Positions 1 through 64,000 of a stretch of DNA of 64,000 nucleotides are shown piece by piece. The position numbers and the translations under genes are program-made. A model generated the notes under the pieces. That model did no database searches and was not told the DNA's origin. It saw only the letters and a program-made list of their open reading frames with translations. The first letter of the stretch is position 1. The number at the start of each line of letters is the position of its first letter. This DNA is from Branchiostoma floridae (Eukaryota; Chordata; Leptocardii; Amphioxiformes; Branchiostomatidae), in assembly GCF_000003815.2 (NCBI RefSeq), contig NC_049994.1, forward strand, positions 17,291,476 to 17,355,475, given 5' to 3'.

Positions 1-3000
1 ATCTTCCTTAACATGATGATGATCTTCCTCAAAGACTTCTTTGGAACTCCTCAGCTTTCCCTCTGCAGAAAGGTAATAAGATGTCTTCTTCACACTGGTT
101 GCATCTTCTACATGATGTTTTTCGCCGTCTGGCTTTTCGTTAGCCTGACCTGGCACTTTGACACCGTGAGCTTTCAGGTGGGACTGGGCATGGGCGATGG
201 CGGCCGCGATAACGGCCTTACGTTTAGCCTTCTCCGCGGCAGCAGCTTTCTGGGAGAGCGTTTGCCTGACAGGTTTGACCTTGGTGCCTTCTCCCCTTTC
301 CGCATTCTCACGCTCCTTTTTGTCGTCATCTTCTTCTAATCCTTGCAAACGAATTATCGCAGGTTTTATCTTTTCAAGTTTGGTCACCGTCTCGTCGTCA
401 GGATTTTCTGACAGCAGATTTTCGGGATGGGGTGCCTTGTCTTCTTCCTCACTTCCCGTGTTGTCTAGGTCGTCTTGGTTGTCTTCGGACTCCTTAAAAA
501 TCTGCTCTTCTTTCTTGATTTCGTCCACTTGATCCTCAGGCTCCGCAACTGCCAGGTTCAGATTTTCGACAGGCTTTGGATTCTTAATTATAAACTGCGG
601 TCCATCGTCTTCTTCTATATTTTCTCCAGCAGCCTCCATTCCGTTACTTTCTTCATCTATGTCTTCCACAGTTCCTGACGCGCCGTCTTCATTTTCTTTC
701 CCTGACTCTTTCACAGACTTATCCTTTTTGATTTCGTCCACTGGGTGCCCAGGCTCTACCACTGCCAAGTTCAGATTTTCGACAGGCTTTTGAGTCTTAA
801 ACTGAGGTCTATCGTCGTCTTCTTTTATAGTTTCTCCAGTCTCCCTTTCACTCCCTTGTTCATCTACTAGTATATCTTCCACAGACCCTGACGTGCCCTG
901 ATTTCCATCCATGTCACCAGTTGTCTGTGCTACGTCGAAAGTTTCTTCCTTCTTCAGATCACTTTTATCGTCGTTCTGCAAGTGTTTACCTGCCTCTTCA
1001 ACAGTCTCTTCAGCTATCTTGGCCCTAATGACACTAAGAAATTCCGGTGGAACCATCTCCTTTGCTTCTTCAAGAGCCTCCTCTTTTTCTTCTTCAGATC
1101 CCCCCTTCATCTTCTTCACCACCTTCGCGACCTGCAGCATCCTCTGCATCAGCTGGACCCTCCTCGCGATGCTGTTTGCCTCCGCTGCCCCTACGTCATC
1201 CCTGTCTTCCTGTGGGACAGCTTGTGCTGTATCTGGTGACTGTGCTTGAGGAAGATTGTCCTTTTCCCGTGCGTGCGCTCGTTCTTCGACTTCGCGACGA
1301 AGCTTTGCTATAGCCTCCATTGCCAGCTCGGCTTGGCTTTTGCTTCCAGATTCCGAAACACCGATGTTTTCATTTGCCTCTGGCTCAGCGTCATTCTTGT
1401 CTTCCTGTTGGGCAGCTTGTGCTGTTCGAGGTGTATGATTGTCCTGCTCCTTTGCCTGCGCTCTTTCTTCGACTTCACGACGAAGCTTTGCTATAGCCTC
1501 CATTGCCAGCTCGGCTTGGCCTTTACCTCCAGATTCCGAAACACTAACACTGTCGCTTGCCTCAGCGTCGTTTGTGTCTTCCCCTTCGGCAGCTTGAGTT
1601 GTTTCAGGAGTAAAGTTGTGCTTTTCCCGTGCGTGCGCTCGTTCTTCCACTTCGCGACGTAGCTTTGCTATAGCCTCCATTGCCAGCTCGGCTTGGCTTT
1701 TGCTTTCAGACACCACCACGTTGATGTTTTCGTTTGCCTCAGCGCTGTCGGTGTCTTCCCCTTCGTCAGATCGATTTCCGAAGTCCTTGTTCTCTGATTT
1801 CTGTTCCGTTTTCGTGGTCTCTTCCTTGGACTGTAGCAGCTGGTTCTGGTTTCCAGCGCCTGCTTTAAATTCTGCCATGGTTTCTAGAATCTTGTTCGTC
1901 TTTTCCGCCTTACTATGACTCTTTAGTGGCTCATCCAATGTTTCAATCAGCCGCTCGCTGTCGACAATGCCGTTAACACTGTCTGTGCCCCCCGAAATTT
2001 TTCTTTCTTTCTGGGTAACTTGTCCTTCGCCCTTACTTGATCCATCAATAGCCATGTGCTTAAGATTACGTAACGCATTGACTTGCTGCAGAACATTAAA
2101 GACGTTGCCATCAGAACCTAGCTCGCCGTCTTGGCTTGGAGAGGCCAGGTCTTGTGCGATTGTAGAAGTTGGCGTAGAGTCGTCCTTGGTGATCTCTTCG
2201 CGTTCCTCCTCTTTGTTTTCGGACGTTGCAGACAGGTCTACAGCGTCCAACGATGTAGGCACCTGAGCATCTTCTTCTACACTAACAGTATGTTCCTCAA
2301 GCCCTTCAGCGGCCTCCATAGCATGCTTTATCGCTTCTATAACTTCAAGTTTCCTTTCTTCATTTTCAGGTGCGAGAGCCACCTGTTGGTTCTTAGCCTC
2401 TGGACTGGTTGGAGTACCTTGTGCCCGTTTTGCGATTGCCACTTGCTTCTTTATCGCTTCTGCTAAAGCTATTGCAGCATCTTCCTTGTTAGAAGATGTC
2501 GACTCCTCTTGGATGGCAGCTTTCTGAGCAGAATCTTTCTTGTTAACCTCTATGCGTTCTTTATCGTTGTTTTTGGAGGCTTTTGCGTTGTCAGAAGTCT
2601 CTTCAAGCCCTTTTGCCGCATTCATAGCATGCTTTATCGCGTCTAGGACTTGGCGTTCCCTCTCACCATTATTTGTTGTCAAAGCCCTTTTCATCTCTTC
2701 CGATGCCTTGGACGCCTTTTTCTCCACTTCTGCACCAGTCACACTTGCCTGACGCTCCTTTGCGAGCGCCATGGCCTTCATAATCGCCGCTAAAGCACCC
2801 GCAGGACCTTCACTGTTGGCAACAATCTTGGTGGCCTCGTCTTTCTCACCTGACTGGAGTATTATTTTCGGTGATTCTGGTCCTTTTGCTGTTTCTTTTG
2901 CTCGTCCGTGGTTTTCAGAGCTTTCTGTGTTCTCCTCGTCGCTGGAATGTTTGTCCTTTTTGGTCTCCGGGTGCAGCCGTCCAGACTGTCGAAGCCTCTC

Positions 3001-3402
3001 TCTCACAGGGGAGGGCAATGGAGGGTGTTCGGCTGGCTTTTCGGTACCCTTTTCAAGGTCACTTTTTGTTTCAAGGTCACTTGCTGCTTCATCTATCTTG
3101 GTCCTAATGGCGCTCAGAACTTCAGGTGGAAACATCTTCTTTGCCTCTTCAAGAGCCTCCTCCTTTTCTTCATCAGATCCCTCTTTCATCTTCTTCACAA
3201 CCTTCGCAAACTGTACCATCCTTTGCATCAACAGCATCTTCTCCGCAATGCTGTTTGCGTCGGCTGCCCCAGCGTCGCTCGTGTCTTCCCCTGGGGTAGG
3301 TATCGCTGTGTCCGGGGTAGGATCGACGATTTCGGCATTCTCTTCAGCCTGGCTGCTGGACTCCTTGGCTTGTTTCTTGACTTCCTTGTTTTCTTCGCCA
3401 AC
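1..3402 (-). CDS. Large partial exon: acidic Glu/Lys/Ala-rich repeat protein, function unknown
   Basis: Read on the minus strand, every triplet from 3402 down to 1 is open (1,134 codons), and the frame leaves the window without a stop. The exon start at 3402 follows a pyrimidine-rich tract ending in CAG (3403-3405); an in-frame TAA lies just upstream at 3424-3426, so a splice acceptor rather than a start codon is needed. The product is rich in E, K, A, D and S with few hydrophobics. It contains three copies of a roughly 60-residue unit with the core AELAMEAIAKLRREVEERA, two copies of a unit with the core AKVVKKMK plus EEKEEALEEAK, two copies of a unit with the core AIKHAM, and two copies of VENLNLAV. 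The helical, charged units suggest coiled coil or extended rod. I recognise no family. It may be the 3' part of the secreted gene upstream (4166-7359), since phase 0 fits, or a separate gene. Confidence 0.8.
1258..1800 (-). repeat. Three tandem ~60-codon coding repeats
   Basis: Three adjacent units of about 177-183 bp inside the large minus-strand exon share the peptide core AELAMEAIAKLRREVEERA followed by a charged tail and a TAQAA/ED linker. Unit spacing is a multiple of three, so the frame is kept. The units differ at several positions, so they are not a very recent expansion. Confidence 0.85.
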
Positions 3403-4165
3403 CTGACGACACAAAGACGGTCGTTAAGGAGACAGCTCCGTGATCGGCGACATCTTTAAGAAGCGACAGGAAAGTCGACGGTAGCGTCAACTGCTTACTA
3501 AGGTTGGCAAGCAGTTTTTTTATATTTTGACAGTTTTGTTCTCCGTGTACAAAAAAAAATGCTTCATCACAATCTCTATTCCAAAAAGTATCCTGACCGA
3601 AGTAGCACTGGTATGGAATAAGAATCACAAGATGTGACCAAAGAATTACACGAGGCATTCATGTTCTAATTTACATCTTTATTTCTATTCTGTAGACGTC
3701 GCTTTGATAGGAAAGCGAGTGCATCAGAGTTTACTGGACAATCGGAGCATCATCCTTCATTAGATAAGTCACAACTCAATAACCTCCAAGCAGATGTGAG
3801 GATTCGACTCAGTCTCGGTATTTCATGCGTGTTTTGCAATATCTAGTTCATTTTGATCTTGTAGTTTTTCACCTCTTCCTAGAAGCGATGTGGGACAGGG
3901 AACAAATGTGCACTAGTACTACTAGTAGTAGAGAGGGACGTATGTAGTAGATACTATCCTTCTTTACAGACCTCCTTGATGGCTAGTAGTTTGCTGTAAC
4001 TTTTCCAGCTGATTTGCACTGTTGTCTCTATATTAAATGCCGTCAGAAAACAGCAACAAAAGACCCCAACAAAGCCATAGAAAACCGCTAACCATCTCTA
4101 AAGAACCAAATAACCATCAACTCTAACATCTGCTTGGAGATTAAATAGAACTCATCAGGATGAGT
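3403..4165. other. Intron or 3' flank between the secreted-protein exons and the large exon
   Basis: I find no convincing exon here. A minus-strand polyadenylation hexamer AATAAA lies at 3678-3683, about 480 bases downstream of the TAA at 4166-4168. That would allow a short transcript to end before the large exon. Bases 4117-4140 carry one end of the Mutator-like MITE family (CATCTGCTTGGAGATTA). Confidence 0.5.
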
Positions 4166-7100
4166 TTAAAGCGCGCCGCCTACCGGACGCGGTTGGGCGT
4201 GCACGCTCTCCTTGTGCTTCTGATGTTTGTGTACCCCATGTCCGGCTTCCATGCGGTCCTCCTCCTGCGTGTGCTGCAGACTCTGCTTCAGGCCCTTGTG
4301 GAGAGCCTCGCTGTGCTTCCCGCTCAGAACGCCTGCGGAAGGGTGCTATGGAAGGGGGGGGGGTGTATAAGCATATTTCAGACTCCCCACGTCGCAGGAA
4401 ATACAATGTAGACACTAGCCAATCCAAACCTTACGTTAATGAGATATCCCTATTTCTCAAATTGTAGGTTTTGACCGGCTAACTTAATATCTGGTGTGTT
4501 ATCTGCCTATTTCTAACGATATGTGGAAAGCTAAATTGAAAGAAATACAGAAAATCTAAGTTTCTTGACAAGTGCAATATTGTTTCAATCAGTAGTATTT
4601 TTGTCAAACTTTTCGTTCTTTCTTCAAATTTTGGTGGAATCAAATTTTTACAAAGCACAAACCTTATGTCCTTCTTCCCCCTCTGGTTCAACCATCGGTG
4701 CGTGTCCCTCATGGGCCTTGAAAAGAGGGAGGGGTGAAGAAATGTTAATCAGCAAGAATAGAGATGGAAAACTGATGACTTTAAAATCCTACCAACCATA
4801 GCTAGCTAAGGGGAGGTAAAAGGCTACCCTTACCTTGTCTGTACTCAGTATGTAATTGTACGGTATTGAAATAAGCTACAAACGTGAGTGTATTGCCAGC
4901 CTTCGTCTCAATGACAACTTCGTAATGCGAAACTTCCAGCTTGAAGGTCATGTGAAACGTGTTTACCTCATGTGGGCTCCCAGACTGCACCGCGTTGTGG
5001 CCCCTGAGGAAATCGGGGACCATTTCCGATGCGTCACTTCCGTCTTCTCGCGAGATCTCGCCCACGTGACGCATGACCTCCTGCATCTTCATCACACTGC
5101 TCACCTGACTCTTGCGTCCGTACCTGACGTGAAGAAATGACGTTTATTAGCTGATCACTGAGTTAGCCTGCTAGTCAGGTAGTACTGACCAGGTTAGAGT
5201 CACCAGTTATTAGCAGAGTTTAGGCAAATAATTGTTGTTTTTTGCTCAGGCAAATTATTCCTCCTAAACAAGGTCACACACCCAAAATTGACCTTGACCT
5301 TCTTCTTCCCAGCGCCTATCCACATACCAAATATCATTGCAATCCATCCACAAGTTCTAAAGTTATGCTGACCACAAATATCCGGAAACCCAAAGACACT
5401 GCAGACAGACTGCTACAATTGCAAGTTGATATAAATGATAGCAGAAATTCATTCAAGCCAGAAAGCCAGCCGACATGCCATGGTCTCTTAATTTTGTCAT
5501 TCATCCAGTCATTCGCTCATCCATCCATCGACACATTCATTCATTTTTCTGTGTAAAAAACGCCATTGAGTATCTGACCTTGAGATGTAACCTTCGACCT
5601 TCTGCTCCGGCTGCCGGAAGTGCTGTGACGACACCTTCTCCACGTCAGCAGGCTTCACTGCTATGACGTCACTTGAGATGGGACGGAGGAGTTTGCTCAG
5701 GACCGGGTTGCTTTGCTCGTTCTATTAATGTAAACAGATTGGATGTTTTCAGGCACGTGACCATGGCGTAATCTAGATATCATCTAGCGTCCGCCAAGTT
5801 ATGACTTTCCTGACATCATGACCAGTGCGTTCTAAATGACCTCGCGACGGTCCCGCCATCTTCGATCCGTCCATTCCACCAAGATGGCGGATTTGAATAT
5901 CACTAGTTATATCCGTTGGTAGTTTCTTTAGGCGGATAGATCATAGTGAATTAACATTTTATTGTACACTGCCATGTCTTTCTCCTGATGATTATTTCAC
6001 CATCCAACTACATTCCCAAGTGTAATGCTAACTCCCACCGCAATGTGATGCTGTTGTTCGTCTACTTGCACATCTATACAGCTATAGATCAATGCGTACA
6101 CAGATGTCATACAAAACGTTGTTGGGCATAGCAATATCGATCTTCGAACTCAGTAACTCGATTAATACCTTATGTTGTTTCTTCTTCGTCTTCTCTTCGT
6201 CGGCCTTCAAGTTTTGAGCGAGCTTTATGACACAAAGCAGCATGGAAAGAAATAGACACGAAATCAGTGACACTACAGAAATTAGAAAAGCTTAAGGGTT
6301 TGCAAATATGAATTTTTAAAAAAATAGCTCTTGCAATGTGACAAAACAAAAGTTAGGTCTAGAAGTCTTAACAATTTTATGTTCATATTCCACGTTCTGT
6401 TTTGTCTTGCCCATTACTTGATTGGAGTAGATTTAATTTTTAACAGTCCAAATTTTATTCGTTGTAATGTATCACACATTTCAACCTCAGTATAGGCTGC
6501 GATTTTACAACATAAATCATTTTTTCTTTTTCACCTTCTCCTCGACGTGTTTAGCCCAGTCCACAGGAAAGGTCTGCCTCTCCGCAGGGGGTTCGATTCC
6601 CGCCTTCTTCTCCAGAAACTTGTTCACCAGAGCTTTCTTCTGATGCCACTTGGGACCTGAAGGCGAAGGGACAGAAACAGCGGGTCGTGAGGATTTAGAC
6701 TTTTTCTACAAGTGAAATATTTTCTGAATCAAGCGGTAATAAAAGAGAAGGACCAAACTGGAAATAGAATAGAATGGATTCTGCAGGGCTACTAAGCCTC
6801 TAACAGTCACTCGTTGTCAGGGGATAATTTGTGACGATTGGGCCCTTCCACTGAAGGAGTTCTGGCCGTTTGAAGAGCTGCTAGTGGTCATGCTTGATCG
6901 GGTAAAGCGAAGGAGCGTGGAGTTCCGAGATTCCATCTTCCATAGAGCTGTTTCAAAAAAGCAACTCGAGAGACAGAGAGGAGAGAGAGAAAGTGAGAGA
7001 GACAAAACGTGAGAGAGAGAACGAGTGCGATGTATACATAGAGAGAGAGAGAGCGCGATGTAGAATGAATAACAGAATCGAAAGAACGCAAAACAAAGAA

Positions 7101-7359
7101 TTCATCAAAGATGTACGTCATGTATTGGACCACGGAACATATGGCTAGCACTAGAGTACAAATGTCACGGGACAGACCAACAGAACAACTCCCGGGCGAT
7201 CAATCTGGTTGGCTATTAGGATTAAGATCCAACTTTATATAATGCCACTACTAAAAAAAAGATTAAGTTTCTGTTGTGAAGAGACTTACTTTTTGGCCGG
7301 AGATTTGCCAATGTGCAGCTGAGAACAGCAGCCATCACGAGAAATATCCCCAACTTCAT
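4166..7359 (-). CDS. Small secreted protein, multi-exon, family unknown
   Basis: The start codon is at 7357-7359 and begins a clear signal peptide (MKLGIFLVMAAVLSCTLA). Exons on the minus strand are 7290-7359, 6535-6656, an optional 36-bp exon 6169-6204, 5579-5721, 4967-5123, 4663-4716 and 4166-4345 (TAA at 4166-4168). Each joint has AG/GT borders and the phases match (1, 0, 0, 2, 0, 0). The product is 241 aa, or 253 with the optional exon. After the signal it is basic (PKWHQKKALVNKFLEKKAG), then has a conserved-looking segment (KLLRPISSDVIAVKPADVEK), an acidic stretch and a His-rich C-terminus (HGVHKHQKHKESVHAQ). A TGA at 6517-6519 would end a 69-residue form if the donor at 6535 is not used. 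A weak donor at 4184 (CCG/GTAGGC) would join it in phase to the large exon at 3402. No family recognised. Confidence 0.65.
6169..6204 (-). other. Optional 36-bp microexon
   Basis: Twelve in-phase codons (ADEEKTKKKQHK) sit between an AG ending and a GTATTA donor. The neighbouring 54-bp exon (4663-4716) likewise starts with GCC and ends in CATAAG before a GT. Phase 0 at both ends makes it compatible with inclusion or skipping. The acceptor tract is weak, so this is tentative. Confidence 0.35.
6966..7061. repeat. (GA)n-rich simple repeat
   Basis: An imperfect GAGAGA tract lies in the first intron of the minus-strand secreted-protein gene. The short reading frames over it are repeat artefacts. 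Confidence 0.85.
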
Positions 7360-9130
7360 CTTTCCTTACACTCCTCCGAGCGGAACGGGTGTGTGAGTTT
7401 TGTTCCGCGCCGACTTGTTATGGCGCAACAATTTTGACGACGTTTTTTGCACTAAAAAACCAATGTGAAATGGACGAGACTATTTTGCGTGGGTACTTTT
7501 CCTTAAAACAACATCCGTGTTCGTTTAAACTTTAATTTTTCGCTTGCGTTTACGATATTAACATAGAGAAAATGCTTTTGTAAACTCTTGCGCATAGTAT
7601 CATAAGTAAGAAGGAACCCTTTGAGGTAGATGTGATGACAGAAAAAGGATTCATTATTTGTCTCACCCCTTTTTTTATTGTATTCTGATGACGTATCCTG
7701 TCCTTGTCTGGAGAAGATGTTCAGTTATTGATTGACGCAAGCTGCCACGTCCGCACACTGATGTGGCTAAACTACGTTCATACTATGGTTGACATCAACA
7801 CGCACATCGCAGAAGGACCAAGGACCTTGCGAAGACTGAGCATCTAATCCGCGAAACAAAATGACACTGCGACATTTCTTCAGCTAGGGTCAAAATTTGA
7901 CATGCTCGCGTGAGACAAGGCTGTTTTATGTATACGAGTAGTTTATCTATACTATTTACTAACGAAGACTTTACTCCTCTCTTGCGCAAAAACACATATG
8001 AGCAAGGACTGAAGAAAGATGTCATTTTCGGAGCGTTGGACCATAAGCAATCATTCCTGAATCCAAAAATAAGCAAAACGAAATGGCTGTTTTGATTTAA
8101 AAAAAAAAAAGTCTTGCGTTACTTTGCCTTAAGACAAGAATGAACACTCCTTGGTGTTAGGTACACCATTACCCTGTCCAAGTTGTCAAGTTGCACTTTT
8201 TTTTCATCGCTCTATCGGGAAAATTCACCCATACTTTTTGTTTATACCATACTCGAGCACTCGAGCGCCAAATATGTTGTCTACAGAAAATGTGATCCAT
8301 GATATAAATATCAAATGGCCCCCTGTGCGCTCACTTGCAACAGCTGTCTTCCCTGTCGAATGCACCTTTTGTTTTGCGGCCTTCTTTCTTTCTGAGAACT
8401 GACTCAGGGGCTTTTAGCCAAATAAGGACAATAACAGCTTTGGATCAGACAGCGACCATTTCCGCTCGTACAAAAATGACGTCATTAAAGAACACAGAAC
8501 TTGACATTGGTTGGTAGCGAGAATATGACGTCATTGCAGGTTCATTATGACATCGTAATGAACTATTGTTTTCGCTGGGCTCGTGAAAGGTCGTTTTATG
8601 GTCTTATATTCAAAGGAAGAAATATGAAAGCTGTTTGGGTATGTNNNNNNNNNNNNNNNNNNNNNNNNNNNNNNNNNNNNNNNNNNNNNNNNNNNNNNNN
8701 NNNNNNNNNNNNNNNNNNNNNNNNNNNNNNNNNNNNNNNNNNNNTAGTATTGGGTTTGTCTTGAAATGAATTATGATGATGCCATTGAATCCCTACAATT
8801 ACATGCGTGGCGAAAATGTATTTTAGGGTGAACTTCTTAGGAGCAAAGTTTAAAATTTCGCGGCTTTGTGTGGACCAATCAACTTCGCTCTTCCAAAAGA
8901 GTGCCATTTCCCCACCCCAAAAGATCATTCTTCATTCCGGTCACGGGTCCGACAGGCACTGCCTATTTTGGGCAACTAAGGCGTTCACCGCGCGCATTGG
9001 TACCGTCATCAGATCCCCCGGACAAACTTGTTTATTGATTCCGTCCACATCCGCGAGACTTGTAAACAAAGTAGTCCCACCTCCAAAACCTCTCCCTACA
9101 CACACTCCACATAACTAATACTGGCATTTT
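7360..9130. other. Intergenic region between two divergent genes, with assembly gap
   Basis: This separates the minus-strand secreted-protein gene from the plus-strand BICRA locus, so it probably holds both promoters. I see no coding exon. The 100-base gap at 8645-8744 lies inside it. Confidence 0.6.
8645..8744. other. Assembly gap (100 N)
   Basis: Exactly 100 N, the usual placeholder for a gap of unknown size. Reading frames crossing it are not meaningful. Confidence 0.99.
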
Positions 9131-9660
9131 CAAAAGAAAACAAGAACAGCTACCCCATGGTAACTTTTGCGCCCAGAAAGAAGAAGTTTTGCTGCAGAGT
9201 TTGTGAAATTTGTTGAAATGTCAGACGACAGGATGTGTGTGGAGCCCGTGCTAGCATGCCGGGAAACCCCGTGCGTCTGTGGCGCGCTCCCGCACGGTGA
9301 GTGTTTTCTGAATATTATTTTGTGATAAAATTTTCGGGGGAAACGCGCCGAACACAGCGAAAATCCGCCTGCAGCCCCAGATCGCACCTCTCTGCTTGCA
9401 AAACGCAGTCGTTGCGTTATTTGGGGGTTGCAGGGGACCGGCGCGTTTTCCCAAAGCGGTGAAAGTGCGTAGGTGCCGTTGGTGGGCCCCAGGTCACGTA
9501 GACCTGCGCAGCTCGGTAAAATCCGGCCAGAAAAGCCGCCGAGTTTTCGGCGATGTCTCGGTCTCTGTGTGCCGAGCTGACGGCCAATTTGTAGCGGGTT
9601 TTTGCGCCCGTCTGGTTCCAAATCCGGACAGGGTGGTTTGTGGGTGGGTGGGGGTGATTT
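9131..9660 (+). promoter_or_regulatory. CpG-rich region, candidate BICRA promoter and first exon
   Basis: Bases from about 9230 to 9650 are unusually GC- and CpG-rich for this window. A strong donor (CACG/GTGAGT) ends a possible exon at 9296. An ATG at 9218-9220 opens 26 codons before that donor. The first BICRA coding exon begins with a splice acceptor (13231-13232), so a non-coding upstream exon is required, and this is the best candidate. Assignment is inference; there is no transcript evidence. Confidence 0.4.
9378..9500 (+). repeat. 123-bp segment duplicated at 11925-12047
   Basis: This segment aligns without gaps to 11925-12047, with five mismatches that I can count. The second copy lies inside a 1.5-kb transposon-like insertion. 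See the finding on sequence capture. Confidence 0.9.
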
Positions 9661-11417
9661 CGGGGGCCTACAAGGACAATTACTGCGACGTCTAAGCTCG
9701 TATTTTTGCATAAAATTTTTGTACTGACGACAGCGATCAACTGCAGTCTCCCTTTCTGCCCTCCCCCTTTCGAACTTCCCAAAGCCGCCGTGTAGTTACT
9801 TACTGATGTTGGGTGTTCATTTAGCGATATCGGGGGTGTAAGAAACATAACTGTACTCCAATATTGTATAATATTTGCTCACATAGCGTCGTTTTATCAC
9901 GAGCCCATCTGGCTACGTCAAATCTCGAGCGGAGGGGCCCCTTTGCAACGTAAAATTTGCCATCAGAGTAACTTTGGTAGAGTTCTGGCCGTCTTTCCCC
10001 TTCCAACATTCTTGATCACTGGTCGAATTACCAGTATATGTATTTTCTTGAATAAATTTTATGCTAGTTGATTAGTTTCTTGGCCGCTAAGCGAGCATTT
10101 GTGTGTCCTCCCTCCCCCGTTTGAAGTCCGCCATGACAGGCGACACTAAGCGGGGTTTGGACGAGTTTTTGTCGGGACTAGAACGCTGAAACGCCCGTGT
10201 GCACCACGCTAAACTGCAGGGAGTTCTGTGGTTGGTGGTGGGAGCGATTCACACGGAAGCAACATTTGGGAGGAAACTGGAACTGATCGGCCAAATAGAT
10301 CCGTCTTTGACCACGACAGCTTGGGGCACCACAAGGGTGTTTCCAGTCTGTGCATAACTAATGAGACCAAGAAGCACGCAATGTTTCACAAAACCCGTGT
10401 TTTTACTCTCAAAAGTTCACTTCTATACGTTTCTTCTTGTGTTTTTCTCCCCAAAATAAATGATGAAAAGGAACTTTTGAGAAGATTTGTAATATTTTGG
10501 ATGAAGGGTTTGATGAACAGGCACTGTCTGCATGGGGCAGCTGAAAAGAGAAACTATTTTCTGCCAGGTCTGACATCTTGATTGGGCAGTGACGTGTCAG
10601 TCTCTGATTGGTGGAGAGGTGCCTGAGTGTCATGCATCCCCAGTGAGGACCTTTGGAAGCCATCTATTCAAAATAGACCAATGACAGCCAGCCAGACACA
10701 CTTGTCGCTTGTGTAAGATAATCTGTCAAATCAGCCATGGTCCCAATGTTTGTGAAAACACAGTCCTATCCTTATAGCATGTTAAACATACACTGTCAAA
10801 ATGCAATGTTTGCCCCCTCCCCCACAATTTCCACTTGGTTACCATGATTACATAATGAACTTCAGCTAAGACATTGTCAATTGAATGTCTGGGAAAAGAT
10901 GTCTATCTTCCCTCCTTGTTTACAATTACACTTTCTGTTAAACTCATGCTACCATGTCGGTTGTTTATGTGTTATGTAATTGTTTTTAGTCCTGTTCCCA
11001 CCCAAAATAGTATGGAATGACCCATGTCCCCTTTTGGTACATGTAAGTTTTCCCTTATAATATTCCCTTATAATATAATGTCCCTGTACACTCATCATCT
11101 CTACAATCAAACATTAAGTTAGTAAGACATTGATTGATCATGTCATGGGCAAAGGAAAAGAAATAACATCAACGGCATCTACACCAACGAAATACCTTGA
11201 TGAAGGTTGAATATCCAGGTGATAAGATACACCAGATAGCAGTTATTTAACTTATTTTAAGGAAATTAAAAGTTATATGAAAAATAATATCCAGTTTTAT
11301 GAGAAACTGCCATTTAACAGTTCCATTCCATTAAGTTCCAATTTTTGGGTCGGATGAGGTAATGTTTTTTCCGTCCCAACAAGCAAATTTATGTTCTGGG
11401 ATGGAGGGATGAGTCCT

Positions 11418-11512
11418 GGTAGCCTGGTTTCCAAACCCCAGCCCGATCTCAAGTATATATATCGCGCAACACGAAAGATATTTGAGGTTGGGGTATGGTA
11501 TCCAGGCTAGGG
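11418..11512. repeat. Short palindromic repeat
   Basis: The ends read GGTAGCCTGGTTTCC and GGTATCCAGGCTAGG, an imperfect inverted repeat resembling the AGCCTGG...CCAGGCT foldback family at 14340-14549. Confidence 0.5.
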
Positions 11513-11640
11513 TACTGGAGGCACCCCTTAATTGACACCAGCCCCATAACAATTCCCTGGTGTGTACTAATTAACTGAGTGGGCAGGCCGCACTCCTAGC
11601 ACTATACCATGCTAATCATTTAAAAATGGAACACATGGTC

Positions 11641-13151
11641 CAGGGTTGGACAAGTCCACTAGCCCGATTGTCCAGGGCAAGTGAAAGTGCTTATCGGGCA
11701 AGTGTATATCCTACCCCACTTGTCTGATCAGGCATGTAAGATTTATCCATGAGTGAAATGTTGATGTACTTTTTACCTTTAACAGTCATGGCATCAAGCA
11801 CCGGTCAACACAGAAAAAAGAGCCAATGATAAAAGAATTCCATTGCTGGAAATAAAAATTAATAGAAAAATGTCATTTAAATTTCGGGCAAGTAAAAAGT
11901 TGGTTTGGGCAAGTAATTGTTTTGCAGATTGCACCTCTCTGCTTGCAAAATGCAGTCGTTGCGTTATTTGGGGGTTGCAGGGGACCATCGCGTTTTCCCT
12001 AAGCGGTGAAAGTGCGTAGGTGCCGTTGGTGGGCCCCAGGTCACGTATATACTTACTCTATAGACAAGTGAATTTTAAAACTAGAAAGGCCGACATTTGC
12101 TTGAGAGCAAATACAGCATATTTCAGCCATCTCCCTCATGCAACAATAGGCCTTGAGGTCGTTGACCCCTTTGGCCATTGGAAAATGACCAAAAAAATCC
12201 CAAATATATCATTTTAAAGTGGTCCATGCAAAAAATTATACATGGGTCATTTGAATAGATATCTAGAGCACCCCTTTACCAATTTACGGGTCCTCACCTC
12301 ACCTCACCTAGTCCCATCCTCATCAGGAGGGTCGGGGACTATGGTTGCCTCCAGCACAAGTCTTAATTTACGGGTCATTAGGTTGTAAATCGAGGGAACA
12401 GGAGCCAAAAATGTCCAAATTTTGTCAAAAAATGGCCATAAAGTCGCAAAATTAAGCATTTTCTTGTACCGTATGGGAAAACTTTTATTGAATTTATGTG
12501 CATATAATTGAAGGGCACTTTTATACCAAATTTCAGATCATATGGTTGTAAAACGAGGCTACAGGAGCCAAAAATGTCCTTTTTTGGTCAAAAAATGGCC
12601 AAAAATCGCAAAATTAAGTATTTTGTTGTACCGTATGGGAAAACCTTTACTAAATTTATGTGCACATAATTGAAGGGCACTTTTATACCAAATTTCAGAT
12701 CATTTGGTTGTAAAACGAGGCTACAGGAGCCAAAAATGTCCTTTTTTGGTAAAAAAATGGCCAAAAATCGCAAAATTAAGCATTTAATTGCACCGTATGC
12801 CAAAACTGTTATTGAATCTAGGTGAGCATATGATCAAGGCACCTCTGTACCAAATTTCATGTCATTCGGCTGTAATACCAGGGTACAGGAGCCCGAAATA
12901 TACATACAAATTTACAAAAACCTCAATAAAATCATTTTAAAGGCAGATATGAAAAAATGAAAAAAAACACCTGGGGGTATTGGCTTACTCTACCTTTGTG
13001 CCAAATTTCAAGTCAATCGGTTAAAAAATGGCGGAGTTGATTCGATTTGAAGATTTGACAGGAGAAAGAAAGAAAGAAAGAAACATTACGAATACAATAT
13101 ATTTCACCATGCCTATGGTATGGCTGAAATATAAATACTTGTCCAACCCTG
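11641..13151. mobile_element. Non-autonomous hAT-like DNA transposon (1,511 bp)
   Basis: Perfect 15-bp terminal inverted repeats (CAGGGTTGGACAAGT and its complement) are flanked by a 5-bp direct repeat TGGTC (11636-11640 and 13152-13156). The CAGGG terminus is hAT-like, although classical hAT elements make 8-bp duplications. No transposase is present. The interior holds the 123-bp shared segment (11925-12047), a tandem array (12370-12900) and a short GAAA run near 13070. It lies in the BICRA 5' intron. Confidence 0.75.
12370..12900. repeat. ~162-bp tandem repeat inside the transposon
   Basis: The string CCGTATGGGAAAAC recurs at about 12469 and 12631, with a diverged form near 12792, giving a period of 161-162 bp. 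Shared blocks include CAGGAGCCAAAAATGTCC and GCAAAATTAAG. Unit-to-unit divergence is modest. Confidence 0.8.
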
Positions 13152-13241
13152 TGGTCTATTTTTACATGTGACTACAGTACAGCGCCTGAAAGCTTTGATT
13201 GTTTCTGATCGTGCTGTTTGTTTCTCTTCCAGTTTTACTCA

Positions 13242-16200
13242 ATGGTCATGGAGGATGGAAGATGCCTCTTAGACGTGATAAAGTGAGTAACGCTGCCAGT
13301 ATGATCGTTCCTAAGATCGTTCAATATCAGTTTTTGTTCTTTCAAACCCCCTTCCAGAAAAAAAGGTTTCAACCTTACTGGAAATCGTACAAAGCAGCGA
13401 GAAAACATGCCATATGATATATTGCAAATATCCAAAAATGGAAACTGATGTCATAGAGTCAAAGAATAAGATGTGTAAGGACATGAAGAATGTATTGTTT
13501 GGTGGTATACATGTAATATTCTGTGTGTTTATTCAGTTGTTCAACCTTCCTGGCCACTTAGATTTCAAAAGGCAACTTTTTTTCTTCTTTGTAAGCTCGT
13601 ATCAGTTTTTGGGTTTCCAGAGAATACCATCCATATGATTAAGTCAACATGGCCTGATGATCATGGCCTTTAAGTTAACTAACAATGTGTTGGTATAGAA
13701 GTTCCCATTGTTGTTTTTATGTTTCATAAGGTATGGACGTGGGACAAATCATTGTAACTACTTGAGTCTTTTCATCCTCTTCTCTGCCGCCTCTGTGTGA
13801 TAAAGATTAAATGATGATTTGTTTGACGTTGTATGTTCACTTCTGTGCCCTTGACAGTGACCCCCAAGCCCTGAACGAGTTTATGCAGAATGACGACCTC
13901 AGCGGAAATGGACAGGTAGGGTTCTACGTTTACATTGCCATGACAACCGGGGCACTCGCTTTTTTAAAACTTAAAAGTAGCAATACCCAAGAGATTTATA
14001 CGAGTTGACAATACATATAATTTGAATTGAAATCATCTACAGTTTCAACATTTCTCGATTTATCATGACTAGACATTCAAGAACATTTTCGAAGTAGCTT
14101 TAAGTTGTTTTTAGAATCTTAACATTAAAATTGTCAAGATTATATACTAATCTGTAGCTCACAGCTATATTGTACTAACAAAATTTGGATCTCATACTGT
14201 CGATCATGTTGACAACGTGTGCGAGCAAACATGCATACGTACGTTTTTTTGTTCATTTCTGTGTTATAAAGGCCCTTATCTAAAAATAATACTCTGATGC
14301 ATTGTGAGATTTAATGACCAATCTAACAGGAAAAAGTCTAGCCTGGATGCCAGACTGTTTCCAGGGCATACACAGTCCAGCTCCTCGGCTCCAGGGCCAA
14401 CATGCCCCCAAGAAAATGTTACCACAGACACCCAGAAGTTAGGCCACAGCCCAGGAGTGTCTATTGTAAAATATCCTTGGGGACTTGTTGGTCTTGGCAC
14501 TGTGTAGCTTGCCTGTGTAGGCCCTGGAAACAGTCTGGCATCCAGGCTGACTTATTAAAAATAAAAGTTAAACCCCCCTCTACAATCTTTTCTATTTTTT
14601 GTTTTAGAGAGAAGTCTTCTGAATACTGGGTGAGTTGTAGTGGGTATGGTTAATACTGGTACTGCGTGGAGTTGGTTTGAGTTTACTTAGAAGGTCTTCT
14701 GTAGCTTGTCTGACTCTTCTGTTGGTTGCACTGATTAGAAGCATAGAAGCAACTTCTGAGTTGAGTGGAATCCCTAGGAATAAGCTCCTGGATATTGACT
14801 TTTTTCGTCAAGCAACATCTATTGTAGATGAAACAATCTCTTTTTGTAAGTGCATGGTAGAACTGAACTTCAAACTTGAAGACTGTTTTCAGTACCCGGA
14901 ACAACTCACAGTATTTTGTTCTCCTGTCTTCACTGCTATACTTTTGACTGGCATTCACTGACTTAGTTTTGTACTAATCTTTTTACTCTTAGGTCACACC
15001 AATTGAATTTGTTGGTTCCCAGATTTGTAAACTGAAAAGTTAAAAAGTTAAACCCTTCCCGCGCCAAGATGGCGCATAGGGTGGTGCCCATCTCTGTTTC
15101 ATTAGCCTTGGGCCACACACAACGCAATCACAACAGCAGGTGGCTAGTCCACTGGCAGTGGTGTGTGTTCAACTTCCATACTGTTTCCCGAATGCTGAGT
15201 GCTAAGCAGAGGAAGCAGCATGTACCATTTTTAAAGTCTTTGTAAACTGAAAGGCTAACTTGAAAACAGAGTCTGAGGACTCAGTCTGTACTTTGGTACA
15301 CACAGTTTCAGTGAGCGAATACAATCAGAAGCAGGGTTGTAGCCAGGCTTTTAGCCAGACATGCGTCAAGAATAACAAGAAATTTGATGCCCCTGGACGC
15401 CCTTACACTAGGAGAAAATCGTCTGACAGGCATGAAATTCTGATTGACCAGGGATGCTACCAGGTCATCTGTGGTCACAGGTATTTTTGCCTCTTGGGAT
15501 ACCTCAGAATGCACTTTTTTTTACTTAAAATCATCAAAAACTCTGCACCATGGAAGGTGGATGCCACCGGACCCCCTACAATAGCTACTTAGGGACTCAC
15601 CAATAAGTTTGGACTCCCTTTTATAAAATCCTAGCTAAAAGCCTGGTTGTAGCCAGGGTGAAATCATTTTCAGTCCCCTCGATTTTGAATGGAAATCCTT
15701 TCAACTGCCGAAAGTGGAGAAGTCACACGACTTTGCTAGGGGGGTCCAGGGTCCCAGACCATCTGCAACACTATGCATTTTGAGGTGTAAATTTTACTGG
15801 TAGACCTAAAGCTGTTCAATGGCATCTGTTTTGGTGAAGAATTACACAAGGTTTTCACTTTTTTATATCTTAACATATCAATTTTTGTCCGTCACAGAGG
15901 ACGGAATATGCAATTTTTTCCGTCCCCAGCTGCAAAATTCCGTCAAAGGATGGAAGGACGGATGCTGGCTACAACCCTGATCAGAAGCCATGATATTCGT
16001 GCACATGAATGTTTGAAGAAGTTTTCCTCCCAGCCCTCTGTTTTCATGTGTGGGCCTCTCTCTTGCTAATTTTATACTTAAAGATGTCTCAGAACCAATG
16101 AAATTGGATGGTGTGGCCATAGCATGTTTATCATATTAGCACAGAAAATAAGTTTCCCTTTAGATCACACCGTTCTCTATTTACCACAGGTGCAGGAAGC

Positions 16201-19200
16201 GAATACCGTGGGGGGAACACAGCACACTTTTGTGGCAAGTCCAGTCCAAAACAGTAACCAGTCCACCAATGAGAGCCAAGGAAATGTCGTCATGGCCACC
16301 TCATACGGCCACCTGGTGCAGAAAACGACGCAGAGCATCACTCCGCACCAGGGACAGAATGTACTACAGCTTGCCACAGGCCAGGCCTTTGGTAGCGGCG
16401 CCACCATGCAGCCCTTCCGGGTACCGCAGGGAGCGGTGCTGAGCCAGGGCAATGTGGTGGTGCAGCCGGGCAGCTTCGTGCAGGGGGCGGTCTCCAATGG
16501 GAGTTCCGGGTCACAGGTCACGCCCGCCCCCAACAGAACACTGCAGCCCCAGTTTAGCTCGCTTGCCAGAACTCAAATTGTGCAACAAAACACACCGCAA
16601 CAGAGACATGCTGCCGCACAACAGCCCTCGAGTTTTCAGGCAGCGTTTGAGAAAGCCATGCTGGCAAATAAGACCAAGAGCAGACAGCCACAATCGCAGC
16701 AAGCTGTTGCCCAGCAACCGAATTTGAACCCACCAATCCTGCAGCAGAACAGCCCACAGCAAGTTTTGCAGCAGCCAATCAGCCAACAGCATCTGCAGCA
16801 GGCTTTTTCCCAGCAGCCCTTGGGGCAGAACATTTCCCAGCAGCCCTTGGGGCAGAACATTTCCCAGCAGCCTGTGCAGCAGAATATTTCCCAGCAGTCT
16901 GTGCAGCAGAATATTTCCCAGCAGTCTGGTGTGGTTCAAACTATGAATTCTGGGAGTTTGCAGCAGAACGTTGTTGGGCAGGGTGGCACAAAAACTATTT
17001 CCTCGCTTCAGGTAAGGACATTGAAAGTTGATTGCTTTTTACAGAGTGATACAGCAGATTGATATAATGCACATTCTTGATCCTTGATCCATGATGGGGA
17101 AAAGGCTTGGATGAAATTGACATTGTTTTGTTATTGAGAGTTTTTTCAACATGTTTTGGTACCACAAATTTTTGTTAGCATTTAATGAGGGTCACACTGA
17201 TGCGTACCATAGACCTGCTTGGAAAGTCCTTGTAAAATAATTAGGCCTGTTTTGATGCAATATTTGTACTTACTTTTCAACAGCTTCATAAGAATTTTAA
17301 GTGTCTTTGCTTTTGCAATTAACTTGGTCATTCTTCCTCTTTCGGACTGAATGTATCTTGCATAGTTATCTCTGTGATAAGGTAGTATGCCTAACTTGTT
17401 TCATTCCTAGATTCTAACAGTAAAGGTACAGAGTTTTTTTAAGTTGAAGCTGATTTTGAAATATTTTCGTCCCTTCTCAGGCGTTGCACAACTTGAACAT
17501 CGTCTCCCACCCGTCTGTCCAGTCTAGCAGCATCTCCATGGCGATGCCGACTGTTTCCACGGCAACGGTCGCATCCGCCGGGCCGCGCACGGTCCACATC
17601 CAGCCCAAACCGCCCGTGGCGATATCCCCGAAACTGTTGCCCGCGTCCTCGCGACCGCTCGTAAACATCAGTCCGAAGACTTCTCTCCCCGGATCACAGA
17701 CAGTGCTGCTTCAGGGGGCGAACGCTCAGGGAGTCGCGCCCAACATCAACATCGCTAACCTGGTGACCTTGCCGGGACTCCGGGCACCGCAGGGGGTCTT
17801 AGTCCAGGCGCAGTCTCTCGCGCAGCGGATAAGCAATGTGCAGAGAGTACCGATCACCACGACAACGCAGGCAAACGTCACACCGCCGCCACAACAACAA
17901 CAACAACAGCAGACCGCAAGCCCGCAGACAAACATTCTGTTACAAGCCGCTCAGCAGAGTAATCTGATGCCATCAGGGCCGGTTCAGAACGTCATGCCGA
18001 CGAATAGTGGCGTTCCGCAGAGTAACGTGCTTCAGCAACATGGCGTAACGCTAGTACAGCGAGCGTCTCCGGGCGTGGCCAGCATGCCCCAGCAACAGCA
18101 GTCCTCTGTTCCAGTGCAGATCGCACCACAGGCGGGAAACCTGCAGGGCCAGGCTCCCGTCTACATCACCTCACAGTCGTCTCCTTCTAACTTACAACCC
18201 GCGCAAGCACAGCAGCTCAGACCTGTCACATCCCAACAACAACAACAACAACAACAGCAGCCGAGTAGTAACACGAGCAGAACGAACCTCGCAGCGCTGT
18301 CCATCGCACAGCAGATCCAAGACCAGGCCGCAGCACAGAGCCGGAGCGGACAGGTGATTATGTTGTTGGCATGGAATCCCAATTAGTGGATCGAATTTAT
18401 AGTGTTGTGATGAAATATTTACAAGTATCCTTTTTGATATTAGAAGAATCCACATATATTGTAAATACCCAAATTGTTGGATTTCTCTTCTCGTGCAATA
18501 TTGACATGCAATATTTTAAACTGCAATATTGGTAGCCATCATTTACTGTATTAAGTTTTAATCTTATTCTAAATAACAGAATACAGTAATTCTTCACTTT
18601 TCAACCCTTTTATACTGTGTTGTAGTGCGTATATAATGATATCCATGTAAATGATCACTGCAATTCAGTCCTATGACTGCAAGAGTGATATTTTGTTTGT
18701 GATATCAATGTCAAATTAACCATTCATCAATCACAGGCTGCCATCATCCCACAAAACCTTCTTCAGAAGGGCGCGAAAATCCTGCCGGCGAACGTGGCAC
18801 AGCAGCTGCTGCAGCAGCGAAAGCTGTCAGACCAACCACAGGGCGGCGCGGCGAGTCCGCAGATTGTCGCAGTCAACACTTCTCAGCCTGCCTCCACCGT
18901 TACCACGGTTACAATGACAACAGTTCAGACGACGGCGGTCCAGCACTCTGTGACAACAACGTCATCTCAGCCGCAGGTAAATACAACACGTTAAACTGTC
19001 CTCAGATAGTTTCTAATTAATGACTCTTTTTACACAGCCATTGCTTTATTCTCACCGACGTTTCGGTGACCGTCTGTCACCTTCTTCAGGGCAATGAAGA
19101 AGATGACAGACTCTTTATACACGTTTAAGCTGTGTACCTAAACAACTTTCAGGTACAGTTTCAAGTACAGGTACAGATATAGATAGGTGTATTTAGGCAC

Positions 19201-22200
19201 ACAGCTCGATAACAGTAACACTTACTTCAAGTAGTACTTGTACCTATATAATACCTACCTGTAAAGTTGTAATTGATCTATTCAGGGTCTCACTTTAGGA
19301 GCTCTGGTCAAGCCAGTTAGATAAGTTGTTTCGCTGATTTGAAAAAAACAAAACTGTTCAACTAGAATACCAACAGGCAGAGGCAGAAGTCTATACCTTA
19401 GTTCAGTTTCAGGGAGGGAGTATACTCAGATTGTTCTTCCCATTCCTTTGTTTTCACAGCAAAATTTTTCACTTCAGACTGTACATAAACCAAGGAAAAT
19501 TCCCTAATGAACATTGTGATTATGATGCTGATTAGGTTTTGGTGATTATGATGATGACAGGTTTTGGTGACGACGGGCGCGGGAGGGCAGCCCAGACTGA
19601 TCGTGACCCTGCCCCAGCAGCCACTGCCTCCCCAGTTCCAACAGAGAGAGGAGAAGAACATGCAGCTTTATCAGCAGGCACTCCGGATACAGAAGGAAAG
19701 GCAGCTACAGCCAGGAGTGTCAGCCTCAGGACAGGTTTGTTTGTTTGTTTGTTTGCTATATCAGCAGGCACTCCGGATACAGAAGGAAAGGCAGCTACAG
19801 CCTGGAGTGTCAGCCTCAGGACAGGTACTACTACTAGTCTAGTATTATCATCTTGGTATTAGGTTTTAACTTAAGTGCGCCCTGTTGAGAGACACAGTGT
19901 TTTGTACAAAGATACTCTAGATGTTGAAATGTTTGTGGTGTTTTAACATTTAACATTCGCAGTTTTCATGGTGACTTATTGACTGGGAACTTAAAGCAGC
20001 GGCAAAAATGCTTCTATTGCCTTCTGCCTGCCCACCGTCTTGTTTCAAACTTGACTTAAAACCATTACAAACTTTGCATTTACAGTAGCCTCATCATAGC
20101 TTCTTACATTCAGAATGTTTTTGTTACATTATTTGTCCAAGAAAAGATTCTTTTCTTTTTTGAGGGTAAAGAGACATTGTTGTTTGCTTCCACAGATGGC
20201 AGGTACGACCATCGTGACCACACAGGTGCAGTCTGGCCAGCAGCAGGGCCTGTTGGTTCAGCAGCAAGGCATGATGGGACTGCAGCAAGGCATGATGGGA
20301 CAGCAGGTAACGTCTGCTGGGAGCCAACAAACCATTCAGCTGAGCACGGCAGGTCAAGGGTCAGCAGGGCAGAATTTCATGGGACAGCAGGTACTGTCTG
20401 GTGTGGTGCAGCAGCATGGCATTATGGGGCAGCAACAGGGCATTGTGGGTCAACAGCAGGGCATTGTGGGTCAACAGCAGGGAATTGTGGGACAGCAGCA
20501 GGGAATTGGTGGCCAGGTGCAACAAAGCATTGTGGGCCAGCAGCAGGGCATTGGTGGCCAGTTGCAGCAAAGTATTATGGGACAGCAGCAACAAGGTGTC
20601 ATGAACCAACAGCTGCAAGGCATTATGGGACAGCAGCAGCAAAGCATGGTGGGTCAACAACAGCAGCAAGGCACTATGGGTCAGCAGCAAGGCACTATGG
20701 GTCAGCAGCAAGGCACTATGGGTCAGCAACAGCAGGGAATGGTGGTGCAGCAGACGCAAAGAATGCTGGGTCAGCAACAGCAGGGCATTATGGGTCAGCA
20801 GCAGCAAGGCATCTTGGGTCAGCAGCAGCAAACTATTGTGGGCCAGCAGCAGCAAGGCATTATGGGTCAGCAGCAGCAGGGCATTGTGGGCCAGCAACAG
20901 CAGCTAAACCTTGCGACCCCTCCCCAGGTGACCTCCGGCCAGCCGTCCCCGGCAAAACCCGTGGCGCCGCGGGCGATTGCTGTCAGCAGCCCGCAGCAGC
21001 CCATCGTCACACGGGCGGCCGCGGGGCAGACACAGGGCAGCGCTCAGGTAGGTTCCAATAAGCATGGTCATGGTCCCTACTGCACAGTTGCAGCAAGATG
21101 CATTGTGGTTGGTTAACATGTCAATAGTGAAGGCTGCTGTCTTGTATTACCCACAATGGATGCACATGCATAGTTGGAACCAATTCATTGTTTTTTTTTA
21201 CAATTTATACAGTCATGATAGTTTTATGCACCTAGTTCTGCAGAAATATCTACATGCACTGGTGCACCCACAATGAAAAATAAGATAGCTGCAGTTTTTG
21301 GTGCACAAAATTCAAAAGTGCACAAAAGAAAGTCATACATCCAGTATTTCAAGCCCTTTTTCATTATCATATTCTTGTTTCCTGACGAGATGCTTCCTAA
21401 GCCTTTTTGTCCGCCGCTGTTTCTACAGAACCCTACAGGAGTGACAGTTGTGAGGCAGCCGGTCACCTTGAATGTCCAACAGGGAAAACAGTTCATCACC
21501 CTAACCCTTCAACAACAACAGCACCTCGCAGCCATACAGGCTAAGGTACTTTCTCATCAATCAGTTCTGTGTATTTTTTTTTGCATTATTGGGTGGGCCA
21601 GGTACTCTCTCTTCGCAGTCGGGCTGAAATTACAATATGAATCAGGCTTTTAGCCAGGCAGGTAAAAAAATAGCACAAATTGTACACCCTTACACTGGGG
21701 AGCAGATCCTCTGACAAGCATGAAATTCTGATTGACCAGGGATGTTACAGGTCAAATGTGGCCTGTCTGACAGTAAATTTGCTTCATTCCCCCAAATTGC
21801 AACTCAAAATGTGGGAAATGGTGTTTCAGAGAGTTAGAAATTTAAAAATTTTCTAAGTGAGGATGTCCCCAGGCCCCCTTCAATACTCGCGCCTGCAGCG
21901 CTCGCCGAGCAGCAAGAAATTGGACACCCTTTAATAAAATTCTAGCAAGAAGCCTGATATGAATGGGTCAAGTCACAAGGGTCTGGAGCGGCTGCCTTTC
22001 TGCGCTTTTTCAGTGATGCCCCATGTGCAGTCTTAGGGCTGCAGGTTTTGGACTACTCAAAACAGGAAGGCTCCTAACTCTTTTCGATAAGTGTGGTGGG
22101 ATTTTTAACATGGTGCGGCTCCTCCATTTAACATCCTATTTGAGGGTTGTCCACGGCCAAAGTCTGGTTGGTGTGTCAGATCATGACAAATGGTAGAGTG

Positions 22201-25200
22201 GCTAAGCTAGCGGACTTGATTTTTGTGACACACATGTAGTTGTCTGTGATCATGGGGAATTGTGTTTTTTGTTGCATGTTACTCTTGCCTCCAGGAAGAA
22301 TGGTTGAAATTTTGACTGTTAAAACTTCCTTGTATTTTCCCCCTGCAGCTGAGGACGATAGTGACACCTGGCAAGCAGCTGTCCCCGCAGGAGAAACAGG
22401 TGGTTCAACAGCTGCAGGTGTTACAAAGCCGCATTCTTCAGCAAGCCAAGGCACAGACCCAGGCCCTAGCCCAGAATGCAGCAGGGCAGGCTAGCCTAGC
22501 GCAGGCTGCACAGAAGATGACTCCTATCGCCCAGAAGCCTGCGGCTCCGGCCTCCACACAGGCACAGGGACAAGGTAGTTTCTTCTGTAGATTTTTAGCC
22601 TCTACCTGTGGATTAGGTCGGTCAGTTTGTGGCCAATAGAACTCAAGGACTTATCTATACAATAGGGTGCATTTAGGAAAAAAGGAAATAGATTTTGAAA
22701 TAGTTCTGAATTCAGATGATGTTTCAACCAATGTAAAATAGTTGGAACATTGGAATATTACTACACAACATATAGTGAGCTATCAGTATCAGTCACATTA
22801 TTGTTTTTCAAAGTTGTGTTGAACTTATCTGAAAAGTGCAACCTTCTTGATTGACATGTGACAATTTTGATTGACATAGAGTGATTTGGTTGACAGGTAA
22901 CTATTCTGATTGTCATTTTAGTGTTTTGATTGACAGCCAAGGGTTTTGATATAGAGCAAAAGAGATCAGAGTGTTTTTATTGAAAGCTGACTGTTTTAGT
23001 TGACAGTTTATTGATTTGATTGACAGCTGACTATTTTGATTGACAGGCACGATCCAGCAGCAGCGCCAGCAGCTGAACGAGCTGCTGAAGACCCAGACTC
23101 AGGTCATCCGCACGACCCAGGGGTCAGGGGTCACCAGCGTTGTTTCGGGTTCCACCAGTGGAGCGACAGGGCAGCCCACTCTAGTCAAACTGCAGCCACA
23201 GGGGGCACAGGTGGGTTAGTGGTCAAGAACCTGTCGTGTTCAGGTTACCTGAGTGGCGCTTTATTGTAAGCTCCTCGCAATTCAGCCCCTGGCTGTGAAG
23301 AGAGAGTAGTTGGCCCGACCAATAACAAGCTGATAGGGAAGAAAGTACTTCTAGTAGTTTTACACGCTCAAAATCTTAAAAGGTGTGATGTCATAGTATA
23401 CGCTATACTGATTTTGTTTATGTTGAAGAATCTTCAACCCATTTTGAATTCATGAATTCTTGGTCAAGCTGCAACATCCGGTCGTCCTTGCGTGGTCTCC
23501 CATCCAAGAACTGACCGGGCTTCGCGTTGCTTTTCTTCAGAGATCAAGGGGATCGGGTGTGTCGACGCCCCACACGGCCATAGCTTTCAACCCAGTGTTA
23601 TACCAAATGGCATTGATTTAACCTCTGTGTCTCCCCTTCAGGGTCCTGCAGCAGTTATCCAGCTGACTCCGCAGCAGAAGGCGACCCTGCAGCAAATCCA
23701 GCAGCAGCTGAAGACTCTGTCCCCGCAGCAGCAACAGCAGTTCCTTAAACAACAGCAGCATCTTATCCTGCAGCTCAAGAACAGTAAGGTAGGGGGCTCT
23801 GTCACATATACGCTTCACACACACACACACTACACCGCAACAGCAATAGCAGTTCCTTAAACAGTAGCAGCATAATATCCTGCAGCTCAAGAACAGCAAG
23901 GTAGGGGGCGCTCATAAACAGACAGTATGCACACAGTACAGATATGGCAGATAGACACATGTTGTCATAGAGAAAAAGTACAGTGTTGAGGATCAAAAAC
24001 ATCACTACCTCATAGTTGTCAAGTCTTCCTGCAGCTCATGAACAGCAAGGCAGGGGGCACTGATAAACAGCCATTTGAGTGCTCCGATGAATACTAGCTG
24101 CTGCACGGAATATGTCATTAGTAGATGAGTAAGTCTTGTTGCAGTTCCAATAAAGATTGCTTGCCTTGAAGTCAAAAGCTCACCTAGACACTGAGGAAAC
24201 TTTCTTGTTCAAAGAAAACAATGAACAGTAGTATGGGTTTGTTGTTTTCCCCAGATTGCCACCAGTCCCAAACAACAGCCTGTGCAGGTCAGTGTTCTAA
24301 CCAGGATGATGTTTCTGTTGTTGTCCCCAGATCGCCATCAGTCCGGCTGCCCTCAGCGCTGCGAATGCGGGTACCGCGGCAACGGGCGTGGCAGGGCAGC
24401 AGCAGCTGGTCACTGTCCTCAAACAACAGCCTGTACAGGTAAAAATAAAGTATATTATCAGGCATCAAACATCTGCATGTAAGGGAACTAGAGCTGTGTA
24501 CCTAAACAATTTCAGGTACAGGTACAGGTACAGGTACACGGGTTTAGGTACAGGTCCGGACCTTCACCTGTACCTAAAAAAGTTTAACCAAGTATATGTA
24601 AGCCAAATATGTAGCTAACTGTCTTTTCTAGTGATAAATTGTCATCTTTTTATGGGGAATTACATATTTGAATCTCAAAACAATTTCTTTGCAAGTTTTC
24701 TTAAGTTTCAACTGCAAGATTATCACCATTGTCATTGTTGATTTGGGATTTACTTGTCCAGTAGTCTTAAAAAGTAGTGTTTAATAGTGATTTAGTTTGT
24801 TTAGGTACAGGTACAGGTACACAGATGTTTAGGTCCGGACCTGTACCTAAAATTTTTAGGTACGGTACAGGTACGGGTATTTAGGTACACAGCCCTAAAG
24901 GGAACCCAATACACCTATCAAAGGTGTTATTCCAGATTGTATTTCTCGGTACGGCCAAGAATATTCCTCGTGCTCCATACAATTTGCAGTGGTGTGCCTA
25001 AATTCTTGCTGGTGTGCCTAATTTTTCAGGGTCGGTAGCATAGTCAGTCTGGAGCCCAGCTATGACACCATTTTGAATTTCGCACTGTCATCGAATTACG
25101 TTACAAATGTCTTCCATGTTGTTGCTCGATTATTGAATAATGCTACCCTTTCTTGTTACACTTTCACTGAGTGATGTTACACCTTGACCAAAAGTTGTTA

Positions 25201-28200
25201 CACCTTGCTTGAATGTTGCTAAGTGATGTTGTATGTTTGATCCAGACTATCGCAGGGAAGTTGGTCCAGTCTGTTGGCATCAAGAGACCAGCACCACAGC
25301 CGCTGTCTAAATCTGACCTGTAAGTTATCATTGAGTTCTACACAACTGTTCTTGAACAAGAAGCTTACAGGGCTCAAAATTTGTTTCTGGAAATACATAT
25401 TATTAAAAGGATGATCATAACTTTCCTTTAGGTGTACTAAGAAAAGAAATTGGTGAATAGAGTAGAATGTCAGCACAACCTAATTACAAATCTTACTTTG
25501 CAATTTCACAGCTAACTTCAACATTGTAAACAAGTAGTGCAAAATTTTGTTTTATTTTCTGACAGTTAAAATAACTTAAATGTCAAGTATGTCAGTACTG
25601 GTGTATAAAGGACCTTTCTCAGAGAGTAATTTTGCATTTTACCCTGACTTGTGCGGGCATGCAGAAAAACATTTCAACCCTGTATTTCAAACAGATGGTA
25701 GATTAATATCAACCATAGTGTTAATGCCAGTGTTAGCATTTTTCTGCAATGTATTCTACCAAGACAGATGAACTTTCATGCTAATATTGACCATGTTTGT
25801 GATGTTTCACAGCATTAAGAACAAAGGGAAGCTAGACCAGCAAGGCTGCCTGAAGCCAGACTACAAGACACCCTTCAGAAATAAGGAGGACGCCATCAAG
25901 AGACTCCTACCCTTCCACATCCACATGACAAGGGACATAGAGGACAAGGAGATAGACAAAGGTATATGGTAGTAAACTTTGCACAGGGGCTTGTAAATAA
26001 TCTCCAAGCAGACCCTACGGTAGCATAAGATACTGTAAATGCAGAAATGTTCGCGGTGGATTAGTGTTCGCGGTTTTCGCGGCGGCCGCTTCACCGCCGC
26101 TTCACCGCGAATTTAAAACCACTGCGAACATTTTTCCATAACAGTAAGAGACTACAGTGCATGGTGCTACCGCGAAATCAAAACCACCGCGAAAAGTCCA
26201 TTTTCCCGCTACCGCAAAATTAAATCCCCGCGAACTTAAATGCATTTACAGTACTATCAAAAGCTGCCGGTGAAGTGAGGCTGCTTAGGAGTGTCAAATG
26301 GACACCTCTTGGCTGACTACACTCCTTGACCAGTTTAGTACTTTCTTATGCCATCATAGCATCTGCTTGGAGAATACTTGTAAATAACATGCTTTTGAGA
26401 AGCAAACAAAGGAAATATTGTGCTACCTTTTGATTGTATGTAATGATGATGAATGACAATAACTAAGCACTGTTTTCTTATTAAATAATGCTTTTTTGCA
26501 AGCTGTGGTCCAAGTTCCAAACTGGCTACCGTGTTCATTGTGACGTCATAAGCTTTAAAGCGACGGTGTTATTTAATCATCTGGATTACCCTGAAACTCA
26601 GAAGCTAGAACTTCGTATCTGTTTCGATGGTTTGATGTTTAATAACATTAGAAGACTGTGTATTTTTGTGTAAACATTCAATATTTATCAAATGATACTA
26701 TTCTTGTTACAGATAAGGAGAAAATGTTGTACTCTGGTGTCTTCTACAGTTTAAAAAGGCTACCTTAACTTTTCTACATGTATGATGCTTAAGTTACCTA
26801 TCCTAATTGTGTTTTGTTGTACTGTTGCAGCTGAGGTGACGTTGGACACAGTTTCCCAGTCCCTAGTGGAGAAGTACCACAAGATGAGGGACAAGTATCA
26901 CCATCTCCTACTGCAGGAAAGCATGGTTAGTGGGATTCTATTTTATTAGTAATCAGGCTTTTAGCTAGGATTTTATTACAGGGGGTCCAAATGTCTTGGT
27001 GGGTCGCGGTAAGTAATACAGGCATAACTATTGTAGGGGGTTCAGGGGCATCCACCTTCCATGGTACAGATTTTTAGAGAATTTTAAGTTAAAATGGTGC
27101 ATACTATAGTATTCTGAGGGGCAAGATTTCGATTAGAGAGGTCACAGTTGAAGTTACCTAGTAACATCCCTGGTCAATCAAAATTTAATGCTTGTCAGAG
27201 AATCTGCTCCACAGTGCAAGAGCATATAGTGTGTCCAATTTCTTATTATTGTTAGAACAGCAATGTCCACATGATGCTTGTATTTAGAGGGAAGATATGT
27301 TCCTTGTCTTCTGCTTGTTTGTTTGGTGTTAACAAAATGAAGATGATTTTTGCTCTCAAGACTGATATTCATCTGCATGTTCCAGAGGACGGACCCGTCA
27401 GCTGAGATGGTGATGTTGTGGAGGATTTTTGTGCACGAGGAGAAGTCAGCTCTGGCACAGGAGAAGAAACTCGCTGTGGAAGGTGCTAACGGTGAGAGGA
27501 TTTAACCCTCGGCCTCCTAAGGAAACTATTTGGCACCAGACTTCTATTGGTTATAGGGTTAGGCAGTAGGGAAAGGGTTAAATCTCATTATTTGGTTTAT
27601 GTTCCTGCAAGGGAATTTTTGCTTGATCATTGTGCATAACACAGCAGTGCTGGACACAATGTACCAAAGATAGAATGTTTTTAAAAAATACTTAGTTTAA
27701 TGAAGCGTAATTCTACCAATATATAGGTCATGACAGATGCTATGTACAGTTAATCTCCAAGCAGATCCTGCAGTAGCATAAGATAGTATCAAAAGCTGCC
27801 AGTAGAGTGAAGCTGGGCTAGGAATGTGTTTAACTCCCAGAGGCTGAGGACTCCCTTTGGCCAGCTGTACTCCTTAGCCAGCTTTGATACTATCTTATGC
27901 CACTGGTAAAACTGCCTGGAGATTAATGTACAGTATTTACAGGTAAATTGTACCGGGGAAATTCCCCTAGCTCTTAACGACAAGCTCAGTGGACAGCGGC
28001 TTAACGTCCTGTCCTAATCGAACTCATGGCGTCTGGTTCCAAAGGCAGAGCCTCTAACCAGTGGACTATGCATGCATCTGTATGTCAAATAATCCAACAC
28101 ACTTATCGAGAAAAGTAGGGGTGATTGGCTCGCCATAGTAGACCCAAATTGCACCACCACTAGCTGCTTCAAAAAGCATCATGCTTCACCTGAATTGAGG

Positions 28201-29140
28201 ATGTCTGCTTTGCCTTCTTAGTTTTTCAAAACATCTCGTGCCTTTCGGTAGAAGTGACGAACGTTCCTGATTTCTTGTTGTTTCCACAGGAACTCCTGTT
28301 GCCGCCCCTTCGCCCAGCACCAGTCAGGAGCCGGCAGAACCGCCTGCAGCCGCCCTGCCCGTCGTCGGCACGGCAACCACCGCCTACCTGCAGCCCTCGG
28401 CACCGACTAACACCTTCCCAAAGAGCACGGCAACTGTAACAACCTCCAGATCGCTTACAGCAGCCTCCTCGGTTCTCAAGCCACACACGAAAACTGTTAC
28501 ACAGGATCCTTTAATGGTACAGGGAAGGACTGTGGCAGCCAAGGTGGCTGTCCCTGTTGCCAGGGGCGTGGCTGTCCCCATGGAGACAAAAGAACCTAGT
28601 GACGAAGAGAGTGAGGATGAAGTTGACATGGCGGACACCGTTGGGGCATCTCAACCTGCAATGTCATATCTGAACATTGACAGTTCGAGTATGATAGAAG
28701 CTGTGAAGGCCACGAGCCCGGCTAGGTTAAAGAGCGAGTCGGAAATGGCCGTCGCGAGCCTTCTCGGCGAGGATTCGGTCGACATTGACATTCTTAATTC
28801 CGACATCGCGAACTCTGACCTCCCGGAGGACCCCGGCGTGGACGCAGTACGTAGCCTGACAGGCGCGCTCAGTCCGACGCGTAGGAACTTGAACTTGGAC
28901 GCAGCTGCCAACGATTTCGAGGATGACTCTGATGAAGAGCCAGATTCTCTCAACGAGCAGGTGCAAAGTGCAATCAACAGTATCCTTGAACTTCAAGGTC
29001 GCGGTCCGCTGGACGAGGAAGACTCTCCCCAAGACGTCTTCAACCCATTTTCTCAGGATCCTCCTTGCTCGACTTCAAGTGAACAGAATATCGATGAAGA
29101 CAATGCGCTAGACGAAGCTGTCAAAAGCATCTTATTCTAA
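13242..29140 (+). CDS. BICRA: BICRA (GLTSCR1) orthologue, ncBAF SWI/SNF subunit
   Basis: Exons with matching phases: 13242-13282, 13858-13915, 16190-17011, 17481-18353, 18737-18976, 19561-19734, 19765-19824, 20196-21047, 21429-21545, 22349-22574, 23047-23210, 23642-23788, 24331-24438, 25246-25319, 25813-25961, 26831-26925, 27386-27491, 28290-29140 (TAA). They total 1,718 aa, against about 1,560 in human. The N-terminus MEDGRCLLDVINDPQALNEF matches the vertebrate start. The GLTSCR1 domain spans about residues 1319-1435, with KPDYKTPF, RLLPFH and DPSAEMVML followed by the HEEKSALA block. The C-terminal motif LNEQVQSAINSILELQ (about residue 1656) is also conserved. The middle is Gln-rich and low complexity. 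In vertebrates the protein assembles with BRD9 in the non-canonical BAF chromatin remodeller in the nucleus. An in-frame ATG six bases upstream of the conserved one is taken as the start. Confidence 0.93.
14340..14549. mobile_element. Foldback MITE with AGCCTGGATGCCAGACTG ends
   Basis: About 30 bases at each end are inverted copies: AGCCTGGATGCCAGACTG at the left, its complement at the right, with CCAGGGC continuing the match. The interior is unrelated to host coding sequence. A half-copy lies at 35474-35510. It is in the BICRA intron between 13915 and 16190. Confidence 0.8.
15050..15245. repeat. Possible old SINE-like or dispersed repeat fragment
   Basis: The block ending in GCAGCATGTACCATTTTTAA looks like dispersed-repeat material rather than host coding sequence. 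There is no second copy in the window to prove it. Confidence 0.25.
15332..15979. mobile_element. hAT-like non-autonomous transposon with 8-bp TSD
   Basis: Inverted ends CAGGGTTGTAGCCAG and CTGGCTACAACCCTG are flanked by a perfect 8-bp duplication ATCAGAAG (15324-15331 and 15980-15987), the hAT signature. A second element (15344-15645) is nested 12 bp inside the left end. There is no transposase. Confidence 0.9.
15344..15645. mobile_element. Nested hAT-like MITE (CAGGCTTTTAGC family)
   Basis: The ends CAGGCTTTTAGCCAG and CTAGCTAAAAGCCTG are inverted and flanked by a perfect 8-bp duplication GTTGTAGC (15336-15343 and 15646-15653). The target was the terminal repeat of the outer element at 15332-15979. 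Related copies are at 21643-21956 and 26954-27255. Confidence 0.9.
16807..16925 (+). repeat. In-exon 27-bp repeat (ISQQPLGQN units)
   Basis: Four and a half copies of a nine-residue unit (ISQQPLGQN, later ISQQSVQQN) lie in the third BICRA coding exon. The units are in frame and nearly identical at the DNA level. Confidence 0.9.
17890..17912 (+). repeat. CAA/CAG poly-Gln tract
   Basis: A short run of Gln codons in the fourth BICRA coding exon, preceded by Pro codons. A second tract lies at 18234-18261. Confidence 0.9.
18234..18261 (+). repeat. CAA/CAG poly-Gln tract
   Basis: Nine consecutive Gln codons in the fourth BICRA coding exon, likely length-variable between alleles. Confidence 0.9.
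19126..19207. mobile_element. Short relative of the GTACAG-rich element
   Basis: The ends AGCTGTGTACCTAAAC and TTTAGGCACACAGCT are inverted, with AGGTACAG units between. It resembles the 24489-24897 element but is much shorter. I could not see a clear target-site duplication. Confidence 0.55.
19668..19825 (+). repeat. Tandem duplication of a BICRA exon end
   Basis: Bases 19668-19735 and 19758-19825 are copies at a 90-bp offset with one mismatch in the coding part. The second copy carries an upstream AG and its own GT donor. It forms an extra in-phase 60-bp exon repeating the 20 codons that begin QALRIQKERQLQ. The spacer is a TTTG repeat. Confidence 0.9.
20256..20905 (+). repeat. Coding minisatellite: GIMGQQQQ heptad/octad array
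   Basis: Roughly twenty-five imperfect copies of a 21-24-bp unit encode G-I/M/T-M/V/L-G-Q-Q-(Q) in the eighth BICRA coding exon. The unit length is always a multiple of three, and variation is mostly in the third and hydrophobic positions. Confidence 0.95.
21643..21956. mobile_element. hAT-like MITE (CAGGCTTTTAGC family)
   Basis: This is a sibling of 15344-15645 and shares internal strings such as CATGAAATTCTGATTGACCA. It is flanked by a perfect 8-bp duplication ATATGAAT (21635-21642 and 21957-21964). It is in a BICRA intron. Confidence 0.92.
22850..23046 (+). repeat. Intronic TTTTGATTGACAG minisatellite reaching a splice acceptor
   Basis: Units of about 20-25 bp with the core TTTTGATTGACAG repeat along the end of a BICRA intron. 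The last unit supplies the acceptor AG (23045-23046) for the exon at 23047. Upstream units present similar AG sites. Confidence 0.8.
23833..23909 (+). pseudogene. Decayed duplicate of BICRA exon 23642-23788
   Basis: The copy matches 23721-23797 at an offset of 112 bp, including the GTAGGGGGC intron start, but carries two in-frame TAG codons (CAATAG, CAGTAG). A shorter third remnant is at 24024-24071 (CCTGCAGCTCATGAACAGCA). Neither can be used as coding exon. Confidence 0.85.
24255..24287 (+). other. Possible 33-bp duplicate mini-exon in BICRA
   Basis: Eleven in-phase codons (IATSPKQQPVQ) are bordered by CCCCAG and GTCAGT. They correspond to the two ends of the next exon (24331-24438), with the middle missing. 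It could be included without shifting frame or could be non-functional. Confidence 0.5.
24489..24897. mobile_element. hAT-like element with AGGTACAGG repeats
   Basis: The ends TAGAGCTGTGTACCTAAA and TTTAGGTACACAGCCCTA are inverted and flanked by a perfect 8-bp duplication AAGGGAAC (24481-24488 and 24898-24905). Near both ends the hexamer GGTACA is repeated. Confidence 0.88.
26001..26373. mobile_element. Mutator-like MITE (TCTCCAAGCAGA family), interrupted
   Basis: The ends TCTCCAAGCAGACCCTACGG and CATCTGCTTGGAGA are inverted. The direct repeat CTTGTAAA lies on both flanks. A second element is inserted at 26033-26251. It is in a BICRA intron. Confidence 0.85.
26033..26251. mobile_element. Nested TA-inserting MITE with CTGTAAATGCA ends
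   Basis: Inverted ends CTGTAAATGCA and TGCATTTACAG are flanked by TA on both sides (26031-26032, 26252-26253), as expected for Tc1/mariner-type insertion. The interior is full of CCGCGAA and TTCGCGG motifs. Confidence 0.88.
26954..27255. mobile_element. Third, truncated copy of the CAGGCTTTTAGC MITE
   Basis: It starts with CAGGCTTTTAGCTAGG and carries the family's GATTGACCAGGGATG block in reverse orientation near 27170. The far terminal repeat is not recognisable. Confidence 0.7.
27751..27925. mobile_element. Mutator-like MITE with perfect 9-bp TSD
   Basis: The ends TAATCTCCAAGCAG and CTGCCTGGAGATTA are inverted and flanked by the 9-bp duplication ATGTACAGT (27742-27750 and 27926-27934). 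Inner arms share AAGATAGTATCAAAAGCTG. Nine-base duplications point to the Mutator (MULE) superfamily. Confidence 0.92.
27962..28075 (-). repeat. tRNA-derived SINE-like sequence
   Basis: The minus strand holds a box-A-like TAGTCCACTGGTTAGAGG (about 28053-28070). About 40 bases downstream is a box-B-like GAGTTCGATTAGG, with CTGCCTTTGGAACCAGAC in the anticodon-arm position. The geometry fits a tRNA promoter but the ends do not form a clean tRNA. Confidence 0.5.
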
Positions 29141-32100
29141 CATAGTAGCAAAAAACGCAGTGCCCATTTCATTTTTGTATTTTTGCTCCAAAAAATCTAA
29201 TTGTACTGTCCACTAAAATCTTGTAGTAAGAATAACAAGTGCATTTAATATTGCAGTTATTCGTTTTTCAGAGCCTTCCTTGGAAAATTATTGCGGGTCA
29301 TAAAAATTGTGGAGTCTATAGATAAAGTGTAATAAAAAATACTATGAAGATTTCCCGCCACAAAAAATTCAAGACATAATTCTGATAATCAAATCATTAC
29401 AGTGCAATTTGGTTGGTACTAGTCTGACTTAACATGGTCACACGAGAGAAAAATTTGGTACATTCCATTTCACCCTTTTGAACTAAGTCTTCGCTTCTAA
29501 ACGTTGAACCTAACCCTAACCTGATGTTTTTTGCTGCAACTAGTTCAAATGTTGTCCATAAATGCACCCGTAGGACACGATTCAGAATTTGTCATTTTAC
29601 ATGGCCAAAGTTTTGCTGCAAATAGTGGATTGAACTGGATTCTTTCTTCTTGTAATAATGTAAACGGAAATTTTTTGGCCAAATTTTCGCTGCACTTTGC
29701 AAATACGTAATTATCTATTTTTGGCACAGTAATTTGTATATTTATTGTATGCAATAATGTGTTACTATTCAAATGCCAGTATAAACAGTGTTATGCTTTT
29801 GATTTCAAAATGTCCGATCAAACCACAGTTATTCGCTCTAGCTTGCCACTGCCTCTACATGGACATCAGCCATAAATAAGAAACAACCGGTACTTATAGC
29901 AAGGGAAGAAGTCATATTTAGCCGAATGATGCCACCTCTTCTCCAAAGTATCTATTTTCTACATTTAAAATAAAGGAGCACGCAGACCACTAAAGGCCAT
30001 ACTTTCCATGTGCAACTTTTAAATACATGAGGCCGCACCAACACTACTGTTTCTCATGCAGTTGAACTTGAAGGTGATAAAGGAAAAGAACAACCAAGAA
30101 CATTGCAGAGACAACTGTAGTCATTGTAGCTTACACATTTTACAACAATGAACACTTAGTGATGCCTGTTGCTCACAATTCTTCATGTTGCAAAGTATTT
30201 CTCGTTTTGTCTCAGAAACACATTTTGTTGGCATGGCCAGAAGTTGTATGGAGTATCAGTGAAAAATGATATGTGATAAAAAGTTGCCAAGGAATTCATA
30301 GTTAACAACACATTGAGTTGGTGTAGCTTTGAGCAACATTTTCCCCTGAAACATACACAGATTGATTAGGAAGGCAGACTGCTGCAAGGTGTAACAGGAA
30401 AAATAGGCTTTCCAAACTTACACCTTTGTCAGACTCTTTGGCCACAATCCTCATCACACAAGTCAATTTTGACTATGCAAAAAGCAATGCTGTAAGTGTA
30501 TATAGTTAAGCAACTGGCCATCTTATTGTGTCAATGTGAATGAATCATTAATTAAGAATTATACCCAGTTCACTCAATGTTTCATCAAGAACGCTGCTCG
30601 TTTCAAGTTCGGTGAGACACTCGGCTTTTGGAAAGTCCAATCAACTGGGAAGAAAAATACTTCAGTAATTGTACAAAGACATAATGATTGATAAATTGAT
30701 AGGCAAAAGAATAGACTGGCCAATCAGAATCAAGTAGAAAGTTGAATCTTCGAGTTGATGCGATTCTCTGAATTCGCGGTGTCTCTCCATGTTTGAAATG
30801 TGCAGTGTTTTATCTAATTATTCTATGACTGGTCCAGAGAATTATTTGGAAGAGAAAATGTGTTTATTTTTGTACAGTTTGAGGAGAATGGGATGAATTA
30901 AGGGAGGCACTTCAGAGGTGTGTATTTTTGAAGGAATTGAATTGAAGGTGTCGCAATGATGGAATCTTGAAAATGTCAATTAATGAAACAAAGAATTTGA
31001 ATGTGAATATATGATATTGCCTTGTCATTATTGTCAGTCCCTTTTTTGCCTGTATTATTAGTGAAATGTGCTCATGGTTAATGATCATTGACTGGTATGG
31101 TTACAAACTGCGCACGTTTTAGACAACCAAGCATTTGTCTTACAAACTTGGAAACGCTCTCTGAGACGTCAGTGGTTGGTTCTGTCATGCACAGCTGTGT
31201 TAAAAATTTTATAACATCAAAAATTATACAACAGCCTACTATGTACCATGTGACTGCCATTGCTGGGTTCAAAATTTCTTAAATAGGAAACTTTTCAACA
31301 TTGAATTGAAGATTCTGGCAAGACATTTGTAGTGTTAAGACAATAAACCGGATAGTCAGTGTAAGACCTCGAATAGTACATTCAAAGAGACTTTCCATTC
31401 AAAAAGTGGCGCAGAAAGTTATGTTGAGATAACTGCAAGTTTATAATCATCAATTGTCTCATGACTAAGTTTGCACACAAGGAAGGGGGGGGGGTTGTAT
31501 CAAGTTCAAATACGATTTCCAAGAGTGACTCAAGATAGAATCTAGATAGTGTTGCTCATATTCAGGCCGTGTTTTGCAAGACAGCATCGCTGAGGAATTC
31601 AAGGTCAAATGTAGAGTAGATCGAACCAAGGGTCAATGACTTTTGACCTCAGCTGTTATCAAGGTCATGTGTGGTACGAATTGTCTTTGACCGCCCTGCC
31701 TGTGTGCTCTATTTCAGGTACAAGACATCATATAAAAGGTAGAACTTTCGTCAGTTTCGTTAACTTTAAGGTACTATTGCAATGTGTTTTCTACGTCATA
31801 TTTTTTGCGACTCGTTGCGAAAACAGCCCTCCTTCGCATCTGCTTGAAGATTCGTGTATCCGAGCACCGTAACCTTTGACCCGAAGTGTCCAAGACCTGG
31901 TTTGCCCGCTGTGTTTGTCTCGCTTGCGGAAGTTTCGTTTGCTTTGGTCTTTCTATTTTTCCTGATGATCACGTAACATTTTAGCCGATCAATGTTGTAG
32001 AGAAGTTAATCGGAACTGGGTAGCGTACGAAAACAACGGGGCCTGCCGGCAAAAATAGAGTCAACTTTCTGGATCTTCTGAAGGAGCCTGACATCGAGAC

Positions 32101-32196
32101 TACCCAGCTGTTTACGCGGCTAGCTAGGCTTCCCGGAGCGAGCGTTAGGTTTAGCAGCGTGCACATGTCCACAACTCCTCGGGGCCACGCCGCATC
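29141..32196. other. BICRA 3' UTR and intergenic region
   Basis: AATAAA hexamers at 29331-29336 and 29969-29974 are candidate BICRA polyadenylation signals. No reading frame in this stretch has exon borders or a recognisable product. There is a short G-run near 31485. The distal part should contain the esterase promoter. Confidence 0.6.
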
Positions 32197-43507
<11,311 letters not shown>

Positions 43508-44102
43508 AATGAAGGTTCCAATGTGTCTGTGAATAGTACTGTCCTAAACCTATCTTTGTTCCAACACGAAAAAGAAAGAAAACTCCAACCAAAATTTCGT
43601 CAGTCTCCATACTGCCTTCCTTAGCACAAATTGCCATTGCTTAAACACGTGACCCGAAGGACACGTGACTCATTAAGGGTCAAAGGTGACTGAAAGTCTA
43701 TATCGTCCCCCGTCTCATCCGTTGATAGGATTGCGCGTTTGGACTGTTACGTGACGGAAGCTGTAGGTCGGTTATAATCCTTTGTTGTAGAAACGATTTT
43801 AAAAAATCGATGTGTTGGAATCAAAGCTGAGTTGAAGACAATATCCAGTGAAGTGAAGATCGTCAATTGTCTCCTTCAAAGAGGGTCTTCAAGATTGAGA
43901 AGACGTCGTCAAAATTCTACCTCATTCCGTGAGAATTAAGATCTGTTGCATGTCGGGGTAATACATATTGCAAGTTATAAACTACGCGTATTGTGTTCGT
44001 TATATGGTTAAGCTGCAATGTATTTCATCGTCATGAGAAATCTATTAACAACGTTATAAAAATGTCAAAACAACCAACATTCTTTTGAGGTTATCTCGTT
44101 TA

Positions 44103-44286
44103 GGCTAAGGTAACATTTCCAAACCGGGGTCCGGCCGGGCTGTTTGTGGAATCGAAAAATAGAAATGTATACGCAAAAATATAAACATATAATGCCGACG
44201 ATTTTTCTCTTTACGTCTTGTTTTTCATTTCATACATTTCGTTCCCAAAAGTTGCCCGGCCGGGCCCCGGTTTGGAAATGTGACGC
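44103..44286. mobile_element. MITE with TTTCCAAACCGGGG ends
   Basis: The ends AACATTTCCAAACCGGGG and CCCCGGTTTGGAAATGTGAC are inverted and continue into CCGGCCGGGC. A second copy is at 59915-60122 and a solo end at about 47399-47425. Confidence 0.85.
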
Positions 44287-45661
44287 AGTTCTTTCGGTGA
44301 GGGGGCAGCGAAAGGAGACAAAGTAATATAAACAAACAATACAACAAACAAAGCTGTTACGTCTCACCTTTCTTTATTGTTTTTTTTTTCATCTTTTGGA
44401 ATGACTTTATTGTTGTTACAAGACCCACACGTGTTCCGTAAGGGGAAAGATGTCGAAACGAGACCAATCATTTTAAGCAAACAACACAACAAACAACAAG
44501 TCGTTGTTTTCCATCTTTTGTTTATTGGTTTCTTTGTTAGGTTATCTTGGATTTACTATTGTTTCTTCCCAGACCCGCAAATGCTTTGTAAGGGCAAAGA
44601 TGTTTCAATGAATGTCATAGTTCCTTTGCCAGGGTTGAACGATGCTGTTGTAATTGTGAATATAAACATGATTTCAATACCCTTCGCCACTCTAGTGAAG
44701 GTGTAACACAAGTTTGCTGTTGCCCCCTATAATACAGCAAGACGAAATAGTTTGTACATTGAAGTTTTTCTTGTTCAACATGACAACCATATGGCAAACA
44801 ACTCTTCTGACTTCTAATTGGGTTTAGAATTAGATTGACAAAGTTCCAAATGAGTCCTGCGTTGCCTTGTCCCTATTGCCTTTTTGTAGGAATTCGGCTT
44901 ATATAAAATTCCTTCATTGCTTTATTTTTAGAATGGATCTCACAAGAGTGTTCCCTTTTCCCCAACGTTCTAATTAGAAGTGTCCCAAACGCCACCGTCG
45001 GCTGACGCAGAGGAAGTGACGTCATGAATATGCTAATGAAGTCGGATGTGTAGCGAGCCAGGTCCAGCTGTGACGTGTAACGGGCCAGGCGCTGTGGGAA
45101 AAGGGACAAACATCAAAAGATTTAATATTTTCACATGAGGCGCTGTGGCAAAAGTGAGAGACATCAAACGATTAGAGGGTGACCCTTTGCTTGAATAAAC
45201 GTCCAAGAAAGGACGTGAGAGGCATAATGACGTCATTAAATGCAGTTAATCTTAATAATGGACTTAATTTTGACACTGACATCAAACGTTTTCTTAAACG
45301 TAACGCCAGAAGGTCAAGACAGTCTCCTTGAGGCATCGGCAGTTATGCCAAGACTTAGATGTCGAGCAATCGCTCTACTGAGGCTAATTTTGCACGAATG
45401 AGACATAGACCGTCTAACGTAGGTTTTGAATAAGACATCAGGCTTAAGGTCTACACAAAAACTGATGTCGCCGATTTGATTAGAATCATCACGCATCAGA
45501 ATTGAGGTTTTCAAGGGATGGCATTATCTGGCTTCCAAAATGATAAGTCAACCTCTTTTTGCCGTAGACACTTTCCGGCAGTTTGGGGGAAATTTCGACA
45601 TATTGAAGAGATTTACAAGAACAGATTTTTTTTCTTACCTTACGATTCTTATATCAAATCC

Positions 45662-45798
45662 TTATCTCCAACCAGATCCACGGTGCGTAATGTATAGTAT
45701 CAAACTTGCTGTTTGACTCCAATAGCTGGCTATACTCCCTGGCCAACGGTGATACTATCTTATGGCACCGTAGGATCTGCTTGGAGCCTTGGAGATTA
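45662..45798. mobile_element. Mutator-like MITE with perfect 9-bp TSD
   Basis: The element starts TTATCTCCAACCAGATCC and ends GGAGATTA. The 9-mer ATCAAATCC flanks both sides (45653-45661 and 45799-45807). Confidence 0.9.
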
Positions 45799-46620
45799 AT
45801 CAAATCCTATCCCACAGTTTCGGACGGCAGTAGATCTCTATAAATTTGCCATCATAAGGAGCATTTTTCGTCTCATTTCAGGCCAAATGTCAACTGCTAG
45901 TCTGTCTAACATTTAATCTCCATTGTAGGATTTGTAACTGGTTTCTTCCGTAGATTTGTGGGGTTCTGTTTCCTTATTAGGCAAAGTTCACAACCAGAAA
46001 ACTGATAAACAATCAGCTAACAGTGCACAATGAGCGACAAAAATGAATCCAGTCACGAGGATGCTTTGGAGAATACCTGGAGGTTGATCTTCACGTTATA
46101 CTGAAGTCAGCTTGTCCCTAGCCTGTCCTGTCGCAAACTTACCACATGTACGGCGAGAACAGCAATGTCGATACTGCTGTCAAACCGACCACTTTTGTTC
46201 GGGCTACATTCTAGCATAAATCAAGTTTTATCCTAGGAGGCGGTCATATTTTTCGTATGTAGTCCTATGATGTTGAAACAGGTTGCGACAGAGCCAACCA
46301 CCGGCTAAAATCTAAGGCAGCCTTAACTTTTCTGTAACAAGACAGCTGAATTTTTCAGGATATATATATCTGTCTGTCTGTCTCTAGAATGCTTTGAATT
46401 TACGATTTTCCATTTTATTTCACTTTACCAGGGAAACATCGCTCAGGGTGCAGCCTGCCTACGACCCAGGTTGTGACACACTTGAAAATAGAATAACAGC
46501 TAATGCACTAGCCATCCTACAGATATCTAGACAGGACCACCTGACCAAACTGGTCGACACATACTAGTATATACCTGTAGTCTAGCTCACACAGGATCGC
46601 AATACGCCTGTGACCAGTGA

Positions 46621-46780
46621 TCTCCAAGCAGACCTTACGGTAGCATAAGATAGTATCAAAAGCTGGTAGAGGAGTGAAGCCGGCCTAGGAGTGTGTTTCG
46701 CTACCGTGGCAAATGGACACCTCTTGGCTGACTACACTCCTTGGCCAGTTTGGTACTATCTTAATGCCATTGTAGGATCT
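46621..46780. mobile_element. Mutator-like MITE, right end truncated
   Basis: It begins TCTCCAAGCAGACCTTACGG and shares the AAGATAGTATCAAAAGCTGG arm. It ends at TGTAGGATCT without the terminal TGCTTGGAGA. Confidence 0.8.
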
Positions 46781-46830
46781 TATGACCAGACCCTAACAGC
46801 CACAAACTCACCGCTATGAGAACGAGCCCG

Positions 46831-47370
46831 TCACGCCTGCTGCGGCCGCGGCCACCAGAACACGACGTCCTCCCCTCTGTGACGCACCGACGCTCGCTTG
46901 TTCCCGAACCCGCGCTTGGCGTCGGTCACGTCAGCTTCGTCCCCTCCTTCCGCCTGGCTGCCGTATCTCATCAGGTCCGCCAACCCTTCCCTCTCCGCCT
47001 GGTGACGTAGCCGCTCTACCAACTCCTGCACTGCGGCGTACCGCTCGTCCTCAGCCGCCCGTTTGTTCCCGAAGCCCCGCTTGTTCCCCATGCCACGCTT
47101 GTTGCCGAACCCCCGGGCGGATAAGGCGTGCGCGTACGGCGCCCAGGCCTCCTTCTTCCCGAAGCCTCTCGTCTGGAACCCGATGCCCAAGTCGTCGGGC
47201 TCGGTCGTCGACTGACCGAAGTCGGCGGCGAAAGTGTCGTCTGCGCCGCTGATGTCGTTACCATGGTGATCAGACGACAGGAAGGGCGGTTCGTACAGCG
47301 TTTGGACCGGGCTGCTCTCGGAAAGGTGGAGCGCCACGCAGCCGAGGAGTAGTACTTGTAACAGCAGCAT
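46831..47370 (-). CDS. Achatin-like neuropeptide precursor (GFGN/GMGN tetrapeptides)
   Basis: This 179-aa frame starts at 47368-47370 with a signal peptide (MLLLQVLLLGCVALHLSES). An acidic spacer follows, then repeated tetrapeptides between basic cleavage sites: RGFGKK, ARGFGNKR, GMGNKR, GFGNKR, and after a 45-residue spacer KRGFGNKR. Known achatin-type peptides are four residues beginning Gly-Phe (in molluscs with D-Phe), acting through a G-protein-coupled receptor. GFGN fits that pattern. An AG directly before GTAAGGATG suggests a spliced non-coding first exon. A dibasic KK after GFG gives one variant peptide. The long spacer could also be released. The family call rests on the tetrapeptide pattern. 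Confidence 0.8.
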   Translation of the reverse strand: MLLLQVLLLGCVALHLSESSPVQTLYEPPFLSSDHHGNDISGADDTFAADFGQSTTEPDDLGIGFQTRGFGKKEAWAPYAHALSARGFGNKRGMGNKRGFGNKRAAEDERYAAVQELVERLRHQAEREGLADLMRYGSQAEGGDEADVTDAKRGFGNKRASVRHRGEDVVFWWPRPQQA

Positions 47371-47582
47371 CCTTACCTGGAGATCAACAAGTACCTTTTA
47401 GGCTAAACGTCACATTTCCAAACCATTAGGTGGCTTAAGTTGGTGCTTCAAAAAGCTACGGAGCATCTGAACGGTCCAAAATGGTCGTATGTCAACCAAT
47501 ATATCATTGAAACACAACAAAAGCACACGGCTATCCTATCTTACTGGAAATATCTTCTCTCTGATCTCAGAACGAGTCACAA

Positions 47583-47789
47583 GATGCACTCACCGAAGAG
47601 ACAGCCGATGTTCCTTCGTCTCTGAGAAGTCCTGGTAGCTTTGGAGCAGGTGGATGGATAGACAGCTTTTAACTACCTGAGAACAAATGACGAGATGCAC
47701 TCTCCAACAGATAGCCGATGTTCCTTCTTCTCTCGAAAGTCCTGGTAGCTTTGGCGCAGGTGTATCACCAGTAGACGCTTTTAACTACC
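47583..47789. repeat. Tandem duplication upstream of the neuropeptide gene
   Basis: Bases 47583-47680 and 47694-47789 match at an offset of 111 bp, sharing AGCCGATGTTCCTTC and AAGTCCTGGTAGCTTTGG. On the minus strand the first copy contains a donor-like TTCG/GTGAGT that the second copy has lost. It may represent the first non-coding exon. Confidence 0.8.
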
Positions 47790-50700
47790 CGCAGCGCGGC
47801 CTGGCACGGGGGCTGCGGTCCCACATGTCCGGATCTGGGCCGGGTCCCTGGCGACACACCGCCTTCTAACGACGTCATTATCGCGCGTTGATTGGGACAG
47901 AGTCCCGCTCTTACCTCCCCAACAGCCTGACACGGGAAGCACACGCGCGGCTTTTATGTCTTCGCGGCGTCTTTGAAGTGGCGAATCTTCACACGGAGAC
48001 GTCGCGACCTTGTGTCGTCATCAAAGTGTCCTTATTTTTACACCCAGCGAAGGTTAAGTGTGGTTTACAGTAGGTCAAATGGCAGGGTACCCCCCAAGAC
48101 GCGCACCCACTGCGTTAAGCCTCATTTGCATATAACAGTCGTGCCGCGGTGATGTGGTTAATGAGTCCCCTGTTCATTAGCAGGATCTCATTAACTCCTA
48201 GCCTTCGCAGAAGTCCTGCTACACGGTTTAATCAAGGAGATGAAAATATGGGGGGTTGTTGAGATAGAGCAGAAGTCATGTAAACATTACGTGATTTCAT
48301 TCTACTTTCTTTGAAAGTCTTAACCCTGGAAGCATAGTTACTTCCTCCTAGAAAAAAAATTTTTAAAAAAGAAGACTATAGGATACATGTTGAGATGTGA
48401 TTTTATTCTACCTTCGTTTCGTTTTAAGTCTTCACCCTTGAAGTAGTAATCTCACCTCCAGAAAATTCAATGAATGTAGATGAGAAGATAGTTGGATGTG
48501 TGGTGTTCATATGAATTTGAATTTAAATGAATAACTTCTAATAACGTGATTCCATGCAACCTTCTTTGGCAGGATTGATCACTAGAGTACCCAGCTAGTT
48601 TACCATCCTCCGCATTGAGTTCGTAGGTTAACCAAGCAACAGAATCGTTATCCTGTCCACCCCCACGCACCATCGACGTTGGTATCGACCGGACGTGACG
48701 TTCGTTGGCACGAATTGTTTAAGTCGTGGTGCCTTATTTTCACCTCCATGCACTTTGAAAATCGTTTGTTGCCACCTTTGGCAAACTATCTTGTGTTTGT
48801 AATGGCGAGTAGTGTGCAGATATGCGTTTGTCAGGAATCATGGCTTAAACATAGTATGTCTTTTAAACGAATGTCACTTCCGACAGCCAGGGGAGGAATT
48901 GACTGGATAGTCTGTCTTCTGTTGACTTATGTTGTTAAAAGCTCCTTCGTCAAATAAGAACAGTTTATTACCTAACTTAGGTTGGGTCGTACTCTCGGAT
49001 GGAAAGCAACAGGTCCAGCCGTGTTTTTGAGGAGTGTCCTTCCCGGTGTGAGTTGATCAAACCTTTCATGCAGTCTGGTCTCTGGGTTGACATGTTGAAT
49101 ATGTGACAGTCATAATTAATGTGAATCCTTCCACTAATATGGTAAATCTCGATAAACGGTAACCTTTCCTCCAGCAAACATTCTGGGATTGTCAACAAGA
49201 AAATGAAAATTTGGCGCAATTCTAGAGAAGATTTTATAAACTCTAGGCAATGCGTTCACAAGACAAAAAGTAGTGACTCGAGCAACTGGATATGAGTTTG
49301 AAAACGGTTCAAAATCAGTTGCCTGAGTAGCTGCTTTTTTAACGTATCTTACTACTTGGAGGCCTAACCTTCATCAACGTTATACATTTGCAGTTTGACT
49401 GAGGTATCGGCACAGACAGGTGAATTATACACGGCTGAATAGTTGTGTTTATAAACAGTCTGTGTGTTCAGAGTTCAAGGGTCATTACATACGCTCACTG
49501 TTGCAAAAGCAGTGACGAGCTGCCTTTGGGCGGCATATTCTTAAAAGATCTTACCAAACCGATGAGTGTACTTTAAAAACACGTGTCAAGCCGACTATTG
49601 GGTTAACGGTTACTTTGCTCATGAACATTCAACCTCTCAACAGTCTCGAAATGGCGGATGTAACCTTGAGCACCATTGTGCCAGCAACACAAACAATTCC
49701 CCCAGGGGTAATCTTTGAGTGACGAGAAAATACGGGGTAAACTGACTGAAAAAAACTCACACACACATTCTTTTATGACTAATATTACATTGAAGATTTG
49801 ACACATAAGCAGGGAGTAAACGATAGATAATGTCCACATAGTTTTAATGAGACGTTTTTAGGTCATAGGTCACGATGTGCGTCATTTGGAATCATTGACT
49901 TCTTGGCAACGGTCGAACTGTTGTGACGTCACACAATTATCTACGTAGGTCAAGGATTTGTTTTTGTTCACTCACTATGTATGCAGCAGCGACACGTAAG
50001 CCAGCATAGACATCTACTACATCAGTTAAACGTTCTTGAGACCTTCCTAACACAAACACATAGTGTGATTTGTTGGAATACACCCATGCGGTCTGGCAAA
50101 TCTTCAGGAAAAAGCGCGTTCAGAGTCTCATTATGCGCATAATTATAAACAGTCTGATTTCAGAGTTCAATGGTTATTACATACCTGTATTGTGACAGAC
50201 GCCATGACAAGCTGTCATATTTTTATCTCCAAACCGAAAAGTGTGCTTTAAATCCACGTTTCAAACCTTAACTAGTACTTTGTTGCTGAACTTGAATTCA
50301 ACGTATAAAGCATAGTGTATCTATCTGTCTAAAACATAATGTTTGTCCTCACCACGATTCAGTGCTTTGCCTTCAGGGTACGTGTGTTTTGCTCGGGCAC
50401 AAAGATGTCAAAGGTGATACAATTATGTTGTTGAGGGCCTAATTGACTGTGATACTGATTATGTGATCTCGAAGTTGTATAGGCAAAGCGAAGAGTTTTG
50501 ATGAAAAATAGTTGGTCAAAGATCATAATATCTCACGCAGCTCCTCTTCAAGGCAATCATTCATCTGAATTGACAATTTGTAAATACTCCGATTTGGATT
50601 TATACCGACAGAGTTGATATCTCTAGCAGATTGCTATCTCTACCTTGACGTCATTCGGTATATACCTCAGGGCACTGATTGTCCGCTGCTGTAAAGGACT

Positions 50701-50879
50701 AGTTACGCACAGACGTCCATTATTGCAGGTGAGCTGGCGAGAGAAGCACCACGATCCGCAATAGTCTTGGTCAACATTTCTTCCGTGTGGTAAGAAGCTT
50801 TCCTGATTACTTACTCACTGTGCTTTTCGTTTCTACTAGAAGATTTGTTACACATTTGCAAAGAAAAGTCTAACTGTGA

Positions 50880-51300
50880 AAACACGTGTTGCCAGTAGCA
50901 AGTCTAGGAGGAGGACGGACATGGTAAAGTGTCTTTGTTGACTTGAGTTTTGAGGAAGTTGCAAGACAAGTTTTGCTTAGCTCGGAATGGGTGGGGTTGA
51001 GGAGGGGCGCTTGGGAATGGATCTGAAAGATTATCTCCAACACTTAAAACCCAAGACGAAATATGAAGAAATACTGAACACGTGTCAGTTTATTTATAGA
51101 TGGAGTCCGTGAATACGTGTCACCTGTGGTAACTCAAGGAAGGTGCACTGGCATGATAAAATGTGTTTGCGGAAGTTGCAAGGCACGTTTCGTTTGGCTT
51201 GAATGGGGGTGGGCCGAGGAGGGGCGCTTGCGAACTGATCTGATCTAGAAGGATTTATCCGTCAAGGAAAACGTAAAGTTGAAGACGAAATATAAACTAA
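50880..51300. repeat. ~200-bp tandem duplication upstream of the TLR gene
   Basis: The two halves share GAGGAGGGGCGCTTG, GGAAGTTGCAAG-type and GACGAAATAT blocks at offsets of about 215-220 bp, with clear divergence. Confidence 0.75.
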
Positions 51301-51798
51301 TCTGTAAAAATCTGGGGTGAAAGCGATGGACACGTCACAGTATCTGCCTGGAAAAATGACGGTCTAGAAGTAGAATTTATGTATTGAGACGTTTTACCGC
51401 GGCGCTTATGATATTCATATGCTTTTGTCTGCGGGTTCAAAAAGCAAAAACAGCACTTCTTTTCTGACATGTTGGAAGTTGTTTTAAACGATACGATGGG
51501 GTTTTCCCTGAAATAGACAAAATTCTAGCGGCATTGTTCTGTATTCCTAAAATAGCTACTCGGTTAGTATTTGTTTCACTATATCTGATTGGCTGGAAGA
51601 CAGCAGCGTCAGGATGTAATGACCAATCAGAGCAGAATGGTGTGGCTCTGTCACTACATTGACAAATTGCATCATTTAGGCCAGTTATATCATCAATTTT
51701 GTGTCATGAATTGCTACATATTTTTGGCCATATAGAGGGCTACTAAAATACATGAAAACGTTTTCATTCTTTTTTGTTTCCAGAAAAAAACACGCCAC

Positions 51799-54700
51799 AT
51801 GACAGAAACAATGGCTAAAGCTCTCCCTGTCTTCTTCCTAATCATTTGCGCGATCAGCGGTGACGTTGCCATGGACACGGTGGACAATGGTTCGTCCGGC
51901 GATGAAAGTTCACCGCAAGCATTCTGCAACTGTATTCGAACGGGCCCAACTTCCCGTCAATGCAACTGTACGGATCTGTCCAACCTGACTAACGCACAAA
52001 ACCGTCTAGATGTGTCTGGATATCTTTCTGATGATGATGATGATGATCTTTTTGTCGTTTCGGAAATCACTGTGAGATGCAGACAGAAGTCATCAACAAA
52101 TACCAGCGGACTGTTCGACTTCCTCCCACCATCAATAAAGTCACTAACGCTCATTAATTGCGTCCAACAATATATAGGGAAAGAAGTTTTCTACGGTATC
52201 CCCAATGTAGAGGACCTGGCCATAGTGAACTTCCCTCCAGGGAAACGGAATGATTCAGTTTTTTTTTCCTACTTCTACGATAACTCTTCCCGAACTCTTG
52301 AACTTGACCCTGAGGTATTTTTGTCCTTACCACAGCTACAAAAGCTCACTTTATTTGGCATTCCGTTTCTCGATAGATTCCCCAAAGCGCTCTACCAAGC
52401 GGTCAATGGTACATACCCCTTGCCAGACCTAAAGAGTCTTACTCTTTGGGGTGACCAAATTCCATACATGAGACCAGAATACTTACAGCACTTCACAAAC
52501 TTAAGGTCATTAGATATTAGAATTAATCTCATTTCAAACATATCAACATCATTTCCATTCTTACCTGGCTTACAAATTTTAAGGATGCCCTTCAACCGAA
52601 TCAACTCCTTGGCCGGTTCTCCCTTTAAAAACCTCGGTAATCTACAATCATTAATAATGTATCTGCAATTTCCGTACGAAATGGATAGTTCCAAATACGT
52701 TGCATATATGTATAACAGCATAGGCGCCATTGAGGTAATTTTCCCCACATCTTTTGTTGGACTCTCTAGACTGAAATCTCTGAACTTGGCAGTGAGCAAG
52801 ATTCGGTCTATTCCGAATGGCACATTTAGGGAGTTAGGAAAACTTGAAACTTTGGACATCTCCTATGGACTTGTAGATTTTATTGGGGTGTCGGCATTTC
52901 AAGGATTGGGTGCCTTAGAATCTTTAGACTTGAGTTATAATAACATAAGTACAATTCATCCTTTAGTTTTCAATAGTCTAAGCTCTCTTCTCTATCTTTA
53001 TCTTCAGAACAATTTTCTTCAGTCTCTCTCTCCGACAACGTTTGAAAACATGCCTTATTTATTAGATTTGAACTTGGCGAATAACCTTCTAACAACAGTA
53101 ACACGTGAAAACGTCAGTCCTCTACTAAACCTGAGAACGTTAGATGTTCACGGAAACCAGCTAGAAACTATTGATGAGATGTTTCACGGCATTACGTCTG
53201 ACGTTTGTGAGAAAATTGACGCATCCTACAACAAAGTGTGGTTATTGGCTATCTCGTCATTGGAAATTCTTGGCATTGTTGGAAAGACTGTAAATGTCGA
53301 CTTATCTCACAACAATCTGCAGATTCTTTACCACACACCTCCTGAGTCATACATTTCTGAAGACGTGCTACATCTCTCATTGAGCCTCGATCTAAGGTGG
53401 AACCAGTTTGCTTCGTTTCCGCTTGAGCTAGCAACATACAGGTCTTTTAGCAGATCTAGGATATCCATTAGAGAAATTTCTGGCCAGAAATATGGCGACA
53501 TCTCCCTCCTGATGACTCAAAATCCTTTAATATGCGACTGTGCACTGTACGAGCTGATAGTGAACTTAGATGTCGCTAAACAAGGTGTCCTTTACACAAA
53601 AACCGACTTCCAAGACATGGTATGTGCAGTTCCCGATGAGCTCAGAGGTAGGAGGGTGGTAGATCTCCGCCCTTCTGAGCTATGGTGCTCAGAGGAGTGC
53701 TACAACAGATTTTACGCTTGTTTCTGTTATGAGCATGAAGGTGAGATGTTCAAGAGCCCGCAACCCTGGTGTTTTCCAGAACATAATGCTTGCCCGTCAG
53801 AATGCTCGTGCTCGTTCCAAGGACAGCTACACTCTGCCACAGCTCCTTATAATGAGTTAGTGAACTGTGCCGGAAGAAATTTGTCTTCTATCCCTGTTGA
53901 AATTTCAAACGTTACAACAATCCTTCATTTGGAAGGGAATCAGTTGAGGGTCATCAGTCAAACTGTTCTTCCCGAACTTTTGATGGTACGAGAACTTTAT
54001 CTAAATGATAATAACATTTCATATGTTGGCGCGATGGCTTTCAGTGCCTTCAATTCTCTTGAAATCCTTCGTCTCGACGGAAACAACATCTCCAACATAG
54101 GCAGTACAATTTTCAAGTCCCTTTCTAATCTACGAGAACTTTACCTAAATCATTCCGGTGTTCGGTATCTGTCAGTTGATACGTTTCACGACCTTGCAAG
54201 TTTACAGAAGCTACACTTAGAGAACAACAGGCTACAGTCTCTACCTGAAAACATGTTCGCTGGTTTGAAAAAGCTGCGGTCACTCAGCATTCATGGTAAT
54301 CCGCTCAACTGTGACTGTGATGTTCTGTGGTTCGCGAACTGGCTGCGGAGTAGAGCGTTCCTTCTGGCACAAGGACATAACGTGAGCTGTTTAACAAAGA
54401 CAAAGGTAGCGCGGGATATTTTGAGTGTGTCGTCATCACAACTTGACTGCGATGACGTGCAGGCAGCTCGAGCACGAAACAGACTCATTGTCGGTGTGTC
54501 GATCCCCATGGGTTTGGTTATCATCATCTTAGTTTGCGTGATCGTCATCGTGAGACGAAAGGAAGCCATCCAAGTCTACCTGTACGCCAGGTACGGATGG
54601 CGCTTCCGAGAAGAAGAGGAAGACGAAGACAAGGAGTACGACGCCTTCTTATCGTACAGTCAGCACGACTTAGACGTGGTGCTACACGACATCTTGCCCG

Positions 54701-55113
54701 CACTTGAGAACAGGGAGCCGCCGTTCCGCGTCTGTTTGCATCACCGCGATTTTCTCCCGGGTGTCCCAATAGCAGAGAACATCGCAACCGCCGTCAACTC
54801 GAGCAAAAGAACGATCATTCTTCTCTCCAACAACTTCTTAGAGAGTGACTGGTGTCAGTTTGAGTTTCAGGCCGCGCACGCGCAGATGCTGCAGGACAGG
54901 GCTAACCGTGTGATCGTGGTTTTACTGGATGACGTTCCCGCCGAAAACGCCCCTCCGGACATTCAGCATTACCTGAACACGAACACGTACCTGAGGTGGG
55001 GGGACGAGCGCTTCTGGGAACGGCTGATCTACGTCATGCCGCGTCCAAGGCCGCATGCGCAAGACGAGGACGGAGACCAGCTGGCCATGGTCGAACTGGA
55101 CCACAATCGTTGA
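51799..55113 (+). CDS. Toll-like receptor, multiple-cysteine-cluster type, single exon
   Basis: The 1,104-aa frame starts at 51799 after a probable 5'-UTR splice acceptor (TTTCCAG at 51775-51781) and opens with a hydrophobic signal (LPVFFLIICAISG). A first leucine-rich block (to about residue 570) ends in a cysteine cap (ICDCALYE, with further Cys to about 640). An LRRNT (CPSECSCS, about 666), a short second LRR block and another cap (NCDCDVLWFANWL, about 836) follow. A transmembrane helix lies at about 895-918. The TIR domain starts near 946 and has box 1 YDAFLSYS, box 2 RDFLPGVPI with the BB-loop Pro present, and box 3 FW. The two cap clusters resemble protostome Toll rather than typical vertebrate TLRs. 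It is a cell-surface or endosomal innate immune receptor expected to signal through MyD88-type adaptors. Ligand unknown. Confidence 0.96.
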   Translation: MTETMAKALPVFFLIICAISGDVAMDTVDNGSSGDESSPQAFCNCIRTGPTSRQCNCTDLSNLTNAQNRLDVSGYLSDDDDDDLFVVSEITVRCRQKSSTNTSGLFDFLPPSIKSLTLINCVQQYIGKEVFYGIPNVEDLAIVNFPPGKRNDSVFFSYFYDNSSRTLELDPEVFLSLPQLQKLTLFGIPFLDRFPKALYQAVNGTYPLPDLKSLTLWGDQIPYMRPEYLQHFTNLRSLDIRINLISNISTSFPFLPGLQILRMPFNRINSLAGSPFKNLGNLQSLIMYLQFPYEMDSSKYVAYMYNSIGAIEVIFPTSFVGLSRLKSLNLAVSKIRSIPNGTFRELGKLETLDISYGLVDFIGVSAFQGLGALESLDLSYNNISTIHPLVFNSLSSLLYLYLQNNFLQSLSPTTFENMPYLLDLNLANNLLTTVTRENVSPLLNLRTLDVHGNQLETIDEMFHGITSDVCEKIDASYNKVWLLAISSLEILGIVGKTVNVDLSHNNLQILYHTPPESYISEDVLHLSLSLDLRWNQFASFPLELATYRSFSRSRISIREISGQKYGDISLLMTQNPLICDCALYELIVNLDVAKQGVLYTKTDFQDMVCAVPDELRGRRVVDLRPSELWCSEECYNRFYACFCYEHEGEMFKSPQPWCFPEHNACPSECSCSFQGQLHSATAPYNELVNCAGRNLSSIPVEISNVTTILHLEGNQLRVISQTVLPELLMVRELYLNDNNISYVGAMAFSAFNSLEILRLDGNNISNIGSTIFKSLSNLRELYLNHSGVRYLSVDTFHDLASLQKLHLENNRLQSLPENMFAGLKKLRSLSIHGNPLNCDCDVLWFANWLRSRAFLLAQGHNVSCLTKTKVARDILSVSSSQLDCDDVQAARARNRLIVGVSIPMGLVIIILVCVIVIVRRKEAIQVYLYARYGWRFREEEEDEDKEYDAFLSYSQHDLDVVLHDILPALENREPPFRVCLHHRDFLPGVPIAENIATAVNSSKRTIILLSNNFLESDWCQFEFQAAHAQMLQDRANRVIVVLLDDVPAENAPPDIQHYLNTNTYLRWGDERFWERLIYVMPRPRPHAQDEDGDQLAMVELDHNR
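52028..52048 (+). repeat. (GAT)n tract coding poly-Asp
   Basis: A short GAT run encodes six Asp residues in the N-terminal ectodomain of the TLR, upstream of the first LRRs. Confidence 0.9.
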
Positions 55114-55700
55114 TCAATGGACGCTGGCTGGCACGGGTACAGAAGTTGACATTTTACACAAGCTTGTAACATATATATGTAGCTTATAGCAAGCCATTTG
55201 TGCACAGCCTACACATCTTACGTAAAGTTTCGCAATCGTTTTCCCGAAAAGAATTCCTGACCTTCAAAATCAAGATGGCGGAATGAGATCGAGGAGACTG
55301 TCCCATTTGGTCCTGAGATTCAGTTTCCGAGTCGAAAAGTTAGAATAATGCAAGAGCAACAGTTTATTTGTGTAGTAGGAAGGTACAGATATATTCGCAT
55401 GAAAGTTCATATATAACGGTAATTTACATAGTGAAGACTTTAAACTTGATACCCGTTCACAGAAATGTTAATTTCGGTCAGTCTTCTGACCGTTATCAAC
55501 TTGATGTCACCCGAAGCCTTTGGCACACTTCCGCCAGTTCAGGTTATGTGTATGGATATAACGTTTGAAATCTTCATTATCATAAAGATGTAAATATGAT
55601 ATATTCTGTAATTGACACTCTTTAAAGAAGATATATAACAAATTGAATTGTACATTCTGAAATATAGGGTAGTAATGGTATAATGAAAAGTATTCCGAAT
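55114..55700. other. TLR 3' flank
   Basis: AT-rich sequence with no supported gene and no canonical AATAAA that I can place with confidence. Confidence 0.5.
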
Positions 55701-55706
55701 TTATTA

Positions 55707-57885
55707 CCTCCATGAAATGTCATGGAGGTTATATTTACCTCCATGAAAAAATGGAGGTATAGTTTTGAGTGTGTCTGTGTGTGTGTGTGTTTGTGTGTGT
55801 GTTTGTGTGTGTGTGTGTCTGTGTGTCCGCATATTTGTGGTCATCATAACTTGAGAACCTCTTGATGGACTACTATGATATTTGGTATGTAGGTAGGGGT
55901 TGGGAAGACGAAGGTCAAGGTCAATTGTGGGCCCCCTGGTGTGTGGCCTTGGTACTGCAGCGCAACTTCCGGTTTTGCTATCTCGGTGTTCTGAACATGC
56001 TATGGTCAAGATTTTTAAGTATTAGATAGCTCTTGTGCTCAGGAAAAAATTACGTAAGTTTGGGCCCCCTAGCGTCTAGTTTGGGAATAGCAGGGGCATT
56101 TTTGTCAAAAACTTCTGACGAGGATAACTGAAGAAGGGAACAACGGATTCTCATCATTTTTGGTATGTAGGTACCTTAGACAATTTTGTACAAGATTAAA
56201 TACTAATTATGCAAAATAGGAGCACATTTGCATAATTAATGAGGATATTATATTATGGCAGTTTTTTCAATGTATCTCTTGTCCTGGATGTGATATGGTC
56301 TTGACATTTGGCTGGTAGATAGCTTGCAGTGTCATGACAAAGTGGGGCAGGTTTCAGCCCCCTAACATTTAATTGCGGAACTGCAGGGGCGTTTTTGTCA
56401 AGACATTCTAAAGAGGATAACTGCAGAAAGGATTGATGGATTGGCATCATACTAGGCATGCGGGTACCTTAGGCAAATATGTTCATAATGATATACATTT
56501 TATGCAAATGAGGACTTAATTTGCATGATTAATGAGGAAATTGTATAATTCCATTGTTTTCAATAACTGGACTTCAATAAATGTAACACATGTTAACTAT
56601 GATAGGTGGAATATAAGCAGATACCAAATATGGTAATGAGGAACTTATTTGCATAATTTATGTAAAATTGCAAAAACGCTTAATGATTAATAATGGGAAT
56701 TTTATAATTGTGACATGTGTACGTTAGTCAATGATGAACAATACCATGCATAAATTATGTTAATGTGCTAGTCAATTGTATGAAATTTACGAAAGCTCTA
56801 AATTTTCATGGAGGTATGAGGTCGCCGAACTCTAGTTTACCCAGCGTTTGTGTGTGTGTGTGTCTGTCTGTCTGTCTGTCTGTCAACAAGATAACTCAAG
56901 AACGGCTGGATGGATTAGTTTCATACTTGGTGTGTTGGTGAGGTGCGATGAAAGCTAGAAGTGATTAGATTTTGGGCCCCCTAACGGCTTCCCTTGGTAC
57001 TGCAGCGCAACTTCCGGTTTTGCTATCTCGTGTTCTGAACACGCTATGGTCACGATTTTTGAGTGTTGGATAGCTCTTGTGCTCAGGAATAAGGGACATA
57101 AGTTTTGGCCCCCTACCGACTAGGTTTGGGATAGCAGGGGCATTTTTGTCAAAAACTTCTGAAGAGGATAACTCAAGAAGGGAACGATGGATTTTCATGA
57201 TTTTTGGTATGTAGGTACCTTAGACAATGTTGTACAAGATAAGATACCAATTATGCAAAATAGGAGTAAATTTGCATAATTAATGAGAATATTCTATCAT
57301 AGCAGTTTTTTCAATGTATCTCTTGTCCCTTACATGATATAGTCTTGACATTTAGGTGGTAGATAGCTTGCAGTATCATGACAAAGTGGGGCAGATTTCA
57401 GCCCCCTAACATGTAATTTCGGAACTGCGGGGGCATTTTTGTCAAGACATTCCAAAGTGGATAACTGCAGAAAGGATTGACGGATTGGCATCATTTTAGG
57501 GGTGCAGGTAGCTTGGGCAAAGGTGTTCATAATGATATACATGTTATGCAAATGAGGACCTTATTTGCATACTTAATGAGGAAATTGTATAATACCATTA
57601 TTACTAATAACTGGACTTCAATAAATGTAACACTTATCAATTATGATAGATGGAATATAAGCAGATACCAAATATGGTAATGAGGAACTTATTTGCATAA
57701 TTTATGTAAACATTGCAAAGCCGCTTTAAGTCTAATGATTGGAATTTTATACTTGTGACATGTGTACGTTAGTCAATGATGAACAACAACACGCATGAAT
57801 TATGTTAATGTCTTAGTCAATTGCATGAAATATACAAAAGCTCTAAATTTTCATGTAGGTATGAGGTCGCCGAACTCTAGTTCTA
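55707..57885. repeat. Two-copy tandem repeat (~1,045 bp) with microsatellites
   Basis: Sequence such as GCGCAACTTCCGGTTTTGCT recurs at an offset of 1,045 bp (55960 and 57005). Each copy opens with a GT or CTGT microsatellite and ends near TCATGGAGGTATGAGGTCGC. Inside each copy, blocks like GGATAACT...GATGGATT recur as sub-repeats. No coding remnant is visible. Confidence 0.88.
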
Positions 57886-58502
57886 TAAATGATCTTAAAT
57901 GGTGATTATGTTACAGTAGTCTTGTGGTACGAGTATTGTGGCATTTTAGCTATTGTTACATCTTAGTAGCCATGTACATGCTGTTGGGAAAGATGCACGA
58001 GAAATATTGCGGACATATTCTTGGTGATTTTACATTCAAAGTTTTATTCTACACGGGAGTTACGACTGTTAGGAGACATAGTGAAGGAGAACCATACACA
58101 TGTACTGTTATTCTAATACCATATTCTTAACTATTCGATAACAATGATAAAGCGTAAACATATTAAGTTGAATTCTAAAATGTAGGACACTCGGTCTATA
58201 ACCATTATTTGATGTTATTAAATCGTGCAGAAATATTCGACGACTAAGGCATGTGCTACGATGTAGATCCTGTCGTTTAAACTCAAATACTATTTTACCG
58301 GGACCTTTGTCATTATAAAAAGATATTTTAGTAAATTTGAATTTTTACATTTTGGTGATAATTTCTGTTCTTTTTATTCTATTTTGTCAAAGGTTGGTGA
58401 AATATTAAATTTGAAGTGAGCAACTGCAATGTTTGACTGTTTGCTTCTATACTATGAAATAATTCTCGCCGTTTCCCTTTCTTTATGCTTGCTGCATATC
58501 AG
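57886..58502. other. Intergenic region
   Basis: AT-rich sequence without a supported gene or clear repeat. Confidence 0.5.
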
Positions 58503-58713
58503 TAGCCTTTACCAGGCTCCGCGGATCGGTGGTGTAATTGTAGAAATTAGACAAATAAAGTCAATAGTACGCTAGAGGAGTCGGCCGGCCAGTGAAAACA
58601 TTCGTGGTTAGGATGATATTTTACTGGCCGGCCAACTCCTATGGCGTACTGTAGACTCTATTTGTCCGAATTCTACAATTAGACCACCAATCTACGAAGT
58701 CTGGTAGATGCTA
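58503..58713. mobile_element. Foldback MITE (TAGCCTTTACCAGG / TAGATGCTA ends)
   Basis: Long inverted arms share CCGCGGATCGGTGGT and AATTGTAGAA with their complements. Flanking 9-mers GCATATCAG (58494-58502) and ACATATCAG (58714-58722) differ at one base. A related copy is at 62515-62652. Confidence 0.85.
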
Positions 58714-59052
58714 ACATATCAGGTGGTGGCTTCAATCTTAACCTGTCACAGGCCAAAGTCGTGTTTGCTTTTACTTTCCCGAAAGCACCAACAAACTGTC
58801 AGAACGGCTAAACACAGTATGACCTCGCACGGGCATGAGAAGGTTCGGCTATAAACATATCAGCCTTTTTCACGACGTCTTCTGATGAAGATCTCAAAAG
58901 TTGGCAAGACTTTGACAACCTGCAAAGTCCAGATGCTTAGAACAACATACGCAATACTAATTCTCAACGATTGTCTTGCCGTGGCTGTCTGGAGCTCAGT
59001 TTTCTCTGAAACAATTTGCAGTTTGGGTCTTCAATATCAAACTACTGGAGTC

Positions 59053-60427
59053 ATGGTGGCCCTTTCTGTACTGTTTCTGTCCCTCTGTATGTCCGTTACC
59101 ATAGCTGTAGGCGAGGAAGGCTCGTGCGAGCCACTGACCAACAGTAATGTGAACAACATCACCGTGGTGGCTCCGGCCGGACCCGCGGGGTCTAAAGGCG
59201 ACACGGGACCGGCTGGCCCGCGGGGAGTGCCCGGGGAGAGGGGCGAGGCGGGCCGTCCGGGAAAGCAGGGACCGTACGGTCCGGAGGGGGAGAAGGGAGA
59301 AAAGGGAGACTCTGGACAGAAGGGGAACCAGGGTAGTGAAGGGTTCGGTGGAGGAGCCGTGTATATCCGATGGGGGAGGACGGCGTGCGACGAGGGTACG
59401 GGCACGGAGACGGTGTACTCCGGACGCGCTGGCGGACCGATGTACAACGAAGCCGGCGGAGGAAGCAACTACCAGTGCCTGCCTGCCGACCCNNNNNNNN
59501 NNNNNNNNNNNNNNNNNNNNNNNNNNNNNNNNNNNNNNNNNNNNNNNNNNNNNNNNNNNNNNNNNNNNNNNNNNNNNNNNNNNNNNNNNNNNAGAGGGGT
59601 GGACGCTCGAGTACCAAGGTGAGTCGTTATCCTACGCAGAGGGGACCAAAGTCGTCTCAAGACTCATCTTGTTCTTTTTTAGTTTTGAGACGACTTTGGT
59701 CCCCTCTGCGTAGGAGAAATTACCCACAGGGTTGGACGCAAGAGTACCAAAGTGAGGTCTAGTCTCCAGGCAGATTTACCAGTGGCATAAGACAGTATCA
59801 AAGCTGGCTAAGGAGTGCAGCTATCCAAAGGGAGTCATCAGCCACTGGTAGCCAAACACACTCCTAGCTTTTGATATTATCTTATGCTACCGTAGGATCT
59901 GCTAGGAGATTCGGTAAGGCCTATGTCACATTCTTAAACCGGGACCCGACCGGGCAGGTTTCGGGAACGAAAAGTGTGATATAAGATAATAAAAGACACC
60001 AAACTACACAAGACGTAAAGAGAATAGTCGTGGGTATTGCTTGCGCACATTTATATGTATACATTTCGTTTCCACAAACAGTCCGGCCGGGCCCCGGTTT
60101 GGAAACTGTGACGTTAGCCTTAGAAGGACTTAGGATTTATCTATGTATAGTATAGATGGGCCGTCTTCAGTGGTAGCTTGGCTCCTCTAACTTGAAAAGT
60201 TACTGCAATAATTCCACTCTCCGCTAGGTTACCTGATGGCGGGTTACCATGGCCACAGCAGCCGGACGGAGTTCGTGTGTATGGACGGGGAGGCCGAGGC
60301 TCTGCCGGGCGGGGAGGGGGACGAGAACGGCGCGCTGTTCTACCCCGTGGAGTCCCGGTGTGGCTCGCTGCCGTGCCCACCCTACGTGGAGGGGAGGGAG
60401 CTCACTTGCGTCGTCTGCACGAAATAG
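59053..60427 (+). CDS. Short-chain collagen C4-like secreted protein, interrupted by a gap
   Basis: The start at 59053-59055 opens a signal peptide (MVALSVLFLSLCMSVTIA); an in-frame ATG at 58885 would add 56 residues without a signal and is less likely. About eighteen Gly-X-Y triplets follow (GDTGPAGPRGVPGERG and on). The C4-like domain begins GGGAVYIRWGR and reaches NYQCLPADP at the gap (59493-59592). After the gap, GWTLEYQ ends at 59618 and splices in phase to 60228-60427, reading GYLMAGYHG, MDGEAEALPGG, CGSLPCPPYVEG, LTCVVCTK and TAG. This Cys-containing C-terminal region matches proteins annotated as short-chain collagen C4-like in sponges, cnidarians and amphioxus. About 60-70 residues are probably hidden in the gap. 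Extracellular; precise role unknown. Confidence 0.88.
59493..59592. other. Assembly gap (100 N) inside the collagen-like gene
   Basis: Exactly 100 N replacing part of the C4-like domain coding sequence, possibly with an intron. A perfect hairpin lies directly downstream and may have caused the assembly break. Confidence 0.99.
59630..59715. repeat. Perfect 31-bp inverted repeat (hairpin)
   Basis: Bases 59630-59660 and 59685-59715 are exact complements around a 24-base loop, starting TCCTACGCAGAGGGGACC. The exon end just upstream (GGACGCTCGAGTACCAAG) has a diverged copy just downstream (59731-59751). Confidence 0.95.
59763..59909. mobile_element. Mutator-like MITE copy
   Basis: The ends TCTCCAGGCAGATTTACC and GTAGGATCTGCTAGGAGA are inverted. 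It is in the last intron of the collagen-like gene, directly beside the next MITE. Confidence 0.82.
59915..60122. mobile_element. MITE with TTTCCAAACCGGGG ends, copy 2
   Basis: It starts TAAGGC and ends GTTAGCCTTA, with inverted GGCCGGGC-rich arms matching 44103-44286. It is in the last intron of the collagen-like gene. Confidence 0.85.
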
Positions 60428-61552
60428 AAAAAGAAAAACGAAATCTTTATCAACAAAACAAAAGTACAACGACTTTCGTAAGCATAGCAACTACTTACAG
60501 TACATGTAAACAGACATATATAAGTTTCTATAGATATGAATAAGTCATCTTTTTTTTTGGGTAGCAGGTAGCCGACCTTGTCTACCGAAGAGATTCGCTG
60601 CCGGGCCTGACTAGAGTCTGGCTCCCAGGGTGTGTAGATACCATTGCCCCAGGAGGCCAGAATGTTGTTTTGGCGAAGTCTCAATGTCCATGACAGTCAT
60701 TGAGTAAAGCACCATACTGTTTATGAAGCTTCTCAAAACTTTATCAGACATTGCCAAAGACTGTGAAACGGTGTCGTCTATTGTCTTATATTTTAAGTTA
60801 TAATCGAAAGGGATTGCATTGCTGTTTGCATTGCAGACTTACGTCGCTAGAAGGCGTTAGTAACTCTCGCCTAAACCCTACGCATGTGACTGACCATAAG
60901 AAAATTGATGATGGCAAAATAGCTATTTTAGTGAAGCATGTGACCCCATTGACGGCTAACTTCTAAAACAACTTATCAAACCGGTAAAAATCTAATACAT
61001 ATTTCAAGCAAAGTGACCTAGTGCAACGACTACTACTGGCGCCTCTACCGTCGTTCAGTATATACCATGTACAGACTACCACATAAACTGCGCAAAAAAA
61101 AAAAATTACAATGCAAAATACCTAGAAAAACTGTGCAGGCAGTCGACACATACAGTTCAAAAGTCCAAGAAGAGTTAAAAGTTCACTTCAAGAAACAATC
61201 ACAGGTGCACAAATATCCATTCGCGCGTGCAACCACTTCTGTACATTTTCTATGCATTTTTATTTGCAATGAAGATTATCATTTTCAAGCAACACTTTAT
61301 TTTACCAGTCTAAGTCTATCTACTAGTAGTCCCTTGGCCTCCAGGTCGTTATGTTTTAGCCACAAGTAATAAAATTTCCACAAACAGCGTGTTAACATGC
61401 TCCGGCCCGCTCCCGTGGATCCCTGCTCCATTATCGCCCCTGGAGCGGTATGTGATCACGTGATTCCCAGGCGCAACACTTGAAGCTGCCCGGTCGCGCC
61501 AAGCTGTTTCTTCGTGTCAAAACATTCCAGCGCCGAACCCCCTCCCCTCGCC
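60428..61552. other. 3' flank of the collagen-like gene and intergenic region
   Basis: No supported coding exon. An AATAAA lies near 61367. The final 120 bases are CpG-richer and probably contain the promoter of the next gene. Confidence 0.5.
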
Positions 61553-62024
61553 ATGCTGCTCCGAGATACCGTCCCTCCTCGATCCGTCGTCTTTATTTTC
61601 ATGTTTCCCGTCTTTCTGGATTTCGCCGGCGGGTGTATCGAGCTGCTGAACGGGTGGGACCCGGTGCCGGTCGCCGAGCGGGCCCGAAGAGCCGACGTGG
61701 TGTTGTCGGGAAGCGTCGTGCGGACGGACGCGCTGCCCCGACAACCCGGCCTGACCTACTCGGCTCGCGTTCGGGTCCGGACGGTTCTGAAGGGAAAATC
61801 TCGTCTGCGGGAAATTCCCGCCATTTCTGAGCAACCGAGGGTCTATAACGTGTCGAACTTCGGTCGGAGAGCGCAGTGCTACTCCGAAGTGACGCAGGGA
61901 GACGCTGTCATATTTTTCCTGGGGATTTTCCGGGAGGGGGAACTAGCGGCAAGGTACGACGACATCTTCGGCGCCACCGCCGACCTGACCCGAGAGAACG
62001 AAGAGGAGATCCTGCTGGGACTCG
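61553..62024 (+). CDS. First exon of a secreted protein with an agrin NtA-like domain
   Basis: The ATG at 61553-61555 (context CTCGCCATGC) begins a signal segment (SVVFIFMFPVFLDFAGG). The rest of the exon, to a consensus donor at 62024 (CTCG/GTGAGT), resembles the N-terminal agrin (NtA) domain, a TIMP-like OB fold that binds laminin. Matching points are ADVVLSGSV, the YSARVRVRTVLKGK strand pair, the VSNFGRRAQCYSE segment with its Cys, GDAVIFFL and the LTRENEEEILLGL helix. In vertebrates this domain is known from agrin, so an agrin orthologue is the simplest guess, but no follistatin or laminin G exons are in view. The remainder lies beyond the window or was not found. Confidence 0.7.
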
Positions 62025-62304
62025 GTGAGTCATAAGGATATGTTTTCCCTTCACAAGTAGAGTAGAGCACCTACAGCGGTGTCTTAACACTCAGCTGGGT
62101 TTTCTTCTGAACGTACCGTCCAGGCTTAAGGTTCACACCTGTCCTGTAATATGCATGTGACCTTCGTCAACAAGGTTGCGCTTTTGGGTCCGTGTGTTTG
62201 TGGAAATTACTCATGTAATTTTTTAGATTTTTGACGTAGCGTATCAGAGCACGGTAGCAACCAGAGAACAGTGCCTACATAAAACAATGCAAGTATGCAT
62301 AGCA

Positions 62305-62346
62305 GTGTGTGTGTGTGCGTGTGTGTGTGTGCACGTGTGTGTGTAT

Positions 62347-62377
<31 letters not shown>

Positions 62378-62383
62378 CGTGTG

Positions 62384-62424
<41 letters not shown>

Positions 62425-62444
62425 GTGCGCGTGTGCGTGTGCGT
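62305..62444. repeat. (GT)n/(GC GT) microsatellite
   Basis: Long GTGTGTGCGTGT tract. Reading frames on either strand across it are artefacts. Confidence 0.95.
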
Positions 62445-62514
62445 TATTATGTGATTGTATATCAGTTCTAATTCTTCCAGTGGTCGAAGAAAGTCGGAAG
62501 TATTCTGACAGGAG

Positions 62515-62652
62515 GAACGCGGATCGCTGGTCACAAATAGTAGAAACTGTGTGGTGTTCTGACTCCTCTGACTGTCCGACTCCCCCAGCACACTGCTAGT
62601 ATTCCCTCAATTTGTCCAATTTCTACTATTTGCCAAGCGATACGCGGAGCTT
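62515..62652. mobile_element. Foldback MITE related to 58503-58713
   Basis: The ends GCGGATCGCTGGTCACAAAT and TTTGCCAAGCGATACGCGG are inverted and share CAAATAGTAGAAA. The terminal motif matches the copy at 58503-58713. Confidence 0.75.
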
Positions 62653-63308
62653 AGTAGAGGTTAGATATTATCTATCGTGAGTGTATCATGGCCTAACTCA
62701 GGTAGGTCTAGTCTGTTGTAGAATTTTCATAGGGGCATGTCTAGTATTCAGGCTAGCAAGAAGTGGAATAATTGGCCAATCCCCCCCACAGTTACCAGTC
62801 CCGTGGTGTCCAAACTTCTCTGGCAAATGTTCTCCCTATGGCTCGCGAAGTTCTGTTAGAGAACTAGTTGGAGTTAGACTCCTTTGCAGACTTCCACAAG
62901 TGCTGGTTAGCTATTACTGCTGGGGGAGCGCTGAGTTTCAACACATGGGTCAGGTTCTCATGCCGCGAAGGTCTTGTCTGCACTCACCAAAAGTAGCCTC
63001 CCTCGCGTCCTTCACGGCTTAAGAACCTCGCCAATAACGTTGAAAATCGCGACTCTTCACTTCCCTAACAATAAACGCCCAGCGCTCGAGTATGGCCGCG
63101 AAGTTGGCTGAGTTTGAGGCTACACGTAGACGTAAATACCAACAAACGTCACTAATTAAACCCCCACAGCAGGTCTTTATTCCCCCATAATCACCCCCAT
63201 TATTATGTTGTTGGTCTACACGCGCCTAACCGATCAGTAAACTTTACAGCAGGGCGGGAAAACAAACAGAGATTACAGCCTCCCTACCGGGTAGGCGTCG
63301 ACACCAGG
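62653..63308. other. Presumed intron or intergenic DNA
   Basis: No exon with plausible borders was found here for the NtA-like gene. Confidence 0.45.
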
Positions 63309-63593
63309 TCTCCAAGCAGACGTTAGGGGGGCAAAATCGTAACATCTCTTCTAGTAGCATGATTAAATCTAGCTTATAGCATCCAACCCAATATCTGGCA
63401 TTTTTGTCGGGCTGTCTATTTTGCACCGTTTTCTGACAGCGAGACAGAAAGAAAACGGCACAAAATGGAAAGAAAACGGTACTAAATAGAAAGAAAATGG
63501 TACAAAATAGAAAGAAAATGGTACAAAATAGAAAGCCCGATAAAACGCTAGGAACATGTCCAAAATAGCCGGAGCTGAAGTTCTGCTTGGAGA
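63309..63593. mobile_element. TCTCCAAGCAGA-ended foldback element with 21-bp internal repeats
   Basis: The ends TCTCCAAGCAGACGTTAG and GTTCTGCTTGGAGA are inverted. The interior holds about four copies of a 21-bp unit (AAAGAAAATGGTACAAAATAG) at 63447-63530. Confidence 0.75.
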
Positions 63594-63826
63594 GAATGCG
63601 CCTATTGCTTCCGTCTTATCTGAAGTTATCAATTGGATCTAAGTTTCTCAAGGACGACTGTAGTCTACTAAGTAGAGAACGCGGAAAACTCGCGGAAAGA
63701 CACGGGACATCCTGCTTGTGTTGACGTACCAGATAACGCATCGCTTCTGTGTATTTGTCTACATGATTACAAAACAAATCCTTCGGGTGGTCTGAGAGGA
63801 CTCAAGTGGCGAGCTCTGCCAGACTG

Positions 63827-63993
63827 CTAATCAAGAATTTAGCTCAGCCGAGTTGTCAGCGAGCTCTAAATTACGAGGAGGTATAACCCTGATACCTACG
63901 AAAAAAAGGAGAGTTTCTTCGTCGGCGTCATGGTCATGCCTCCTCGTAATTTAGAGCTCGCTGACAACTCGGCTGAGCTAAATTCTTGATTAG
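63827..63993. repeat. Perfect 55-bp inverted repeat
   Basis: Bases 63827-63881 and 63939-63993 are exact complements around a 57-base loop. The arm begins CTAATCAAGAATTTAGCTC. Probably a foldback MITE core. Confidence 0.95.
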
Positions 63994-64000
63994 TAGAGTG

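Follow-up and report, generated by a model that had tools for sequence, protein, structure and literature searches.

The window (the whole stretch of DNA that was analysed, 64,000 nucleotides, C16:17291476-17355475 of the Branchiostoma floridae genome) contains part of a very long open reading frame on the minus strand. Reading from position 3402 down to position 1 there are 0 stops over 1,134 codons, which confirms an observation made in the preliminary description of this DNA. That description also had the exon running off the window, and it does: the frame continues for another 732 coding bases beyond window base 1 before a TAG closes it (C16:17290741-17290743), giving a full last exon of 1,378 codons. 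A good acceptor sits just before the start at 3402 (TTTGTGTCGTCAG, cut before G), and upstream of this acceptor the frame is closed by a stop 7 codons on, without a start codon. As a chance control we used 1,000 order-1 Markov sequences of the same composition, 4,137 nt each, and their longest open frames had a mean of 133 codons and a maximum of 279. The stretch without stops belongs to an animal gene with about eight exons, of which it forms the last. It had been called a hidden exon; it is a true coding exon, but that account of the gene was incomplete because, in our model, upstream coding exons between 7359 and 4184 belong to the same gene.

Seven small exons lie upstream of the long one on the minus strand (7359-4184), all with GT/AG ends and spliced in phase, with intron phases of 1,0,0,2,0,0,0. 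They were found by a scan of that strand, inspected by eye and joined by a script. The codon model used in this first scan had the long exon among its training data; the one used for the chain search and for scoring the gene model was trained outside this gene only. The exons of the model are:

7290..7359, minus strand: exon 1, with the ATG, the predicted signal peptide MKLGIFLVMAAVLSCTLA and NLRPK; ends in phase 1, with A before the donor GTAAGT
6535..6656, minus strand: exon 2, rich in lysine, phase 1 to 0; from splice sites and codon score, also in the chain search
6169..6222, minus strand: exon 3, 54 nt, phase 0, optional and the weakest of the model; skipped by the chain search
5579..5721, minus strand: exon 4, phase 2 at its end from phase 0 at its start; from the exon scan, also in the chain search
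4967..5123, minus strand: exon 5, phase 2 to 0, with a weak likeness to copy 2 of repeat D (see below); also in the chain search
4663..4716, minus strand: exon 6, 54 nt, His/Glu-rich; also in the chain search
4184..4345, minus strand: exon 7, His-rich; also in the chain search
1..3402, minus strand: last exon (8), of which 1,134 codons are inside the window; the rest (732 nt and TAG) extends to C16:17290741

The best chain of exons leading into the 3402 acceptor scored 90.7, and the best of 60 shuffles scored 41.7. The chain search recovers exons 2, 4, 5, 6 and 7 exactly. It adds a 42-nt exon at 4875-4834, skips exon 3 (6222-6169), and prefers start exons at 7843-7806 and 7707-7667 over our exon 1. 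On the same measure our eight-exon model scores 81.1 (81.2 when exon 3 is removed), so that the best chain outscores the model with the signal peptide by 9.6. We kept exon 3 as a putative choice because it is in phase and has a similar composition.

Exon 1 reads MKLGIFLVMAAVLSCTLANLRPK, which resembles a signal peptide, with a cleavage site that is our own reading. Its coding score is -3.8 and its donor 9.7 bits. We looked for first exons with a basic residue at positions 2-6, a ten-residue hydrophobic core, small residues at the cleavage site and a donor of at least 8 bits, a rule that was fixed only after exon 1 had been seen. By this rule, no first exon other than exon 1, on either strand of the 64-kb window, combines a start like a signal peptide with a strong donor, and when the 2 kb ahead of exon 2 were shuffled, 0 of 400 shuffles yielded one in the needed phase. 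For these reasons we prefer it, again as a putative choice. Going by the sequence, we consider it very probable that this is a protein-coding gene and that its product is secreted.

The window also holds several other features, which we list here as side observations:

12375-12893: tandem repeat with a 162-bp unit, 3.2 copies
16082-29140, plus strand: frames rich in glutamine that probably make up one multi-exon gene, with GQQQGIM-type tandem repeats at 20402-20902
33097-33444: tandem repeat with a 189-bp unit, 1.8 copies
33804-34757, plus strand: fragment of a Pogo/Tigger-type transposase (CENP-B_N, HTH_Tnp_Tc5 and partial DDE_1), lying between frames at 32155 and 38313 that match carboxylesterases
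46831-47397, minus strand: frame like a neuropeptide precursor, with a signal-like leader and repeated GFGNKR units; no Pfam match
51736-55113, plus strand: a Toll-like receptor in a single open frame (1,125 codons), in which Pfam finds LRR repeats and a TIR domain
61484-62032, plus strand: frame with a domain like agrin NtA

The glutamine-rich frames recall BICRA/GLTSCR1, and the two of them that were tested gave no Pfam match. The GFGNKR frame agrees with the GFGN achatin that is reported for B. floridae, and also for other animals, in the portion of PMC6188537 that we drew on.

The model product of the long gene has 1,632 amino acids, or 1,614 residues after an assumed signal peptide of 18 residues is removed. 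The mature chain has a pI of 5.3 and a mass of 177.7 kDa. The only cysteine of the 1,632 residues is inside the signal peptide, leaving the mature chain cysteine-free, and the model protein has 2 tryptophans and 5 tyrosines. We agree that the protein is highly charged, as first proposed: D, E, K and R make up 36% of the mature model, and the in-window part of the exon has 256 acidic and 159 basic residues. Calling it acidic fits the middle of the chain (residues 601-1300 have a net charge of -88), but not all of it, as the last 132 residues (1501-1632) have a net charge of +22. Residues 19-82 have a net charge of +8, and the overall net charge is -0.04 per residue. This segregation of charge is more than expected by chance, with the variance between blocks matched in 18 of 2,000 shuffles. 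Thirteen of the 44 histidines fall within residues 179-254, which are encoded by exons 6-7 and the end of exon 5. The basic tail carries KRRPMKRRRT, and the C terminus is RRRT.

A disorder prediction had been suggested in the preliminary description. By the charge-hydropathy line, 89% of 51-residue windows score as disordered. The same description spoke of modular helical repeats. These words suit the short segments that look amphipathic (24 separate 18-residue windows are helix candidates, in a scan run without a shuffle control), but with that much predicted disorder they do not suit a folded helical-repeat domain. The model predicts a large secreted and mostly disordered chain, built of duplicated short helices and acidic linkers.

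Internal repeats fall into five families, which we call A to E. The copies inside the window are:

3064..3330, minus strand: repeat D copy 1, 89 aa
2566..2703, minus strand: repeat C copy 1 (IKHAMNAAKGLEE)
2260..2397, minus strand: repeat C copy 2 (IKHAMEAAEGLEE)
1216..1776, minus strand: repeat A, a row of 3 copies, each about 60 aa, that share an identical 20-residue core, QAELAMEAIAKLRREVEERA
985..1251, minus strand: repeat D copy 2, 89 aa, 62% identical to copy 1
454..834, minus strand: repeat B, 2 copies with a 71-aa period, KPVENLNLAVxEP...VDEIKK
13..99, minus strand: repeat E copy 1 (SYYLSAEGKLRSSKEVFEED)

Repeat E has two copies near the C terminus with a motif like YxLS...KLxSSKE, the second of them outside the window. 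There is possibly a third, weaker copy, for which the two pair tests were matched by 0 and 10 of 1,000 shuffles. As a control for the repeats we used 60 locally shuffled sequences, in which the best 22-residue window scored 51. Eight of the nine repeat matches are above this score, and the ninth, a short secondary match of repeat B, is below it at 48. Repeats A and D have a linker in common. This is probably what was meant in the preliminary description by duplications nested in each other, and the word was fair. The likeness of exon 5 to copy 2 of repeat D was matched by 2 of 1,000 shuffles and its likeness to copy 1 by 164 of 1,000; a possible common origin of exon 5 and repeat D is weakly supported.

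We compared the copies of families A-D, leaving out E, for signs of selection. All six comparisons gave a dN/dS of 0.39-0.48, where the three comparisons within A are not mutually independent. When the ungapped segments of A1-A2, B, C and D were pooled, 77 of 226 changes were synonymous and 56.2 were expected under a null that preserves the observed types of substitution; none of 2,000 trials reached the observed count. The excess is clear for D alone (11 of 2,000), and taken singly A1-A2, B and C fall short of the 5% level (170, 123 and 250 of 2,000). The short A1-A3 stretch, which has 2 synonymous changes and 0 others (85 of 2,000), did not enter the pool. Nothing can be concluded from gaps between the aligned copies, because these are protein alignments and the gaps are whole codons by construction. 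From the dN/dS values together with the pooled synonymous excess, the repeats seem to have diverged as protein-coding DNA that was kept under mild purifying selection.

Within Pfam, NCBIfam and PDB, searches for relatives support the earlier statement that the exon matches no known family. Neither the in-window 1,134 residues nor the whole 1,378-aa exon had a match in Pfam, the whole exon had none in NCBIfam (a prokaryote-centred library), and the in-window 1,134 residues had none among PDB sequences. Residues 1-367 of the model gave three sub-threshold matches in Pfam, the best being DUF6800 (E 0.077, 13.6 bits, with a cut-off of 25), which we rejected. We also searched for second copies in the amphioxus genome itself (513,431,437 bases in 431 contigs). 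A protein search with the long exon found none among the best 22 and 19 candidates scored, and the 254-residue N-terminal part gave seven matches, each to one of its own exons on C16, among the best 10 candidates scored. The D unit gave 108 pattern matches in viral contigs, none of them a relative. Among the open-licence papers listed for amphioxus granins or secreted proteins, the titles and the starts of abstracts held no account of this gene or of an amphioxus granin, and the portions of PMC5787515 and PMC4992253 that we drew on held nothing informative on it.

Our preferred reading, to which we give a probability of roughly 45%, is that the protein is a condensing or cation-buffering scaffold, a polyampholyte of the secretory pathway. 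The mature chain, as modelled, is basic at its N terminus, then His-rich, then acidic over a long middle part, and it ends in a strongly basic tail. Short amphipathic helices, many of them duplicated internally, could serve as sticky points between charged linkers. In the late secretory pathway, which is acidic and rich in calcium, or in the extracellular space, the carboxylates and histidines would be titrated or would bind cations, and the helices and the oppositely charged ends may then cross-link the chains. The protein would condense with falling pH or with cations into a granule or an extracellular matrix, and the condensate might hold cargo or ions, as with chromogranins. Duplications would make the chain longer and add sticky points. 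A granule is only slightly favoured over the extracellular matrix. The preliminary description had suggested a structural, matrix or cation-binding protein. The predicted signal peptide, the lack of cysteine in the mature chain and the predicted disorder are in keeping with this, and the role itself is putative. Several results go against parts of this reading. With a net charge of only -0.04 per residue the protein is less acidic than a classic calcium sponge, and there is no enrichment of the marks that are typical of processing in granins or of phosphorylation in matrix phosphoproteins. The lack of a Pfam granin match, the other start preferred by the chain search, and a synonymous excess that is clear singly for D only also count against it.

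The same signal peptide, repeats, charged disorder and cysteine-free mature chain would fit equally well with a protein of extracellular matrix or mucus, secreted constitutively, whose charged disordered chain hydrates or cross-links material such as the notochord sheath, gill bars or cuticle. The 11 Ser-Gly pairs (7.0 expected) could carry glycosaminoglycan chains, but 90 of 1,000 shuffles have as large an excess, which is therefore not significant. N-glycosylation sites number 4 against 8.1 expected, there is no adhesion or matrix domain in Pfam, and the model protein has no RGD. We regard the matrix as possible and on the whole somewhat unlikely. Another use for a signal peptide would be in a precursor of many small peptides, either hormones or host-defence peptides. 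In such a precursor the acidic linkers would serve as spacers, and the peptides released would be the amphipathic helices between them, some of which are cationic in part. A few KR/RR sites do adjoin helices. The counts tell against it: dibasic sites (42 observed, 41.9 expected from composition), KR/RR pairs (14 and 11.9) and amidation-type sites (3 and 2.3) are all at about the level of chance, the model protein has no furin-type R-x-[KR]-R site, and three conserved RR pairs are inside the best-conserved helix core and not at its edges. A prohormone or neuropeptide precursor of the usual kind would have repeated peptides flanked by dibasic sites, which this protein does not show, and we judge a peptide precursor in general to be quite unlikely.

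If the true first exon is elsewhere, the protein could instead be a charged coiled-coil or scaffold of the nucleus or cytoplasm, with the KRRPMKRRRT tail as a nuclear signal. The chain search, with its higher-scoring first exons at 7843 and 7707 (by 9.6), points in this direction. We still think it very unlikely, given an exon 1 that is unique in 64 kb, has a 9.7-bit donor in the right phase and was matched by 0 of 400 shuffles, by a rule set post hoc. That the frame is non-functional, either a relic or a stretch left open by its composition, is hardly credible when its 1,378 codons are set against the maximum of 279 in the 1,000 simulations, and when the repeats have a synonymous excess and the splice sites are coherent.

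Reading the long exon as the tail of a predicted secreted protein narrows the range of its possible functions. If the condensing scaffold is right, the amphioxus repertoire gains a large disordered secretory protein that is selectively maintained, and the gene could show how secretory scaffolds grow by duplication of short helices. It is a long shot that an invertebrate chordate possesses a chromogranin-like granule scaffold of its own, giant, cysteine-free, repeat-built and cargo-condensing. Such a scaffold might have an independent origin or might be an unrecognisably diverged counterpart of vertebrate chromogranins. If true, the origin of the vertebrate scaffold for regulated secretion could be tested in amphioxus. 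Otherwise the gene is of ordinary interest.

Among known systems, calsequestrin and HRC are calcium-store proteins of the reticulum that have acidic disordered parts. The amphioxus protein has acidic stretches and a His/Glu-rich part in a predicted secretory protein as well, but it has a basic tail, ends in RRRT with no C-terminal ER retention signal, and has no match to calsequestrin in Pfam. SCPP/SIBLING proteins and Starmaker are also secreted, disordered and charged. SCPP genes have short exons at the 5' end and a long final one, a layout that the amphioxus gene shares. As a rule, the introns of SCPP/SIBLING genes are all phase 0 and S-x-E (Fam20C) sites are enriched. The amphioxus model breaks the phase-0 rule at two introns, and its 20 S-x-E sites (17.2 expected) are at chance, which argues against an SCPP-type phosphoprotein; on these two points we put this reading low. 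There is also no Pfam match. Amphioxus is not known to mineralise.

The granins (chromogranins A and B, secretogranin II and VGF) are a further close comparison. An N-terminal disulphide loop is a feature of chromogranins A and B, and granins are much shorter chains. The amphioxus protein differs in that it has no such loop (its sole cysteine belongs to the signal peptide), no more dibasic sites than chance would give, internal duplications and a strongly basic C-terminal tail. The Pfam model Granin PF01271 had no match up to E 10, with HMMER filters on, in residues 1-367 or the 1,378-aa exon. We do not claim granin membership because of the lack of a Pfam match, of a cysteine loop and of enriched cleavage sites. 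A search of the genome with PF01271 was empty, but control genomes also gave no match and absence is not implied; the secretogranin V/7B2 model PF05281 matches this genome at its cut-off (25 bits, E 0.004). What is shared is a signal peptide (rule-based in our case), an acidic pI, a largely disordered chain by prediction, Glu-rich charge and candidate amphipathic helices. In chromogranin B and secretogranin II a single long exon encodes most of the protein, and this is also true of the amphioxus gene. In the portion of PMC9526250 that we drew on, chromogranins are described as largely disordered, with pI values of 4.58 and 5.03, and as condensing at the acidic pH of the trans-Golgi network and recruiting cargo. 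By this analogy, the scaffold would most likely work like a granin.
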